64,000 nucleotides of DNA from Streptomyces sp. NBC_01255 (GTDB lineage: Bacteria; Actinomycetota; Actinomycetes; Streptomycetales; Streptomycetaceae): positions 8,122,001 to 8,186,000 of the forward strand of contig NZ_CP108474.1 in NCBI RefSeq assembly GCF_036226445.1. The letters are read 5' to 3'. The notes below the pieces were generated by a model. The model did no database searches and was not told the DNA's origin. It saw nothing but the letters and a program-made list of their open reading frames with translations. Position 1 is the first letter of the stretch. Every line of letters begins with the position of its first letter. Shown in pieces: positions 1-64,000 of this stretch. A program made the translations under genes and the position numbers.

Positions 1-25
1 CGGGATTCGGGGCTGCCTCGGACAT
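1..25 (-). CDS. 5' end of a divergent gene (partial, unidentified)
   Basis: A strong AAGGAGG ribosome binding site on the minus strand (33-39) lies 7 bases before an ATG (23-25) that opens a reading frame running off the left edge. Only eight codons are visible, so no family can be named. The gene would diverge from the alcohol dehydrogenase, with the dormancy-type box at 112-125 between them. Call rests on the RBS and ATG alone. Confidence 0.45.
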
Positions 26-111
26 GGCCGTCCCTCCTTCGGAACGTGTACCGGTCTCCACCCTCGCATCCTGACCCGGCCCGCCCCGAGAGTCCGTACG
101 GGCACATCGGG

Positions 112-125
112 GGGCCGACCGGCCC
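112..125. promoter_or_regulatory. DosR/OsdR-like operator box 1
   Basis: The palindrome GGGCCGACCGGCCC has perfect 6-base arms and a 2-base centre. It matches the 14-base layout of the mycobacterial DosR box (GGGAC, four bases, GTCCC). It ends 77 bases before the ATG of the alcohol dehydrogenase and lies about 87 bases from the divergent partial gene. Related boxes stand before other units of this island. Binding by the response regulator encoded at 12513-13199 is inferred. Confidence 0.55.
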
Positions 126-201
126 ATGCGTCGCCCGAGTACCGGACGGAGCCTGGTGGACGGGGACCGCAGCGCCGCGCGACAGGAAGTGGGTGGGCGC
201 C

Positions 202-1281
202 ATGAAGGCACTCGTCTTCCAGGGCACGGGACGGATCGCCTGGCAGGACGTACCCGACCCGGTCATCGAGGATCCCGCCGACGCGATCGTGCGGGTCGAC
301 GCCGTCACCATCTGCGGTACCGACCTGCACATCCTCAAGGGGGACGTCCCCGAGGTGACGCCCGGCCGGGTCCTCGGACACGAGGCGGTCGGCACGGTGG
401 TGGAGACCGGAGACGACGTCCGCACGGTCCGGCCGGGCGACCGCGTCCTGGTCTCCTGCATAACGGCCTGCGGAAGATGCCGCTTCTGCCGTGAGAGCCG
501 CTACGGACAGTGCCGGGGCGGAGGCGGCTGGATCCTCGGCCACACCGTCGACGGCACCCAGGCCGAGTACGTCCGCGTCCCCTTCGCCGACCTGTCCGTC
601 CACCCCCTCCCCGAGTCGATCGACAGCTCCGACGCCGTCCTGCTCGCAGACATCTTCCCCACCGCCTACGAGGTCGGGGTCCTGAACGGCGCGGTGCACC
701 CCTCTGACACAGTGGTCGTGGTCGGTGCGGGCCCCATCGGCCTCGCCGCCGTCATCACGGCGGGCCTCTACAGTCCCGGCCGTATCGTCGCCGTCGACCT
801 CGCCGAGTCCCGGCTGAGCGCCGCGCGCGCCCTCGGCGCGGACGCCACCGTGGACGCCAGGGAAGGACCCGAGCAGCTCGTCGCGGATCTGACCGACGGC
901 CTCGGCGCCGACGTCGTCATGGAGGCCGTCGGTGTCCCGGAGGCGTTCGAGATGTGCACGCGCATGGTCCGACCAGGCGGCAGAGTCGCGAACATCGGAG
1001 TCCACGGAAAGCCCGCGACCCTTCACCTCGAAGACCTGTGGATCAAGGACGTCACGATCACCACCGGCCTGGTGGACACCTCGTCCACGCCCATGCTGCT
1101 GCGCATGATGGCCGCGGGGCGGTTGCCGTCGGCAGAACTGCTCACCCACCGGTTCGAGCTGGGCGAGATGGAGGCGGCCTACGAAGTTTTCGGCCGTGCA
1201 GCCGAGACCGGCGCCATCAAGGTCGCGCTGGGCGGCCCGCAGCACACTGCCTTGAGCCTCCCCGACACGTCGGTGGCCTGA
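202..1281 (+). CDS. Zinc-dependent alcohol dehydrogenase (MDR family)
   Basis: 359-residue medium-chain dehydrogenase that should interconvert an alcohol and aldehyde with NAD(P). Catalytic zinc ligands Cys38 and His60-Glu61 are present, as are the four structural zinc cysteines (90, 93, 96, 104). A Rossmann motif VGAGPIGLAA begins the cofactor domain. The ATG at 202 gives the normal N-terminus; the frame is open further upstream to 46, but that stretch has no family similarity and contains operator box 1. It is the first gene of an operon with the HAD and GH65 genes (stop and next ATG overlap). Substrate unknown; the island context suggests a role in fermentative or low-oxygen metabolism. 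Confidence 0.9.
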   Translation: MKALVFQGTGRIAWQDVPDPVIEDPADAIVRVDAVTICGTDLHILKGDVPEVTPGRVLGHEAVGTVVETGDDVRTVRPGDRVLVSCITACGRCRFCRESRYGQCRGGGGWILGHTVDGTQAEYVRVPFADLSVHPLPESIDSSDAVLLADIFPTAYEVGVLNGAVHPSDTVVVVGAGPIGLAAVITAGLYSPGRIVAVDLAESRLSAARALGADATVDAREGPEQLVADLTDGLGADVVMEAVGVPEAFEMCTRMVRPGGRVANIGVHGKPATLHLEDLWIKDVTITTGLVDTSSTPMLLRMMAAGRLPSAELLTHRFELGEMEAAYEVFGRAAETGAIKVALGGPQHTALSLPDTSVA

Positions 1282-2054
1282 TGAACGGCCGAGGCCCGGG
1301 CTGTCCGCCGCCGGAGAGTGTCGTCCTCGACACCGACGGTGTTCTGCTCGACTCCGCCGTCGTGCACGCGGCGGCGTGGAAGATCGCCTTCGACGCCTGC
1401 CTCGACCGACTGGCTCCCGACAGCGGGACACAGCCTCCCTTCGACGCGGACGCCGAGTACCGTCGACTCGTCGACGGAAGGTCCCGGTACGACGGTGCGG
1501 TGGCCTTCCTCACCGCTCGCGGCCTTCACCTCCCACCGGGCGAGCCTCACGACGCCCCCGGCTGTGGCACGGTCTGGGCCGTCGCGGCGCACAAGGAACG
1601 GGCGTTCGCCGATCTGCTGCGTACCGGAGGCGTCATGGCCTTCGCCGACGTAGGGCCCGCCCTCACGGCCCTGCGCACGGCGGGCGTGCCGTGCGCAGCC
1701 GTCTCCGCCTCCCGGCACGCCCGGACACTGATCCGTGCCGCCGGTCTCGCCGCTCTCCTCACGGTGATCGTGGACGGCGCGGACGCCGCCAGGCATGGCC
1801 TCGCCGGCAAGCCGGATCCCGCGTTGTTCCTGCGGGCTGCCGCCCTCCTGGGCAGCCGCCCGCAGGAGACCGCGGTCGCCGAGGACGCCCTCGCCGGAGT
1901 CGAGGCCGCGCGAAGCGGCGGCTTCGGTCTTGTCGTCGGTGTCGACCGCACACCGCTGGGGCGCGCAGCCGCCCCCCTGCGGGAGAGGGGTGCTGACATG
2001 GTGGTGCCGGATCTGACGACGCTGGTCCGGAGCGTGTGGGGTGAGCGCGGATGA
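1281..2054 (+). CDS. HAD-superfamily hydrolase, beta-phosphoglucomutase type
   Basis: 257-residue HAD protein with the nucleophile motif DTDGVLLDS (Asp17 and Asp19), a helical cap, and a C-terminal SGKPDP-like segment (AGKPDPALF) followed by EDALAGVEAA, which fits motif III/IV. It begins on the last base of the dehydrogenase stop and its own stop overlaps the GH65 start by four bases, so the three are translationally coupled. HAD plus GH65 is the standard pair for disaccharide phosphorolysis: the phosphorylase releases beta-glucose 1-phosphate and the HAD mutase makes glucose 6-phosphate. In M. tuberculosis Rv2006 the two domains are fused; here they are separate genes. Confidence 0.85.
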   Translation: MNGRGPGCPPPESVVLDTDGVLLDSAVVHAAAWKIAFDACLDRLAPDSGTQPPFDADAEYRRLVDGRSRYDGAVAFLTARGLHLPPGEPHDAPGCGTVWAVAAHKERAFADLLRTGGVMAFADVGPALTALRTAGVPCAAVSASRHARTLIRAAGLAALLTVIVDGADAARHGLAGKPDPALFLRAAALLGSRPQETAVAEDALAGVEAARSGGFGLVVGVDRTPLGRAAAPLRERGADMVVPDLTTLVRSVWGERG

Positions 2055-4441
2055 CCACCGGCTGGACGTGGCGCTACGACCGGTACGAACCGGAACGCGA
2101 GCCACTGGTCGAAGCCCTCTGCACCCTCGGCAACGGCCGTTTCGCCACCCGGGGCTCCGCGCCCGAGTGCCCCGCCGGGGGTGCGCACTACCCGGGCACC
2201 TACCTGGCCGGCTGCTACGACCGGCTCACCTCGGTCGTCGCGGGCGAGCGGGTCGAGAACGAGGACCTTGTCAACCTTCCGAACTGGACGCTGCTGCGCT
2301 ACCGCTGCCTCCCGGACGACGGTCCGCCGGGCGAGTGGCTCACTCCCGACGCCGGCGAACTGCGCCACTACGACGTGCACCTCGACCTGCGTGCGGGGGT
2401 TCTCACGCGACGTCTGTTCTTCCAGGACGCCCGCGGGCGGGGCCTGCGCGTCAGTCACATCCGCCTCGTTCACATGGGAGAACCCGGACTGGCGGCCCAG
2501 TGCACACTCTTCCGCGCCTACGGCTGGAGCGGTGCCGTCGAGGTGCGGTCCCTGCTCGACGGCGCCGTCACCAACGCCGGAGTCGAGCGCTACCGGCGTC
2601 TTGACGGGCGCCATCTCACCGACGTCCGGACCGGATTCGAGCACGACGGCATCGCCTGGATCTCCTGCCGTACCGTCGACTCGGGTATCCGGATCGCCAT
2701 GGCCGTGCGCACGGTCACCCGCCCCTCGCGGTCCGCGCGGGAGGCGGCCACGTCGGTCGGCACCGAGCAGGCGTACCACCTGCCAGTCGTTCCCCGCCGC
2801 TCGGCGATGGTCGTGAAGACTCTGGCGCTGCACACATCAATGGACTGGCCCTCCGCCGACTCGCTCACGGCAGCCACTGACGTGATCGCTCGCACTCCCG
2901 CCTTTCCTCAGCTGCTCTCCTCTCACAGGGCGGCATGGCGGCGCGTCTGGGAAGAGGGGGAGTTGCAGGTGCCCGGGGAGGCGGGGCGCATCCTGCGGCT
3001 GCACGAGTTCCACCTGCTTCAGACGCTCTCCCCGCACACGGCGGCCCTCGACGTGGGCGTGCCCGCGAGGGGACTGCACGGTGAGGCGTACCGGGGGCAC
3101 GTCTTCTGGGACGAGCTCTTCGTCCTGCCCTACCTCGACCTCCACTTCCCCGAGGTGGCCCGGGCGCTGCTCATGTACCGGCACCGCCGACTGCCGGCCG
3201 CCCGCGCGGCCGCCCGCCACGCCGGCCTGCCAGGGGCCATGTACCCATGGCAGAGCGCGAGTTCCGGCCGGGAGGAGACCCAGGCCCTGCACCTCAACCC
3301 GCGCTCAGGACGCTGGCTGCCCGACCACTCCCGGCTCCAGCGCCACGTGGGCTCGGCCGTCGCGTTCAACGTCTGGAAGTACGCCCAGGCCACCGGCGAC
3401 CGTGGATTCCTCCACTCCGCCGGGGCGGAGATCCTCCTTGAGGTGGCCCGCTTCTGGTCCGGGGCCGCCACGTTCGACCCGGCGCTCGGCCGCTACCGCA
3501 TCCGCGGGGTCGTGGGACCGGACGAGTACCACGACGCCTATCCCGATGCCACGACCCCGGGCATCGACGACAACGCCTACACCAATGCGACCGCCGCCTG
3601 GGTACTCGCGCGCGGCCTCGACCTGCTTGGTGACCTGCCCGCGGCTCGCCGCTCGGAACTCTCGGAGCAACTCTCGCTGGACGCAGCCGAGATCGCTCGC
3701 TGGGAGGACGTCTCCCGACGCCTGCACGTGCCGTTCCACCACGGCGTGGTGAGCCAGTTCGAGGGGTACGGCGCGCTGGCGGATCTCGACTGGGACGATT
3801 ATCGGGCCCGGTACGGCGACATCCGCAGGCTCGACCGGATCCTGGAGGCCGAGGGCGACACCGTCAACCGCTACCAGGCGTCGAAGCAGGCCGACACCCT
3901 CATGCTCGGCTACCTGTTCCGGCCCGATGAGCTGTCCGACCTGTTCGGCCGGCTCGGCTACGCGGTGGACGACGAGATGTGGCGTGCGACCGTCTCGTAC
4001 CACCTGCGGCGCACCAGCCACGGCTCGACGCTCAGCAGTCTCGTCCACGGCTGGGTGCTGGCCCGGCAGAAGGGCCGCGACGCCTGGCGCTACTGCGAGG
4101 AGGCCCTGCTCGCCGACGTGGCCGACGTCCAGGGCGGAACGACCGGCGAGGGTGTCCATCTCGGCGCCATGGCGGGCACGATCGATCTGGTCGAGCGGGG
4201 GATCACCGGCCTGGAAACGGGACCGGAGGGGCTTCGGGTGGCTCCGGTGGCGCTGGCGGAGATCCCGCGCTTCACCTTCACCCTGTGCTGCGGCCGTCAT
4301 CGAGGAGTGCGCCTGCGGATCCTCCCCGGGCGGCTGGCCATCAAGGTTCCCGCCTCGCCCGAGGGCCCGCTCGCCGTCGTCCTCCCCGGCGACCGGCGGC
4401 TCACTGTCGCACCAGGACAGGAGCGTTGGTTCCGTCTGTGA
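2051..4441 (+). CDS. Glycoside hydrolase family 65 protein (trehalose/maltose/kojibiose phosphorylase type)
   Basis: 796-residue protein with the full GH65 layout: N-terminal beta-sandwich, (alpha/alpha)6 barrel and small C-terminal beta domain. The catalytic acid lies in GPDEYH (Glu near residue 492), and the family segment SKQADTLML follows near 611, then RRTSHGSTLS, part of the phosphate site in phosphorylases. Expected reaction is phosphorolysis of an alpha-linked glucose disaccharide, possibly trehalose. It is the last gene of the dehydrogenase-HAD-GH65 operon and converges on the nitroreductase with a 10-base gap. Linkage specificity cannot be read from sequence. Confidence 0.87.
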   Translation: MTTGWTWRYDRYEPEREPLVEALCTLGNGRFATRGSAPECPAGGAHYPGTYLAGCYDRLTSVVAGERVENEDLVNLPNWTLLRYRCLPDDGPPGEWLTPDAGELRHYDVHLDLRAGVLTRRLFFQDARGRGLRVSHIRLVHMGEPGLAAQCTLFRAYGWSGAVEVRSLLDGAVTNAGVERYRRLDGRHLTDVRTGFEHDGIAWISCRTVDSGIRIAMAVRTVTRPSRSAREAATSVGTEQAYHLPVVPRRSAMVVKTLALHTSMDWPSADSLTAATDVIARTPAFPQLLSSHRAAWRRVWEEGELQVPGEAGRILRLHEFHLLQTLSPHTAALDVGVPARGLHGEAYRGHVFWDELFVLPYLDLHFPEVARALLMYRHRRLPAARAAARHAGLPGAMYPWQSASSGREETQALHLNPRSGRWLPDHSRLQRHVGSAVAFNVWKYAQATGDRGFLHSAGAEILLEVARFWSGAATFDPALGRYRIRGVVGPDEYHDAYPDATTPGIDDNAYTNATAAWVLARGLDLLGDLPAARRSELSEQLSLDAAEIARWEDVSRRLHVPFHHGVVSQFEGYGALADLDWDDYRARYGDIRRLDRILEAEGDTVNRYQASKQADTLMLGYLFRPDELSDLFGRLGYAVDDEMWRATVSYHLRRTSHGSTLSSLVHGWVLARQKGRDAWRYCEEALLADVADVQGGTTGEGVHLGAMAGTIDLVERGITGLETGPEGLRVAPVALAEIPRFTFTLCCGRHRGVRLRILPGRLAIKVPASPEGPLAVVLPGDRRLTVAPGQERWFRL

Positions 4442-4451
4442 CGAGGACGGT

Positions 4452-5441
4452 TCATTCGAAGCTGAGCACTTCGGAGACCGGCCGGCGGGGCGTGGCCCGC
4501 CCCTGGGGACCGTAGCCCAGGCGGAACACCATGTGGACGAAGCTGACCGTCGAGCCGGGATCACGTGCGTCGGAACGGAGTTCGGGCCACTCCAGGGGCT
4601 GGGACATGAGGGAGGTGGCGAGACCGTCGAGGGTGGCCTGCAGCAGGACGCGTTGCATGGCCTGGCCCGCCTCCAGCCATTGCTGCGGGGTGTCGTCGGC
4701 AGTGCCGAGCAGCGCGAGCTGCGGGCGCTTCTCGAAGCGTGCCGCGACACGGCCGGACACGTGGCGGGTGGCGTCGAAATCCCTGGCGGGGGAGGTCACG
4801 TCGTACTGCCGTGGGCCGAAGGCGTACGAGGGAATGCCCTCGGTGCCGGGGCCTTCCCCGGCCGCGCCCGTGCGTGTCCAGGCGGCGATCTCCGCTCGTA
4901 CGGCCTCGTCCGCCGCCTCGAACAGTTCGGAGGCGTGGACGAGGCTCATGACGGTGTCGGTGTGCCACTCACCCGGTACGACCAGTCGGCAGCCCTCCAG
5001 GAACGCCGCGGCACGGAGCCCGTCGACCACCTCGGAGGGGATCCGCTCCTCGGTGAAGGGGAACCGGCTGGTGTGCCGGCGCGCGAGGGCGGGGTACAGC
5101 GCGGCGAGCGCGGCGTCGGCATCTTCCGGACGGCCGAGGCGCACGTCGGCCAGGTACCAGGGGTCCGCGGGCTCGGGCAGTGGCCGGACTTCGGCGTGCA
5201 GGCCTCTGTGCGCGGCGGCGACCCGTAGACCGAACAAGGCGGCGCCGCAGCCGAGGTGGAGGGCGCGGTGGTCGGGGTCCTGGTGCGGCATGCCGCGCAG
5301 GGGATCGCCGTGCAGCTCGATGACGCCCGCACCCGTCCTGCACAAGAACTTCCAGGGCTGTGCGTTGTGCATGGAGGGTGCCGTGACGGCGTCCTCGATC
5401 AGCGAGGTCACGAGCGGTCGGGTCAGAGCGGTGGTAGACAC
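4452..5441 (-). CDS. Acg-like nitroreductase family protein
   Basis: 329-residue protein related to mycobacterial Acg (Rv2032) and Rv3131, an unusual nitroreductase branch whose Acg member binds FMN but lacks a normal NAD(P)H site. The flavin segment SMHNAQPWKF lies near residue 23, and a second half-domain carries EAGQAMQRVLLQAT. The GTG at 5441 is chosen because it opens the conserved N-terminus; the frame stays open upstream through unconserved residues. The CBS-BON gene ends 22 bases upstream, so the two form one unit led by box 2. Acg is a classical DosR regulon member, which supports the island assignment. Confidence 0.82.
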   Translation of the reverse strand: MSTTALTRPLVTSLIEDAVTAPSMHNAQPWKFLCRTGAGVIELHGDPLRGMPHQDPDHRALHLGCGAALFGLRVAAAHRGLHAEVRPLPEPADPWYLADVRLGRPEDADAALAALYPALARRHTSRFPFTEERIPSEVVDGLRAAAFLEGCRLVVPGEWHTDTVMSLVHASELFEAADEAVRAEIAAWTRTGAAGEGPGTEGIPSYAFGPRQYDVTSPARDFDATRHVSGRVAARFEKRPQLALLGTADDTPQQWLEAGQAMQRVLLQATLDGLATSLMSQPLEWPELRSDARDPGSTVSFVHMVFRLGYGPQGRATPRRPVSEVLSFE

Positions 5442-5463
5442 GGTGCGTCCTGTCTGCGGTGAG

Positions 5464-6090
5464 TCACCAAGAGATGTCGTGCGGAGTACGGGTGGAGGAC
5501 GCGAGGCGGGTGTCGTCTTCGTGGAAGGACAGCCGGTCCACGACGGCGACGACACCGTCGACCCTCTCGGCGAGTCCGACGAGCATCAGGGCCTGACTCC
5601 GTCGTCGCACGCGGCCCCCCAGCGTCACCACGCCGTCCAGGACTTGCACGTCCACTGCGTCCCCGGGCAGGTCCAGGGCATCCGTGAGGACGTCCTCACG
5701 GATGCGGCGGCGTATCTCCGCGTCCGGACGGAGGTAGACACAGAGAAGATCGCGGCGGGTCACGATGCCGACCAGTCGTTCCTCCTCGTCGACCACGGGG
5801 AGACGCTCGACTCCACGGCGCACCATCAGCCGTGCCGCGTCCGCCACCGTCTCCTCGGCGTGGACCGTGACGGCCGGGGTGCTCATCAGCTTCCGTACGG
5901 TCAGCTCGTGGCGGGCCAGGAGGTCGCTCTCGGAGACGACACCGACGACATGATCGTCCTCGTCCACGACGGGAACCCCGCTGATGTCGTGCTCGGCGAG
6001 CATCTTCGCCACCTCCCTGAACGACGCCGCAGGGACGGCGGAGACCACGTCGTCGGTCATCAGGCCCCCGACCTTCATGTGCTTCATCAC
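5464..6090 (-). CDS. CBS-domain pair with C-terminal BON domain
   Basis: 208-residue cytoplasmic protein. Two CBS motifs occupy about residues 8-130 (segments ISGVPVVDEDDHVVGVVS and VERLPVVDEEERLVGIVT), followed by a BON domain of about 60 residues with the VTLGGRVRRR strand. CBS pairs bind adenine nucleotides; Hrp1 (Rv2626c) of the DosR regulon is a comparable dormancy protein. Start could be ATG 6090 or the second ATG three bases on. First gene of the unit with the nitroreductase and divergent from the first stress protein; operator box 2 is 77 bases upstream. A paralogue lies at 13251-13889. Confidence 0.85.
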   Translation of the reverse strand: MMKHMKVGGLMTDDVVSAVPAASFREVAKMLAEHDISGVPVVDEDDHVVGVVSESDLLARHELTVRKLMSTPAVTVHAEETVADAARLMVRRGVERLPVVDEEERLVGIVTRRDLLCVYLRPDAEIRRRIREDVLTDALDLPGDAVDVQVLDGVVTLGGRVRRRSQALMLVGLAERVDGVVAVVDRLSFHEDDTRLASSTRTPHDISW

Positions 6091-6166
6091 CGCGCCTCCT
6101 GTTCGAGGGTTCGACCGGTGTGCTGTCCCGTGACACCACCCTCCACCGCACGCTCGGGGTCGGCGA

Positions 6167-6180
6167 GGGCCGAATGGCCC
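6167..6180. promoter_or_regulatory. DosR/OsdR-like operator box 2
   Basis: GGGCCGAATGGCCC, with 5 of 6 arm positions paired. It starts 77 bases before the CBS-BON start codon, matching the distance of box 1 to its gene. It differs from box 4 (14435-14448) at a single base. Confidence 0.6.
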
Positions 6181-6236
6181 ACCCTCAGGCCCGAACGGGC
6201 TCGTCGCTGCCGGCCCGCGCTCTGCCCCGCCCGGGT

Positions 6237-6251
6237 GGGACCTTTGGTCCC
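6237..6251. promoter_or_regulatory. DosR/OsdR-like operator box 3
   Basis: GGGACCTTTGGTCCC is a perfect palindrome with a 3-base centre and closely resembles the mycobacterial DosR half-site GGGACTT. It is 15 bases rather than 14, so spacing differs by one from the other boxes. It ends 83 bases before the first universal stress protein gene, whose operon runs through to the sensor kinase. Confidence 0.6.
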
Positions 6252-6333
6252 GTCATTGGCCCCAGCGGCCCTCCGGCCGCTCGGGACCAGCTGCCAGGGT
6301 GGAAGGAGTCCCCGGACCGCGTGAGGAGGAGCA

Positions 6334-7236
6334 ATGGACGGAACCTCAGCCCGTCCCGGCCCCGGCAGGGTCGTCGTCGGCGTCGACGGATCACCGTCCG
6401 CACGCACGGCGCTGATGTGGGCGGCAGCGGAGGCGGCCCTGCGGGGCAGCACTCTCTGCCTCGTCCATGCAACCGGCACGGACACACCGGCCCCGTTTCT
6501 GTCCCAGGCGGAGATCGCCAGGAACCGGCAGGCGGGAAGGGAACTGCTCGACCGGACCGCCGAGGCGATCACGGCGCGCCACCCGAAGCTGACGGTCGTC
6601 ACGGAACTCACCGAGGGTGGAGCCCCCGACGGTCTGCGCCGAGCTGCCGCCCTTACCGGCACGATCGTCGTCGGACACCGGGGCCTCGGCGGATTCTCCT
6701 CGTTGTTGCTCGGATCGGTCGGTCTCGAGGTCGCGGCCGCTGCCACCACGCCCGTGGTCGTGGTGCGCGGTACAGCGGAGCCCGTCGAGGCGGGCGTGGT
6801 TCTCGTGGCGGTGCGGGACGAGGCCGACGTGGGATGTGCCCGTGCGGCGGCACGCGAGGCCCTGCTGCGCAAGATACCTCTGCGGCTCCTGCACATCTGG
6901 AGTGCCGGGCTGTCCGCCCGCTCACGGGCCGTGCTGCACAACGGCGACGACGGGATCGCCGGCGATCACGTTCGCGTCATGGCCTCGGTCTCGGACCGGG
7001 TCCGGGAGGAGTTCCCGGGACTCACCGTGCACGCCGACGGTCAGGAGGGCCGTAGCGTCCCCGGGGCCCTCGTGGACGCGTCGCACCACGCAGACCTTCT
7101 GGTCGTCGGTGGCCGGCGTTCGCCCGGATACCTCGGACCCACCATCGGACAGACCACGCTCGGCCTGCTGCAGCACGCCCACTGCCCTGTGGAGCTCATC
7201 CCCCGGCAAGGCCCCGGACATGGGAGCACGTCGTGA
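6334..7236 (+). CDS. Universal stress protein, tandem UspA domains
   Basis: 300-residue protein with two UspA folds. Domain 1 starts RVVVGVDGSPSARTAL and ends with the ATP-type signature GHRGLGGFSSLLLGSV; domain 2 ends with VVGGRRSPGYLGPTIG. Domain 2 lacks the clear GVDGS opening, so only the first is likely to bind ATP in the usual way. An RBS (GAGGAG) precedes the ATG. It leads the operon USP-USP-ATPase-kinase; the next gene starts inside its stop (GTGA). Rv2005c and other DosR members have the same architecture. Confidence 0.9.
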   Translation: MDGTSARPGPGRVVVGVDGSPSARTALMWAAAEAALRGSTLCLVHATGTDTPAPFLSQAEIARNRQAGRELLDRTAEAITARHPKLTVVTELTEGGAPDGLRRAAALTGTIVVGHRGLGGFSSLLLGSVGLEVAAAATTPVVVVRGTAEPVEAGVVLVAVRDEADVGCARAAAREALLRKIPLRLLHIWSAGLSARSRAVLHNGDDGIAGDHVRVMASVSDRVREEFPGLTVHADGQEGRSVPGALVDASHHADLLVVGGRRSPGYLGPTIGQTTLGLLQHAHCPVELIPRQGPGHGSTS

Positions 7237-8093
7237 CACGCACCAGGGATCGCCGTGACATCGCCGTCGGTATCGACCCGGTCAGGAACGGGCACCTCGC
7301 CCTTGCCTGGGCCGCGGACGAGGCTCGATTGCGAGGCGCGGGACTGCGCCTGGTGGTCGCGGTACCCCCGCGGCGCGACACCCGACACGCCGACGACACC
7401 GCTCGGCACCTGGCACAGCGGCAGGCCTGCACGGAAGCTCTGCGTACGGCACTCGCCTGGGCGCACGCCCGGCAGCCGGACATCGAAGCCACCTCCTCCC
7501 TTCTTGACGGCTTCCCGGCGGCAGTCCTGGCCGCTCTGTCGAACGAGGCCGGCCTGATCGTGCTCGGATCACGGCACCTCAGCCGCCCCGAGGAGTTCCT
7601 GAGCGCCGGTTCCCTGGTGGTCCCGGTCACCGCGAAGGCGCACTGCCCGGTGGTCGTCGTGGGCGACGCGGAGCACGTCACGCAGGAGACGCCCTACCTC
7701 GTGGTCGGCATCGACGGCAGCGAGTCCTCACGGGCCGCCCTGGCCTGGGCCTTCGAGGAAGCAGACCTCCGGCGCTGCGCCCTGCGGGCCATCGCCGTCT
7801 GGCAGCCCCCCGTCTTCACCCTGCACAGCGGTGACACGCTGTTCTCCGCCGAACGCCGCCTGCTCTCGGAGACCACCGCCGGGTGGGCGGAGAAATACCC
7901 CGACGTCCGGCTCACACACGAGGTGCTCATCGGCTCGCCCGTCGAGACGCTGGCGGACGCCGCCGAACACGCACTGGCCGTCGTCGTCGGCCGCAGGGGC
8001 CGGGGCGGGTACACCGGGATGCGCGTCGGCTCCGTCGTCCACGGGCTGCTGCACCGCGCCCACTGCCCGGTGATCACCGTCCCCGTGGGGTGA
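7233..8093 (+). CDS. Universal stress protein, tandem UspA domains
   Basis: 286-residue two-domain UspA protein. Domain 1 opens IAVGIDPVRNGHLALAWA (a divergent GxDxS motif). Domain 2 is canonical, opening LVVGIDGSESSRAALAWA near residue 152 and closing VVGRRGRGGYTGMRVGSV, the Walker-like G2-9-G(S/T) pattern for ATP. Its GTG start overlaps the previous stop by four bases, and the P-type ATPase follows after seven bases. Together the two stress proteins suggest nucleotide-dependent signalling during dormancy, by analogy with the mycobacterial regulon. Confidence 0.9.
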   Translation: MTRTRDRRDIAVGIDPVRNGHLALAWAADEARLRGAGLRLVVAVPPRRDTRHADDTARHLAQRQACTEALRTALAWAHARQPDIEATSSLLDGFPAAVLAALSNEAGLIVLGSRHLSRPEEFLSAGSLVVPVTAKAHCPVVVVGDAEHVTQETPYLVVGIDGSESSRAALAWAFEEADLRRCALRAIAVWQPPVFTLHSGDTLFSAERRLLSETTAGWAEKYPDVRLTHEVLIGSPVETLADAAEHALAVVVGRRGRGGYTGMRVGSVVHGLLHRAHCPVITVPVG

Positions 8094-8100
8094 GCGGGCC

Positions 8101-12506
<4,406 letters not shown>

Positions 12507-12512
12507 AGGCTT

Positions 12513-13199
12513 CTACGTCCCCTCGGCGTCGTGCTCGTGGACCTGCGCGGCGATGACGGCGGCCTGTACGCGGCGTTCCACGCCGAGTTTGCCGAGCAGC
12601 CGGGAGATGTGGTTCTTGACGGTCTTCTCCGACAGATAGAGCCGCTTGGCGATCTGCCGGTTGGTGAGTCCCTCGCCGATGAGTTCGAGCACCGACCGCT
12701 CCCTGTCGGACAGCACCGCGAGCCGCTCGTCCTCCGGCGGTTTCGCCGGCTCGGGGTCGCGCAGCGAGTGCATCAGCCGGGCGGTGGTGGCCGGGTCGAG
12801 CATCGACTGCCCGGTGGCCACGGTCCGTACGGCCGCCACCAGATCCGACCCCTTGATCTGCTTCAGGACGTACCCGGCCGCCCCAGCCATGATCGCGTCG
12901 AGGAGAGCGTCCTCGTCGTCGAACGACGTCAGCATCAGGCACGCCACGTCAGGCATCCGAGACCGCAGCTCCCGGCACACGGAGATGCCGTCTCCGTCGG
13001 GCAGCCGCACGTCGAGGACCGCCACGTCCGGGCGCAGGGCGGGGCCCCTGGCCAGTGCCTGCTCCGCACTTGCCGCCTCGCCGACCACTTCCATGTCGGG
13101 CTCGTCGTCGATCAGGTCGCGAAGGCCCCGGCGGACGACCTCGTGGTCATCGACGAGGAACACCCGCGTGGGTGCGGTGGCTGCCGGCAGATCGGACAT
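12513..13199 (-). CDS. NarL/LuxR-family response regulator, DosR/OsdR-like
   Basis: 228-residue regulator. Receiver domain about 11-130 with acidic pocket VDDHE, phosphoacceptor Asp63 in [11 protein letters not shown], and LKQIKGSDL near its end; C-terminal LuxR helix-turn-helix with [20 protein letters not shown]. The KQIKGSDL and [13 protein letters not shown] segments are typical of the DosR branch. The ATG at 13199 gives a family-length N-terminus; an upstream extension to 13238 is not conserved. Third gene of a unit with the cyclic-nucleotide-fold and CBS-BON genes (gap 51 bases), itself headed by box 4, which implies autoregulation. Partner kinase is at 10773-12506. Confidence 0.88.
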
Positions 13200-13250
13200 G
13201 GCGACCCCTGCGATCGGTGGGTTCGTATCCGCCCCCACAAGGATTGTCCG

Positions 13251-13889
13251 TCATACAGCGTCTTCGTGGGCACCGAGATCCATCCGTACGTCGACGACAC
13301 CCTCCACCGCCCGCACGGCGCGGGCGAGCAGCGGAACCAGGGACCGTTCGACGAGCGCACCGCGAAGGGTGGCCACACCCTCCAGAACGGACACGTCGAG
13401 CCCTGCCGGGGCGGCCGACTCGCCGAGGATGGAACGGCGGATCTCCTCCTCGATCTCGCCGTCCGTTCGGAGGAACACCTTGAGCAGGTCGCTCCGGCTG
13501 ACGACCCCTTCCAGCATCCCGATCTCGTTCACCACCGGCAGCCGCTTCACCTTCCGGGTGGCCATGATCCGTGCCGCCTCGGCGAGCGTGGCGTCCGGGT
13601 GGACGGTGACGGCCGGACTCGACATGAGTTCGCCCGCCCGCAGGGCTCCGGCCTTGGCCGCTTCGTCGAATTCGCCCGGGCGGGGCCCGTCGAGGCGGAA
13701 CTCCTCCTTCGGCAGGAGATCCGCCTCCGACACGACTCCGACGACTCGTCCCTCTCCCTCAAGGACGGGAAGGGCACTCACCTTCCACTGGTCCAAGAGC
13801 GCGACGATCTCCTTGTAGGGCGCGTCACGGCCGATCGCGATGGCGGTGTGGGTCATGACGTCGCTGACGGTGTAGCGCGAGGCAGGCAT
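13251..13889 (-). CDS. CBS-domain pair with C-terminal BON domain
   Basis: 212-residue paralogue of the 5464-6090 protein. Two CBS motifs (VSALPVLEGEGRVVGVVS and VKRLPVVNEIGMLEGVVS) are followed by a BON domain (GVATLRGALVERS). It lies 27 bases after the cyclic-nucleotide-fold gene and 51 bases before the response regulator gene on the same strand. A nucleotide-sensing role is inferred from the CBS fold. Confidence 0.85.
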   Translation of the reverse strand: MPASRYTVSDVMTHTAIAIGRDAPYKEIVALLDQWKVSALPVLEGEGRVVGVVSEADLLPKEEFRLDGPRPGEFDEAAKAGALRAGELMSSPAVTVHPDATLAEAARIMATRKVKRLPVVNEIGMLEGVVSRSDLLKVFLRTDGEIEEEIRRSILGESAAPAGLDVSVLEGVATLRGALVERSLVPLLARAVRAVEGVVDVRMDLGAHEDAV

Positions 13890-13916
13890 GACGTTCTCCG
13901 GGGGGTGGACGATGGT

Positions 13917-14375
13917 CTACAGGCCGCTGCCGTGCGGGGCGTACAGATCGAGCAGTCGTACTCGGGCGGAGACAAGGCGACGAGCGAGCGTCTGCCCGAC
14001 GAGATGCCCGAGCGCGGAGCCGAGAGCAGGGTCGGCGTCCATCATCATGCGCACGGTCAGTGCATCGAACTCGTACGCCCGCACACGCGTCATGGCCTCC
14101 GCACCGAAGTGCCAGCGATACGGGGCGAACAGCCAAGACCATCCGAGCAGCTCACCCGCATTCACGGTGTCGATCACCGCCGGCTGTGTGCCGGGCACGG
14201 CGAAGTCCAAGGTGACCGTGCCCGTCCGAAGGATCCAGAAGCGCCGGGCGGGATCGCCCTCCTCGAACAGCCGGGTGCCTTCAGGGAGGTCCACTGGGCG
14301 GCCGCATGCCATCAGCCGTTCTTGTTGGTCGGCGGACAGAGCTGTCGTGAGCCGAGGGGAAGGAAGAGAGCTCAT
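13917..14375 (-). CDS. Cyclic-nucleotide-binding-fold protein without DNA-binding domain
   Basis: 152-residue single-domain protein. The cNMP-binding beta-roll is visible (LPEGTRLFEEGDPARRFWIL, then AGELLGWSWLFAPYRW), but no helix-turn-helix follows, so it is not a complete Crp/Fnr regulator. The phosphate-binding cassette is not clearly canonical, so ligand binding is uncertain. The ATG at 14375 is 60 bases from box 4 and leaves that box intergenic, which decides the start against an upstream extension. First gene of the unit with CBS-BON and the response regulator. Confidence 0.78.
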   Translation of the reverse strand: MSSLPSPRLTTALSADQQERLMACGRPVDLPEGTRLFEEGDPARRFWILRTGTVTLDFAVPGTQPAVIDTVNAGELLGWSWLFAPYRWHFGAEAMTRVRAYEFDALTVRMMMDADPALGSALGHLVGQTLARRLVSARVRLLDLYAPHGSGL

Positions 14376-14434
14376 CGGGGACCTCCTCGTCGGTGTCCGC
14401 CTCCAGTCTCTGCTCCACATAAGGCGGAGAGGGA

Positions 14435-14448
14435 GGGCCGGATGGCCC
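14435..14448. promoter_or_regulatory. DosR/OsdR-like operator box 4
   Basis: GGGCCGGATGGCCC, differing from box 2 at one position. It lies 60 bases upstream of the cyclic-nucleotide-fold gene that heads the unit containing the response regulator, which would make the regulator autoregulated. Confidence 0.6.
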
Positions 14449-14565
14449 CCTCTTCGCACCTCTCGGTCGCCTCTCCCCCTATCGACCGGCCGTTCACGTC
14501 AACGGGTTTCCGCGGAGGGTGGCCCCGGATGGTTCATCGCCTCGGACACGGTCGTCGGCCGACTC

Positions 14566-14763
14566 CTACAACCCCTGGGACAGCAGGAGTTCGTGCGCCA
14601 GCCGGGCTCCGCGAGCCGCCTGCTTCTCCCGGTCAGTGTCCTGGGAGGGGATGTCCTCAAGCCCTTCGGCCAGAGCTCTGACAGCCTGCGCCAGGACCTG
14701 CACCTGGTCCTCCAGGATGCGCAGCCTCTCATGTTCGTTCGGGGCGACGTTCTCGGTCATCAC
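14566..14763 (-). CDS. Small acidic helical protein, unknown function
   Basis: 65-residue protein. An AGGAGG site precedes tandem start codons GTG (14763, spacing 7) and ATG (14760, spacing 10). The middle (ERLRILEDQVQVLAQAVRAL) has leucine/valine heptad spacing and should form a short coiled coil; the C-terminus is REKQAARGARLAHELLLSQ. No family recognised with confidence; similar small proteins occur beside stress genes in actinobacteria. It lies between the P-loop kinase gene and box 4. A degenerate GGCC-rich element at 14832-14845 is 69 bases upstream. Confidence 0.6.
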   Translation of the reverse strand: MMTENVAPNEHERLRILEDQVQVLAQAVRALAEGLEDIPSQDTDREKQAARGARLAHELLLSQGL

Positions 14764-14831
14764 GGTTCGACCTCCTATGAGAGTGGGGGATGAGGAGCGG
14801 ACGCTTCCGGACGACGGCGCTGAGCGGTGAG

Positions 14832-14862
14832 GTGGCCCTGGTCCTGGAGGGCCGTATGAGCG
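14832..14862. promoter_or_regulatory. Inverted repeat upstream of the small protein gene, possible weak operator
   Basis: GGCCCT and AGGGCC pair around an 8-base loop in this short gap, and the part at 14832-14845 (GTGGCCCTGGTCCT) partly matches the DosR-type box. It sits 69-99 bases before the small gene start. It could be either a hairpin at the end of the P-loop kinase gene or a degenerate operator. Confidence 0.3.
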
Positions 14863-14869
14863 TCGTCCT

Positions 14870-16453
14870 CTAGTCCGCCGTCATGTAAGGCCGCCGGAAG
14901 ACCAAGGGGCTGGAGCCGTACGGGCGTACCGCCGCCAGCGCTTGGGCGACAGCGGCCTCCAAGGGACCGCTCGTGTCGACCGGGGCGGCCTCTGCCCAGG
15001 GCGGCTCCTGCTCGGCCATGGCGGTGGCGACGCCGAGGTCGGCGTCGGACGGTCCGGCGGCCCGGGCGTCGAGGCGGGCTGCCGTCATGTCGGGCGGGAC
15101 CTGGCAGTGCAGGGCCACGAGGTCGGCGCTCGTCTGCTCGGCCACGAGCCGGGCGGCTTCGCGTTGCCTCCCGTCCGACCAGGTGGCATCGAGGACGACG
15201 GATTCGCCACGGGCCAGCAGGACGGACGCGCGCTCGAGCAGGGTCGTGTACGTGTTCTCGCTCCATTCGGGTGTGTAGAGGCCCTCGCCAAAGGGGGCGG
15301 GAGCGGGGTGGTCGGCAGGGATGCCCGCGAGTTCCTTGCGGAGACGGTCGCTGCTGAGCAGGGTGACGCCCAAGCGGTCGGCTAGCGCGCCGGAGAGCGT
15401 GGATTTGCCGCTGCCGGGGAGTCCTCCCACGAGCGTGAGGCCGATGACGGAGGCGCGTAGGTGACGCAGAGTCGTCGTGATGAGGTGCCGTGCGGCGAGG
15501 GCGGCGCCGGGCGCACCTTGGTGTGCTTGGATCAAGACCACCTTGGCGCGGACGAAGGCGCGGTAGGCGACGTAGTGGTGGCGCAGTGAGGGGGGTGAGG
15601 GGTCGCCGGAGTACTCGATGTAGCGGGCGAGGAAGAATGCCGCGGCTTCCGGTGCGTCGAGCAGTTCGAGGTCCATGGCGAGGAAGGCGGCGTCGTCGAG
15701 GGCGTCGACGTAGCGGAGGTGGTCGTCGAACTCCAGGCAGTCCAGCACCCGGGGGCCGTCGTCGAGGCAGAAGATGTCCTCGGCGAGTAGGTCGCCGTGT
15801 CCGTCGACGATCCGGCCCTCTTCGATGCGCGTGTCGAACAACGCCTCGCGGCCTGCGAGGTACCGGCGGACCAGCTCCTCGATCTCCTCCACGCCCTCGG
15901 GCGCGTGGCCATCGGCATCGAGTGCACGAACCTGCGCGAAGCTCGCCTCCCAGCGGGAGGACAGTGCGTCCCGCGTGCCCTGCGCGTCCACGTCCGGCGT
16001 GCGGACCGCCTTCGCGTGGTGCGTGGCGAGCAGTCGCGCGACGGCCCGCAAATCATCGTCGACGACCGCGCCCTCCCGTACGAGCCGGGACAGGCGGCGC
16101 TCCACCGGCATACGACGCATCACGACGAGAGGTTCGGGTGATGAGTGCGGGACGCTCAACTCGCCCACGCCAATGTAGACGTCGGGGGCGAAGCGACGGT
16201 TGAGGGCGACCTCCCGCTCGCACGCCACTCGCCGCGCCTCGACGGTCGTGTAATCCAGGAACGTCAGGTCCACCGGCTTCTTGAGCTTGTAAGCCCGCTC
16301 GCCGACGAAGAACACCACCGCGGTGTGGGTCTCGTACACCTCCGCCCGCGGAAGCGAGCCGGCGTCGGCGCCGGAGGCGGCGGTCCGGAGCACGGACGCG
16401 TCGTCTTGACGCACTGACGTGACCGCGTCCCCGAGGCGGTTGGACTCAGCCAT
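14870..16453 (-). CDS. APH-like kinase fused to P-loop kinase (Rv2004c-type)
   Basis: 527-residue two-domain protein. The N-terminal part (about 35-300) is an aminoglycoside-phosphotransferase-like fold with HGDLLAEDIF near residue 220 as catalytic loop and LEFDDHLRYVD as metal-binding segment. The C-terminal part (about 335-520) is a P-loop kinase with GLPGSGKSTL near 343 and a zeta-toxin/gluconokinase-like layout. M. tuberculosis Rv2004c has the same fusion and belongs to the DosR regulon. Substrate unknown. It starts 8 bases inside the end of the degenerate stress-protein gene, so both are probably co-transcribed. Confidence 0.85.
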   Translation of the reverse strand: MAESNRLGDAVTSVRQDDASVLRTAASGADAGSLPRAEVYETHTAVVFFVGERAYKLKKPVDLTFLDYTTVEARRVACEREVALNRRFAPDVYIGVGELSVPHSSPEPLVVMRRMPVERRLSRLVREGAVVDDDLRAVARLLATHHAKAVRTPDVDAQGTRDALSSRWEASFAQVRALDADGHAPEGVEEIEELVRRYLAGREALFDTRIEEGRIVDGHGDLLAEDIFCLDDGPRVLDCLEFDDHLRYVDALDDAAFLAMDLELLDAPEAAAFFLARYIEYSGDPSPPSLRHHYVAYRAFVRAKVVLIQAHQGAPGAALAARHLITTTLRHLRASVIGLTLVGGLPGSGKSTLSGALADRLGVTLLSSDRLRKELAGIPADHPAPAPFGEGLYTPEWSENTYTTLLERASVLLARGESVVLDATWSDGRQREAARLVAEQTSADLVALHCQVPPDMTAARLDARAAGPSDADLGVATAMAEQEPPWAEAAPVDTSGPLEAAVAQALAAVRPYGSSPLVFRRPYMTAD

Positions 16454-17156
16454 GGTGAACGACGGCGACAGGACGGCGGACGTGGTGAGGGGATGCCTGA
16501 GTCACCGAGCCGAGGGGCGTCGCGAGGGCGGGACGGCGCTCGCGTCGGCCGACGACCTGTAGCTCGGCTCCCTCTGCGGCACTCACGACAGCCTCGGCCG
16601 GGCCTTTCAGCCGCACGGCATCGGCCGGCTCCGCATTCGGGAACTTCTCGCGCCAGGGACGAAGACCCTGACCCGGCTGCCTCTGCGCGTCATCCGTGAT
16701 GTCGTCGGTGACGTCGTGGCCCAGGCCCAAAGGCGTGTGCGCATGAATCGGCTGGCTCCGGCCGTGGACGGCCTGGAGAGGAACGCCGCGTGCCGAGGTG
16801 GCGCCGATGGCGAGCAGGTCGTCGCACGAGCCGTACCGTTTCAGCGCGACCACGAGGCCGGCCCGAGCGGACGACGGCGCGGCTTCGCGGGCCTCGCCAC
16901 GGACCAGCACCTCGGGCCGTGCGGCACGTGCCACGACAGCCGGACTTGCGGAGCTCACGGCGGGAGTCAGGCCGAGTGAACCGAGCACCGGCTGCTCGGA
17001 CTCCGAGGCCACCCTCTGCGGGGCGTTCCGGGCGTCGTCGGCAACCAGGTTGCCGACGTTCGCGAGACCCGGGACGAGCTCCTTGAGGTGCGTCTGCTCT
17101 TGGTGCACGAGGCGTTTCGCCCAGCCATCGAGGCCGACCGTGAAGACTGGCTCCAT
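16446..17156 (-). pseudogene. Degenerate universal stress protein
   Basis: An open frame of 236 codons that keeps pieces of a tandem UspA protein: start MEPVFTVGLDG, then a jump straight to WAKRLVHQEQ, so most of domain 1 including its core helices is missing. Later pieces such as VVARAARPEVLVRG, SARGVPLQAVHGRSQPIHAH and QVVGRRERRPALATPLGSV are recognisable domain-2 elements with unusual substitutions (Pro, Gln, Arg at core positions). The frame is intact, which may mean in-frame deletion, but normal UspA length is near 290 and the ATP signature is broken. A degraded box-like element (17214-17227) lies 58 bases upstream. Confidence 0.6.
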
Positions 17157-17213
17157 GGCGATTGCCTCCGTCTCGTACGACTCCGGGTAGGACGGGCGGA
17201 CGTCGGCAGCTGA

Positions 17214-17227
17214 CGGCCGAAGCTCAC
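17214..17227. promoter_or_regulatory. Possible decayed DosR/OsdR-like box
   Basis: CGGCCGAAGCTCAC keeps the left half of the GGGCCGAATGGCCC motif (about 9 of 14 positions) at 58 bases from the degenerate stress-protein start, the same distance seen for box 4. Very tentative. Confidence 0.25.
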
Positions 17228-17756
17228 CGTTCCTATGCTCCGAGGAGTACCGCAGATCATCGTGCCGCGCACGCGGGCGGCGTGGTGACCCGGCTCGGAA
17301 TTGGGGTGGGCTTGATCCCCTGCGCCGCCCGTGTTCGGCGACCTTTCCCGCTTGCCTCTGCGAGGCGCGGATTTCGGCCGGCACGCCACCCCGATCGTGG
17401 ACTGACGGCCACGTCATGGCGGTACGGACTGCTTGTTCGGGTTCCTGCCGCAGACCGTCGCGTCCAGCGTCGGAGTCACAGGGGCGCGGACCAAGAGAAG
17501 GCCTTCTTGAAGGCCTCTCCCTTACCCCGCTGATCCGTACAGATCACTTTACGAGCCGTGCTGACCAGCAACTTTGCGTGGATCCCGAGTTTCATGATGA
17601 CGCTCACGAATGGCCCAGCAGCCCTGGCATCACCCTCGCCGGCGGCGCCACCGACGCCCGGGCACCCTCCACGGGACAGAGGACACCGGCATGGGCCTAG
17701 GGCGTCTGGTCGATGTGTGATCACGAAGGTCGGTGGCGTCCCTGAGGGGGGACCGA
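17228..17756. other. Gene-poor stretch downstream of the flavodoxin gene
   Basis: About 530 bases without a convincing gene. Short frames exist on both strands but lack an RBS and show no recognisable domain. A minus-strand segment near 17530-17600 (VSVIMKLGIHAKLLVSTARKV) reads somewhat like protein and could be a gene remnant. GTCCC and GGGAC arms at 17738-17753 may form a weak hairpin just after the flavodoxin stop. Confidence 0.4.
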
Positions 17757-18302
17757 TCAGGCGACCTGGAGGGCCGCTCCCCACGCCCTCGCGCGATCCC
17801 TTTCGCCCTCACGCAGCGGCCCTTCGGTGTCCTCGATGATGAACCCTTCAGGTTCCGCGACGAGTTCATAGCCATGGCCGCGCAGCCGACGCGCGATGCC
17901 GCCGGCGGCGGCGCCGGCCAGACGCATGTCCGCCCGGGTGTCGAAGGCAGCGGCAGCATGGGTACCGGTGTGGGCCTTCGGGAGCGTGTCGTGGAACCAG
18001 TCGCGGACGCCAGGGCCTTCGGCGCCCTCCTCGGGGACGAAGGCACGCTCCTCCTTCTCGGCCTCCTTTTCCTCGGACTTCAGTCCCATCTTCCGGCTCA
18101 TCCCGGTGGTCATGCCCCGCATATGAGTCGGCCCGCCGACGACCAGGAGGTCGGTGGGACCGATGCGTTCGGGCAGCGCGTCGGCGACTGCCACGCACTC
18201 GACCTCGGCGTCCGGGTGCGCCTCCTTCACTCCCTCTCCGATCGCGTCAGCGATCTCGCGCGTGTTGCCGAACAGGCTCTCGTACACGATCACGGCACGC
18301 AT
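17757..18302 (-). CDS. Flavodoxin-domain protein
   Basis: 181-residue flavodoxin-fold protein that should bind FMN and carry electrons. The phosphate-binding loop is YESLFGNTREIADAI near residues 8-22, followed by VVGGPTHMRGM, a typical isoalloxazine loop. A charged insertion (KSEEKEAEKEER) around 85-97 is unusual for short flavodoxins. Either ATG 18302 or GTG 18305 could start it. It follows the SRPBCC-like gene by 14 bases and probably shares its box-5 promoter. Redox partner unknown; the Acg-like protein of the same island is a candidate flavin context. Confidence 0.8.
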   Translation of the reverse strand: MRAVIVYESLFGNTREIADAIGEGVKEAHPDAEVECVAVADALPERIGPTDLLVVGGPTHMRGMTTGMSRKMGLKSEEKEAEKEERAFVPEEGAEGPGVRDWFHDTLPKAHTGTHAAAAFDTRADMRLAGAAAGGIARRLRGHGYELVAEPEGFIIEDTEGPLREGERDRARAWGAALQVA

Positions 18303-18316
18303 CACGCCTCATCTCC

Positions 18317-18952
18317 TCAGGTGCTTCGTTCTCCGGCCTCAGCGGCCTTCTCGATCGACCGCAGCGCCCCGCGCAGCACGATGCCGACGCCCGGGGAGAC
18401 CAGCGTCCAGTAGCGGCCGAACCGTGTGGTGGAATCCGGGTCGGTGCAGGCGGTGCGCGCCTCGTAGGTCAGGAGGGACTGCCGCGCACCGTAAGGGTGG
18501 ACGACGAAGGCGGCCGCCATCTTCGCCCAGCCGGGCTCGTCGAAGCCCGCGTAGTCACCTGGTTCGACATGGCGCCACTCGATGGTGGGCTTCCACACCT
18601 TGCCGACCGCGCCGAAGACGATCTCGCGGCCCGCGCGCTCACCCAGGGGAACCCAGGGCTGGGCCTCGGGATCCCCCTGATCACCACCCGCGACGGTGTC
18701 GAACAGATCGGACACCCGCATCGAAGGCGGTGTGACCACGGGCCGACGGCGCATCCGGTCCGGCACTCCACGCGCCCACATGACCGCGTCGAACAGCGGC
18801 GAGTGGATGGACAGCATGTCCAGATCACGGGCTGCGCCGTACACGACGTCCGGCGCGGCGGCGATTACCGCGCACTCCAGGCGGGAGAACCGGAAATCGG
18901 GCAGAACTGCGTCGAGCAAGAGGGGCTCGGCGACGCTCAGGTCGGCATTCAT
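18317..18952 (-). CDS. SRPBCC-like hypothetical protein
   Basis: 211-residue cytoplasmic protein without signal or membrane segments. The pattern CAVIAAAPDVVYGAARDLDM near residue 27, and a C-terminal helix after SPGVGIVLRGAL, suggest a helix-grip (START/SRPBCC) lipid- or ligand-binding fold; this is inference from pattern only. A GGGAGG site precedes the ATG at 18952, which decides the start against an upstream open extension to 19189. First gene of the pair with the flavodoxin; box 5 is 57 bases upstream. Confidence 0.65.
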   Translation of the reverse strand: MNADLSVAEPLLLDAVLPDFRFSRLECAVIAAAPDVVYGAARDLDMLSIHSPLFDAVMWARGVPDRMRRRPVVTPPSMRVSDLFDTVAGGDQGDPEAQPWVPLGERAGREIVFGAVGKVWKPTIEWRHVEPGDYAGFDEPGWAKMAAAFVVHPYGARQSLLTYEARTACTDPDSTTRFGRYWTLVSPGVGIVLRGALRSIEKAAEAGERST

Positions 18953-19008
18953 GAGTACCTCCCGGAATCCGACACCACCAGTCTGATCCACAGGACACGC
19001 ACCTCGCT

Positions 19009-19025
19009 GGGGTCGAACGGTCCCC
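19009..19025. promoter_or_regulatory. DosR/OsdR-like operator box 5
   Basis: GGGGTCGAACGGTCCCC shares 11 of 14 core positions with box 2 and has near-symmetric arms. It is 57 bases before the SRPBCC-like gene and also lies in the otherwise empty 19.0-19.2 kb gap. It marks the right border of the dormancy-type island. Confidence 0.5.
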
Positions 19026-19218
19026 ACTTGCATCGCGATCGTCGCCGCCTCCTCCACGGCGGCACATCTCGCTTGAGGCGGAAGCGGCTTCGACGATGCG
19101 CTCACGGCCCGAATCGCCGTGCCCGCTTGGCGTCCTTGCCGCCGTGAAGTGGGTCGGTGGGGCCAGATCCTGCCCGTCAGGTTCGCCAACGCGACGGACA
19201 GGATCTGGGGTTCATGGA

Positions 19219-19258
19219 AGAGACCGCTAGCGCGGGCATACCACCAGAGCTGGTCTCT
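19219..19258 (-). terminator. Hairpin after trxB
   Basis: AGAGACC (19219-19225) and GGTCTCT (19252-19258) form a 7-base-pair stem directly after the trxB stop on the minus strand. The loop is long (26 bases) and no T-run is obvious, so it is a tentative terminator. The rest of 18953-19267, apart from box 5, shows nothing recognisable. Confidence 0.35.
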
Positions 19259-19267
19259 GCGGCCGGC

Positions 19268-20275
19268 TCAGACCGTGGCCGGGACGATTTCCGTCGTCTT
19301 GGCGCTGTCTGCGAGGGCGGCAAGAAAGCGCTCCGTGTCCAGAGCCGCCTGGCAGCCACTGGCAGCGGCCGTTATGGCCTGGCGGTAGGTGTGGTCGACG
19401 ACGTCGCCGGCGGCGAAGACGCCGGGCAGGTTCGTACGGGTGGAGGACGCCTCGACCTTGATGTAGCCCTCATCATCCAGGTCGACCTGGTCGGTGAAGA
19501 GCTCGGTGCGCGGGTCGTGGCCGATGGCGATGAAGAGGCCGGTTACCGCCAGGTCGCGGGTCTTGCCGGTGATGCTGTCGCGCAGGGCGACTCCGGCGAG
19601 CATGCCGTTCTCCGCCTTGATCTCGGCGATCTCGCTGTCGAAGGCGAAGGAGATCTTGTCGTCGGCGAAGGCGCGGTTCTGCATGGCCTTGGAGGCGCGC
19701 AGGGTCGAGCGGCGGTGGACGACGGTGACGGAGCGGGCGAAGCGGGTGAGGAAGGTGGCTTCCTCCATGGCGGTGTCGCCGCCGCCGACCACGACGATGT
19801 CGCGGCCCTTGAAGAAGAAGCCGTCGCAGGTGGCGCACCACGAGACGCCGCGGCCCGAGAGCTCGTCCTCGTTGGGGAGGCCGAGCTTGCGGTAGCCGGA
19901 GCCGGTCGCGATGATCACGGCCTTGGCGCGGTGGACCGTTCCCTCGGAGTCGGTGACGGTCTTGATATCGCCGGTCAGGTCGACGGAGACGATGTCGTCG
20001 TCGATCATCTCGGCGCCGAAGCGCTCGGCCTGGGCCCGCATGTTGTCCATGAGATCCGGGCCGTCGATGCCTGTGGGGAAGCCGGGGAAGTTCTCGACCT
20101 CGGTCGTCGTGGTCAGGGACCCGCCGACGAAGATCGAGCTGCCGAAGAGCAGGGGCTTGAGCTGGGCGCGGGCGGTGTAGAGGGCGGCGGTATATCCGGC
20201 GGGGCCGGAGCCTATGACGATGACCTCACGGACGTCGTCGGCGGTGGTCGCGGTCGGGTCGGTCACTGAGGTCAC
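19268..20275 (-). CDS. trxB: Thioredoxin reductase of the ars operon (ArsT)
   Basis: 335-residue FAD- and NADPH-dependent thioredoxin reductase. FAD motif GSGPAGYTAALYTA near residue 22, redox-active CATC near 145-148, NADPH motif VGGGDTAMEEA, and C-terminal FAD motif GVFAAGDVVDHTYRQA. It starts in the stop of arsC (GTGA), so the two are coupled; in Streptomyces ars operons such as pHZ227 the equivalent gene is arsT, regenerating thioredoxin for arsenate reduction. In the right-hand copy only its first codons survive (to 41145). No separate thioredoxin gene is visible in the window. Confidence 0.92.
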   Translation of the reverse strand: MTSVTDPTATTADDVREVIVIGSGPAGYTAALYTARAQLKPLLFGSSIFVGGSLTTTTEVENFPGFPTGIDGPDLMDNMRAQAERFGAEMIDDDIVSVDLTGDIKTVTDSEGTVHRAKAVIIATGSGYRKLGLPNEDELSGRGVSWCATCDGFFFKGRDIVVVGGGDTAMEEATFLTRFARSVTVVHRRSTLRASKAMQNRAFADDKISFAFDSEIAEIKAENGMLAGVALRDSITGKTRDLAVTGLFIAIGHDPRTELFTDQVDLDDEGYIKVEASSTRTNLPGVFAAGDVVDHTYRQAITAAASGCQAALDTERFLAALADSAKTTEIVPATV

Positions 20276-20688
20276 GCCTCCTTCTTCGCGTCGATCTCGG
20301 CGATGAGGCCCTCGATGAGGACCTTGATCTCGTCGCGGATGGGGCGGACGGCATCGACGCCCTGGCCGGCCGGGTCCTCCAGGGCCCAGTCGAGGTACTT
20401 CTTGCCCGGGAAGATCGGGCAGGCGTCGCCGCAGCCCATGGTGATGACGTAGTCGGACGCCTGGACGGCCTCGGTGGTCAGCACCTTCGGCTTCTGGTCG
20501 GAGATGTCGACGCCGACCTCGGCCATGGCCTCGACCGCGGCCGGGTTGACCTGGTCGCCCGGGATCGAGCCGGCGGAGCGGACCTCGATGCGGTCGCCGG
20601 CGAGGTGGTTCAGGAACCCGGCGGCCATCTGGGAGCGGCCGGCGTTGTGGACGCAGACGAAGAGCACGGAGGCGAGCGGAGCGGTCAT
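20272..20688 (-). CDS. arsC: Arsenate reductase, low-molecular-weight phosphatase type
   Basis: 138-residue enzyme reducing arsenate to arsenite. The P-loop VCVHNAGRS contains the nucleophile Cys12, and MGCGDACP supplies Cys86 and Cys90 for the disulfide cascade, as in thioredoxin-linked ArsC. The coupled thioredoxin reductase gene downstream supports a thioredoxin-dependent mechanism. Its protein is identical to the copy at 40714-41130. Reads leftward from the divergent arsR promoter after the arsC fusion gene; gap to that gene 49 bases. Confidence 0.93.
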   Translation of the reverse strand: MTAPLASVLFVCVHNAGRSQMAAGFLNHLAGDRIEVRSAGSIPGDQVNPAAVEAMAEVGVDISDQKPKVLTTEAVQASDYVITMGCGDACPIFPGKKYLDWALEDPAGQGVDAVRPIRDEIKVLIEGLIAEIDAKKEA

Positions 20689-20737
20689 CGGTTCTTCCTT
20701 AGGCAGGGATGGAGCATGGCGCGGGGACGGGGGAGCT

Positions 20738-21370
20738 TCAGGTGCCGGCCAGGGTGTCCAGCAGGGTGGTGATCCGGGTGTCGATGGCGTCGCGGATGGA
20801 GCGCACGACCGCGATCGGGGCGCCGCCGGGGTCCGGGACGGGCCAGTCCAGGTAGCGGTGGCCGGGCACCACGGGGCAGGCGTCGCCGCAGCCCATGGTG
20901 ATCACGATGTCGGCGGCCTGGACGACCTCGTCGGTCAGCGGTTTGGGGTAGACCTCGTCGAGTGGGACGCCGGCCTCGGTGAGGGCCTGGAGCACGTGGG
21001 GGTCGACGGCGCCCGAAGGGTGGGTGCCGGCGGAGGAGACGATGACGTCGTCCCCGGCCCGGTGGGCCAGCAGGGCGGCCGCCATCTGCGATCGCCCGGC
21101 GTTCTGGCTGCACACGAAAAGCACCCGCGGCCGTTCGCTGGTTGCGCTCTCGACGTGCGCCAGTGCATCCAGGCGCTCGGCGGCGCATCGCTCCGCGAGC
21201 ACGACGAGGTGGGTGCGGACGTGCGCGTTCGCGGCGAGCTGCTCGTAGGAGTCGGCGATCAGCCGCTGTACCGTCTCCACGGAGTACCGGCCCTGGTGAC
21301 GCATGGCGAGGCGGGCGACACCGGCCGCGAGATGTTCGTCGGGAAGGACCGGGTACGGGGACTCGGCCAT
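20738..21370 (-). CDS. Arsenate reductase with N-terminal three-helix-bundle domain
   Basis: 210-residue protein. Residues 8-70 (VETVQRLIADSYEQLAANA core) form a helical three-helix-bundle dimerisation domain; residues 82-205 are a second LMW-phosphatase-type ArsC with P-loop VCSQNAGRS (Cys87) and MGCGDACP (Cys161, Cys165). The ATG at 21370 is the start giving the conserved MAES opening. First gene of the leftward ars unit, divergent from arsR. A free-standing version of the N-terminal domain is encoded at 57431-57637. The right-hand copy has lost the catalytic domain by deletion (40353-40667). Confidence 0.87.
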   Translation of the reverse strand: MAESPYPVLPDEHLAAGVARLAMRHQGRYSVETVQRLIADSYEQLAANAHVRTHLVVLAERCAAERLDALAHVESATSERPRVLFVCSQNAGRSQMAAALLAHRAGDDVIVSSAGTHPSGAVDPHVLQALTEAGVPLDEVYPKPLTDEVVQAADIVITMGCGDACPVVPGHRYLDWPVPDPGGAPIAVVRSIRDAIDTRITTLLDTLAGT

Positions 21371-21415
21371 GGCGAGAACCCCCTTCGGCGGGTTCAAAGA
21401 GGTCAGCCCAGGCTG

Positions 21416-21447
21416 GTATCAGCTGCGGGTGATGTGAGAGTATCAGC
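21416..21447. promoter_or_regulatory. Divergent ars promoter/operator with repeated GTATCAGC
   Basis: GTATCAGC occurs at 21416-21423 and 21440-21447, just before arsR and within the gap to the arsC fusion. The spacing of 24 bases suggests two ArsR contacts on both divergent promoters. The same arrangement is present, inverted, near 40277-40307. Confidence 0.5.
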
Positions 21448-21449
21448 AC

Positions 21450-21764
21450 ATGATGACGTCAGTCGATACTGATCTGATCCGGGTTCTGGGTGATCCCCTG
21501 CGCCTCCAGATCGTGACCCTGCTCGCCCGCGAGACGCTCTGCACCACCCACCTGGTGGAGGAGACCGGTGCCAAGCAGACCAACCTCTCCAACCACCTGA
21601 GAGTGCTGCGCGAGGCCGGGGTCGTGGAGACCGAGCCCTGCGGCAGGTTCACGTACTACCGGCTCAAGCCGGACGTCATCGAGCAGCTCGCCGGGCAGTT
21701 CGCCGCACTCGCGCAGACCGCGCGCCTTACCGCCGAGGCGAACTTCAAGCGCTCCTGTCCCTGA
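21450..21764 (+). CDS. arsR: ArsR/SmtB-family repressor
   Basis: 104-residue winged-helix repressor. Recognition helix region QTNLSNHLRVLREAG; cysteines at 31 (ETLCTTHL), 64 (EPCGR) and 103 (KRSCP). The classical ELCVCDL site is absent, so arsenite is probably sensed by a different cysteine set including the C-terminal one, as in other actinobacterial ArsR forms. Divergent from the arsC unit and followed by the porin gene after 40 bases. Protein identical to 39959-40273. Confidence 0.9.
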   Translation: MMTSVDTDLIRVLGDPLRLQIVTLLARETLCTTHLVEETGAKQTNLSNHLRVLREAGVVETEPCGRFTYYRLKPDVIEQLAGQFAALAQTARLTAEANFKRSCP

Positions 21765-21804
21765 CCCTCCCCCCTTGCCTCACCTGCCCGAGGAGACCCT
21801 GCCC

Positions 21805-22575
21805 GTGACCGCCACCAAGCCCGCCGCGAGCGACGCCATAGCTACCGACACGTCGCCGCAGCCCGCGCCCGGCGCCACCCCGCCCCGTACCCCGCTCGTC
21901 GCCCGCGCGGCCGCCGAGCTCGTCGGCACCGCCGCGCTGGTCGCGATCGTCGTCGGCTCCGGCATCCAGGCCACCGACCTCACCGACGACGTCGCCCTGC
22001 AGCTCCTCGCGAACTCCACCGCCACCGTCTTCGGGTTGGGCGTCCTGATCGCGCTCCTCGGCCCGGTGTCGGGTGCCCACTTCAACCCGGCCGTCACCCT
22101 GGCCGAGTGGTGGACCGCCCGCCGTGGAGGCGCGGGCGTGAACGGGCGCGAGCTCGCCGTGTACGTCCCCTCACAGGTCGTCGGCGCGATCGCGGGCGCG
22201 GTGCTGGCGGACGCGATGTTCGGCGAGCCGCTGGTGAAGTGGTCCACGCACGACCGCTCGGCAGGCAACCTGCTCCTCGGCGAGGTCGTGGCGACGGCCG
22301 GCCTCATCCTGCTGATCTTCGGCCTGGCCCGTACCGACCGGCTCCGCTTCGCACCCGTCGCCGTGGCTTCGTACATCGGCGCGGCCTACTGGTTCACCTC
22401 GTCGACCTCGTTCGCGAACCCGGCCGTGACGATCGGCCGCGCCTTCACCGACACCTTCGCGGGCATCGCTCCCGCCTCCGTCCCCGCATTCATCGGCATG
22501 CAGATCATCGGAGCGGTCGCGGGACTGGCCCTGGTCGCGATCATCTTCATGCGCGGCAAGACGACCAGCGAATGA
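21805..22575 (+). CDS. Aquaglyceroporin-family channel (AqpS-like)
   Basis: 256-residue MIP channel with six helices and two half-helices carrying HFNPAV and FANPAV. In ars operons without a dedicated pump, such a channel (AqpS) lets arsenite made by ArsC leave the cell. The GTG at 21805 is preceded by GAGGAG at 9 bases; a TTG at 21775 is possible but lacks a site. The N-terminal 30 residues are Pro/Ala/Thr-rich and outside the fold. The next gene overlaps by ATGA. Nearly identical to 39148-39918. Confidence 0.9.
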
Positions 22576-23630
22576 CGCAGGCCGTGGACGCGGTGGTGAT
22601 CGGCGGCGGCCAAGCTGGACTCGCCGCCGGCTACCACTTGCGCCGCCTCGGCCTCGACTTCGTCATCCTCGACGCCCAGGCCGAGCCGGGCGGAGCCTGG
22701 CAGCACACCTGGGACTCCCTCCACCTCTTCTCCCCGGCCGCGTACTCCTCCCTGCCGGGCCGGCTCATGCCGCCGCAGCCCGGCGAGACGTACCCGGACG
22801 CGGCCCACGTCGTCTCGTACCTCACCGACTACGAGCGGCGGTACGAGCTTCCCGTCGTCCGATCGGTCAGGGTCGAGGCAGTGCACCGGGACGGTGAGTT
22901 CCTGCGCGTGGAGGCGGGCGCAGCCACCTGGCGGGCCCGTACGGTGATCAGCGCGACTGGCACCTGGCGGCGGCCGTTCATCCCCGCAGTCCCCGGGCGT
23001 ACGGAGTTCAAGGGCGCCCAGCTCCACACTGTGGAGTACGACCGCCCCTCCGACTTCGCCGGGCAGAAGGTGGTGGTCGTCGGGGGCGGGAACTCCGGCG
23101 CCCAGATCGCCGCCGACCTTGCGTACGACACCGACCTCACCTGGGTCACCCTTCGCGAACCACGCTATCTCGCCGACGACATCGACGGCCGCGCCCTCTT
23201 CGACCACGCCACGGCACGCCGCCGCGCCCTCGACGAGGGCCGCACGGACACGGGAGGCGTCGCCTCGATGGGCGACATCGTCGCCGTACCGCCCGTCCGT
23301 GAGGCCCGCGACGCCGGGCTCCTCAAGGCCCAGCCGATGTTCGCCCGGCTGACGGCGACGGGCGTGGAGTGGGCCGACGGCATGCACACCGACGCCGACG
23401 CGATCATCTGGTGTACCGGCTTCCGTCCCGCCCTCTCCCACCTGGCGCCCCTCGGCCTGCGCGGGCCCCGCGGCCACATCCCCACCGCGGGGACCCAGGC
23501 CCTCGCAGAGCCCCGCCTACACCTCCTCGGCTACGGCGACTGGACCGGCCCTGCCTCAGCCACCCTCATCGGCGTCGGCCGCCCCGCGCGTGACGCGGCC
23601 CGTGAGATCGCGGGGCTGCTGCGGGCTTGA
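22572..23630 (+). CDS. arsO: ArsO-like flavin-dependent monooxygenase
   Basis: 352-residue flavoprotein with FAD motif [15 protein letters not shown] at residues 9-23 and NADPH motif [13 protein letters not shown] near 172; the segment [17 protein letters not shown] is the FMO-type signature seen in ArsO proteins of Streptomyces ars clusters. Presumed to oxidise an arsenic species; activity not established. Overlaps the porin stop by four bases. The right copy at 38776-39151 is an internally deleted remnant, and a distant relative lies at 25987-27042. Confidence 0.8.
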
Positions 23631-23658
23631 CCTTCAAGTCGACTTGAAGGTTTACGTT
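23627..23658 (+). promoter_or_regulatory. MerR-type operator-promoter
   Basis: A perfect 20-base palindrome at 23631-23650 (arms CCTTCAAGTC / GACTTGAAGG) sits between a TTGACC -35 (23627-23632) and a TACGTT -10 (23653-23658), giving a 20-base spacer. Over-long spacers spanned by a palindrome are the mark of MerR-family promoters, which are activated by DNA untwisting. It is seven bases before the merR start, so the gene is probably autoregulated. Confidence 0.8.
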
Positions 23659-23664
23659 CGAGGT

Positions 23665-24456
23665 ATGAGCACTCTGCGGATCTCCCAGCTGGCCGAACGC
23701 TCCGGCGTTCGCCCGTCCACGCTGCGGTTCTACGAGTCGGCCGGTCTCTTGCCGGCCGAGCGCACCGCGGCCGGCTACCGCCTCTACGACGAGGGGTCGG
23801 TGGAGCGCCTGGCCTTCATCTCCTCCGCCAAGCTGCTGGGGCTCGCGCTGGAGGACATCCGCGACCTCCTCGACGTGCGGGACGAGGGGGTGTGCGCGGC
23901 GGTGCGGGCCCGGATGGTGCCGATGGTCGCCGACCGGATCGCGGACGCGGACCGGCGAGCGGCCGAGCTGGCCGCGTTCTCCGCCCACCTGGCCGGTGTG
24001 CACGAGCAGCTGGCCGGTCCGGCTCCGGCGGGCGCCTGCGGCCCGGACTGCGGCTGCACCGGCGAAAGCGACGCGCCGGGCCCTGTCCTGGTCGAACTGT
24101 CGCCCACACGTCCCCCGGTCCCGGACTCCGTACCCGCTGAGGCCGGGGAGCCGTGGGGCGAGACACCGGTGGCATGCACCCTGAGCAGCGATGAGCTGGG
24201 AGAGCGCACCGCGCAGTGGCGGGACCTCGTCGCCCGGGCCACCACACGCGAAGAGGTCCCGGACGGGGTGCGCCTTATCTTCCCCGGTACCTCTGAGCTG
24301 GCCGCCGAGGTCGCTTCGCTGGCCGCGGCCGAACAGGGATGCTGCGCGTTCTTCGACTTCACCCTGCACCTGACCCCCGCCACGCTGGAGCTGACCGCGC
24401 GTGCCCCCGAGGCCGCGGGATCCCTGCTGGCCGACCTCTTCGGAGCTGCCTCGTGA
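23665..24456 (+). CDS. MerR-family regulator with cysteine-rich C-terminal domain
   Basis: 263-residue regulator, about twice the usual MerR core. Residues 1-110 are the MerR winged helix and dimerisation coil (RISQLAERSGVRPSTLRFYE). The extension carries Cys125, Cys129, Cys131 (GACGPDCGC), then Cys171, and a conserved-looking block EQGCCAFFDF with Cys226-Cys227. The vicinal pair suggests a thiol-reactive metal or metalloid ligand. Its position inside the ars cluster, between arsO and dinB, suggests arsenic or organoarsenical sensing, but mercury or copper cannot be excluded. Absent from the right copy. Confidence 0.8.
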   Translation: MSTLRISQLAERSGVRPSTLRFYESAGLLPAERTAAGYRLYDEGSVERLAFISSAKLLGLALEDIRDLLDVRDEGVCAAVRARMVPMVADRIADADRRAAELAAFSAHLAGVHEQLAGPAPAGACGPDCGCTGESDAPGPVLVELSPTRPPVPDSVPAEAGEPWGETPVACTLSSDELGERTAQWRDLVARATTREEVPDGVRLIFPGTSELAAEVASLAAAEQGCCAFFDFTLHLTPATLELTARAPEAAGSLLADLFGAAS

Positions 24457-24547
24457 CCATCCCGTCCCCTTGAACGCGGCGGCATCCGGTGAGAGACCGC
24501 CCCTCAGCGGGCATCATTCAAGCCCGGGCGACGAGAGCGGGCAGGCC

Positions 24548-25096
24548 ATGACGAACGAGGGCCCTATAGACCGGCAGGCCGTGTACGACGACTACGAGCG
24601 CGCCCGCCAGACCTTTCACCGGCTCCTCGACACGGCCTCGAAGGGCGACCTGGCCCGGCCCACCCGCGGCACCAAATGGACCAATGAGCAGCTGCTGTGG
24701 CACATGCTCTTCGGCTACATGGTCGTCCGGGCGCTGCTGATCCTGGTCCGCGCATTCGGCCGGCTCCCGCGCAGGGTGAGCAAGGTGTTCGCGCGGGTGC
24801 TGGACGCTGTCACCGTGCCGTTCGACCTGGTCAACTACCTAGGTCCGTGCGGGGCGGTGAAGGTGTACGGGCCGCGCCGCATGGCCGCCGCCTTCGACCG
24901 GGGCACCCGGGCTCTGGAGCGCCGGCTGGCAGAGGAATCCGAAGCCGGTCTAGCACGCGGCATGCACTACCCGGTCCGCTGGGACCCCTTCTTCCAGGAC
25001 TACATGACCCTCGCGGACATCTACCGCTACCCGACCCGGCACTTCGACTTCCACCACCGCCAACTCACCCTCGGCGGCGGGAAAGCGTTCAGTTGA
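24548..25096 (+). CDS. DinB-superfamily protein
   Basis: 182-residue four-helix-bundle protein of the DinB/YfiT group. Candidate metal ligands are His in LLWHMLFGY, and His residues near the end in PTRHFDFHHRQLTLGG. Many DinB proteins use low-molecular-weight thiols (mycothiol in actinobacteria), so a thiol-transfer role near arsenic genes is plausible but inferred. Converges on arsN with an 8-base overlap of the two 3' ends (25089-25096). Not found in the right copy. Confidence 0.7.
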   Translation: MTNEGPIDRQAVYDDYERARQTFHRLLDTASKGDLARPTRGTKWTNEQLLWHMLFGYMVVRALLILVRAFGRLPRRVSKVFARVLDAVTVPFDLVNYLGPCGAVKVYGPRRMAAAFDRGTRALERRLAEESEAGLARGMHYPVRWDPFFQDYMTLADIYRYPTRHFDFHHRQLTLGGGKAFS

Positions 25097-25589
25097 TCGC
25101 CGGGCTGCGGCGCTCCAGCAGGACCACGTCACGCCAGCGGCCGTGGTGCCGGCCGATGCGCTCACGCGTCCCGATGACCCGGAAGCCGGCCCGTTCGTGG
25201 ACGGCGAGGCTGGCGATGTTCTCGGGGAAGATGCCGGACTGGATCGTCCAGATCCCGGCCGACTCCGTGGAGTCGACGAGCGCCTTCAGGAGCGCGGAGG
25301 CGACACCCCGGCCCCGGGCGTCCGGGTGGACGTACACCGAGTGCTCGACGACGCCGGCGTACGCGCACCGGTCCGAGACCTTGGTGGCGGCGACCCAGCC
25401 GAGCACCCGGCCGTCCTCGTCGAGCGCGGCGAAGCGGTGCTCGGCCAGCTTGGCCTTATCGAACTGCTCCCAGGTCGGGGCGGTGGTCTCGAAGGTGGCG
25501 TTGCCCTCGTCGATCCCTGCCTGGTAGATCGCGATGACCTCGTCGGCGTGGTCGGCGGTGAGCGGCACCACCATGGCGGCGGCGGTCAC
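25089..25589 (-). CDS. arsN: GNAT acetyltransferase, ArsN/phosphinothricin-acetyltransferase type
   Basis: 166-residue acetyltransferase. CoA-binding motif HPDARGRGVASALL near residue 90, and the family opener AIYQAGIDEGNATFET. ArsN1 enzymes acetylate the amino group of arsinothricin and phosphinothricin, so this may protect against organoarsenical antibiotics. Its GTG start overlaps the arsR stop (GTGA). The paralogue at 38275-38775 is clearly similar but diverged, unlike the near-identical arsR/porin tract. Confidence 0.85.
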   Translation of the reverse strand: MTAAAMVVPLTADHADEVIAIYQAGIDEGNATFETTAPTWEQFDKAKLAEHRFAALDEDGRVLGWVAATKVSDRCAYAGVVEHSVYVHPDARGRGVASALLKALVDSTESAGIWTIQSGIFPENIASLAVHERAGFRVIGTRERIGRHHGRWRDVVLLERRSPAIN

Positions 25590-25948
25590 GCGGCGGCGGC
25601 CTTGGTCAGCAGCTGGCCCATCGCCGCGAGGACGGCCGGCTCGACTCGGTAGTAGACCCAGGTGCCGCGCCGCTCGGAGGAGAGCAGCCCGGCTTCCTTG
25701 AGCTTCCTCAAGTGGTGGGAGACGGTCGGCTGCGAGACGCCGACGTCGGAGATGTCGCAGACGCACGCTTCGCCGCCTTCGTGCGAGACGACGGCCGAGA
25801 ACAGCCGCAGCCGGACCGGATCGCCCAGGGCCTTGAACATGACGGCGGTCCGTTCCGCCTCCTCCGCCGTCAGAGGCCGCTCGGTCAGCGGCGGGCAGCA
25901 TGGCTGGACGGCGGGCTCCAGCAGCGGCAGCGTTCTCATATTCGACAT
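25586..25948 (-). CDS. arsR: ArsR-family repressor with CVCD metalloid site
   Basis: 120-residue repressor. Metalloid site ACVCDISD (Cys62, Cys64) at the start of the DNA-binding helix pair, and an extra N-terminal pair Cys17-Cys18 (PCCPPL). Winged helix SQPTVSHHLRKLKEAGLL. The long frame continues upstream to 27055 but that part is antisense-frame noise over the flavoprotein gene; the ATG at 25948 matches the other copy. Co-transcribed with arsN and preceded by the arsO-like gene. Binds presumably the TCTATGTTGAC element. Confidence 0.9.
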   Translation of the reverse strand: MSNMRTLPLLEPAVQPCCPPLTERPLTAEEAERTAVMFKALGDPVRLRLFSAVVSHEGGEACVCDISDVGVSQPTVSHHLRKLKEAGLLSSERRGTWVYYRVEPAVLAAMGQLLTKAAAA

Positions 25949-25970
25949 GCGTCTATGTTGACACATGTCG
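25943..25970. promoter_or_regulatory. ArsR operator 1
   Basis: CGACATG (25943-25949) and CATGTCG (25964-25970) form an inverted repeat around TCTATGTTGAC (25952-25962). The same 11-base core recurs exactly at 27067-27077, 37838-37848 and 37905-37915, always beside an arsR or the flavoprotein gene it would control. Confidence 0.6.
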
Positions 25971-25986
25971 AAGCAGGAGTGCAGGG

Positions 25987-27042
25987 TCACGAGCGGCGCA
26001 GTTGCCCGGTCAGTCGCCGTGCGGCGCGCCGGGCGTCGCGGCCGACTCCGCGGAGGGAGGCGGAGGACAGGCTCCGCTGCCACTCCAGCCCGAGGTGGGC
26101 GAGGCGGGGGTGAGCGAGTGAGGCGCCGTCGCGGTGGCGTGGCCGGCCGTCCTCGCCGAGGGCGTCGAGCGGAGCGAGGTAGTCGAGGTCGGGCCGGTAG
26201 CCGGTGGCCAGGACGATCGCGTCCACACCCTCCTTCGTTCCGTCGGCCCAGGCGACTGTCGGGCCGTCGACGTGCGTGAACATCGGGCGGCGGTCCGGTG
26301 CCTGCGCGGCGAGGGCGGCCCGGTAGCGGCCGTCGTCGATGACCGCCATCGTGGCCGGCCTGCGCTGGAAGCGGGCGAGCGGCGCCGAGTCCAGCCCTGT
26401 GGCGTTCAGCCAGAAGTGCAGGTCCCGCCCGAGCGGTCGCTGCGGGAACCACCGCACCGGTGCGCGACTGGCCAGGCTCACCCGGGCGACCCGCGCGAGC
26501 TCGACGGCCACCTGCACCGCCGAGTTCCCGGCGCCGACGACCACGACCCGCTGCCCCGAGAACGGCTCCGGCCTGCGGTACTCCGAGACGTGCAGCACCG
26601 TGCCGGTGAAGGTGTCGAGCCCGGGCAGGGCGGGCCGGTTCGGCCGGCCGAAACCGCCGGTGGCCGTGACGACCGCCCGTGCCCCGAGCTGCCGTCCGTC
26701 CACCGTCCGCAGCGCGAATCCCTCCCCGTCCGCACGTACGGAGGAGATCTGCCGGCCGGTGCGGATGTCCGCGTCCAGGCGCTCGGCGTACCTGAGCAGG
26801 TAGGCCACCACCTCGTCCCGGTGCGGATACCGGTCCGGGTCGCCGCCGAACGGCAGGCCCGGCAGTGAGCTGTGCCGAGCCGGAGAGAACAGGGTGAGGC
26901 TGTCGTAGTACCGCAGCCACGACCCCGCCGCCTGCCCCGACGCCTCCAGCACCACAGGCGTCAGGCCCTCCCGCCGCAGGTGGTACGCCGCGGCCAGGCC
27001 CGACTGACCGCCGCCGATCACGGCGACGTCGACGTGCTCCAT
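25987..27042 (-). CDS. ArsO-like flavin-dependent monooxygenase (second type)
   Basis: 351-residue flavoprotein with FAD motif VIGGGQSGLAAAYHL and NADPH motif VVVGAGNSAVQVA; the segment YYDSLTLFSPARHSSLPG matches the ArsO signature at 22572-23630, but overall similarity between the two is moderate. It precedes arsR and arsN on the minus strand with a 38-base gap and is divergent from the cysteine-tailed flavoprotein. Not present in the right copy. Substrate inferred from context only. Confidence 0.8.
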   Translation of the reverse strand: MEHVDVAVIGGGQSGLAAAYHLRREGLTPVVLEASGQAAGSWLRYYDSLTLFSPARHSSLPGLPFGGDPDRYPHRDEVVAYLLRYAERLDADIRTGRQISSVRADGEGFALRTVDGRQLGARAVVTATGGFGRPNRPALPGLDTFTGTVLHVSEYRRPEPFSGQRVVVVGAGNSAVQVAVELARVARVSLASRAPVRWFPQRPLGRDLHFWLNATGLDSAPLARFQRRPATMAVIDDGRYRAALAAQAPDRRPMFTHVDGPTVAWADGTKEGVDAIVLATGYRPDLDYLAPLDALGEDGRPRHRDGASLAHPRLAHLGLEWQRSLSSASLRGVGRDARRAARRLTGQLRRS

Positions 27043-27066
27043 GAACAGCCTCCATTTTGATGAATG

Positions 27067-27077
27067 TCTATGTTGAC
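27067..27077. promoter_or_regulatory. ArsR operator 2
   Basis: TCTATGTTGAC in the gap between the divergent flavoprotein genes, 68 bases before the start at 27145. Exact repeat of the core of operator 1. Confidence 0.55.
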
Positions 27078-27144
27078 GCTCATCGAATCAGGTGCCATGC
27101 TGAACCCGCAAGAGATCGACAGACGTCGAAGCAAGGAGATCGTC

Positions 27145-28521
27145 ATGAACGCCATCGCCCGCGAGCAGCTGCCCGTCCTGGTCATCGGAGCCGGTCCCGC
27201 CGGTCTGGCCGCTGCCGCCCACCTCGTCGACCGCGGCCTTGAGCCCCTGGTCCTCGAAGCGGGCGAGCAGGCGGGGGCGGCGGTGCGCGAGTGGTCGCAC
27301 GTGCGGCTCTTCTCCACCTGGGGAGAGGCCACCGACCCGGCCGCCGAGAAGCTCCTGGCCCCCACCGGCTGGGTGAAGCCGGACGCGAAGACGTACCCGA
27401 CGGGCGGCGACTGGGCGGAGCAGTACCTCCAGCCGCTCGCCGACGCCCTGGGCGACCGCATCCGGCTCGGCGCCCGGGTCACCGGGGTCTCCCGCTCGGG
27501 GCGCGACCGGATCGTCGACGCCGACCGCGAGGACCAGCCCTTCACCGTCCACGTCACGTACACGGACGGCCGCGAGGAGCGGATCTTCGCCCGCGCCGTG
27601 ATCGACGCCTCCGGCACCTGGTCCACCCCGAGCCCGGCCGGCGGCGACGGCCTCCCCGCCCTCGGCGAGCGCGCCGCGGCCGACCGGATCTCCTACCGCG
27701 TCCCCGACCTCAAGAACCCGGCGACCAGGGCCCGCTACGCGGGCAAGCGCACCGCCGTCATCGGCTCCGGCGCCTCCGCCTTCACCGCCCTCGCGACCCT
27801 CGCCGACCTCGCGAAGTCACAGGACGGCTCCGGCACGCACGCGACCTGGATCCTGCGCCGCGGCATCTCCGGCTCCACCTTCGGCGGCGGATCCGCCGAC
27901 CAGCTCCCCGCCCGTGGTGCCCTCGGCCTCGCCGCCAAGGCCGCCGTCGACGAGGGTCACGCCGACGCCGTCACGGGCTTCCGGGCCGCGGCGTTCGAGC
28001 GCGACGGCGAGCAGCTCGTCCTGGTCGCGGAGGACGGCCGCCGTCTCGACCCGATCGACGAGGTCATCGTCCTCACGGGCTTCCGTCCCGACCTCTCCTT
28101 CCTCGACGAGCTCCGCCTCGGCCTCGACGAGCGCCTCCAGGCGCCGGTCGCGCTGGCCCCGCTCATCGACCCCAACCAGCACTCCTGCGGCACCATCTAC
28201 CCCCACGGGGCGAACGAGCTCTCCCACCCGGAGGAGGGCGTCTATCTGGTCGGCATGAAGTCCTACGGCCGCGCCCCGACCTTCCTCGCCCTCACCGGCT
28301 ACGAGCAGGTCCGCTCCGTCGTCGCCGCCATCGCCGGCGACCAGGAGTCCGCCGAGCGCGTCGAACTCGTCCTCCCCGAGACCGGGGTCTGCGGCGGCGC
28401 CGGCCTCTTCGACGACCAGTCGGCCGACGACACCCAGGCCGACGGCGGCGGCTGCTGCACGCCGGCCCCCGCGCTCATCCTGCTCGGCGCCGGTTCCCAG
28501 GCCACCGCCGGCGGCTGCTGA
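27145..28521 (+). CDS. FAD/NAD(P)-dependent oxidoreductase with cysteine-pair tail
   Basis: 458-residue flavoprotein. FAD motif VIGAGPAGLAAAAHL at residue 12, NAD(P) motif VIGSGASAFTALATL, and a conserved HVRLFSTWGEATDPAAEKLL block. The last 60 residues include CGGAGLF, GGGCCTPAP and end GGC, a cysteine-rich tail not needed by the fold and possibly a metalloid-binding or redox tail. The ATG at 27145 follows AAGGAGAT. A diverged copy is at 36395-37768. Followed by arsI after 32 bases. Such genes accompany arsenic genes in actinobacteria, but the reaction is not known to me. Confidence 0.8.
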   Translation: MNAIAREQLPVLVIGAGPAGLAAAAHLVDRGLEPLVLEAGEQAGAAVREWSHVRLFSTWGEATDPAAEKLLAPTGWVKPDAKTYPTGGDWAEQYLQPLADALGDRIRLGARVTGVSRSGRDRIVDADREDQPFTVHVTYTDGREERIFARAVIDASGTWSTPSPAGGDGLPALGERAAADRISYRVPDLKNPATRARYAGKRTAVIGSGASAFTALATLADLAKSQDGSGTHATWILRRGISGSTFGGGSADQLPARGALGLAAKAAVDEGHADAVTGFRAAAFERDGEQLVLVAEDGRRLDPIDEVIVLTGFRPDLSFLDELRLGLDERLQAPVALAPLIDPNQHSCGTIYPHGANELSHPEEGVYLVGMKSYGRAPTFLALTGYEQVRSVVAAIAGDQESAERVELVLPETGVCGGAGLFDDQSADDTQADGGGCCTPAPALILLGAGSQATAGGC

Positions 28522-28553
28522 CCCTGCCCAACCACCCACACCTGGAGGACACG

Positions 28554-29030
28554 ATGTCCCGAGTACAGCTCGCCCTGCGCGTCCCCGACCTTGCGGCATC
28601 CATCGCCTTCTACACCAAGCTCTTCGGCGCCGAACCGGCCAAACTCCGTGACGGCTACGCCAACTTCGCCATCACGGAACCGCCGCTCAAGCTCGTCCTC
28701 ATCGAAGGCACCGAAGGCGAGGACACCCGCCTGGACCACCTCGGCGTGGAAGTCGAGAGCACCGACGCCGTCCACGCCGCCACCACCCGGCTGAGCGGCG
28801 AGGGCCTCCCGACGAGGGAGGAGAACGACACCACCTGCTGCTACGCCGTCCAGGACAAGGTGTGGGTCACCGGCCCCGGCAGTGAGCCGTGGGAGGTGTA
28901 CGTCGTCAAGGCCGACGCCGACACCCTGACCAAGCAGCAGGGCAGCACCTGCTGTTCCAGCACGTCGGCCACCGCCGAGAACGGCACGAGCGAGCCGGTC
29001 GCCGCCGCCGCCGCCGGCGGCTGCTGCTGA
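28554..29030 (+). CDS. arsI: ArsI/CadI-family C-As lyase (VOC dioxygenase)
   Basis: 158-residue extradiol-type dioxygenase that should cleave the carbon-arsenic bond of trivalent organoarsenicals. Expected Fe(II) ligands Gln5, His62 and Glu114 are present, and the vicinal pair Cys95-Cys96 (NDTTCCYAV) fits the organoarsenical site of ArsI. The C-terminal 30 residues add STCCSS and end GGCC, two further cysteine pairs. GGAGG precedes the ATG. Lies between the cysteine-tailed flavoprotein and a truncated MFS gene. No copy exists in the right half. Confidence 0.88.
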   Translation: MSRVQLALRVPDLAASIAFYTKLFGAEPAKLRDGYANFAITEPPLKLVLIEGTEGEDTRLDHLGVEVESTDAVHAATTRLSGEGLPTREENDTTCCYAVQDKVWVTGPGSEPWEVYVVKADADTLTKQQGSTCCSSTSATAENGTSEPVAAAAAGGCC

Positions 29031-29037
29031 CCTCGCG

Positions 29038-29219
29038 ATGACCGACCTTCACACGCGCGGGGCCGCGACCGGAACAGGGGACCGGTCGCGGCCCCGCGCC
29101 GTCCTGCCCGCGCTCTGCGCCACCCAGATCACCGGCTGGGGCATCGTCTACTACGCCTTCCCGGTCCTCCTCTCCCGGATCACCGCCGACGCCGGCTGGT
29201 CCACGGGAGCGACAACGGG
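29038..29219 (+). pseudogene. 5' fragment of an MFS transporter gene
   Basis: Encodes about 60 N-terminal residues (LPALCATQITGWGIVYYAFP) nearly the same as the complete transporter at 35181-36398. Similarity stops abruptly after GATTG near 29219, where the sequence changes to unrelated DNA, so the gene is truncated. The break marks the inner border of the left ars copy. Confidence 0.85.
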
Positions 29220-29236
29220 CCTACCGGATTCACCAG

Positions 29237-29276
29237 TTCACCGAGTCCCCCGGAGAACGCCGACGGAATCGGTGAA
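29237..29276. repeat. Inverted repeat at the truncation border
   Basis: TTCACCGA (29237-29244) and TCGGTGAA (29269-29276) form 8-base arms around 24 bases, directly beyond the MFS break and before the end of the next pseudogene. It could be a terminator for that gene or a trace of the recombination that cut the transporter. Confidence 0.4.
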
Positions 29277-29297
29277 TACGCCTGAGGGTTCGAGTGG

Positions 29298-29990
29298 TCA
29301 GGGCTTGAGGAGGGCGGCTGCCTCGCGGGCGGCGTCGATGGCTCCGGCGCGGGCGGCCTGCCGGTCGTCGTCGCTGCGGGCGTAGGCCACGGAGATGACC
29401 ATGTTGCTGCGGCGGAAGAAGACCTGCGCGGTGATGTTCTTGCCGGGTACGGGCGGCCGGAAGCGGAGAAGGGCTTCGTCGCCGAGGCCGAGCAGGTCTT
29501 CCTGGGTGTCCTTCTCCCAGCCCAGTTCTCCGTCGGTGCGCTGCTCGCGCATGTCCTTCTCGGCCAGTTCGACGTTGAGGCGGCTGGCGAAGAGATGGAC
29601 GTTGGCCCCGGTACTTCCCCTTCTCACGCGGGGCTGCCCAGGTGCAGGAGGCCACGTCCTCGCGTCCGCCGTACGCCTCGGGCACGAGCCGGTGGATCGT
29701 CTCGGGGGTGACGAGCTCGCAGAACCGCGGATCGGCCGTGAACTCGCCCTCCTGCTCGCCGTCCCACCACCGCCATGTCCAGAAGGCGGCCAGGGTGACA
29801 ACGCCCGCGCGGTCCACAACTCCCTGCCCACGGCGAGCGACGCCTACCACCGCCGGAAGTATCGCTGAGAGCGGCGGAATCCGGCTCACCTTGCCGGTGA
29901 CCGGCAGCTTCACCTGCCCCCGATCCTGCAGTGGAACCCTCTGTCCCTTCGTCCTTCTCCAGCCGAGAGTGCGTTCGTGAACTTTCTTCT
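29298..29990 (-). pseudogene. Frameshifted DUF3558-like secreted/lipoprotein gene
   Basis: Two minus-strand frames join into one protein: an upstream part with a membrane segment (VVTLAAFWTWRWW) and DPRFCELVTPETIHRLVP, then after a one-base shift near 29606-29612 (a CGGGGCC run) the part ANVHLFASRLNVELAEKD to the stop at 29298. Two cysteines frame the first half of the domain. Similar proteins in Streptomyces are DUF3558-type surface proteins; assignment is by pattern. The start is uncertain and overlaps the opposite-strand gene at 29977. The shift may be real or a base-calling error. Confidence 0.55.
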
Positions 29991-30790
29991 CTTCCTGGCG
30001 TGCAGCTTCCTCGCCGGCGCGTTGCCGGCCCTGTGGGGAAACTGGCGGGACAGGTCGCGCGGGCGTGCCTTCGCCTCGGGCAGGGCTGTGGGGGTCCCTG
30101 CAGAGGTGGTCTGGCAGGCCGGTGACGGGACCCGGGGCGAGGGCCGGCCCGCACGGGGGGGATCTCTGGGTCGTCCACCGCGTCGACGAGCCGGTGCGCT
30201 TCGTGGCGGAGTCCGCTGTGCTCGCGGTGCCCCGCGGCGGGCGGGTCAGAGATGTCGTTCCCCTGCGTTCGGGCGGGTTCACGCGGCCGTCGTTCGTTCA
30301 TCGGAACACCGTGGTGTACGAGGTGCCGGGGATGGGGCGCGTACTGGAGATCACCGTGGAACGGCCGTCGACGGGGATCGTGACGAAGGCGCTCAGCGAT
30401 CCTGGCGACGGCGAGCCGACGCCCTCCGGTTCTCGCTGCGGAACCACGTACGGATGCCCGGCTTCGCCGCGCTGCTGCTGACCGGCGCGCTCGCCCTGGG
30501 GCTCTTCGGCGTGCATACGTTCGGCCTGGGAAGGGACGTCACCGCGGAGGTCACCGGCGTGCGGGATGCCGAGTGTCAGGTGAAGTGGCAGGACCCGTGG
30601 GACGCGAGCCGTACCCAGCACGCGCGAGTGGACTGCTATCAGGGAGAGCAGCCGGGTGACACGTTGCGGATCAGCGCCAGGCCATGGCCGGTCCGCGGGG
30701 AAGGAGCCGGTGACGCCCTAGGAGCTGTCCGGCCGATCATGGGACTGTTGCTGCTGCGGTCGACGAGGCCGGGATCACGTCGCACGAGGA
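29977..30790 (+). pseudogene. Frameshifted membrane protein gene
   Basis: A GTG-started frame gives an N-terminal membrane segment (MNFLLFLACSFLAGALPAL). The frame shifts at a run of seven G (30155-30161) to continue as DLWVVHRVDEPVRFVAESAV, and shifts back near 30400-30420 to give a second membrane segment (FAALLLTGALALGLFGVHTF) and a small soluble domain with CQVKW and DCYQGEQPGDTL. The pieces line up as one two-helix membrane protein of unknown function. Two compensating indels argue for decay or sequence error. Confidence 0.55.
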
Positions 30791-30873
30791 ACGCCTTGAG
30801 AGCGGACTCGCATCCAAAGGTCACCCCGACCTGCGCCGGGCGCGCGAGGCCGAGTCGGTGCTGTCGGTGTCCC

Positions 30874-31239
30874 TCACAGGTCGTCCGGGTTTCCGTCGAC
30901 GGCCGGTCCGCAACCATCGGGCAGGTTGGCCACGATGAGTCCGACGGCTTCCTCCACAGTGTCCGGTTCGCCGAGCACCGTCTTGTCGGAGTGCCGGAAC
31001 ACATGGAACCCGCCGGGACGGGGGAACAGCGCGGCGACGTCATGGGTCCACGGGTATTGAGTGCACCGGCTGAAGTACAGCGCTCCGTGGCTGACCATGG
31101 GAAACAACTCCCCCAGCCGAGGGTGCGCGTGGGCCGCGCGCGGGATCGCGGGGTCAATGCGCCTCTCGCTCATTTCCAGGATTCTCCGCCACTCCGCGGC
31201 TACGATCTCCGACGCCTCACGCGGGGATTCGCTGTTCAT
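30874..31239 (-). CDS. DUF6193-like immunity protein
   Basis: 121-residue soluble protein. The patterns LFPMVSHGALYFSRCTQYPW and EEAVGLIVANLPDGCGPA resemble DUF6193 domains, which are common in Streptomyces next to polymorphic toxins. Its start lies 23 bases inside the end of the toxin gene on the same strand, a tight pairing typical for toxin-immunity cassettes. Immunity role is inferred from this pairing. Confidence 0.65.
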   Translation of the reverse strand: MNSESPREASEIVAAEWRRILEMSERRIDPAIPRAAHAHPRLGELFPMVSHGALYFSRCTQYPWTHDVAALFPRPGGFHVFRHSDKTVLGEPDTVEEAVGLIVANLPDGCGPAVDGNPDDL

Positions 31240-31960
31240 CGTGCTCCAACGTCACGTGCGGGTCGATCTCGGGGATGTCGGGCTTCGGGCCTTGATCTCT
31301 CCTTGTACCGCCCTTCGTCTCCTCGTCGCGGGTATACCAGTGGATGTCGTCCCACGACCGCCCGTCCGGGTTCGGCTCGTTGTAGATGTTGAGTTCGCCC
31401 TCGCATACGACCACGTTCCGTGCGACCACGCTCATCTCCCAGGCGGTTCCGTTACCGTACTCGGGCTGGTTCCCGTCGACGGTCGAGAACGGGGAACCCT
31501 GCTTGACCGCCGTCTGGAAGGCGTCGACGATGTCGGCCGGAGTGTTCCAGTTGCCGCGTTCTCCCCTGCTGTTCAGCATGCCGTCGAGGGTGATGGAGAG
31601 CGTGGTGTTCTTGTCCGCGACGGAATTCATGACGTTGGACATCCATACCGGCACTTCGTCCACGACGGTTCCGTACGGCGGGCCGTTGTATGTGTGGGCT
31701 CCCAGGTCCGGGTCGACCTTACGGCCGCGCAGGTGGTCGACGAAGGCTTCGCTATGGTCCTCGATTCCCAGCACCACACTGTGCGGGTGCTCGCCCTTCC
31801 TGCGGTGTGGGCACCCCGTCTCCACCTCCTCCTTCGCCAGACCCATCGGGTCGATCCACCGCGTCGGGTTCTCCACGTACGAAACCGAGTTCGGCGCCGG
31901 CACGAGGCCGAGGGGGCCGGGGAGACGTATCGGCCCACCTCGCCCCGCCTGAGCGGGCGT
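31217..31960 (-). CDS. Orphan Rhs-type polymorphic toxin tip
   Basis: The frame contains the end of an Rhs core (SYVENPTRWIDPMGLA, the pretoxin boundary) followed by about 190 residues of toxin domain with HPHSVVLGIEDHSEAFVDHL, NGPPYGTVVDEVPVW and NGTAWEMSVVARNVVV. The domain resembles polymorphic toxin type 27, an assignment made from memory. No Rhs repeats, signal or PAAR domain lie upstream, so this is a displaced tip awaiting or left by recombination, with no clear start codon. The immunity gene overlaps its 3' end. Confidence 0.6.
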   Translation of the reverse strand, partial: TPAQAGRGGPIRLPGPLGLVPAPNSVSYVENPTRWIDPMGLAKEEVETGCPHRRKGEHPHSVVLGIEDHSEAFVDHLRGRKVDPDLGAHTYNGPPYGTVVDEVPVWMSNVMNSVADKNTTLSITLDGMLNSRGERGNWNTPADIVDAFQTAVKQGSPFSTVDGNQPEYGNGTAWEMSVVARNVVVCEGELNIYNEPNPDGRSWDDIHWYTRDEETKGGTRRDQGPKPDIPEIDPHVTLEHDEQRIPA

Positions 31961-32094
31961 CGCGAACGCGGTACACAGCCGCGGCGGCGACAGCCGGCGC
32001 CTTTCGGAGGTTCTTGGCACCGGGAAGGCCGCCGTCATTGGGTGATTGCCCGCCGCAATGTACGCCGGCCCGAGGAAGTCTCCTGCTGCATCGC

Positions 32095-32223
32095 CTACTG
32101 CCTGACGGCACCACCCTCGACCAGCCGGCGCAGGTCAGGTCGGTTCTCCAGGGTCTGGTAGAGCCGCTCGGGGAGGCCGGGCCGGACGGTGCCGTGGCTG
32201 CGACCACCGACCGGCCCGGAGTT
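32095..32223 (-). other. Short reading-frame remnant after the CobW stop
   Basis: Reading on from the CobW stop, 42 codons in the same frame set end at 32095 with a protein-like sequence (LPERLYQTLENRPDLRRLVE). It has no start and no family I recognise; probably the tail of a lost gene. Confidence 0.3.
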
Positions 32224-33402
32224 TCAGGCCACTTGAGGTGTGGCGAGCTCGTGCTCGCAGGCGTCGTCGATTCCGTACGTCTCCCAGTCCGGGAAGTCGT
32301 CCACGGCGGGCGCGGCTTCGTCCGGGCCGAGCAGGCAGGCTTCGTGGGCCGCCCGGAGGGCCTCGGCGCGCAGGCCCGTGCCGATGAAGACGAGCTCCTG
32401 GCCCTGCGTGGTGTCCGGTCCGAGGGCGCCCGAGGGCTCGAAGCGGGCGACGGCGCCGGCCTGGGACCAGAGTCCGGTGACGCGGGGGCGGCTGGCGAGC
32501 CGGAAGAAGCCCTTGGAGCGCAGGATCTGTCCGAAGGTGCCGCTGTCGAGGCCCTTGGTGACGAAGGTCCACAGTCGGCCGGGGTGGAAGGGGAGGTCGG
32601 CGCGGAAGACGAGCGAGGAGATGCCGTACTCCTCGGATTCCGGGACGTGGTCGCCGTTGAGCTCCTTGACCCACCCCGGGGCCTGCTGGGCACGCTCGAC
32701 GTCGAACAGGCCGGTGCCCAGCACCTGTTCGAGGGCCACCTGCCCGCGGACGGCGGGAACGATCCTCGCCTCCGGGTTCAGTCGCGAGAGTGTCGCGCGC
32801 AGCCTGGACGCCTCGGTCGGCCGCACCAGGTCGAGTTTGTTGAGGACGATGACATCCGCGAACTCGAGCTGGTCCATGAGGAGGTCGCTCACGGTGCGCT
32901 CGTCGTCCTCGTACGGGGCGAGGCCGCGGGCGGTGAGTTCGTCGCCGCCGGCGAGCTCCGGCAGGAAGTTCGCGGCGTCCACGACGGTGACCATGGTGTC
33001 GAGGCGGGCGAGGTCGCTCAGGGTGGCGCCGTCGTCGCGCGGGAACGAGAAGGTGGCCGCCACGGGCATCGGCTCGGAGATCCCGCTGGACTCGATGAGG
33101 AGGTAGTCGAAGCGCCCCTCGCGGGCCAGTCGGTCGACCTCCTCCAGCAGGTCATCGCGCAGGGTGCAGCAGATGCACCCGTTGGTCATCTCTACCAGGC
33201 GCTCCTCGGTCCGCGACAGCGCCGCCTCTCCGCCGCGCACGAGGGCGGCATCGATGTTGACCTCGCTCATGTCGTTGACGATGACCGCGACGCGCAGGCC
33301 TTCGCGGTTGCCGAGCACGTGGTTGAGCAGGGTGGTCTTGCCGGCTCCGAGGAACCCGGACAGGACGGTGACGGGCAGCAGGGCGGGCTTCGTGGCGGTC
33401 AT
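32224..33402 (-). CDS. CobW/ZNG1-family GTP-dependent zinc chaperone
   Basis: 392-residue G3E GTPase. Walker [13 protein letters not shown] at residues 16-27, metal site GCICCT (Cys76, Cys78, Cys79), Walker B-like [13 protein letters not shown], guanine specificity NKLD, and a C-terminal CobW_C domain. Such proteins insert zinc into client enzymes when zinc is scarce. Follows the zinc-independent L32 gene by five bases and should share its Zur-controlled promoter. Confidence 0.9.
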
Positions 33403-33407
33403 CCGGC

Positions 33408-33578
33408 TCAGCCCTCAGGGTGCAGCAGGCCGCGTTCGTACGCCTTCACCAGGCGCTGCGGGACCTGGTACACGGAGCCGTCGACCGTGATCGGGACGAG
33501 CTGCGCCGTCGTGGCCTTCCACTGGGCCCGGCGGTGGCGGGTGTTGCTGCGGGACATCTTCCGCTTGGGGACGGCCAT
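33408..33578 (-). CDS. rpmF: Ribosomal protein bL32, cysteine-free paralogue
   Basis: 56-residue L32: opens [17 protein letters not shown] and ends [10 protein letters not shown]. The four zinc-binding cysteines of standard L32 are absent, so this is the zinc-independent (C-minus) form used to free ribosomal zinc under starvation. An AGGAGAT site precedes the ATG. Very short and on the opposite strand to longer noise frames, so easily missed. First gene of the unit with the CobW chaperone. Confidence 0.92.
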
Positions 33579-33621
33579 CGGGATCTCCTGAGGTGTCGAG
33601 GGTGTTCGGCGTGAGCCTATA

Positions 33622-33642
33622 TGAAAACGACGACCGTTTTCA
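33622..33642 (-). promoter_or_regulatory. Candidate Zur operator
   Basis: TGAAAACG (33622-33629) and CGTTTTCA (33635-33642) are perfect 8-base arms around ACGAC. Located 44 bases before the L32 start. The TGAAAA/TTTTCA ends match the actinobacterial Zur box, and C-minus ribosomal proteins are the classic Zur targets. Confidence 0.7.
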
Positions 33643-33823
33643 ATTAGCTGGAAATTCGCTGGCGGTGAGCTGTGCGGAGTCCAGGGGGCCGCCCATGCAA
33701 GGGGCGTCCAGGCCTACGCCGGTGCGCGGCATCCGGGCAGTTCGGCCACCGACGTGACGGTGGCAGACGGTGTGAGCCGCTCGGTCGGTGGCGGAGCCAC
33801 GGCGAACGACACTCGGCGGGTCC

Positions 33824-34369
<546 letters not shown>

Positions 34370-34495
34370 GACAGGAATCATACCTTTCGACCCGTTGTTG
34401 AATAGATCGTCTGCCTGGCAGACCATCTACCGGGCAGCACACTTCCGCAAGGTGCCTCGAAACAAGCACCGCGAACGAGGAAGGCCAGGCCCGTC

Positions 34496-35071
34496 ATGCT
34501 CAAGATCGGCATCATCCTCGGCAGCACCCGTCCCCACCGCAACGGTGAACAGGTCGCCCGCTGGGTGCTCGACATCGCATCACGCCGCACCGACGCCGAG
34601 TTCGAACTCCTCGACCTCCGCGACTACCCACTGCCGCACCTCGACGAACCCATGCCGCCGTCGCTCGGCCATTACCAGAACGAGCACACCCGGCAGTGGG
34701 CGGACAAGATCGCATCATTCGAGGGGTTCGTCATCGTGACGCCGGAGTACAATCACGGCATCCCGGGCGTGCTGAAGAACGCCCTCGACTTCCTCTACGC
34801 CGAGTGGAACAACAAGTCGGTCGGCTACGTGTCCTACGGCGGCGTGGGCGGAGTCCGTGCGGTCGAGCAGCTGCGCCTGGTCGCCGGCGAGCTCCAGATG
34901 GCCGACGTACGCCAGCAGGTCCCGCTGTCGCTGATCACCGAGTTCGAGAACTACCGGGTCTTCAAACCCGGCGACTACAACCTGCCGGCCCTGAACGCGA
35001 TGCTCGACCAGGTCATCGCCTGGAGCACCGCACTCGCGCCCCTGCGTACGGCCGCGACCGCCGCAGCCTGA
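34496..35071 (+). CDS. NADPH-dependent FMN reductase family protein
   Basis: 191-residue flavodoxin-like oxidoreductase. FMN phosphate loop GSTRPHRNGEQVARW near residue 9 and VTPEYNHGIPGVLKNALD, the family signature. Reduces FMN, quinones or azo compounds with NADPH. Divergent MarR pairing suggests induction by an electrophile or phenolic compound. GAGGAAGG lies upstream of the ATG. Confidence 0.9.
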   Translation: MLKIGIILGSTRPHRNGEQVARWVLDIASRRTDAEFELLDLRDYPLPHLDEPMPPSLGHYQNEHTRQWADKIASFEGFVIVTPEYNHGIPGVLKNALDFLYAEWNNKSVGYVSYGGVGGVRAVEQLRLVAGELQMADVRQQVPLSLITEFENYRVFKPGDYNLPALNAMLDQVIAWSTALAPLRTAATAAA

Positions 35072-35180
35072 CCGGGCTCGCTGCAGCGCCTACCTCGCCT
35101 TCCGGTACGGGCCTGCCGAGTCGTCCTGGTAGGGGCGGTGAGCAGTGATCGACAAGGGTGCCCTCCGGTAGACCCGGCTG

Positions 35181-36398
35181 CTATCTCGGACCCGTTCTCA
35201 TCGCCAGGAGGGTTGCCACGACTGAGCTTCCGGCCAAGGCGAGGAAGAGGCCGCTGTAGCCGCCGAGGGGTCCGGCGAGGATGGCGCCGGCCCAGGGCGC
35301 AAGGGCGGCGGCGATGGTGGCCGGGGCCGTGAGGAGGGCGGAGAGGCGGCCGTAGTGGGTGGCGCCCCAGCGATCGGTGACCGCGGTGGCCTGGAGGAGG
35401 GTGAGGTTGCCGCGGACGACTCCGGCGAGGACGGAGAGCAGGACCAGGAGCGGGAGGGGGCCGGGGACCAGGGCCAGTGCCGCGGTGGTGGCGCCGCCGA
35501 GGGCGATCAGTGCGGCGGTGCGGGTGGTGACGGTGGTGCGGGCGGCGAGGGCGGCGTAGAGCGTGCGGCCGAGGGTCTGGCCGGCGCCGCCGAGACCGAG
35601 GGCCCAGGCTGCGGCGGTCGGACTCGCTCCGCGTTCTTCGAGGAGGGGTACGAGGCCGATGACGACCGCGTACATGGCGAAGCCGGAGAGCGTGAACGCG
35701 AGGGCGAGCAGGACGAAGGGGCTGCTGCGGGCGGTGTCGTCCTTCCCGGTCGGCTGTTCGGGGCCGGGACCCGGGGGCGGGGGTGGCCAGGGGGCCCGTA
35801 GGGCGAGGGCGTGGGCAGGGATGGTGACGAGGGCGAGGACGCCCGCCAGGACGACGTACGTGCTGCGCCAGGTGAGGTGTTCGGCGAGCGCGGCCGTGAG
35901 CGGGGCGAAAACGGTGGAGGCGAGGCCGCCGGCAAGCGTGACGATCGTCAGGGCCCGGACGCGATCGGGCCCCCACCACCGGGTGAGGGCGGCGAAGGCG
36001 GGGTGGTAGAAGGTGGCTGCCATCGCGATGCCCGCGAGGGCCCAGGCGGCGTAGAAGGCAGGCAGGTTGGGGGCCGCCGCCACGGCGAGCACGGCGACCA
36101 CCGCGAGGACGGAGCCCGCCGTCATGACGAGGTGCGGGCCGCGCCGGTCCAGGATCCGGCCGATGGGCACACTTGCCGCCGCCGAGACGAGAAGGGCCAG
36201 CGAGAACGCACCTGTTGTCGCGCCGACGGACCAGCCGGTGTCGGCGGTCATGCGGGAGAGCAGAACGGGGAAGGCGTAGTAGACGATCCCCCAGCCGGTG
36301 ATCTGCGTCAGGCAGAGGGCGGGGAGCACGGCGCGGGGCCGCGACCCGTCCCCCGTTCCGGTCGCGGCCCCGTCCGTACGGGTGTCGAGGTCGGTCAC
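35181..36398 (-). CDS. MFS transporter of the ars island
   Basis: 405-residue major facilitator with 12 predicted helices; motif A-like GRILDRRGPHLV after helix 2. A central Pro-rich loop (WPPPPPGPGPEQP) separates the halves. The GTG start overlaps the stop of the flavoprotein gene (GTGA). Its truncated relative at 29038-29219 lies in the same order after the flavoprotein-arsI genes, so the transporter belongs to the arsenic set; export of an organoarsenical is plausible but inferred. No close match to ACR3 or ArsB. Confidence 0.85.
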   Translation of the reverse strand: MTDLDTRTDGAATGTGDGSRPRAVLPALCLTQITGWGIVYYAFPVLLSRMTADTGWSVGATTGAFSLALLVSAAASVPIGRILDRRGPHLVMTAGSVLAVVAVLAVAAAPNLPAFYAAWALAGIAMAATFYHPAFAALTRWWGPDRVRALTIVTLAGGLASTVFAPLTAALAEHLTWRSTYVVLAGVLALVTIPAHALALRAPWPPPPPGPGPEQPTGKDDTARSSPFVLLALAFTLSGFAMYAVVIGLVPLLEERGASPTAAAWALGLGGAGQTLGRTLYAALAARTTVTTRTAALIALGGATTAALALVPGPLPLLVLLSVLAGVVRGNLTLLQATAVTDRWGATHYGRLSALLTAPATIAAALAPWAGAILAGPLGGYSGLFLALAGSSVVATLLAMRTGPR

Positions 36399-37768
36399 GA
36401 GCCGCAGGAGGGCGCCGGGGTCGTGGTGCCGAGCGGGATGAGCGCGGGGGCGGGAGCGCAGCAGCTTCCGCCGTCCGCGGTCTGCTCCGTGTCCGGCTGG
36501 TCGAAGAGGCCGGCGCCGCCGCACACTCCGGTCTCCGGGAGGACGAGTTCGACGCGCTCGGCCGACTCCCGGTCGCCCGCGAGGGCGGCGACGACGGAGC
36601 GGACCTGCTCGTAGCCGGTGAGGGCGAGGAAGGTGGGGGCGCGGCCGTAGGACTTCATGCCGACGAGGTAGACGCCCTGTTCCGGGTGGGACAGCTCGTT
36701 CACGCCGTGGGGGTAGACGGTGCCGCAGGAGTGCTGGTTGGGGTCGATCAGCGGGGCCAGTTCGACCGGGGCCTGGAGGCGCTCGTCGAGGCCGAGGCGC
36801 AGCTCGGAGAGGAAGGAGAGGTCGGGGCGGAAGCCGGTGAGGACGACGACCTCGTCGACCGGGTCGAGCCGGCGGCCGTCCTCGGCCACGAGGACCAGAC
36901 GGTCGCCGTCGCGCTCGATCGCCTCCGTACGGAAGCCGGTGACGGCGTCGGCGTGGCCCTCGTCCACCGCGGCCTTCGCGGCGAGACCCAGTGCGCCGCG
37001 GGCGGGGAGCTGGTCGGCCGTGCCGCCGCCGAAGGTGGAGCCGGAGATGCCCCGGCGCAGGATCCACACGGCCTTCGCCCCCGCGCCGTCCTCGGCCTTG
37101 GCAAGGTCTGCGAGCAAGGCGAGGGCGGTGAAGGCGGAGGCGCCGGAGCCGATGACGGCGGTGCGCCTGCCCGCGTAACGGGCTCGGACGGACGGGTCCT
37201 TGAGGTCGGGGACACGGTAGGTGACGCGGTCGGCGGCGGCCTTCTCGCCAAGAGCGGTGAGACCGGACGCGCCTGCCGGGCTCGGGGTGACCCACGTGCC
37301 GGAGGCGTCGATCACCGCGCGGGCGAACAGCCGCTCCTCCCGGCCGTCGGCGTGGGCGACGTGGACGACGAACGGCTGGGCGTCGCGGTCGGCGTCCACG
37401 ATGCGGTCGCGGCCGGCGCGCGAGACGCCGGTGACCATGGCGCCGGTGCGGACGCGGTCGCCGAGGACGTCGGCGAGCGGCTGGAGGTAGTCGGCCGCCC
37501 AGTCGCCGCCCGTCGGGTACGTCGTCGTGTCGGGCTTCACCCAGCCGGTGGGGGCCAGGAGCTTCTCGGCAGCCGGGTCGGTGACCTCGCCCCACGTGGA
37601 GAAGAGACGGACGTGCGCCCACTCGCGTACCGCCGCACCAGCCACCGGCCCCGCCTCGAGAACCAGCGGTTCGAGGCCACGCCCGACGAGGTGGGCGGCG
37701 GAGGCCAGGCCGACGGGCCCGGCCCCGATGACCACGACGGGCAGCTGGTCGGTGGCGGTGGTGTTCAC
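36395..37768 (-). CDS. FAD/NAD(P)-dependent oxidoreductase with cysteine tail (copy 2)
   Basis: 457-residue relative of 27145-28521, sharing the FAD motif VIGAGPVGLASAAHL, the LFSTWGEVTDPAAEKLL block and the tail with CGGAGLF, GGSCCAPAP and a final CGS. Identity is high but clearly below that of the arsR/porin tract. The GTG at 37768 aligns with the start of copy 1. Divergent from arsR and arsN with two operator cores in the gap; overlaps the MFS gene. Confidence 0.8.
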   Translation of the reverse strand: MNTTATDQLPVVVIGAGPVGLASAAHLVGRGLEPLVLEAGPVAGAAVREWAHVRLFSTWGEVTDPAAEKLLAPTGWVKPDTTTYPTGGDWAADYLQPLADVLGDRVRTGAMVTGVSRAGRDRIVDADRDAQPFVVHVAHADGREERLFARAVIDASGTWVTPSPAGASGLTALGEKAAADRVTYRVPDLKDPSVRARYAGRRTAVIGSGASAFTALALLADLAKAEDGAGAKAVWILRRGISGSTFGGGTADQLPARGALGLAAKAAVDEGHADAVTGFRTEAIERDGDRLVLVAEDGRRLDPVDEVVVLTGFRPDLSFLSELRLGLDERLQAPVELAPLIDPNQHSCGTVYPHGVNELSHPEQGVYLVGMKSYGRAPTFLALTGYEQVRSVVAALAGDRESAERVELVLPETGVCGGAGLFDQPDTEQTADGGSCCAPAPALIPLGTTTPAPSCGS

Positions 37769-37837
37769 GACGATTCCCCTTTGTTTCGACATCTGTCGAT
37801 CCCTTGTGCCGCAAGCATGGCACCTGCATCGACACTC

Positions 37838-37848
37838 GTCAACATAGA
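37838..37848. promoter_or_regulatory. ArsR operator 3
   Basis: GTCAACATAGA, the reverse complement of TCTATGTTGAC, 70 bases before the flavoprotein start and in the same relative position as operator 2 in the left copy. Confidence 0.55.
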
Positions 37849-37904
37849 CATTCATCGAAGTGGAGCGGATCCCGGGCACCCCTTGGGCGCCTGGTTCGAT
37901 GTGT

Positions 37905-37915
37905 GTCAACATAGA
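37905..37915. promoter_or_regulatory. ArsR operator 4
   Basis: GTCAACATAGA again, only three bases before the arsR start at 37919; it corresponds to operator 1. With operator 3 it brackets the divergent promoters. Confidence 0.55.
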
Positions 37916-37918
37916 TAC

Positions 37919-38278
37919 ATGTCGAATGCTGCGCTGCCGCTCCTTGAGCCCGAGGTCGCCCCCTGCTGCCCGCCGCTCACCGAGCGCCCGCTGAACGCCG
38001 AGGAGGCCGAGCGGACCGCGAAGATGTTCAAGGCGCTCGGCGATCCGGTCCGGCTGCGCCTGTTCTCGGCGGTCGCCTCGCACGAGGGCGGCGAGGCGTG
38101 CGTCTGCGACATCTCCGACGTCGGCGTCTCGCAGCCGACCGTCTCCCATCACCTGAAGAAGCTGAAGGAGGCCGGGCTGCTCTCCTCCGAGCGGCGCGGG
38201 ACCTGGGTCTACTACCGCGTCGAGCCCGCCGTCCTCGCTGCAATGGGTGCGCTCCTCACCAAGGCGGCCGCCGCATGA
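37919..38278 (+). CDS. arsR: ArsR-family repressor with CVCD site (copy 2)
   Basis: 119-residue repressor, about 90 percent like 25586-25948. Keeps ACVCDISD and the N-terminal PCCPPL pair. Overlaps the arsN start by four bases. Likely controls arsN on one side and the flavoprotein-MFS unit on the other through the flanking operator cores. Confidence 0.9.
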   Translation: MSNAALPLLEPEVAPCCPPLTERPLNAEEAERTAKMFKALGDPVRLRLFSAVASHEGGEACVCDISDVGVSQPTVSHHLKKLKEAGLLSSERRGTWVYYRVEPAVLAAMGALLTKAAAA

Positions 38279-38775
38279 CCGTCGCGACCACCGTCGTCGT
38301 GCCCCTGACCGCCGCACACGCCGACGAGGTCGTCGCGATCTACCAGGCCGGCATCGACGAGGGCAACGCCACCTTCGAGACCACCGCCCCCACCTGGGAG
38401 CAGTTCGACGTGGCCAAGCTGCCGGAGCACCGCTTCGCCGCCCTCGATGCCGACGGGACGGTGCTCGGCTGGGTCGCCGCCACCAAGGTCTCCGACCGGT
38501 GCGCGTACGCGGGCGTGATCGAGCACTCGGTGTACGTGCACCCCGACGCCAGGGGCCGGGGCGTCGCCTCCGCGCTCCTCGTCGCCCTCGTCGACTCCAC
38601 CGAAGCGGCCGGCATCTGGACCATCCAGTCCGGCGTCTTCCCCGAGAACACCGCCAGCCTCGCCGTCCACCGGCGGGCCGGCTTCCGGATCATCGGCACC
38701 CGTGAACGCATCGGCCGCCATCACGGCGTCTGGCGCGACACCGTCCTCATCGAGCGCCGCAGCACCGTGGTGTGA
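38275..38775 (+). CDS. arsN: GNAT acetyltransferase, ArsN type (copy 2)
   Basis: 166-residue paralogue of 25089-25589 with the same CoA motif HPDARGRGVASALL and the segment CAYAGVIEHSVYV. Differs at roughly one residue in eight, so the pair has diverged since duplication. Immediately followed by the broken arsO remnant on the opposite strand. Confidence 0.85.
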   Translation: MTVATTVVVPLTAAHADEVVAIYQAGIDEGNATFETTAPTWEQFDVAKLPEHRFAALDADGTVLGWVAATKVSDRCAYAGVIEHSVYVHPDARGRGVASALLVALVDSTEAAGIWTIQSGVFPENTASLAVHRRAGFRIIGTRERIGRHHGVWRDTVLIERRSTVV

Positions 38776-39151
38776 GCGCGGCGGCGGTACTCAACGGCGT
38801 GGAGTTAGGCGCCCTTGAACTCCGTACGGCCGGGGACGGGGATGGACGGGCGCCACCAGGTGCCGGTCGCGCTGATCACCGTACGGGCCCGCCGGCTGCC
38901 GGCGTCGGCCTCCACGCGCAGGAACTCGCCGTCCCGGTGGACCGCTTCGACCCTGACCGATCGGACGACGGGAAGCTCGTACCGCCGCTCGTAGTCGGTG
39001 AGGTACGAGACGACGTGCGCCGCGTCCCGGTACGTCTCGCCCGACTGCGGCGGCGGATGGCGAAGTCGAGGTCGAGGCGGCGCAGGTGGTAGCCGGCGGC
39101 GAGCCCGGTCTGGCCGCCGCCGATCACCACAACGTTCGCGACCTGTGTCAC
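38776..39151 (-). pseudogene. arsO remnant, internally deleted and truncated
   Basis: Starts like arsO ([16 protein letters not shown]) with a GTG overlapping the porin stop. It loses about 40 codons after LDLDF, including the [11 protein letters not shown] signature, resumes out of frame with [18 protein letters not shown], and stops being similar shortly after PGRTEFKGA, near the arsN end. Cannot encode a working monooxygenase. Confidence 0.85.
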
Positions 39152-39918
39152 TCGGTGGTCGTCTTGCCGCGCATGAAGATGATCGCGACCAGGGCCAGTC
39201 CCGCGACCGCTCCGATGATCTGCATGCCGATGAATGCGGGGACGGAGGCGGGAGCGATGCCCGCGAACGTGTCGGTGAAGGCGCGGCCGATCGTCACGGC
39301 CGGGTTCGCGAACGAGGTCGACGAGGTGAACCAGTAGGCCGCGCCGATGTACGAAGCCACGGCGACGGGTGCGAAGCGGAGCCGGTCGGTACGGGCCAGG
39401 CCGAAGATCAGCAGGATGAGGCCGGCCGTCGCCACGACCTCGCCGAGGAGCAGGTTGCCTGCCGAGCGGTCGTGCGTGGACCACTTCACCAGCGGCTCGC
39501 CGAACATCGCGTCCGCCAGCACCGCGCCCGCGATCGCGCCGACGACCTGTGAGGGGACGTACACGGCGAGCTCGCGCCCGTTCACGCCCGCGCCTCCACG
39601 GCGGGCGGTCCACCACTCGGCCAGGGTGACGGCCGGGTTGAAGTGGGCACCCGACACCGGGCCGAGGAGCGCGATCAGGACGCCCAACCCGAAGACGGTG
39701 GCGGTGGAGTTCGCGAGGAGCTGCAGGGCGACGTCGTCGGTGAGGTCGGTGGCCTGGATGCCGGAGCCGACGACGATCGCGACCAGCGCGGCGGTGCCGA
39801 CGAGCTCGGCGGCCGCGCGGGCGACGAGCGGGGTACGGGGCGGGGTGGCGCCGGGCGCGGGCTGCGGCGACGTGTCGGTAGCTATGGCGTCGCTCGCGGC
39901 GGGCTTGGTGGCGGTCAC
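39148..39918 (-). CDS. Aquaglyceroporin-family channel (copy 2)
   Basis: 256-residue channel differing from 21805-22575 by one residue near the end (Ser to Thr before the final Glu). Carries both NPA boxes. As in the left copy the arsO start overlaps its stop, but here arsO is broken. Second gene after arsR. Confidence 0.9.
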   Translation of the reverse strand: MTATKPAASDAIATDTSPQPAPGATPPRTPLVARAAAELVGTAALVAIVVGSGIQATDLTDDVALQLLANSTATVFGLGVLIALLGPVSGAHFNPAVTLAEWWTARRGGAGVNGRELAVYVPSQVVGAIAGAVLADAMFGEPLVKWSTHDRSAGNLLLGEVVATAGLILLIFGLARTDRLRFAPVAVASYIGAAYWFTSSTSFANPAVTIGRAFTDTFAGIAPASVPAFIGMQIIGAVAGLALVAIIFMRGKTTTE

Positions 39919-39958
39919 GGGCAGGGTCTCCTCGGGCAGGTGAGGCAAGGGGGGAGGG

Positions 39959-40273
39959 TCAGGGACAGGAGCGCTTGAAGTTCGCCTCGGCGGTAAGGCG
40001 CGCGGTCTGCGCGAGTGCGGCGAACTGCCCGGCGAGCTGCTCGATGACGTCCGGCTTGAGCCGGTAGTACGTGAACCTGCCGCAGGGCTCGGTCTCCACG
40101 ACCCCGGCCTCGCGCAGCACTCTCAGGTGGTTGGAGAGGTTGGTCTGCTTGGCACCGGTCTCCTCCACCAGGTGGGTGGTGCAGAGCGTCTCGCGGGCGA
40201 GCAGGGTCACGATCTGGAGGCGCAGGGGATCACCCAGAACCCGGATCAGATCAGTATCGACTGACGTCATCAT
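39959..40273 (-). CDS. arsR: ArsR/SmtB-family repressor (copy 2)
   Basis: 104-residue protein identical to 21450-21764, with the same Cys31, Cys64 and Cys103. The two identical genes give the cell two doses of one repressor acting on both divergent promoters. Reads leftward into the porin gene. Confidence 0.9.
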   Translation of the reverse strand: MMTSVDTDLIRVLGDPLRLQIVTLLARETLCTTHLVEETGAKQTNLSNHLRVLREAGVVETEPCGRFTYYRLKPDVIEQLAGQFAALAQTARLTAEANFKRSCP

Positions 40274-40276
40274 GTG

Positions 40277-40307
40277 CTGATACTCTCACATCACCCGGAG
40301 CTGATAC
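40277..40307. promoter_or_regulatory. Divergent ars promoter/operator (copy 2)
   Basis: Mirror of 21416-21447. GCTGATAC occurs at both ends of this gap, before arsR and facing the arsC remnant. Confidence 0.45.
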
Positions 40308-40352
40308 CAGCCTGGGCTGATCTCTTTGAACCCGCCGAAGGGGGTTCTCGCC

Positions 40353-40667
40353 ATGGCCGAGTCCTCGTACCCGGTCCTTCCCGACGAACGTCTCGCGGCC
40401 GGTGTCGCCCGCCTCGCCGTGCGTCACCAGGGCCGGTACTCCGTGGAGACGGTACAGCGGCTGATCGCCGACTCCTACGAGCAGCTCGCCGCGAACGCGC
40501 ACGTCCGCACCCACCTCGTCGTGCTCGCGGAGCGGTTCGCCGCCGAGCGCCCGGACGCACTGGTGCACCCCGAGAACCCCATCGCCACCGGTGGCCGGCC
40601 GCGGGATCCGCGACGCCATCGACACCCGTATCACCACCCTGCTGGACACCCTGTCCGGCACCTGAAG
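40353..40667 (+). pseudogene. Arsenate reductase fusion, catalytic domain deleted
   Basis: Keeps the first 72 or so residues (three-helix-bundle domain, VETVQRLIADSYEQLAANA) of the left-copy protein. A deletion of about 320 bases then joins to the last 20 codons (IRDAIDTRITTLLDTL) in another frame, removing the P-loop and both redox cysteines. The in-frame product would be the helical domain plus junk, so a free dimerisation domain might still be made. Confidence 0.85.
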
Positions 40668-40713
40668 CTTCCCGTCCCCGCGCCATGCTCCATCCCTGCC
40701 TAAGGAAGAACCG

Positions 40714-41130
40714 ATGACCGCTCCGCTCGCCTCCGTGCTCTTCGTCTGCGTCCACAACGCCGGCCGCTCCCAGATGGCCGCCGGGTTCCTGAACCACCTC
40801 GCCGGCGACCGCATCGAGGTCCGCTCCGCCGGCTCGATCCCGGGCGACCAGGTCAACCCGGCCGCGGTCGAGGCCATGGCCGAGGTCGGCGTCGACATCT
40901 CCGACCAGAAGCCGAAGGTGCTGACCACCGAGGCCGTCCAGGCGTCCGACTACGTCATCACCATGGGCTGCGGCGACGCCTGCCCGATCTTCCCGGGCAA
41001 GAAGTACCTCGACTGGGCCCTGGAGGACCCGGCCGGCCAGGGCGTCGATGCCGTCCGCCCCATCCGCGACGAGATCAAGGTCCTCATCGAGGGCCTCATC
41101 GCCGAGATCGACGCGAAGAAGGAGGCGTGA
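40714..41130 (+). CDS. arsC: Arsenate reductase (copy 2)
   Basis: 138-residue protein identical to 20272-20688, with Cys12, Cys86 and Cys90. The thioredoxin reductase gene that follows it in the left copy is missing here, so it would depend on that copy or on housekeeping thioredoxin reductase. Last gene before a strong hairpin. Confidence 0.92.
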   Translation: MTAPLASVLFVCVHNAGRSQMAAGFLNHLAGDRIEVRSAGSIPGDQVNPAAVEAMAEVGVDISDQKPKVLTTEAVQASDYVITMGCGDACPIFPGKKYLDWALEDPAGQGVDAVRPIRDEIKVLIEGLIAEIDAKKEA

Positions 41131-41187
41131 CCTCAGTGACCGACCGGCCACAATTGTGAGCGGGCGCCGGCCGCGTTGGTACGGGCT

Positions 41188-41219
41188 CGCCTCGGCCCCC
41201 TCAGGGCCGGGCCGAGGCG
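41188..41219. terminator. Bidirectional terminator hairpin
   Basis: CGCCTCGGC (41188-41196) and GCCGAGGCG (41211-41219) form a 9-base-pair GC-rich stem with a 14-base loop that itself contains GGCCC/GGGCC. It lies between the convergent arsC and alpha/beta hydrolase genes. Confidence 0.75.
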
Positions 41220-41232
41220 AAGCCGTCGAGTG

Positions 41233-42075
41233 TTAGCCGGTGGTCCGGGCCGCGGCCTCGATGAGGCGGGTCGTGGTGCGCGGATGGCTGATCATGGCGA
41301 CATGGGACGCCCCCCGCGCCTCGACGACGTGGCGGGCGCGTGCCCGGTCGTAGAAGAAGCGCTGCAGGGCGGGCGGAATGGCCTTGTCGGCGTCGGCGAC
41401 CAGGCCCCAGGAGGGGATGGTGCGCCAGGCGGTGGAGGCCGTGGGGTCGGTGAAGCAGGTGGCGCTGAAGGGGCGTTGGGTGGCCTGCATGAGCCGGGTG
41501 GTGGCGACCGGCAGGTCGGCGGCGAACGCGGCGCGGAATCTGTCGGCCTCCAGATACAGGTCGACACCCGTGGTGCCGTCGGGGGCGTCGTAGGGGACGC
41601 CCCGAGTCGCGGCCTCGATGATGCTGCCGGGGTATTTGTTGATCAGTACGCCGAGCTGCTCGCCCTTGTCGGGGACGAAGGCGGCGACGTAGACGAGTGC
41701 CTTGACGTTGGAGGCACCGGCGGCGGCGTTGGTGATGGTGGCGCCGCCGTAGGAGTGGCCGACCAGGACGACCGGGCCGCTGATCGAGCGAAGGACACTG
41801 GCGATGTAGGCGGCGTCGCCGGGCAGGCTGCGCAGCGGGTTTGCGGGGGCGATCGTCGGGTAGCCGGCGTCCTGGAGCCGCTCGATGACACCGTTCCAGC
41901 AGGAGGCGTCGGCGAATCCGCCGTGCACCAGCACGACGGTCGGCTTGGCCCCGGCCCCGGCCCCGGAGGGGGCGGCGGCGGAGGCTGCCGAGGAGAGCGG
42001 TCCCAGCAGTGCTGCCGTGCTCGCCACCGCGGCGCTGCCGGCGAGGACTCGACGGCGGGTGAGCTCAGGATCCAT
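41233..42075 (-). CDS. Secreted alpha/beta hydrolase (Tat signal)
   Basis: 280-residue esterase-like protein. N-terminus TRRRVLAGSAAVASTAALLG is a twin-arginine signal ending near ASAAAPSG. Nucleophile elbow GHSYGG, oxyanion HGG (LVHGGFADASCW), and a C-terminal His in GASHVAM complete the triad. EstA/salicylate-esterase-like (AB hydrolase_6). Eighty-eight bases after a related cytoplasmic hydrolase gene on the same strand; substrate unknown. Confidence 0.87.
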   Translation of the reverse strand: MDPELTRRRVLAGSAAVASTAALLGPLSSAASAAAPSGAGAGAKPTVVLVHGGFADASCWNGVIERLQDAGYPTIAPANPLRSLPGDAAYIASVLRSISGPVVLVGHSYGGATITNAAAGASNVKALVYVAAFVPDKGEQLGVLINKYPGSIIEAATRGVPYDAPDGTTGVDLYLEADRFRAAFAADLPVATTRLMQATQRPFSATCFTDPTASTAWRTIPSWGLVADADKAIPPALQRFFYDRARARHVVEARGASHVAMISHPRTTTRLIEAAARTTG

Positions 42076-42163
42076 GGGGACTCCCAGAGTGGTCGGGGTG
42101 GAGTGTCTCGTCCGGTCGCGGGTGTCGGCCCGAGAGTTCGGCGCGGAAGCCGAAAGGCAGTCC

Positions 42164-42859
42164 CTAGGGGGTGCTGACGCCGTGCGCGGCCTGCGCGATG
42201 ACGGCGGCCACGACCGCCGGGCGGGAGACGTAGACGGCGTGGCTGCCGGGGGTCTCGGTGACGATCGCGCCGGCGCGCTCGGACATGGCGCGCTGAGCGG
42301 CCGGCGGGATCATGCGGTCGTCGGTGGCGACCAGGTACCACGACGGCTTGCTCTGCCAGGCTGGTTCGGAGACCGCCCCTTCGAGGGCGTCGACGCCCCA
42401 GGGGACCTGGGAGTCGGCCATGAACGCGGCCGTCGATTCGGGGACGTCGGCGGCGAAGGAGACTGCGAACCTGTCCCGGTCCAGGAGCAGGCGGCCGTCC
42501 GTGGGCGGCAGGATCGGCGGAACCGGCGCACCGGGCGGCGGGTCGGCGATCAGGGAACCGACAGACTCGCCCTTGTCCGGTGCGAAGGCGGCGATGTAGG
42601 CGAGCGCGGCGACGCCCGGGTGGTTGCCGGCCTCGGTGATGACGACCCCGCCGTACGAGTGGCCGACCAGCACGGCCGGGCCGTCGAGGCGGTCGAGCAC
42701 CTGGTGGGTGGCGGCGACGTCGCCGGCCAGCGACTCGGTCGGGTTCTGGACGACGGCCACCCGGTAGCCGTCGGCGGTCAGGTGGTCGTAGACCTCCCGC
42801 CATCCCGACCCGTCCACGAAGCCACCGTGCACGAGCACGATGTTCCTGATGGTTGCCAT
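42164..42859 (-). CDS. Alpha/beta hydrolase
   Basis: 231-residue cytoplasmic hydrolase with LVHGGFVDGSGW, nucleophile elbow GHSYGG and C-terminal GSHAVYVS. Close in layout to the secreted enzyme next door, including FAPDKGESVG, so a duplication with one gene gaining a Tat signal is likely. The ATG at 42859 removes an unconserved 17-residue extension. Confidence 0.87.
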   Translation of the reverse strand: MATIRNIVLVHGGFVDGSGWREVYDHLTADGYRVAVVQNPTESLAGDVAATHQVLDRLDGPAVLVGHSYGGVVITEAGNHPGVAALAYIAAFAPDKGESVGSLIADPPPGAPVPPILPPTDGRLLLDRDRFAVSFAADVPESTAAFMADSQVPWGVDALEGAVSEPAWQSKPSWYLVATDDRMIPPAAQRAMSERAGAIVTETPGSHAVYVSRPAVVAAVIAQAAHGVSTP

Positions 42860-43000
42860 GGGCATCTCCGCTCTGGCGGGACGGGCCCGATGCCCGTCCG
42901 GCGCCTCCATCCAAGTCGTCCACGGGGCCGGTGAACACGCAGAGCAGCATGCAGAGTTGGCGGCCGACGGCCGACGGCCGTGCCCTTCGTCCCGTCCGCG

Positions 43001-45271
43001 TCAGGCCGTGCCGGTCACCAAGGCCCGGCAGCGGCTGCTCGCCTCGGTGTCGCCGATCGACGCGAAGATCTGCGCCGCCCGCCCGTAGGCACGGTCGCTC
43101 TCGTCGGTGCGCCCCTCGTCGGCCAGCAGGGAAGCCAGCGTCTCCAAAGCGTCCGCCTGCCGGTAGTCGGATGCCCGGAGCTTGTCCACCAGATCGATTC
43201 CCTCGACGAGCGCGGTGATCGCCTCCGTACGACGACCGAGGTACCGGAGACAGGAGCCGATGCGCAGCAGCGCCAGGGGCCGACTGTGCACGACGACGCT
43301 CGGTGTCATCCCCGACTCGGGGTCATCCAGCACGGCGAGCAGTTCGAGGTAACGCTCCAGAGCCTCGGCGTAGCGCCCATCGTCGAAAAGGCACCTGGTG
43401 ATGGCGGCGTTGCTCTGGACGTAGGAGTCGATGTCGCCGATGGCCTGGAACATCTCGGCCGCCCGGGAGGACGACTCGATGGCCTCGTCGTGTCGGCCGA
43501 GCATGAGGAGTGCGTCAGCGGTGTACTCGTGTGCCCAGGCGATCTGCGAAGTGGCATCGGACCGGGTGGCCAGCTCCCGCGCCTCGGCCGCGTACCGCAG
43601 GACGGCCCCCGGGTCACCGGGCGGCACCGAGTGGACCCAGGCCAGATAGTTCAGCTGGGTGGCCTGCTGCGCCAGGTCCCCGAGGGCGGCCGCGGCCTCC
43701 GCACCCAGCGTGAAGACCTCCTGCCAGTGCGGGCTGTGCAGCCACCGGTCGGAGAACCAGTGCATCGACTCCGCGCAGTCGAGGACGAGAGAGTGCCGGC
43801 CGCCGCTTCCCGCCGCGGCCCGCATCGCACCCAGCCAGTTGTCCACGTTCACCCGCAGCCACCCGTCGGCCTCCTCCTCGGAGGACAGGACGGCGAGCTC
43901 GGGATCGGACCGGTCGGGACGGCCGTACCCGGGCTCGAACCACCGCCCGGACAGGGTGGCCATCCGCAGCAGCCACGACGTCACCCGTTCCGTCAGTGCC
44001 TGCCGCCCGGCCTCGGACTGCTCCTCCAGGAGCCGGTCGCGGGCGAACAGGCGGACGAGGTCATGGAAGCGGTACCGGCCGTCGGTGCTGTCCTGCAACA
44101 GTCCGAGGTCGACGAGCTCGTCGAGTGCGTCCCAGGCGTCCGCGATCGGTGTTCCCCCGGCGACGGCCGTCAGAGCGGCGTCGAAGTCCCGTCCGGGTAC
44201 CACGGCGAGGCTCCGGAACACCTGGCGTGTGGAGTCCGCGAGTTGCTCGTACGACAGCCTGAACGCGTTGGCTATCTTGAGGTCGCCGGCCTTGAACTGC
44301 TCAAGCCGCCGCCCCTCGTCCGCCAGCCGGGCGATGAGCTGGGCGGCATCCCAGTCCGGCCGGCTCAGCAACCGGTTCCCGATGATCCGCAGTGCCAGGG
44401 GCAGCCCGCCGCACAGCTCGGCGAGCCGGGTGAGCGTCGGCACCTCGTCGTGCGCGGAGCGTTCGCCGAGAATCCCGGTCAGCAGCTCCGTGGACTCCGG
44501 CACCTGAAGGGGGCCCAGGACGAGTCTGCGGACCCCTTCCAAGCCCGCCAGTAACCGCCGCGTGGTGATCAGTGCCCTGCTGGTACCCCCTCCCGGCAGC
44601 AGCGGACGTACCTGTTCCTCCGACGCGGCGTTGTCGAGGACGACCAGCACGCGCCTGTCCCGCAACAACGACCGGTACAGGGAGGCGCGTTCCTGGAGAT
44701 CGCCCGGGACCTGCTGGTCGGCGACACCGAGCGCGCGCAGCAGTTGGCGCAGCGCGTCGTCGGCGGTCACCGGCCGCCGGGACATGCCGAACAGATCGAG
44801 GAACAGCACCCCGCCGGGGAAGCTCGGCCGCACCGTATGGGCGGCACGGACGGCCAACGTGGTCTTCCCCAGGCCGGCGGAGCCGGTGATGAGCCCCACC
44901 ACACCGACACCCGGCGAACGCTCGGCGTACACGAGCTCGCTCAACCAGATCAGTTCCCCGGCGCGGCCGGTGAAGTCCTCGACGATCCGCGGTAGTTCGC
45001 ACAGGCCGCCCCGCCGCGCCCAGTGGTCCCGCAGCCGGCCGTCGCGCGCCAGCGCGATCAGCCGCTCGCGGCCGCCGTCATCCAGCTTCAGTGCATCCGC
45101 CAGGGCGGTGACGGTACGGGCCTGAGGGCCCTTGCTCCGTCCGCGCTCCATGTCCGACAGCGTCCGGGCGCTGACGCCCGAGACCTCTGCCAGCTGCTCC
45201 AACGTCAGCTGTGCCGCGCGACGGTGACCACGCAGCACCTCCCCGAAACCCGGACGGCCCGTACCCTCCAT
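43001..45271 (-). CDS. XRE/NB-ARC/TPR regulator
   Basis: 756-residue multidomain protein. Residues 8-60 form an XRE helix-turn-helix (LTLEQLAEVSGVSARTLSDM), followed by an NB-ARC ATPase with P-loop GSAGLGKTTLA near 128 and LVVLDNA (Walker B), a winged-helix segment, and TPR-like helices from about 470 to the end. Such STAND proteins act as ATP-switched transcription regulators, often of secondary metabolism. The ATG at 45271 is chosen because the HTH begins at once; the frame continues far upstream only as antisense over the monooxygenase gene. Sits 65 bases after that gene on the same strand. Confidence 0.88.
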   Translation of the reverse strand: MEGTGRPGFGEVLRGHRRAAQLTLEQLAEVSGVSARTLSDMERGRSKGPQARTVTALADALKLDDGGRERLIALARDGRLRDHWARRGGLCELPRIVEDFTGRAGELIWLSELVYAERSPGVGVVGLITGSAGLGKTTLAVRAAHTVRPSFPGGVLFLDLFGMSRRPVTADDALRQLLRALGVADQQVPGDLQERASLYRSLLRDRRVLVVLDNAASEEQVRPLLPGGGTSRALITTRRLLAGLEGVRRLVLGPLQVPESTELLTGILGERSAHDEVPTLTRLAELCGGLPLALRIIGNRLLSRPDWDAAQLIARLADEGRRLEQFKAGDLKIANAFRLSYEQLADSTRQVFRSLAVVPGRDFDAALTAVAGGTPIADAWDALDELVDLGLLQDSTDGRYRFHDLVRLFARDRLLEEQSEAGRQALTERVTSWLLRMATLSGRWFEPGYGRPDRSDPELAVLSSEEEADGWLRVNVDNWLGAMRAAAGSGGRHSLVLDCAESMHWFSDRWLHSPHWQEVFTLGAEAAAALGDLAQQATQLNYLAWVHSVPPGDPGAVLRYAAEARELATRSDATSQIAWAHEYTADALLMLGRHDEAIESSSRAAEMFQAIGDIDSYVQSNAAITRCLFDDGRYAEALERYLELLAVLDDPESGMTPSVVVHSRPLALLRIGSCLRYLGRRTEAITALVEGIDLVDKLRASDYRQADALETLASLLADEGRTDESDRAYGRAAQIFASIGDTEASSRCRALVTGTA

Positions 45272-45336
45272 GCAGTCACACTCCCGATGAGCGGCGAAAG
45301 CACGGGCCACAGGCCGTGCACGGACAGATGCGGCCC

Positions 45337-46593
45337 TCAGTGCGCCGGATCCGTGGCCCCGCGCGGGACCGTCCAGGACGAGTGGGTGTTGACCTGGACC
45401 ACGGTGGCCCGGGTCAGCTTCCGGTAGCCGGTCGCGATCGTCTCGGCCTGCCCGGCGGGCAGTGCCCCGCCGTGGGCCTCGGTTCGCGCGATGATCTCTT
45501 CCGGTCCGAGGTTCCGGTTGGCCAGCACCACCGCGTTGACGGCCGGCCGGCGCACCCGGTCGTAGCGGCGGAGTGCGGTCACGGGGTCGTTCTCCCGGGC
45601 CAGGCACCAGGCCAGTACACGCGTGTCGACGACGGACTGCGATCCGCCGTTCATGCCCATGGGGAACATCGGGTGTGCGGCGTCTCCGAGCAGCGTGACG
45701 CGTCCGAAGCTCCAGCGCGGCAGGGGATCGCGGTCGATCATCGGGTACTCGAAGATCGCTGAGGAGCGCTCGGCGAGCGTCACGACGTCGATCCACGGCA
45801 GGTTCCAGGACGACAGCCCGGAGCGAGCCTCTGCTGCCGTGATGCGACGGGCGGTGCCGTCCGGGGGAGGGGCGGAAGGTCCATGCCGAACCTCCAGCAC
45901 CCAGTTCATCAGGGCCTCGCCGCCGGCGGTCGCCGCGTCCTCGATCGGGTAGGCGACGAACTTCTCGCCAGGGGTGCCCCCGGCCACCACGATCGAACGG
46001 CCGTCGAGGACGGGCGGGTGGGGTGCGACGCCACGCCACATGTGGACGCCGTTCCACCGCGGGACGTTCTCGTCCGGGTAGAGCTGGGCGCGGACGGCGG
46101 AGCCGATGCCGTCGGCGCCGACCAGCACGTCTGCGTCCTCGACCACCGGTAGCCCGCTCGACCGGTCCAGGAAGCGGGCTCGGACGCCGCCCGCGGTCTC
46201 CTCGAACCGCTGGAACAGCAGGCCGGTGCGGACCGCGTCCGGGCCCAGGCGCTCCCGTACGGCCGCGAGCAGCAGCATCTGCAGCCGGCCGCGGTGGACG
46301 GAGTACTGCGGCCAGTGGTAGCCGGCCGCCCGTCCCAGCGGCTCCTCCCAGACCACCTCGCCCGTCCGGTCGCGATAGCTCAGCCGACGCGGGGGCAACG
46401 CGGCGGAGGCCAGCTTGTCGCCGAGGCCGAGTTCGGAGAGCTCCCGGACGGCGTGCGGCAACAGGTTGATCCCCACGCCGACCGCTTCGACCGTCCGTGC
46501 CGCCTCGTGCACCTGTGGCTCGAAGCCGGCGGCGTGCAGGCTCAGAGCACAGGTCAGCCCGGCGATGCCTCCGCCGACCACGGTCACTCGCAT
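45337..46593 (-). CDS. FAD-dependent aromatic-hydroxylase-like monooxygenase
   Basis: 418-residue class A flavoprotein monooxygenase. GxGxxG motif VVGGGIAGLTCALSL at residue 4, DG motif DVLVGADGIGSAVR near 170, and second FAD motif VTLLGDAAHPMFPMG near 295. Similar to salicylate/3-hydroxybenzoate-type hydroxylases. Divergent from the LysR gene (211-base gap), a typical pairing for catabolic aromatic genes. The ATG at 46593 opens directly into the FAD motif. Confidence 0.88.
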   Translation of the reverse strand: MRVTVVGGGIAGLTCALSLHAAGFEPQVHEAARTVEAVGVGINLLPHAVRELSELGLGDKLASAALPPRRLSYRDRTGEVVWEEPLGRAAGYHWPQYSVHRGRLQMLLLAAVRERLGPDAVRTGLLFQRFEETAGGVRARFLDRSSGLPVVEDADVLVGADGIGSAVRAQLYPDENVPRWNGVHMWRGVAPHPPVLDGRSIVVAGGTPGEKFVAYPIEDAATAGGEALMNWVLEVRHGPSAPPPDGTARRITAAEARSGLSSWNLPWIDVVTLAERSSAIFEYPMIDRDPLPRWSFGRVTLLGDAAHPMFPMGMNGGSQSVVDTRVLAWCLARENDPVTALRRYDRVRRPAVNAVVLANRNLGPEEIIARTEAHGGALPAGQAETIATGYRKLTRATVVQVNTHSSWTVPRGATDPAH

Positions 46594-46804
46594 GCGTCTG
46601 CCTTCGCCCTTCGCCGCGGCCACGGGGCCGGCCGACCGTCTGTCACCAGCCTCGGGACACCGGCCGCGCATGTCCAATACACAGCGGTGATGCCGGCTGT
46701 CACGATCACTGATCGCACCGGTCGTTCGTACCGGGCCCGCCTCGGTTCCGCCCGCGGCTCACACAATTCAGGCGTACACCGCCGGAGTTGATATTTTGGC
46801 GGTC

Positions 46805-47698
46805 ATGGAGCTCCGTACACTTGAGTATTTCGTCGCGGTGGCGGAGGAGCGGTCGTTCACCAGGGCGGCGGCCCGGTGCCATGTCGTGCAGCCCGCGATC
46901 AGTCAGCAGATCCAGGCCCTGGAGAAGGAGTTGGGCGAGCCGCTGTTCGAACGGCGGCCCCGGCAGGTGGTTCTCACCTCCGGCGGCGCCGCCCTGTTGC
47001 CGCACGCCCGCGCCTGCCTGGCGGCGGCCGCGTCGGCCGTCCGGGAGTTCGCCGACCGTTCCGGTCTGCTCAGCGGCTCGTTCGCGTTGGGGACCGTCGG
47101 CGGGCTGGAGGGCACCATCGTTCCCCGGCTGCTCGGGGAGTACCACCGCCGGTACCCGAGGGTCGCGGTGAAACTCCTCGGGGCGTCGAGCCCGTCTCTC
47201 CTCGCGAAGGTGCGTGCCGGGGAGATCGACGCGGCCGTGGTCGCGGGACCGCCGGACGGTGAGCCCGCCGGCGTCGCGTCGCGGGTGCTCCTGGAGGACC
47301 GGATCGTTGCCGTCCTCCCGGCCGGAAGCCGGCCAGCGGACCGTCCGATGACCCTCGACGAGGCGGTCCGGAACCCGGTCATCAGCTACAGCCCCGAGAG
47401 CGGAGTGCACGCGTACATCCGGGAGGCCTTCGCCGAGCAGGCGCTGCGGTTGGACATCGCGTACGCGACGAACGACGTCGCCCTCCAGGTCGCGCTGGTC
47501 GCGGAGGGGATCGGTGTCGCCCTGACCTCCCACGCGAGTCCCGTTCTCACCGCCGACCCGCGGTTCGTCGTCGTGCCGCTGGAGCCCGCCATCCGGTTGC
47601 GGAAGGTGTTCGTCTGGCGCGTGGGAACCCGGCAGAGTGCGCCGTTGCGGGCCTATCTCGACCTGTGGACGGAGCTGTCCCACCGACCGGGGGCGTGA
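46805..47698 (+). CDS. LysR-family regulator
   Basis: 297-residue regulator: N-terminal winged helix (LEYFVAVAEERSFTRAA, VVQPAISQQIQALEKELG) and a periplasmic-binding-like effector domain from about 90. Divergent from the monooxygenase gene, its probable target, with the LysR site expected in 46594-46804. Start ATG 46805 rather than the nearby upstream codon at 46796. Confidence 0.9.
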   Translation: MELRTLEYFVAVAEERSFTRAAARCHVVQPAISQQIQALEKELGEPLFERRPRQVVLTSGGAALLPHARACLAAAASAVREFADRSGLLSGSFALGTVGGLEGTIVPRLLGEYHRRYPRVAVKLLGASSPSLLAKVRAGEIDAAVVAGPPDGEPAGVASRVLLEDRIVAVLPAGSRPADRPMTLDEAVRNPVISYSPESGVHAYIREAFAEQALRLDIAYATNDVALQVALVAEGIGVALTSHASPVLTADPRFVVVPLEPAIRLRKVFVWRVGTRQSAPLRAYLDLWTELSHRPGA

Positions 47699-47726
47699 CG
47701 CCGTTCCCTTGATCAGGCGGCGTCGA

Positions 47727-48470
47727 TCAGGCGGCGCCGCCCACGGGGGTGCGCGGCGTGGGCAGCCCCGGCGTGCGCAGGACCTTCCGGGCCGCGTCGA
47801 CGGCGAACACCTCGCAGTCCGGCCGCCCGGCCGCCCACGCGACACCCTCCGCGCCCAGCGCGAACGCCGCCGTCGCCGTCGCGTCCGCCTCCGTGAGCGT
47901 CGGCGCGACGACGGTGACGGAGAGCAGACCGGTGGCGGGGAGACCGGTCCGGGCGTCGAGGATGTGGGCGCCTCGCTCGTAGTTTCCGGAGGTGGCGACC
48001 GCCGCGTCGGTCAGCTCCAGGACCGCGCAGACCCGGCCCGCGTCCCCGGGGTGGCGAATGCCCACCCTCCAGGGGCCGCCGGCGGCAACGATGTCGCCGC
48101 CGGCGGTCAGGCAGAACTTCCGCACCCCGGCCGCCGTGAGCAGCTCCGCGGCGCGCTGCACCGACCAGCCCTTGACGACGGCGCACGGGTCGAGCCCCCG
48201 GCCCGGCAGCCGTACGTCGAAGGCGCCGCCACTCGCTCTGCGGTACTCCTCGCACAGCTCCAGGACATGGGCGAGGTCCGCGCTGACATCGGCGGTGCCC
48301 AGCTCGCCCCGGTTCAGGCGGGACACCTCGCTGCCGGGCTTGAACGGACTGAACCGCGCGTCGACTTCGCGCAGCCAGGCGAAGACCGCGTCCGCGGCCC
48401 CCTCGGGGACGTACGCGTCGTCGATGCGCAGGGAGACCGGCAGGCCCATGACGTGCTCGACCCGGTTCAC
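47727..48470 (-). CDS. apbE: FAD:protein FMN transferase (ApbE)
   Basis: 247-residue ApbE-family enzyme that attaches FMN to a threonine of flavoproteins. Conserved pieces: FSPFKPGSEVSRLNRG, VVKGWSVQRAAELL, GGDIVAAGGPWRVGIRHP and the C-terminal SVTVVAPTLTEADATATAAF metal-binding region. One base separates its GTG start from the stop of the FMN-binding-domain gene, its obvious substrate. No signal peptide seen, so it may act before export or use another start. Confidence 0.9.
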   Translation of the reverse strand: MNRVEHVMGLPVSLRIDDAYVPEGAADAVFAWLREVDARFSPFKPGSEVSRLNRGELGTADVSADLAHVLELCEEYRRASGGAFDVRLPGRGLDPCAVVKGWSVQRAAELLTAAGVRKFCLTAGGDIVAAGGPWRVGIRHPGDAGRVCAVLELTDAAVATSGNYERGAHILDARTGLPATGLLSVTVVAPTLTEADATATAAFALGAEGVAWAAGRPDCEVFAVDAARKVLRTPGLPTPRTPVGGAA

Positions 48471-48471
48471 G

Positions 48472-48981
48472 TCAGGCGCCGCTCTTCAGATCGAGGGCCG
48501 CCTGGAGGGATTCCCGGTAGCCGTCGCTGGTGATCGTGGCCCCCGTCACCGCGTCGATGTCGGCGCTCTGCGCTTCGAGAGTCGCCTCGACCAGCTTCGG
48601 GAGGGCCGCCGTGGTCTGCGGGTGCGGGGGCGCCTTGAGGGCCCGGACCGCAGTGATCCGGCCCGCGGTGAGTGTCACTTCGACCTGGACGTCACCCTTC
48701 TCGGTCGGGACCGTCGACCCGGCTATCACCTGGGGGCCGGGGGCGGCGCTCGTCGGCGGGGCGGACGATCCGGGCGACGAATCCGGCGGTGCGGAGGAGT
48801 TCGATGAGGAGTCCGATGAGGACGCCGGCGGAGCGGCCGAGTTCGACGAGGGCGCGGGCGGGGGCAGTGCCTCCGCCGGGCTCGGCGGTGCCGGGGCGGA
48901 CGAACCGATCGACGGTGTGTACCGCCAGATCGGGATCAGGGCCGCGACGGACAGGACCAGAGCGGGCAGTGCTCGTTTCAC
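48472..48981 (-). CDS. FMN-binding-domain surface protein
   Basis: 169-residue protein: an N-terminal signal/anchor helix (ALPALVLSVAALIPIW), a long Ser/Pro/Ala-rich linker (about 25-85) and a C-terminal FMN_bind domain with DAVTGATITSDGYRESLQ, where the Thr of the SGAT-like motif (TGAT) is the site for covalent FMN. Together with the ferric-reductase-like gene upstream and apbE downstream it forms an extracytoplasmic electron-transfer set. GTG start. Confidence 0.87.
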   Translation of the reverse strand: MKRALPALVLSVAALIPIWRYTPSIGSSAPAPPSPAEALPPPAPSSNSAAPPASSSDSSSNSSAPPDSSPGSSAPPTSAAPGPQVIAGSTVPTEKGDVQVEVTLTAGRITAVRALKAPPHPQTTAALPKLVEATLEAQSADIDAVTGATITSDGYRESLQAALDLKSGA

Positions 48982-49013
48982 GTGAGTTCCTCGTTGTCTG
49001 CTGTGTCGCTGGT

Positions 49014-50384
49014 TCAGCCGGCCAGGCTGAAGCGTTCGAAGTGGACCTGCCGCTTGGGTACGCCGAGTGTGCGCAGGCCGCGCAGTACGGCATCGGTCAT
49101 GCCGGGCGGGCCGCAGACGTAGATGTCGCGTTCGGCGAGGTCGGGGACGAGCGCGGACAGCGCGTCCGGCGCCAGCGGGTCGGGGGCCGGCGGGCCGCTG
49201 ATCACATGCAGCGACGCGCCCTTGGCGGCGGCGAGCTCCCGCAGTTCGCCGTAGAGGACCGCGTCCTGCGGGGCGGAGACGCGGTAGACGAGCACGGCAT
49301 GGCCGTGCAGCTCCTCCATGAGCGCGCGGATCGGGGTGATGCCGACACCGCCCGCGATCAGCAGGGTGTTCGGACGGGTGCGGTGGAGCGTGGTGAAGGC
49401 GCCGTAGGGGCCTTCGGCGAAGACCCGGGTCCCCGGCTCCAGGTGGCGCAGGGACGCGGACCCCGCGCCGGACGCCTTCACCGTCAGCCGCAGGTGGGTG
49501 CCGTCGGGAGCGGCCGACAGGGAGTACGGGTTCGCCTGCCACCAGCGGTCCTTCGTCAGGAACCGCCACAGGAAGAACTGGCCGGCGAGGGCAGGGAGCC
49601 GGTCGAGGTCGCGGCCCGTCAGGTAGACGGAGACGACGTGGTCGGACTCGGGCACGACCGCCGACACGCGCAGCCGGTGCCGGAGGTTCCGTCGGAGGGG
49701 GAGCGCGACGCGGCCGGCGAACACCGCGCCGAGCGCGCAGCCCCACAGGCCGTACCAGTACGCGGTGGCGGTCGGCGACGTGGTGAACGTGGTGCCCGCC
49801 GCGACCTGGTGGGTGAAGGCGAGGACCACCGCGACGTAGGTGTAGAGGTGGATGAAGTGCCAGGTCTCGTAGGCGAGTCGACGCCGCGCCCAACGGGCCG
49901 AGGCCCCTCCGACGACCAGGATGAGGACCATCGCGACGATCGCCCGCAGCACGCCCTCCGTGGTCTCGGCCAGATGGATCAGCTGGTCGACCGGGCCGAG
50001 CGAGGAGGACTGGGCGTAGCCGAAGGTGATGAAGACGCCGTGGCCGACCAGCGTCCACAGCAGCCCGAAACCGGTGACGCGGTGCCAGGCGGTGAGACGG
50101 TCCATGCCGACGCGGCGGTCGAGCCACGGCAGCCGGGCGACGAGCAGCAGCTGGAAGGCCATGAACAGGGCGCCGTAGAGGCCGAAGAGACGGCCGAGCA
50201 CGATCAGTGCGTTGGAGGCAAAGCCCGCCTGGGAGAAGAAGTACGCGACAGCCGCCGCGTTCGCGGCGAGCAGGGCGTACAGGCCGGCTCGGGCCACCAC
50301 CCGGGGGCGCAGCGCCGAGGGGGGAACGGGCGGTGCCGGCGTCGGGGACGGCGGCGCGGATGTCGCGGGGACGGCAGCGGTCAC
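49014..50384 (-). CDS. Ferric-reductase-like transmembrane flavocytochrome
   Basis: 456-residue membrane protein. About six helices in residues 30-230 with haem-type histidines (TAWHRVTGFG, VGHGVF, WHFIHLYTYV), then a ferredoxin-NADP-reductase-like part: FAD-binding NPYSLSAAP, NAD-binding GGVGITPIRALM and CGPPGMTDAVL. Moves electrons from cytosolic NAD(P)H across the membrane, here probably to the FMN-binding protein. AGGAGG lies 9 bases before the GTG at 50384. Confidence 0.87.
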   Translation of the reverse strand: MTAAVPATSAPPSPTPAPPVPPSALRPRVVARAGLYALLAANAAAVAYFFSQAGFASNALIVLGRLFGLYGALFMAFQLLLVARLPWLDRRVGMDRLTAWHRVTGFGLLWTLVGHGVFITFGYAQSSSLGPVDQLIHLAETTEGVLRAIVAMVLILVVGGASARWARRRLAYETWHFIHLYTYVAVVLAFTHQVAAGTTFTTSPTATAYWYGLWGCALGAVFAGRVALPLRRNLRHRLRVSAVVPESDHVVSVYLTGRDLDRLPALAGQFFLWRFLTKDRWWQANPYSLSAAPDGTHLRLTVKASGAGSASLRHLEPGTRVFAEGPYGAFTTLHRTRPNTLLIAGGVGITPIRALMEELHGHAVLVYRVSAPQDAVLYGELRELAAAKGASLHVISGPPAPDPLAPDALSALVPDLAERDIYVCGPPGMTDAVLRGLRTLGVPKRQVHFERFSLAG

Positions 50385-50408
50385 GGGCCGGAACCTCCTG
50401 GATCGCAC

Positions 50409-50440
50409 TGATCGAGTGATCGAGTGATCGAGTGATCGAG
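50409..50440. repeat. Four tandem TGATCGAG repeats
   Basis: Four perfect 8-base copies lie in the short gap between the divergent ferric-reductase-like and response regulator genes. They could be regulator contacts with 8-base phasing or a slippage-prone spacer. Confidence 0.9.
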
Positions 50441-50568
50441 TCGTTGGAGAGAGCTTGACCGCCGGGACCTGTCGATCCCCTGTCAGGAGACTTTCAACTC
50501 CGTATCGAAGTGCCCCGGCCCTGATCAGCGGGGGCCACGCCGCCGCGCGCGTGCCGCAAGATGGGCGG

Positions 50569-51258
50569 GTGGAGAAGATACGCGTGCTGGTGGTGGACGA
50601 CGACCCTCCGATCGCCGACCTCGTCGCGACGGTCGCCCGCTACGAGGGCTGGGACGCCGTCACGGCCAACTCGGGGAGGGAAGCGCTGCGGCTGGCCGCC
50701 GATCTTCCCCCGGACATCGTCGTCCTGGACCTGATGCTGCCCGACATCGACGGATTCGGCGTGCTCGACGGGCTGCGCGCGGCCGGGACGATGGTCCCCG
50801 TGGTCTTCCTCACCGCGCGCGACACCGTCGCCGACCGGGTCGCGGGGCTGACCCGCGGCGGTGACGACTACCTGGTCAAGCCGTTCGCCGTGGAGGAGCT
50901 GATGGCCCGGCTGCGCACCGTGCTGCGGCGCAGCGCCGGGCCGGGATTCGAGCGGTCCGTCCTGCGCGTCTCCGATCTGACGATGGACGAGGACACACGG
51001 GAAGTACGGCGCGGAGAAGACCGGTTGACGCTCACCCCGACCGAGTACGAGGTGCTGCGCTACCTCATGCGCAAGTCGCCGACCGTGCTCACCAAGGCAC
51101 AGATCCTCGACCACGTGTGGGAGTACGGCTTCGGCGGCCGCTCCAACGTCGTGGAGCTGGTCGTCAGCCGGCTGCGCCGCAAGCTCGACGCCACCGGCAG
51201 CCCGCTGATCCACACCGTGCGCGGCTTCGGCTACGTGGTCAGGGAGATCGCCGTATGA
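50569..51258 (+). CDS. OmpR-family response regulator
   Basis: 229-residue regulator: receiver with VDDDPPIADL, phosphoacceptor Asp in VVLDLMLPDIDG, KPFAVEEL, and an OmpR winged helix with LTPTEYEVLRYLM and VVSRLRRKLD. Start is GTG 50569; an upstream extension is open but unconserved. Overlaps the kinase start by four bases. Divergent from the flavin electron-transfer set, its likely target. Confidence 0.92.
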   Translation: MEKIRVLVVDDDPPIADLVATVARYEGWDAVTANSGREALRLAADLPPDIVVLDLMLPDIDGFGVLDGLRAAGTMVPVVFLTARDTVADRVAGLTRGGDDYLVKPFAVEELMARLRTVLRRSAGPGFERSVLRVSDLTMDEDTREVRRGEDRLTLTPTEYEVLRYLMRKSPTVLTKAQILDHVWEYGFGGRSNVVELVVSRLRRKLDATGSPLIHTVRGFGYVVREIAV

Positions 51259-52688
51259 GCGCGCGACTGCGCGACACGTACGGCAGACTCCGCCTCGGAA
51301 CCCGGCTCGCGCTCGGCCTCGGCGTGCTGTCGCTCGTGGCGTTCGCCGTCCTCGGCACGGCCCTGACCGCGTACATGCGCGACTACCTGGGACACCAACA
51401 GGTCGCCCAGCTGAAGCTCGTACAGAACATCCAGGCCAAGGACGCCGCCCAGCACGGCACGGTCAAACGACAGCCGTACTACGGCTGGTACACGGCCGTG
51501 TACGACGTCCGCGACGGCACGGCGGCGCTGCGCCGGCCCGCCGACGTGCCGGACGACACCGAAGGGTTCACCGCCCTCGCCCAGGCGCGCGCCGACTCCG
51601 CAGGCGATGTGACGAGCACCGCGCAGATCGCCGGGAAGGGCGCCTACCGGCTGCGGGCCTGCGAGGTCGTGCCCGGAGTCGTCCTGGTCAGCGCCGCCCC
51701 GATGGCGGAGATCGAGGACACGATGGACCAGCTGATCACGGTCCAGGTGATCGCCTTCACGGTCGCCCTGCTTGCCCTCGTCGTCTTCGGGCGGATCCTG
51801 CTGCGACGCGGCCTGAAACCGCTCAGCGACATGGCGCACACCGCCCACGGCATCGCCTCGCACGACCTCACCGAGTCGGCGGCCCGCCTGCCGCTGCGCG
51901 CCGACCGGTCCGGCGGCGGACCCGAGGTCGAGGAGCTGCGCACCGCCTTCAACACCATGCTGGAGCACATCGACGACTCCCTGGCCGTGCGCGCCGAGGC
52001 CGAGCAGCGGCTGCGCCGCTTCGTCGCCGACGCCTCGCACGAACTGCGCACCCCGCTGATGTCGGTACGCGGCTACGCCGACCTGTTCCAGTACGCAGCC
52101 GCCAACGTCCCCGAGGAGCGCGACAGGCACCTCGCCCGACTGCGCTCCGAAGCCGCCCGCATGGGCGTCCTCCTCGACGACCTGCTGCTGCTCGCCCGGC
52201 TCGACGCCGCGGAGGTGGACGCGCCGCTGCGCCTGGAACCGTGCGATCTGGCGGACCTCGCCCGGCAGGCCGCCCACGCCTTCCGCGCCGCCCACTCCGG
52301 CCATCCGCTCACCCTCGACGCCGGGTCCCGACCGCTGCCCCTGAGCCTCGACCCCGTCCGCATCCGCCAGGTGCTCGACAACCTGCTCACCAACGCGGCC
52401 GTCCACACGCCCACGGGGACACGCGTGTCCCTGACGGTGGGCCTGACGCCGGAGGCCGCCCGGGTGGTCGTGGCCGACACGGGGCCCGGCATCGCGGACG
52501 CCGACCAGAGCCGGATCTTCGACCGCTTCTACCGGGTGGACAAGGCCCGCAGCCGCGAGAGCGGCGGCAGCGGTCTCGGCCTCGCGGTGGCACGCTCCCT
52601 GGTGGCAGCGCACGGCGGCACCCTGACCCTGCGCAGCGAACCGGGCGCCACCGCCTTCGCCCTGGAACTCCCGCGCGCGGAGCTCTAG
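51255..52688 (+). CDS. Sensor histidine kinase
   Basis: 477-residue membrane kinase. Two helices (about 15-37 and 155-180) enclose a periplasmic domain of 115 residues; HAMP follows, then HisKA (DASHELRTPLMSV, phosphoacceptor His), N box NLLTNAAVHTPTG, and G boxes ADTGPGIAD and GGSGLGLAVARSLV. Partner of the overlapping response regulator. Signal unknown. Confidence 0.92.
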   Translation: MSARLRDTYGRLRLGTRLALGLGVLSLVAFAVLGTALTAYMRDYLGHQQVAQLKLVQNIQAKDAAQHGTVKRQPYYGWYTAVYDVRDGTAALRRPADVPDDTEGFTALAQARADSAGDVTSTAQIAGKGAYRLRACEVVPGVVLVSAAPMAEIEDTMDQLITVQVIAFTVALLALVVFGRILLRRGLKPLSDMAHTAHGIASHDLTESAARLPLRADRSGGGPEVEELRTAFNTMLEHIDDSLAVRAEAEQRLRRFVADASHELRTPLMSVRGYADLFQYAAANVPEERDRHLARLRSEAARMGVLLDDLLLLARLDAAEVDAPLRLEPCDLADLARQAAHAFRAAHSGHPLTLDAGSRPLPLSLDPVRIRQVLDNLLTNAAVHTPTGTRVSLTVGLTPEAARVVVADTGPGIADADQSRIFDRFYRVDKARSRESGGSGLGLAVARSLVAAHGGTLTLRSEPGATAFALELPRAEL

Positions 52689-52964
52689 TCGCCGCCGAGC
52701 CTGTCGACGGCGTCGCACCTGCGCCACGTAGTCGTACGTACGCTTCGGCCTCGTGCGCACCCGTCCGCGTCGGCCAGTGGGAGCACCGCGCTGCCCACGT
52801 CGGCTGATTGTTCGGGAGGATGCCCCGGCTCCACTGCTACAGTGCGTGACTGTCCTTTCGCTTTGAGTGGTCACATGGGTGGTTCGGCGAGTCCTCCCAG
52901 GCCGCTTGAGACGTGCGGTCATCGGCGCGGACCCTGCGGTCCCGGTCACCGGAAGGCGTGGTTC
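52689..52964. other. Intergenic region before the molybdenum hydroxylase operon
   Basis: About 276 bases between the kinase stop and the iron-sulfur subunit start. No gene seen; probably holds the terminator of the two-component genes and the promoter of the hydroxylase. No clear inverted repeat recognised. Confidence 0.5.
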
Positions 52965-53570
52965 ATGTCAGGTGGGTTCGGTGGAGCGTCCGCCATCGGA
53001 CGGCGGCGTTTCCTGGTGGTGTCGACGTCTGCCGTGGGGTTGACCCTTCCGGTTCCCCGGTCCGCGTCCGGTGCTTCCCCCGGCCCGGTCCCGGCGAGCT
53101 CCGCCACGACGTCGACGGTCGGGCTCACCGTCAACGGGGTACGGCGGTCAGCGGTGGTGGACAACAGAACGTCGCTGCTCGACCTTCTCCGGGAGCACCT
53201 GGGGCTGCCCGGTACGAAGAAGGGCTGCGACCAGGGAGCCTGCGGGGCGTGCACGGTCCTGGTGGACGACCGCCGCGTGAACTCCTGCCTCACATTCGCC
53301 GTCATGCACGACGGCGCGCACGTCACCACGATCGAGGGACTCTCGCGCGGCGGCGAGCTGCATCCCCTCCAGCAGGCGTTCATCGACCACGACGGGCTGC
53401 AGTGCGGGTACTGCACGCCGGGCCAGATCGTCTCGGGGGTGGCCTGCATCGCGGAAGGGCACGCCCGCTCCCGGGAGGAGATCCGCGAGTGGATGAGCGG
53501 CAACCTCTGCCGCTGCGGCGCGTACACGAACATCGTCACGGCGATCGAGCAGACGGCGAAGGGTGTGTGA
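52965..53570 (+). CDS. 2Fe-2S subunit of a molybdenum hydroxylase, Tat-exported
   Basis: 201-residue small subunit of the xanthine oxidase/aldehyde oxidoreductase family. The N-terminus GRRRFLVVSTSAVGLTLP is a twin-arginine signal, as in periplasmic PaoA/YagT. First cluster motif CDQGACGACTVL with a later Cys, second cluster CGYCTPG and CRCGAYTN. Passes electrons from the Mo centre through FAD. First gene of a three-gene operon; its stop overlaps the FAD-subunit GTG. Confidence 0.92.
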   Translation: MSGGFGGASAIGRRRFLVVSTSAVGLTLPVPRSASGASPGPVPASSATTSTVGLTVNGVRRSAVVDNRTSLLDLLREHLGLPGTKKGCDQGACGACTVLVDDRRVNSCLTFAVMHDGAHVTTIEGLSRGGELHPLQQAFIDHDGLQCGYCTPGQIVSGVACIAEGHARSREEIREWMSGNLCRCGAYTNIVTAIEQTAKGV

Positions 53571-54552
53571 AGCGAACGTGTACCCCTTCGTCTTCAGCAA
53601 GGCGGCGACCGAGAGCGCCGCGCTGGCCGCCGGAGCCGACGGCGCCCGCTACATCGCGGGCGGCACCACACTCGTCGACCTGATGCGTGAGACTGTCGAA
53701 CGCCCCTCCCGCCTGGTCGACATCAACGGTCTCCCGTACCGGGACATCACCGTGTCCTCCGAAGGCCTGCGGGTGGGTGCCCTGGTCCGGATGAGCGAAC
53801 TCGCCGCGCATCCGGACGTACGCTCGCATTACCCCGTCATCGCGCAGTCACTGGAACTGGGCGCCTTCGCGCAGCTGCGCAACATGGCCTCCATCGGCGG
53901 GAACCTCATGCAGCGCCCCCGGTGCCCCTACTTCCGGGACGTGTACTCGGCGTGCAACCGGCGGTCGCCCGGCACGGGGTGCGACGCCGTCGACGGCGAC
54001 AACCGGATGCAAGCGGTCCTGGGAGGCAGCGCGCACTGTGTGGCCACACACCCGTCGGACCTCGCCGTGGCTCTCGTGGCCCTGGACGCCGTCGTCCATC
54101 TGCGGAGCACGGCGGGTACCCGCGCGGTCCCGGTCGCGGAGTTCTTCCTGCGGCCGGGGAACACCCCGCACCGGGAACAGGATCTGAGGCCGGGTGAACT
54201 CATCACCTCCGTACACGTCCCCGCCGGCCCCCATACCCGGCGGTCGGGGTACCTCAAGGTCAGGGACCGCCAGTCGTACGAATTCGCCCTCGCGTCGGCG
54301 GCGGTGGCACTCGACATCAGAGGCAGTGTGATCCGGGGCGCTCGCGTCGCCGTCGGCGGCGTCGCCACCGTGCCGTGGCGGCTGCCGCGGGTGGAACGGG
54401 CGCTGGTGGGCGCGCGTCCCGGCCGCGCGACGTGGACGGAGGCGGCCGCCCGTGCCGCTGACGGCGCGCGGGCACTGTCCGGCAACGCGTTCAAGATCCG
54501 GCTCCTGGAGCGGACCGTGCGCCGGCAGTTGACGACGATCGGAGGACTGTGA
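53563..54552 (+). CDS. FAD subunit of the molybdenum hydroxylase
   Basis: 329-residue FAD-binding subunit. AGGTTLVDLMRETVERP and ASIGGNLMQRPRCPYF form the FAD site; CPYFRD...CNRRSPGTGCDA has cysteines typical of the PaoB/YagS type, which carries an extra 4Fe-4S cluster. GTG at 53563 overlaps the previous stop; GTG 53578 is an alternative. Its stop overlaps the start of the large subunit. Confidence 0.9.
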   Translation: MCEANVYPFVFSKAATESAALAAGADGARYIAGGTTLVDLMRETVERPSRLVDINGLPYRDITVSSEGLRVGALVRMSELAAHPDVRSHYPVIAQSLELGAFAQLRNMASIGGNLMQRPRCPYFRDVYSACNRRSPGTGCDAVDGDNRMQAVLGGSAHCVATHPSDLAVALVALDAVVHLRSTAGTRAVPVAEFFLRPGNTPHREQDLRPGELITSVHVPAGPHTRRSGYLKVRDRQSYEFALASAAVALDIRGSVIRGARVAVGGVATVPWRLPRVERALVGARPGRATWTEAAARAADGARALSGNAFKIRLLERTVRRQLTTIGGL

Positions 54553-56699
54553 TGGCCGGCGACGTCGTGGGGCAGGCGCTCTCACGCGTCGACGCCCGGC
54601 TCAAGGTCACGGGGGCCGCCACGTACGCCGCCGAGCACCGCCTGGAAGGTCTGCTGTACGGCGTCATCGTCAACGGCACCGCGGCCCGCGGCAGGGTCTC
54701 CGGCATCGCCACGGACGCGGCCCGCGCCCATCCCGGCGTCCTGCACGTCCTTACCGACTTCAGCTCCTTGAAGCTCGCCCACTCCTCGACCGAGCTGGTG
54801 TTCTACGGCCAGCCGATCGCCGTCGTGGTCGCCACGACGGCGGAGGCTGCCGCCCACGGCGCGTCCCTCGTCGAGACGGCCTACGACCGGCAGCCCGCCA
54901 CCACCGATCTCGACGACCCCCGCGCAACATCGGTCACGGCGCCGTCGAACCCTGACTACAGCCGTGGCGACCCTGACGGTGCCTTCGGATCGGCGGAGGC
55001 CAAGGTGGACCTCGAGTTCACCATCAGCCGGGAGAACCACAACCCGATCGAGCTGCCCTCGACCATCGCCCGGTGGGAAGGCGGCAAGCTCACGCTCTGG
55101 GACAAGTCCCAGTGGGTCCAGGGCGCGGCCCGCACCGTGGCCGGCGCGCTCGGCGTCCCCGAACAGGACGTCCGGGTGCACTGCGAGTACGTCGGCGGCG
55201 GGTTCGGCAGCGCGATCCGCGCCTACGACCACGTCATCCTGGCCGCGTTCGCGGCGCGGCAGGCCGGACGACCCGTCAAGGTCGTCCTGTCGAGGCGCCA
55301 GTTCTTCTACGGCACCGGCTACCGGCCCGCCAGCCGGCAGCGCCTCGCGCTCGGGGCCGGCACGACGGGACGCATCGACAGCCTCATCTACGAGGTCCGC
55401 ACGGAGACTTCGCGCTACGAGCAGTACCAGGAGGGGCTCACCGACCTGCCGAAGTTCCTCTACGGTGTCCCCCACACGCAGACCCGGTACCGGCTCACCG
55501 CCATCGACACCCAGTCGCCGGCGTCCATGCGCGGCCCGGGCGTCGTGAGCAGCGCCTTCGCCCTCGAAACCGCCGTGGACCAACTGGCGCACGACCTGGG
55601 CATCGATCCCATCGAGCTGAGGCTCCGCAACGAACCCACCCGGGACGAGGTGACGCGCCTGCCCTTCTCCACTCGCCGGTTGCGCGAGTGCTATGAACTC
55701 GGTGCCCGCCGCTTCGGGTGGGCGCGGCGGGGTGCAGCACTCGGCGGCCGCACGGACGGCGACCTGCTGATCGGCATGGGCATGGCCACCGCCGCGTACC
55801 ACAACAACCGCCGCGAGGTCGGCTCGCGCGCTCGGGTCGACGCGGACGGAACGGCGACGGTGGCGACGGCGACCAGCGACATGGGACCGGGCACGACGAC
55901 CTCCGTCATGCAGGTCGCCGCAGACGCGCTCGGCCTGCCCGCGCGGCAGGTCACCTTCCGGCTGGGGGACTCGGCCTACCCGGTCGCTCCGCCGCACGCC
56001 GGCGCCACCACCATGGCGAGCGTGGGGTCCGCGGCCCACAGCTCCTGCACGGCCCTGCGGAACAAGTTCATCGGCATGGCGGTGGCGGACACCGCCTCGC
56101 CCCTGTACCGGGCCGATCCCGCCAAGGTGGCGGTCGGTGACGGCCGGCTCACCTCCGGGGAGAACGGCGCCGCCGACACCTATCGCGCGATCCTGGGCCG
56201 CGCCGGCCTGCCCGGCCTGGAGGCAACCGCCACCTGGGGGCCCGGCGACACCGACACGAGGATCTCCACTTACGGCTACGGCGCCGTCTTCGCCGAGGTG
56301 TCGGTGGATCCGCTCCTCGGGCTCGTCCGGATCCGCCGGATGTTCGCGGCCTACGACGTGGGCCGCGTGGTCAGCCCCAAACTGGCCCACAGCCAGGCCA
56401 TCGGGGGCATGGTGGGCGGGATCGGGATGGCCCTCCTGGAGGGCACGGTCACGGACCACCGCGACGGCCGGATCGTCAACGCGGGCCTGGCCGACTACCT
56501 GGTCCCGGTCAACGCCGACGTTCCCGAGCTGGATGCCGCGTTCATCGACACCGAGGACCCCCTGGCGGATCCCATCGGGGTCAAGGGACTGGGGGAGATC
56601 ACCATCGTGGGAGTCCCGGCCGCCATCGGGAACGCGATCTTCAACGCCACCGGCAAACGCCTGACGGACCTGCCCATCAGACTGGAGGCGCTGCTCTGA
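54552..56699 (+). CDS. Molybdopterin-binding large subunit of the hydroxylase
   Basis: 715-residue catalytic subunit (xanthine dehydrogenase family, PaoC/YagR-like). Contains GGGFGSAIRAYDH, QSPASMRGPG (Arg and Pro near the Mo), and the C-terminal GVKGLGEITIVG with the general-base Glu. Oxidises aldehydes or N-heterocycles with water as oxygen source. With no Tat signal of its own it would be exported together with the iron-sulfur subunit. No maturation protein (XdhC/PaoD) gene follows in the window. Confidence 0.92.
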   Translation: MAGDVVGQALSRVDARLKVTGAATYAAEHRLEGLLYGVIVNGTAARGRVSGIATDAARAHPGVLHVLTDFSSLKLAHSSTELVFYGQPIAVVVATTAEAAAHGASLVETAYDRQPATTDLDDPRATSVTAPSNPDYSRGDPDGAFGSAEAKVDLEFTISRENHNPIELPSTIARWEGGKLTLWDKSQWVQGAARTVAGALGVPEQDVRVHCEYVGGGFGSAIRAYDHVILAAFAARQAGRPVKVVLSRRQFFYGTGYRPASRQRLALGAGTTGRIDSLIYEVRTETSRYEQYQEGLTDLPKFLYGVPHTQTRYRLTAIDTQSPASMRGPGVVSSAFALETAVDQLAHDLGIDPIELRLRNEPTRDEVTRLPFSTRRLRECYELGARRFGWARRGAALGGRTDGDLLIGMGMATAAYHNNRREVGSRARVDADGTATVATATSDMGPGTTTSVMQVAADALGLPARQVTFRLGDSAYPVAPPHAGATTMASVGSAAHSSCTALRNKFIGMAVADTASPLYRADPAKVAVGDGRLTSGENGAADTYRAILGRAGLPGLEATATWGPGDTDTRISTYGYGAVFAEVSVDPLLGLVRIRRMFAAYDVGRVVSPKLAHSQAIGGMVGGIGMALLEGTVTDHRDGRIVNAGLADYLVPVNADVPELDAAFIDTEDPLADPIGVKGLGEITIVGVPAAIGNAIFNATGKRLTDLPIRLEALL

Positions 56700-56741
56700 G
56701 CGACGTCCGATCGCGGCCATGACGCCCCCTCCGCAGGCGCG

Positions 56742-57170
56742 TCAGTGCCCGGCGGGAGCGGGCGAGATCTGTTGCATGAGGCTGAGCAGGTCCGGAGCGA
56801 CCCATTCCTCGGCGATCTGGTCGCCCTCGAAGCGGTAGACCTCGACGCTCCGGAAGCCGACCTGCCGGCCCGTCGCCTCGAACTGTTGGAACGCGCCCTG
56901 GTGCGTGCCCTGGAAGTGGACCAGCACCGTCACCTTGTCGCCGACGCCGAACATGTCCTGGACGTTGATCTTCAGGTCGGGGAAGGCGTCCTTCATGATC
57001 TTGGTTCCCTGCTGCCAGATCTCCCGGCCGTGCAGCGGGTCGGGGCATCCGGGGACGTTGGCGACGAAGTTCTCGGTCAGCATCTGTGCGGCCTCGTCGA
57101 AGTCGCCGCTCTCCACAAGGTGGTACGCGGTGCGCAGCAAGGCCATGTTCTTCTCGACGGTGGTGGTCAT
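56742..57170 (-). CDS. SnoaL-like/NTF2-fold protein
   Basis: 142-residue alpha+beta cone protein. Opens MALLRTAYHLVESGDFDEAA and includes VPGCPDPLHGREIW and a beta-sheet with KVTVLVHFQGTHQGAF. The NTF2 fold serves ester cyclases, isomerases and ligand binders; no catalytic set is clear. Convergent with the Mo hydroxylase operon, single gene. Confidence 0.8.
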   Translation of the reverse strand: MTTTVEKNMALLRTAYHLVESGDFDEAAQMLTENFVANVPGCPDPLHGREIWQQGTKIMKDAFPDLKINVQDMFGVGDKVTVLVHFQGTHQGAFQQFEATGRQVGFRSVEVYRFEGDQIAEEWVAPDLLSLMQQISPAPAGH

Positions 57171-57430
57171 CTCAGAGGTCCTCTCGGAGCAGCGTCCCGA
57201 AGTCTCGGTGATGACTTCGGGCCGGGTGCCACTCAGTAGAAACCCTGACGTCGCGGCAAGGTCAAACAGACCGCCGAACGAAGGACGCCGCCCTTCTGCT
57301 CGGTACCGGAGTTACGGAAGGCCGTCAGGGCAGTGGACGGGTCCCGAGTCGGCCGAAGACCGGCTTGCCCGCTGGGCGGGGTGCGGCACAGTGGAGGGAA
57401 GTCCCGTCCCACGGAGGAAGGCCGTCCCCG

Positions 57431-57637
57431 ATGCCGGAGGAATCCGATGATGCCGTCGCTCTCCGGCACGTTACGGAGCGACTTCTGGAAGTGTTCCCCG
57501 GCCTGGATCCCGGCATCGTCCGGGACGCGGTCGACACCGCCTACGCGGACCTCCGGTACGCCCGCGTGCGTACGTACCTTCCCGTCCTGATGGAACGGCG
57601 CGCCCACGACCTGCTCTCGGCGGCAGACCAGGAGTAA
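57431..57637 (+). CDS. Stand-alone three-helix-bundle dimerisation-domain protein
   Basis: 68-residue protein VTERLLEVFPGLDPGIVRDAV...LRYARVRTYLPVLMERRA-like, matching the N-terminal domain of the arsenate reductase fusion at 20738-21370. ATG at 57431 follows GGAGGAAGG-like sequence further upstream. Function unknown; probably a dimerising partner for other proteins. Convergent with the beta-propeller gene. Confidence 0.75.
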   Translation: MPEESDDAVALRHVTERLLEVFPGLDPGIVRDAVDTAYADLRYARVRTYLPVLMERRAHDLLSAADQE

Positions 57638-57704
57638 GGGGCAGTTCCCCGCCGGTGCAGCGACGATCCTTCCGAGCGTCCATGCTCGCGGTGGAAGCAC
57701 AGGA

Positions 57705-59075
57705 TCAGCCGGTGACCGTGTCCGGATCGTCGAGCTCGTGCAGGCCTGCCGGGTCCTCGTCGGTCAGCACCACTCCCGTAGCAGTGACCAAGCGCTGGCC
57801 GTGGCCCCGATGGACGCACAGGAGTTGGTCGCGGGTGCCGGTCCGGTCGCGGTACGCGGCCAGGGCAGGGCCGTATTTGCTGCTGTGGTCCGGGACCTCG
57901 GCGTCCGTGCTCCACCGCGTGCCGTCGTAGGAGGACCACCACAGCCGCTGGCGAGCGGGGTCGCGGTGGACGCAGATCAGCTTGTCGTCGAAGACGGCCA
58001 GGCCGATGTTGCTCCGGGTACGGTGCCCGGGCAGCGCGCCCTCGGAGGTCCAGGTTTCGCCGCGCAGCCGGCTCCAGTGGATCGCCCCGTCCTTGGGGTT
58101 GCCGTGGAGCAGGTGCAGGGCGCCGTCGTACACGGCGAGCGCCGGGGACCTCGTGGTGGCACAGCCGGGGACGGGTTCAGGGGTGGTCCAGGTGTGGCCG
58201 TCCCGGCTGGTGGTGACCATGATCCGCTGGCCGGCCTCGGCGTAGGCGAGGTGGAGGGCGTCCTGGAAGACGGCCAGCGCCGGGCCGTAGACGCTCTCGG
58301 CGTACGGGACCGGCTGGTCCGGGCCCCAGGCGTCGCCGTCGTACGAGGTCAGCGCCATGCCCCAGGTGCCCGAGCCGCCGCGGTGCGCGCAGTACAACCG
58401 GTCCTCGTACACGGCCAGGGCAGGGCTGCCCAGGGTGTGATGGGAGGGGAAGGGCCGGTCCTCGGACCAGCTGCCGTCAGCGCGGTGCGCGGTCCACCAC
58501 AGCTCGGGGTCGTCGCCCCGGCCCTGGTAGACGCAGTACAGGTCGCCGCGGAAGACGGCCAGGGCGGGGGTCTCGGAGGCGTAGCAGGCCGTGAACTGTC
58601 GCTCGGCTCCCCAGCCTGCGTCCGGTGCGAACACGCTGAACCACAGGCCGGTCTCGCGGGGTGGGGCGTCGAGGGCCACGGGAGCGAGGAGTGTGGGTGC
58701 GGCCCACGGAGAGGTCAGCTCGCATCCGGCGCCCCGGGCGGTCGCCCGGATCCGTTCGGCGCGTTCGGTCAGTCGCGCGCCGACTGCATCGGCGAGGTCC
58801 TCGGGCAGGGCTCCGGCGAGCACGTCCTGGACCAGGCCGGGGAAACCGCTCATGGGGCCGGTGCCGTCGGGGCGCACGAGGCGGTCGACGGACCCCGGGT
58901 CGAGGCGGAGGGTGAAGCCCCACTCCAGCAGGCGGACGGACACGCTTGCTCCCGCCTCGGCGAGCGCCTTGGCCGCCCGTTCCGCGCGTTCCACGGCCTG
59001 GGGCGACGGGGTGTCCGCGCTGGGGCCCGGTGTGGTGCTGTTCTTCCGCCTGGGGTCGGTGCCTTCGATCGCCAT
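57705..59075 (-). CDS. Beta-propeller repeat protein
   Basis: 456-residue protein. Residues 1-120 are a non-repeat region (AERAAKALAEAGASVSVRLL); from about 135 six to seven repeats of about 54 residues each carry a (T/S)PALAV(F/Y)..xLYC(V/A)(H/Y)RG core (e.g. SPALAVYEDRLYC, GPALAVFQDALHL). This is a bladed propeller of the BNR/fucose-lectin-like type. No signal peptide seen, so it may be cytoplasmic. Lies 188 bases after the MOSC gene on the same strand; link to the operon unproven. Confidence 0.75.
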   Translation of the reverse strand: MAIEGTDPRRKNSTTPGPSADTPSPQAVERAERAAKALAEAGASVSVRLLEWGFTLRLDPGSVDRLVRPDGTGPMSGFPGLVQDVLAGALPEDLADAVGARLTERAERIRATARGAGCELTSPWAAPTLLAPVALDAPPRETGLWFSVFAPDAGWGAERQFTACYASETPALAVFRGDLYCVYQGRGDDPELWWTAHRADGSWSEDRPFPSHHTLGSPALAVYEDRLYCAHRGGSGTWGMALTSYDGDAWGPDQPVPYAESVYGPALAVFQDALHLAYAEAGQRIMVTTSRDGHTWTTPEPVPGCATTRSPALAVYDGALHLLHGNPKDGAIHWSRLRGETWTSEGALPGHRTRSNIGLAVFDDKLICVHRDPARQRLWWSSYDGTRWSTDAEVPDHSSKYGPALAAYRDRTGTRDQLLCVHRGHGQRLVTATGVVLTDEDPAGLHELDDPDTVTG

Positions 59076-59263
59076 GCTGTCTTCCTGTCTGCAGGGCCGC
59101 GGGCCGGGCGGCCCGCCCTCCGCGTGGTGCGTGGGCGAGCCGTCCGGGTCCCCGGACATGGACGCTTGCGGCCCGTTCCTCGCGTGCTTCACGCCGGTGT
59201 GCGGGCCTTCTGGTGATGCGGGGGATGCGCCGGCGAGGACGAGTGGCCGTCGGCCGCGTGCCG

Positions 59264-59809
59264 TCAGCGAGCGTGGGTGGACGGCGAGGGCGATTGCGCG
59301 TCGTGCGGAGGCGGGTGGATCCGGTCGCCGACCCTGATCGTCCCGCCGTGGACCACTTCGGCCCGCAGCCCGCCGCGGTGCAGCAGGCCCCGGATCAGGC
59401 CGGGGCGGACGAGTTGTTCGAGGCGGGCGCAGGGTTCGCTGAGTCTGAGGCCGCGCAGGATCACTGTCCCGATCCGGAACTCGTGGTCCACCAGCGGGTT
59501 GAGCCGGATGTCGCGGCAGACCAGGTTGCGGCGGCATTCGGCGGGGGCGAGGAGGATGTCGTGTTCGCGGGCAAGGGCGTCGAGGGACTCGGCCTCGATG
59601 AGGGTGATGGCGCAGACCCCGGAGGCCCGTCCGGTCCCCCGGCGGCGAGGTCGGGGGCCTTCGCCCGCCCAGTAGTTGCGGTCGCCCACCAGGCCCCGGC
59701 CGGTCACCGCGCGGACCTGCGCGAGGGGGAAGGTCGGCTCACCGGGGTGCGCGGCGAGGTGCAGGGAGGCGACCAGGCCGGGACCCGGCGGCGGCGAGGC
59801 CTGTGCCAT
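59264..59809 (-). CDS. MOSC-domain protein
   Basis: 181-residue single MOSC domain. Opens with GLVASLHLAAHPGEPTF and shows GLVGDRNYW, AECRRNLVC and EPCARLEQL, the conserved Cys region of MOSC proteins, which act in Mo-cofactor sulfuration or N-hydroxylated-compound reduction (mARC, YiiM). In an operon with an N-oxygenase a role in handling N-hydroxylated intermediates is attractive but inferred. Seven bases after the carrier-protein gene. Confidence 0.83.
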   Translation of the reverse strand: MAQASPPPGPGLVASLHLAAHPGEPTFPLAQVRAVTGRGLVGDRNYWAGEGPRPRRRGTGRASGVCAITLIEAESLDALAREHDILLAPAECRRNLVCRDIRLNPLVDHEFRIGTVILRGLRLSEPCARLEQLVRPGLIRGLLHRGGLRAEVVHGGTIRVGDRIHPPPHDAQSPSPSTHAR

Positions 59810-59816
59810 GGGCGCT

Positions 59817-60050
59817 TCACCCCTTCAGGAAGTGTTCCGTAAGGGAACGGAGGGTACGGAACTGGTTCACGTCGATCCGGTCGAGGCTCAGCTCCCGGCC
59901 GATCAGGTCCTCCAGCAGCAGGATGAACTCCATGAAGCCGAGCGAGTCGATCAGCCTGCTCTCGATCAGGTCGAGGTCGTCCGGGATGTCTCCGACGGTG
60001 GGGTTGCGTTCGCGCAGCCAGTCCACGATCGGCTTGGTGACGTCGGCCAT
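59817..60050 (-). CDS. Acyl/amino-acyl carrier protein
   Basis: 77-residue carrier protein. The 4'-phosphopantetheine Ser is in LIDSLGFMEFI near residue 36; acidic helices follow. Lies one base from the flavoprotein gene and seven bases before the MOSC gene. Expected partner of the amino acid:carrier protein ligase two genes upstream, which would load it with an amino acid. Confidence 0.9.
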   Translation of the reverse strand: MADVTKPIVDWLRERNPTVGDIPDDLDLIESRLIDSLGFMEFILLLEDLIGRELSLDRIDVNQFRTLRSLTEHFLKG

Positions 60051-60051
60051 G

Positions 60052-61080
60052 TCATGTCTCCTGGATCCGATGAGGCGCTGGGGGCGTGCTCGTGTGCGAG
60101 CCGGCGCGGAGGACGAGGGCGTCCTCGTACTCCTGGCGAATCCGGGCGACGGTGGCGGCGGCCGGGTGCGTGGTGGTGACTCGGGTGCAGGACCGGCCGC
60201 AGTACATGGCCATCTCCTCGATGCGCCCGGTGGTGGCGGCGCCCGGGGCCGCCGCGCTGTAGCGCGGTACCGGGTACGGCCGGCCGTCCACCCGGGCGGT
60301 GGCGATGAAGGCGGCTGGGGCGCGCTCCGTGGCGGTGGTGAGGGAGTTGCGCAGGACGCGGTGCGGGCGGTGCGGCCAGCCGATCTCGAAGAGGGAGGTG
60401 ACGAGGGTGTCCTCGGCCACCGCCTCGACCACGCGCCGCTTGAACTCCGGGTGCGCGGCGGATTCCGTGGCCGGTACGAACAGGGTTCCGGCCGTGGCGC
60501 CGTCCGCGCCGCGGGCCACCGCGTCGGCGAGGTCCCCGCCGGTGGCGATCCCGCCGGCGACGGCGAGGACGGCGTGCGGGTGGCGGGCCCGGACAGTGGC
60601 CAGCAGGGAGGCCGCAGGCTGCTCGCCGAGCAGGTGGCCGCCGGCCTCGGTGCCCTGGAGGACCAGAACGGCCGCTCCCCGTGCGAGGGCGGTGTCGGCG
60701 TCGGCGGAGGTGCCGACCTGGACCACCAGCGGGCGCCCGGCGGCCCGCACGGCGTGGGCCGCGTCGTCGGCGGGAAGCCCGAAGGCGGTGACGAAGCCGT
60801 TGCGGGGAAGCTCGGGCAGGACGGCCCGGAGCTGCTCCAGGCAGCGGTCCGGTCCGGTGACCTCGGGGACGACGTTCACCCCGAAGGGGCGGCCCCCGGT
60901 GGCGGCCGCCACCTCCCGGACCAGTCGGGCCGCCCGCGCGGGTGGTTCCTTGTACAGGGCGAGGGTGCCGCCCGCTCCGGCCCGGGACACTTCGGCGCAC
61001 AGGCCGGGACCGGCGACGGCCCCCATACCGGCCTGCAGAAGGGGCAGTTCGAGCCCGAGCAGGGCGGCGAGCCGGGTCAC
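60052..61080 (-). CDS. Nitronate monooxygenase/FabK-like flavoprotein
   Basis: 342-residue TIM-barrel flavoprotein (2-nitropropane dioxygenase family). FMN site GMGAVAGPGLCAEVSRAG near residue 18, FGVNVVPEV, LQGTEAGGH (family His) and AGGIATGGDLADAVA. Members oxidise nitronates or reduce enoyl groups. Its GTG start overlaps the ligase stop (GTGA). In the company of a diiron N-oxygenase, action on a nitro or nitronate intermediate is possible. Confidence 0.87.
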   Translation of the reverse strand: MTRLAALLGLELPLLQAGMGAVAGPGLCAEVSRAGAGGTLALYKEPPARAARLVREVAAATGGRPFGVNVVPEVTGPDRCLEQLRAVLPELPRNGFVTAFGLPADDAAHAVRAAGRPLVVQVGTSADADTALARGAAVLVLQGTEAGGHLLGEQPAASLLATVRARHPHAVLAVAGGIATGGDLADAVARGADGATAGTLFVPATESAAHPEFKRRVVEAVAEDTLVTSLFEIGWPHRPHRVLRNSLTTATERAPAAFIATARVDGRPYPVPRYSAAAPGAATTGRIEEMAMYCGRSCTRVTTTHPAAATVARIRQEYEDALVLRAGSHTSTPPAPHRIQET

Positions 61081-61970
61081 GAGCGTTCCCCCGCCCGCCG
61101 TACCGCACGGTGTGCGGCGGTCAGGTCGCCTTCGAACAGGTCGCCCAGGGCGTGCACCCAGCGCTCCAGGCCGAAGGCGACGCAGCCGGTGAAGGCCGGG
61201 CGGCCGGCATGGCCGATCGCGCGGCGCTCGCCGAAGAAGTTGCGGTGGTTGTTGGTGGAGGCGATGGCGGTGCCGTCGGTGTGCAGGTACTCCTCCTTGA
61301 CCGGGGCGAGCAACTGCATGACGGTGCGGGCGCCGTCCTTCTGGAAGAAGGGGTCGGTGGCGGGCCGCCGGTCGAGGGTGAGGCCGAGGGAGGCGCCGAA
61401 GGCGAGGATCCGCTCCCGGTGCCGGTCGAGGTGGGTCCGCACGGCTTCGGCCGAGCCGACGCACACGAGCTCCCGCATGGTGAACCCCCAGAGCCTGCGC
61501 AGTCCGTCGTGGCAATCCTCGTTGCGGAAGCACTGTGCGACGGTGCTGACCAGGACGGGGGTGTCCGTACTGCTGCCGGTGAGGTGCACGAAGCAGCCGT
61601 AACAGGCCGCGGAGGGCAGGAGGTGGGTGGCGTCGGCGAGGTCGGAGGCGGGCAGTGCGGTGGCCGCAAGCGGTCCGGTGACGTCGTACGGGCTCGTGGC
61701 GAGGGCGGCCAGTCGGTCGGGGCGGATCCGGGCGACCGGGCTGCCCAGGTGCGGAAAGTTGCGGAAGTAGTCCAGGGTCCGCAGGTCGTCGACCCGCAGC
61801 AGCGGGGGGTAGCTCTGCTGCCGGGCCCCCGCCTCGGCGCCCCAGCGCGTGAACACCGCGTCCAGCGCGGCCTTCAGCACGACGGCCGGTTCGTCGAGGG
61901 TCACCAGGCCATCCCGCACCGACCAGCCGGCCCCGGTCGCCCTGGGGGTCATGCGGTCGGTGTCAGGCAT
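61077..61970 (-). CDS. Amino acid:[carrier protein] ligase (class-II aaRS-like)
   Basis: 297-residue protein that resembles the catalytic core of seryl-tRNA synthetase but lacks a tRNA-binding arm. Motif 2 is CFRNEDCHDGLRRLWGFTMR; candidate zinc ligands lie in SAACYGC, MRELVCVG and FTGCVAFGLERW (motif 3). Stand-alone homologues charge amino acids onto carrier proteins instead of tRNA. The ATG at 61970 overlaps the diiron oxygenase stop by eight bases. It should load the carrier protein encoded at 59817-60050. Confidence 0.85.
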   Translation of the reverse strand: MPDTDRMTPRATGAGWSVRDGLVTLDEPAVVLKAALDAVFTRWGAEAGARQQSYPPLLRVDDLRTLDYFRNFPHLGSPVARIRPDRLAALATSPYDVTGPLAATALPASDLADATHLLPSAACYGCFVHLTGSSTDTPVLVSTVAQCFRNEDCHDGLRRLWGFTMRELVCVGSAEAVRTHLDRHRERILAFGASLGLTLDRRPATDPFFQKDGARTVMQLLAPVKEEYLHTDGTAIASTNNHRNFFGERRAIGHAGRPAFTGCVAFGLERWVHALGDLFEGDLTAAHRAVRRAGERS

Positions 61971-62892
61971 CGAACACCCCGATCCGGCGAAGGAAACCGG
62001 TCGTCTTGTGGAGGACCCTGGTGTGGGCGACCTGCCGCGCCGGGTGGGCGAGCAGCCGGCTACGCAGGGCGTATCCGCCGGGGAGGCCGGCGTCACGGTA
62101 GACGGCGGGACTGTAGAAGGACCCGATGCTGATGGCGAGGTAGCGGTCGAGGTAGGCGCGCAGGTCGTGCCGGGCCGCGTCGTCGAGGCCGCTGCGGAGG
62201 AGGCGCTCCCACAGCAGGTGCACCAGGCGGCAGCCGAAGGCGATGTGCCGGGACTCGTCCTGGTGGTGCAGCCGGTTGATGTGCCGGATGGTCGGGTGCA
62301 GCCGGTCGTCGGCGGCCAGGTGGACGTTGTAGTGGTCGACGATCTGCTCGAAGATCAGGATCCGGGCGAAGACGAGGAAGTTCTCGATGTCCGGGTCGCG
62401 CGGGGCCTCGGGCAGCTTGACCGACTTGTCGGGGTAGATCTTGTCGGCGTACTTGAGGCAGAAGGTGGCGAAGAACCACATGTGATCGTTCTCCTCACCG
62501 ACGAAGTGGTGGAAGAACTCGGAGGGCAGCTCGAAACCGGGCGTGTGGATGCGCCGGGTGACCTCGATGAGCAGCTCGCGGATGCCGTGCACGTTGAGGC
62601 TGTAGAAGTTGACGCTCTCCCACCTGCTCAGGGCCCGGAGCTGGGCGGGGCTCAGCTCGTCCATGAGCTCCGTGCCGTGGACGGAGAGCAGTTCGGGGGA
62701 CATCCACAGGCCGTCGGTGGGGATCGCGGGCGGCCAGTCGAAGGTGGTGAACGGGTTGTAGTAGTCCGCGGTGGCCTTGTCGGAGAGCCGGTCGAGCAAG
62801 GCCCTGAACTCGGTGTCGTCGGGGCCTGCGGCCGTGGTGGTGGTGGCGGCCGTCGTCCCGGGCGGGGCGGCCTGGGGGCGCATGGACGTCAT
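61963..62892 (-). CDS. AurF-like diiron oxygenase
   Basis: 309-residue helical protein of the AurF/CmlI type. Iron ligands are seen in RWESVNFYS (Glu), EENDHMWFF (Glu, His), ILIFEQIVDHYN (Glu) and HHQDESRHIAFG (His, Glu, His). AurF-type enzymes oxidise amines to hydroxylamine, nitroso or nitro groups. ATG 62892 overlaps the phosphatase stop (ATGA). With the carrier-protein ligase next to it, the substrate may be a carrier-bound amino acid. Confidence 0.87.
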   Translation of the reverse strand: MTSMRPQAAPPGTTAATTTTAAGPDDTEFRALLDRLSDKATADYYNPFTTFDWPPAIPTDGLWMSPELLSVHGTELMDELSPAQLRALSRWESVNFYSLNVHGIRELLIEVTRRIHTPGFELPSEFFHHFVGEENDHMWFFATFCLKYADKIYPDKSVKLPEAPRDPDIENFLVFARILIFEQIVDHYNVHLAADDRLHPTIRHINRLHHQDESRHIAFGCRLVHLLWERLLRSGLDDAARHDLRAYLDRYLAISIGSFYSPAVYRDAGLPGGYALRSRLLAHPARQVAHTRVLHKTTGFLRRIGVFDA

Positions 62893-63845
62893 CCCTTCCA
62901 CCGGACCGATGCCAGCAGGGCCCGGTGGAGTTCGGGAGTGGACGCGGCCACGCAGGACCGCTGGTTGGCGACGCCCAGGTCGGTCAGGACGGTGTCGCCG
63001 AGCGGCTGCCCGTAGGCGTCGGTGATGACCGCCCCGGCCCGCTCGGCGAGGAAGACGGCCGCGGCGATGTCGTACGGGAACAGGTGCAGGACCCGGCCGT
63101 TGCCGACGCGCTCGAACTCGGGCAGCAGCGCCGGATCGTCGCGCAGCAGCCGGTTGCCGATGTCCACGTAGGCGTCGAGCTGGCCGGTGAGCAGCCGCGA
63201 GATCGACCAGGTGGCGCTGTTGAAGACGAAGACCCCGCCGGTGTTGGCCGAGCGGTCGATGAGGTGACCGTACGCCTCGGTCATCAGACGGGCCGGGTGG
63301 CCGTTGAACTCCAGGGACCAGAACATCCGTGCCGGGTCGGTGGTGCGGGTCAGCGCCGGGACGGGGTGGTCGTAGCCGTGCGCGGTGATCCCCGGCGTCA
63401 CGAGGTCTCCGTAGAGGTAGGCGCCCGTGCGCAGTTCCATCAGCAGCGCGTGCTCGACGTCCGCGATGCGCGGGCGCCCCGTCATACGGGCGACCGCGAC
63501 CGAGACGGTGGCCGACTCCAGACCGGCGACGGCGGGCCGGGTGCCGTCGATGGGGTCGACGACCAGCAGATGGGCCGGGTCCGCGCCGTGGTACCGCAGT
63601 CCGCGGTCCTCGGAGTAGACGGCGACGGGCAGGTCGTGGCCGGCGATGTACTTCCAGACGGCTGCCTCGGCGACCTCGTCGAGGCCGAACTGGGCGTCCC
63701 CGCCCGGAGAGAGGCCCCGTACGAGCCGGCTGCCGTGCTGGTGCCGGGCGGCCAGTACGGCCTCGCGGACGGCACCGGCGAGGCCGGTCACGTACGAGCG
63801 CATGGCCTCGGCGGACGGCGGGCCGCCGTGCGTGGGGGCGGTCAC
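62889..63845 (-). CDS. Inositol-monophosphatase-family protein
   Basis: 318-residue sugar-phosphate phosphatase fold. VDPIDGTRPAVAG is the metal-binding DPxDG motif; the usual first acidic motif is SEDRGLRY, and PYDIAAAVFLAERAGAV is the C-terminal WDxAAG equivalent with Pro-Tyr replacing Trp. Lys and Glu of the first motif need checking. Its GTG start overlaps the aminotransferase stop and it couples to the diiron oxygenase. Substrate may be a phosphorylated pathway intermediate. Confidence 0.82.
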   Translation of the reverse strand: MTAPTHGGPPSAEAMRSYVTGLAGAVREAVLAARHQHGSRLVRGLSPGGDAQFGLDEVAEAAVWKYIAGHDLPVAVYSEDRGLRYHGADPAHLLVVDPIDGTRPAVAGLESATVSVAVARMTGRPRIADVEHALLMELRTGAYLYGDLVTPGITAHGYDHPVPALTRTTDPARMFWSLEFNGHPARLMTEAYGHLIDRSANTGGVFVFNSATWSISRLLTGQLDAYVDIGNRLLRDDPALLPEFERVGNGRVLHLFPYDIAAAVFLAERAGAVITDAYGQPLGDTVLTDLGVANQRSCVAASTPELHRALLASVRWKG

Positions 63846-64000
63846 GCGGCGGCCTCCTCTGCGAAGAGCGCGTCGAGCCGGTCGCAGAGCAGATCCGCCT
63901 CCTCGCGGGTGAGGATCAGCGGCGGCCGGATCTTGATCACGTTGCCTCGGCCGTAGCGGGAGGTGCGCAGGACCAGGCCGTGGTCCATGCCGCGCCGGGC
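63842..64000 (-). CDS. Class-III aminotransferase, C-terminal end (partial)
   Basis: The last 52 codons run off the right edge. The sequence KIRPPLILTREEADLLCDRL is the typical C-terminus of class-III PLP aminotransferases (4-aminobutyrate/ornithine type). It is the most upstream gene seen of the leftward operon and overlaps the phosphatase start by four bases. Confidence 0.8.
   Translation of the reverse strand, partial: ARRGMDHGLVLRTSRYGRGNVIKIRPPLILTREEADLLCDRLDALFAEEAAA

Follow-up and report, generated by a model that had tools for sequence, protein, structure and literature searches.

The seven genes at the right-hand end of the window, as we call the whole 64,000-nucleotide stretch of Streptomyces sp. 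NBC_01255 DNA analysed here, form the downstream portion of a conserved block of eleven genes, an operon whose product is probably kifunensine or a closely similar compound (a probability of about 0.74 by our own estimate). What was observed in favour of this assignment is gene content, gene order, all-or-none conservation, active-site residues, the modelled folds of two proteins (the AurF-like oxygenase and the MOSC protein) and the finding of no other azasugar-type locus in Kitasatospora kifunensis. The seven genes are packed tightly on the minus strand from 59264 to beyond 64000, with adjacent genes overlapping by 4-8 bases or separated by gaps of 1-7 bases, and coordinates and family profiles confirm the earlier note in describing them as overlapping or nearly touching (Table 1). 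The aminotransferase gene crosses the window edge. Extending the sequence rightwards past 64000, a check proposed in that note, completed this gene and revealed the four further block genes to its right, co-directional with it, at 11287-15114 of L009 (a 20-kb stretch around the locus). The order of the block is Zn-dehydrogenase, ROK kinase, APH-type kinase, intradiol-dioxygenase-like protein, class-III aminotransferase, IMPase, AurF-like oxygenase, SerRS-like ligase, nitronate monooxygenase (NMO), carrier protein and MOSC protein. As the earlier note had claimed, no NRPS or PKS was recognised, here in the 20 kb of L009, where part of the flanking genes was domain-searched and the longest gene called has at most 716 aa. 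Genes were called with a simple GC-by-codon-position script; those it missed or shortened (the ROK gene in L102, the MOSC gene in L081, the start of the intradiol-like gene and probably that of the dehydrogenase) were recovered by tblastn.

Table 1 Genes of the block within or reaching into the window, with the accessory gene beside them.
Feature	Position	Strand	Profile match
Class-III aminotransferase, GabT1 type	63842..64000 in the window; whole gene L009:9842-11176 (window-equivalent 63842-65176)	-	PF00202, 1e-92
IMPase-family phosphatase, YktC1 type	62889..63845	-	PF00459, 1.4e-15
AurF-like ferritin-fold diiron oxygenase	61963..62892	-	PF11583, 7.3e-27
SerRS-like amino acid:carrier-protein ligase	61077..61970	-	NCBIfam amino acid--[ACP] ligase, 4.6e-33 (below model cut-off)
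Nitronate monooxygenase (NMO) / FabK-like FMN protein	60052..61080	-	PF03060, 2.6e-33
Stand-alone carrier protein, pantetheine site Ser36	59817..60050	-	PF00550, 3.4e-4
MOSC-domain protein, YiiM/mARC fold	59264..59809	-	PF03473, 2.2e-9
Beta-propeller/BNR-like accessory protein	57705..59192	-	BNR_2, 2.9e-5 (24 bits, below cut-off 31.4)

Searching other genomes for this gene order, as had also been suggested, returned all eleven genes on one strand and in an identical order, over 9.4-9.9 kb, in every one of the 16 composite loci collected (those holding azasugar and cassette genes together), with hosts in Streptomyces, Kitasatospora and Protofrankia. Identical gene content and order in 16/16 loci show that the grouping is not a product of chance. 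Match coverage was at least 84% for the block genes, save for the L102 aminotransferase (70%); in L102 this match is split between two frames, and a single open frame there holds both the ROK and the APH match. The beta-propeller gene lies downstream of the block in 11/16 loci. Pairwise distances of the other ten block proteins track those of the AurF-like protein (r 0.85-0.96). Among 43 IMPase-family loci found in the genome contigs searched, the eight with an AurF gene were all complete for the eleven genes. The stored stretches of the remaining 35 contained none of the ROK, APH, intradiol-like, ligase, NMO, carrier and MOSC genes (threshold 40% identity over half the length within 9 kb), and 34 of them kept the aminotransferase. 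Several of these loci (e.g. L104-L106, L113, L119, L125, L134) came with little flanking sequence at one end, so that the absence of the cassette there applies to the stored stretch. Weak ROK matches below the threshold were seen in L117 (31%) and L135 (37%).

An aminotransferase, an IMPase and a dehydrogenase together make up the azasugar signature, as set out in PMC8382821 and PMC8466323, and this set (class-III aminotransferase, phosphatase and Zn-dehydrogenase) is clustered in all 16 composite loci. The aminotransferase and the IMPase are each 57-60% identical to their counterparts in Bacillus triad loci, and the dehydrogenase is 37-39% identical to the Bacillus gene; the IMPase motifs DPIDGT and PYD are unchanged across six orthologues. 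The same three enzyme types are clustered in gabT1-yktC1-gutB1 (Bacillus, Streptomyces; nojirimycin/DNJ), but in the composite block the dehydrogenase lies upstream, separated by the ROK, APH and intradiol-like genes, and AurF-like, ligase, NMO, carrier and MOSC genes are added downstream. The aminotransferases differ too, with SGE in place of the SGN motif in all 16 composite enzymes, and a branch with the value 100 separates these from 28 triad-only ones in a tree that took in 28 of the 35 AurF-less loci (called genes, >380 aa, >45% identity). The literal aminotransferase consensus SGNXFRXXXFPNXXXXXXXLXVPXPYCXRC is absent, its literal spacing being missed also by the Bacillus triad enzymes compared; the relaxed consensus is present (SGESFRKEPFP...LQVPDPYCLRC). 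A kanosamine-type aminosugar pathway (ROK, dehydrogenase, aminotransferase and phosphatase) was rejected, as two of these enzymes, the aminotransferase and the IMPase, fit the azasugar set instead, and a nitrite-generating glyoxylate/aminotransferase cycle fell away when the aminotransferase turned out to be of azasugar type. A phosphonate pathway, raised by the IMPase relative of Bacillus velezensis NRRL B-41580, was set aside when its near neighbours turned out to be the triad and genes judged by eye to be of transport type.

'Disordered' Streptomyces azasugar clusters with interleaved APH, ROK and intradiol-dioxygenase domains are described in PMC8466323, whose authors propose non-DNJ products for them; these clusters are probably the same loci as the composite block. 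Section 3.4 of that paper makes no mention of a diiron oxygenase, a ligase, a carrier protein, an NMO, a MOSC protein or a product, kifunensine included, and its main text gave 0 matches for 'diiron' or word-initial 'oxygenase'.

The genes downstream of the IMPase include a set resembling the known glycine-nitronate cassette in its denitrifying form, with ligase, carrier, AurF-type oxygenase and NMO together. The AurF-like protein scored 94.7 bits against PF11583 (cut-off 29.6). It had no PDB match by sequence in single-sequence or profile searches, and its model (pLDDT 86.7) matched the fold of AurF best (2jcd, E 8e-5), followed by 3chh and CmlI. Across 30 relatives, E92, E134-x2-H137, E182 and H209-x3-E213-x2-H216 are either invariant or conserved to at least 90%; we assign these as the probable metal ligands by the residue spacing of AurF, a pattern that is kept. 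The ligase had no Pfam match and reached 114.5 bits of the 357 required by the NCBIfam amino acid--[ACP] ligase model, and its two matches among PDB sequences were both Bll0957-type ligases (best E 5.5e-24; 87/243 aligned residues identical to Bll0957). Its C123, E167 and C263 correspond to C131, E176 and C279 of Bll0957 (chain numbers minus 20), the zinc-site residues, so that the predicted ligase shares the three positions with Bll0957 amino acid:[carrier protein] ligases. The carrier protein narrowly passed the PP-binding cut-off (21.3 against 20.8 bits) with Ser36 in DSLGF. In the NMO, H149 sits in an AGGH motif; the genome has three other NMO matches, with 33-36% identity, and assignment as a FabK enoyl reductase was rejected (NCBIfam FabK 99 bits, 453 required). 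Family, fold and active-site residues thereby lend predictive support to the earlier idea of a carrier-loaded amino acid, diiron N-oxygenation and a nitronate-handling flavoprotein.

The glycine-nitronate pathway of He and Ryan (2021, Nat. Chem. 13:599) is said to employ carrier-bound glycine and an AurF-family diiron oxygenase, the nitronate reportedly undergoing O-methylation in enteromycin or denitrification, with an NMO in the denitrifying branch. The block is alike in its carrier, AurF-family enzyme and NMO, but its cassette is joined to an azasugar triad and, unlike the enteromycin pathway, it contains no O-methyltransferase; with no methyltransferase of any kind within the eleven genes, an enteromycin-type O-methyl nitronate pathway was rejected. 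Two methyltransferases are present at another locus of the same genome, L010. An AurF-like N-oxygenase likewise acts on a carrier-bound amino acid in the fragin/valdiazen (ham) and mangotoxin (mgo) pathways, of which ham leads to diazeniumdiolates; AurF-like enzyme and carrier are thus shared with the block, whereas NRPS adenylation modules are theirs. Glycine-derived, carrier-bound N-oxygenation chemistry has itself been described (PMC9967187; see also PMC12154687). Apparently new here is the combination of the azasugar triad with the glycine-type carrier cassette, each part of which resembles known systems when taken alone, and our literature search, with most subscription journals outside its reach, found no published instance of such a fusion. 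The flanking genes thus tied the block to a characterised pathway, which the earlier note had named as a refuting result, for the azasugar signature but not for its fusion to the glycine cassette.

The reading of the earlier note, taken as a new free-standing pathway for a carrier-bound amino acid with no link to a sugar, is very improbable, since the aminotransferase, IMPase and flanking dehydrogenase are the azasugar signature. The stretches of L045, L046, L047 and L086 that were surveyed do contain ligase, carrier, AurF-like enzyme and NMO with no triad (L084 and parts of L083 and L085 lay outside this survey). In a quick tree, however, the AurF clade of the window (branch value 98) is separate from methyltransferase-linked and other NMO-linked rows, and within it, as sampled, the triad adjoins in 12 of 15 rows; the other three rows, from two genomes, are without the triad and also without ligase and carrier. 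Cassette and triad thus travel together in this clade, and the fixed eleven-gene order in 16/16 loci largely refutes the free-standing pathway in favour of one that makes an azasugar and carries a glycine-type cassette, probably the pathway to kifunensine.

The MOSC protein, whose profile found nothing in the PDB by sequence at E 1, gave a model (pLDDT 80.1) with 13 PDB fold matches at E <= 0.001, among them YiiM (5yhh, 5yhi) and human mARC1 (6fw2), at 14-21% identity. The conserved Cys of MOSC proteins binds Mo, and Cys127 is unchanged in 28 aligned sequences. The modelled fold and this Cys are common to YiiM and mARC, but here the gene lies inside a biosynthetic operon; the protein is a candidate Mo-cofactor N-OH reductase that may strip a leftover N-OH.

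Kifunensine is the cyclic oxamide of 1-aminomannojirimycin; by formula it amounts to mannojirimycin with a unit of two carbons and one nitrogen added. Because it is mannojirimycin fused to a cyclic oxamide, its assembly requires an azasugar and a C2N unit such as glycine. The producer is Kitasatospora kifunensis (PMC8628514, PMC6337617, PMC6943557); no publication on kifunensine genes appeared in our literature search, which took in few subscription journals. Genome G900, which we take to be K. kifunensis from its 100% match to protein P0069 so named, holds the block at L171 with the eleven genes 80-92% identical and in the same order, and with a beta-propeller gene 77-78% identical. L171 is the only azasugar-type locus found in this genome: the IMPase search gave one match, and the aminotransferase search 975 bits against 229 for the runner-up. 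As the same eleven genes stand in the same order in K. kifunensis, the block is probably the kifunensine assembly line.

The absence of a second GabT1-type aminotransferase from those results, together with the formula of kifunensine, argues against a different azasugar conjugate, such as one in which the glycine nitronate would be C-C bonded to the cyclic imine of nojirimycin, or an N-glyoxylyl, N-hydroxy or N-nitroso azasugar. Nitronate chemistry would permit such products, NMO and MOSC proteins suit nitrite release or N-oxide handling, and kifunensine in K. kifunensis could come from genes outside those seen; we nevertheless consider such a conjugate improbable, at around one chance in ten. 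Slightly less unlikely is that the block yields nojirimycin, mannojirimycin or deoxynojirimycin, with the glycine cassette as a separate nitrite supply or redox partner. Composite-type genes (L138; P0248 and P0274; P0014) occur in the DNJ/NJ producers S. lavendulae, S. nojiriensis and S. subrutilus, known as such from PMC6713920 and PMC8466323, for which we came across no report of kifunensine, and a single IMPase match, of composite type, was found in each of S. lavendulae CCM 3239, S. goshikiensis, S. niveus and P. coriariae. Both observations count against kifunensine, yet the DNJ strain UN-8 is a different S. lavendulae, and a canonical triad elsewhere in S. nojiriensis and S. subrutilus (PMC8466323) could explain their DNJ. 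The cassette is moreover lacking in the stored stretches of 35/35 other triad-type loci, and the composite aminotransferase, with SGE for SGN in 16/16, is a separate lineage. The composite type occurs in 5/70 Kitasatospora genomes, which counts for kifunensine but leaves a chance of about 7% that the producer would hold the block by coincidence. Other points also weigh against kifunensine: the block has no condensation or acyltransferase gene for joining the two halves; the intradiol-like protein, which retains all four expected iron ligands, fits nowhere in the scheme below; the L102 aminotransferase match is split; and, because usual NMO chemistry would strip the glycine nitrogen, the second kifunensine nitrogen would come from elsewhere.

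For kifunensine we propose the following scheme, in which the role of the azasugar triad is taken from the papers cited above, and we infer the reactions of the glycine half, the joining steps, the roles of the ROK, APH, intradiol-like and MOSC proteins and production of the compound by the window strain. The ROK kinase would supply hexose phosphate, the aminotransferase would aminate fructose-6-phosphate, the IMPase would remove the phosphate and the Zn-dehydrogenase would oxidise C6, giving a product that cyclises to mannojirimycin. The ligase would charge the carrier with an amino acid, glycine or at any rate a small one, whose nitrogen the AurF-like enzyme would oxidise to the oxime/nitronate level. 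Action of the NMO-type flavoprotein on the nitronate carbon would give an oxamoyl, N-hydroxyoxamoyl or glyoxylyl thioester (an oxalyl donor was also considered), by which mannojirimycin would be acylated on its ring nitrogen. Closure of the amide nitrogen on C1 would follow, perhaps once the APH-type kinase has activated the C1-OH, and the MOSC protein would reduce the leftover N-OH. A more specific version is possible but doubtful: the flavoprotein would convert the glycine nitronate, without loss of its nitrogen, to an N-hydroxyoxamoyl (hydroxamate) thioester, for NRPS-free joining to mannojirimycin and removal of the N-OH by the MOSC protein as a molybdenum enzyme. We know of no earlier N-oxygenation-dependent route from amine to amide and of no MOSC protein with a biosynthetic role in the assembly of a natural product; the hydroxamate route, if true, would be the first of each.

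Kifunensine is a class I mannosidase inhibitor used in glycobiology and for high-mannose therapeutic proteins (PMC8628514, PMC6337617). Its assignment to the block raises the chemical question of whether the glycine nitrogen is retained in the oxamide or lost, and it provides a candidate product for the unexplained 'disordered' azasugar clusters. It would also point to 16 genomes for production and engineering, several of them from culture collections (JCM, NRRL, CCM).

The seven genes that the earlier note placed at 59264-64000 are real: all lie on the (-) strand, neighbours overlap by 4-8 bases or sit 1-7 bases apart, and Pfam and NCBIfam bear out their names (MOSC, PP-binding carrier, nitronate monooxygenase-like NMO, SerRS-like amino acid--[ACP] ligase, AurF, inositol monophosphatase (IMPase) family and class III aminotransferase). 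Extending the sequence rightwards, as had been proposed, added four co-directional genes, giving an 11-gene block. The window spans G000:C1:8122001-8186000 of an 8.57 Mb genome, in which the aminotransferase is the single GabT1-type one found (950 bits vs 224 for the next best). Elsewhere, the window holds a large imperfect inverted repeat (20257-22986 with 38837-41145, and 25104-28455 with 36458-38763) with arms of 1521 nt (98%), 475 nt (100%), 1317 nt (85%), 481 nt (87%), 366 nt (86%) and 218 nt (92%), containing what by eye look like arsenic-type operons.

Genes at and beyond the right edge of the window, in coordinates of L009, a 20-kb stretch overlapping that edge
Feature	Coordinates	Strand	Remark
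Class-III aminotransferase	L009:9842-11176	(-)	window-equivalent 63842-65176; runs past the window's right edge
Intradiol-dioxygenase-like gene	L009:11287-11652	same as block	possible longer start at 11811
APH-family kinase	L009:12043-13023	same as block	
ROK kinase	L009:13073-14023	same as block	
Zn-dependent dehydrogenase	L009:14020-15114	same as block	

A search of other genomes for this gene order, also suggested earlier, gave 16 complete (composite) loci including the window's own: in Streptomyces, the window genome, G019, G747, G732, G909, sp. TSRI0281, sp. ADI95-17, S. goshikiensis, S. niveus and S. lavendulae CCM 3239; otherwise Kitasatospora sp. CB01950, K. griseola, G900, G902, G926 and Protofrankia coriariae. 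No two of their AurF sequences are identical. All 16 hold the 11 genes on a single strand in fixed order within 9.4-9.9 kb, and 11 carry an additional beta-propeller gene. Matches cover at least 84% of each query, except for the P. coriariae aminotransferase (70%, two frames). In that locus (L102) the aminotransferase match is split over two frames from 4289, and the ROK and APH matches lie within one open frame (1495-3621), as if fused. Among 43 IMPase-family loci on GTDB contigs, the eight with an AurF gene all hold all 11 genes. In the remaining 35, no ROK, APH, intradiol-like, ligase, NMO, carrier or MOSC gene was found at the thresholds set (40% identity, half coverage, within 9 kb and inside the stretch examined); aminotransferase was found in 34 and dehydrogenase in 24, the Bacillus dehydrogenases (37-39% identity) falling just under the threshold. 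The IMPase occurs in 15/392 Streptomyces genomes (three composite-type by score) and 10/70 Kitasatospora genomes (five composite-type, again by score: L100 and L101, whose coordinates coincide, L171, L173 and L175), and an AurF-type match (E 1e-20) in 75/392 Streptomyces genomes. Genome G747 (L080) has two azasugar IMPases, one of composite type (672.8 bits) and one that scores as canonical (410.3 bits), and in this resembles S. nojiriensis and S. subrutilus as described in excerpts of PMC8466323.

The block shares aminotransferase, IMPase and dehydrogenase with the azasugar signature gabT1-yktC1-gutB1, a route in which, as part of PMC8382821 describes, a phospho-ketose (fructose-6-phosphate) is aminated by the aminotransferase, a hydroxyl is unmasked by the phosphatase and oxidised by the dehydrogenase, and the chain closes. 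Bacillus, Brevibacillus, Actinomadura, Pseudomonas and other Streptomyces have this triad without the remaining cassette. The aminotransferase tree places 16 composite sequences on one side of a 100* branch and 28 triad-only sequences on the other; the motif is SGE in 16/16 composite and SGN in 22/28 triad-only sequences (11 + 11 from two pattern readings, six being read by neither). Excerpts of PMC8466323 report 114 azasugar clusters in 110/2062 Streptomyces genomes, including 'disordered' clusters in 41 genomes with mostly APH, ROK, intradiol-dioxygenase or one further domain group interleaved, and suggest products other than DNJ for some of these; its main text contains neither 'diiron' nor any word beginning with 'oxygenase'.

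Both PDB sequences matched by the ligase are Bll0957-type ligases, and it retains C123, E167 and C263, corresponding to Bll0957 C131, E176 and C279, which we take to be zinc-binding residues; Bll0957 prefers glycine. The AurF-like protein (model pLDDT 86.7) has AurF and CmlI as best fold matches, and each position of its metal-ligand spacing is retained by 90% or more of 30 relatives. Ligase, carrier, AurF-like gene and NMO occur without azasugar genes in the portions examined of four loci (L045, L046, L047, L086), and the denitrifying cassettes of He and Ryan reportedly use NMO. Excerpts of PMC9967187 credit He and Ryan (2021) with a diiron oxygenase that yields a nitronate from glycine, the nitronate being subsequently either O-methylated (enteromycin carboxamide) or denitrified; part of PMC12154687 also cites them. 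Outside composite loci, a methyltransferase neighbour accompanies 18 of 34 tree rows (17 plus L010), a sample chosen by similarity, not at random. A quick AurF tree groups the 12 composite rows used into a single clade (98*), which also takes in three rows of orphan copies, from two genomes, that have no ligase and carrier beside them. Orphan genes within this clade lie at L048 9539-10405 and L049 909-1766; in the proteins P0046 and P0086 some of the metal ligands are missing, so that they resemble decaying relics.

The window genome has three further ligase loci. L010 (G000:C1:3880001-3900000, 9601-14161) holds ligase, AurF-like, carrier, SAM methyltransferase and LCM-type methyltransferase genes, with AcpS and methionine-cycle genes named by eye, a set compatible with an enteromycin-like O-methyl nitronate cluster. 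L011 (G000:C1:4730001-4750000, 9168-16118) has ligase, AurF-like, LCM methyltransferase and KASIII-type C-terminal domain; AcpS and two carriers were named there by eye. L012 (G000:C1:840001-860000, 9053-16676) has ligase, carrier and a PPTase-like gene, with no AurF-like gene recognised. In L083, L094 and L095, AurF-like, carrier and ligase genes stand beside agmatine-deiminase-type, threonine-aldolase-type and condensation-type genes (named by eye), a further uncharacterised arrangement.

Kifunensine is a cyclic oxamide of 1-aminomannojirimycin; relative to mannojirimycin it has two extra carbons and an extra nitrogen, and these additional atoms have the same C-C-N pattern as glycine. Its source is given as Kitasatosporia kifunense in excerpts of PMC8628514, PMC6337617 and PMC6943557. 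Protein P0069, named Kitasatospora kifunensis, is present at 100% identity in G900, which we infer to be that species. G900 holds the complete block at L171, with identities to the window of 82-83% (dehydrogenase), 92% (ROK), 81% (APH), 87% (intradiol-like), 90% (aminotransferase), 89% (IMPase), 84% (AurF-like), 82% (ligase), 80% (NMO), 83% (carrier), 85% (MOSC) and 77-78% (beta-propeller), the lower dehydrogenase and beta-propeller values being from tblastn. With 5/70 Kitasatospora genomes positive, the block would be present in the presumed producer by chance at ~7%. That L171 is the sole azasugar-type locus found there (one IMPase match; one GabT1-type aminotransferase, 975 bits vs 229 for the runner-up) weighs more than this figure. 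We give roughly three chances in four to the reading that the block makes kifunensine or a very close analogue. Against it, no enzyme joining the azasugar and glycine halves is apparent in the block. DNJ or nojirimycin could instead be made by, or leak from, the block: S. lavendulae CCM 3239, S. goshikiensis, S. niveus and P. coriariae have one IMPase match each, of composite type, and DNJ production is known for the species S. lavendulae (strain UN-8, excerpts of PMC6713920, where the word 'genome' does not occur).

For kifunensine, the best-supported scheme would form mannojirimycin from fructose-6-phosphate. Glycine would be loaded on the carrier and N-oxidised, and its carbon would reach the oxamoyl/oxalyl level there; the carrier-bound unit would then acylate the ring nitrogen before closure on C1. 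The glycine nitrogen may be kept (nitronate to hydroxamate, transfer, closure, then N-OH reduction by MOSC) or lost, NMO giving a glyoxylyl thioester and nitrite and a second nitrogen coming from another source. YiiM and mARC reduce N-hydroxylated compounds; the MOSC model (pLDDT 80.1) has 13 PDB fold matches at E <= 0.001, including YiiM (5yhh, 5yhi) and human mARC1 (6fw2, 7p41), and all 28 sequences aligned keep Cys127. Fold and cysteine agree with N-OH reduction, short of proof. By family behaviour, we would guess APH to be a C1 kinase and ROK a hexokinase. The intradiol-like protein, similar to 4ilv/4ilt, has two Tyr and two His at the expected positions (Y84, Y113, H119 and H121, A3 numbering), presumably metal ligands; the proposed scheme assigns it no step.

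The earlier note knew of no described pathway with this exact set; both halves are of known kinds (azasugar triad, glycine-nitronate cassette). The fusion, its strict conservation and the kifunensine link were not found in the literature searched, which lay mostly outside subscription journals; a published kifunensine cluster is possible. Composite-type proteins are recorded on plasmids (P0018/P0128 in Streptomyces sp. BI20, P0254 in Streptomyces sp. P8-A8), so transfer of the block from strain to strain is possible.
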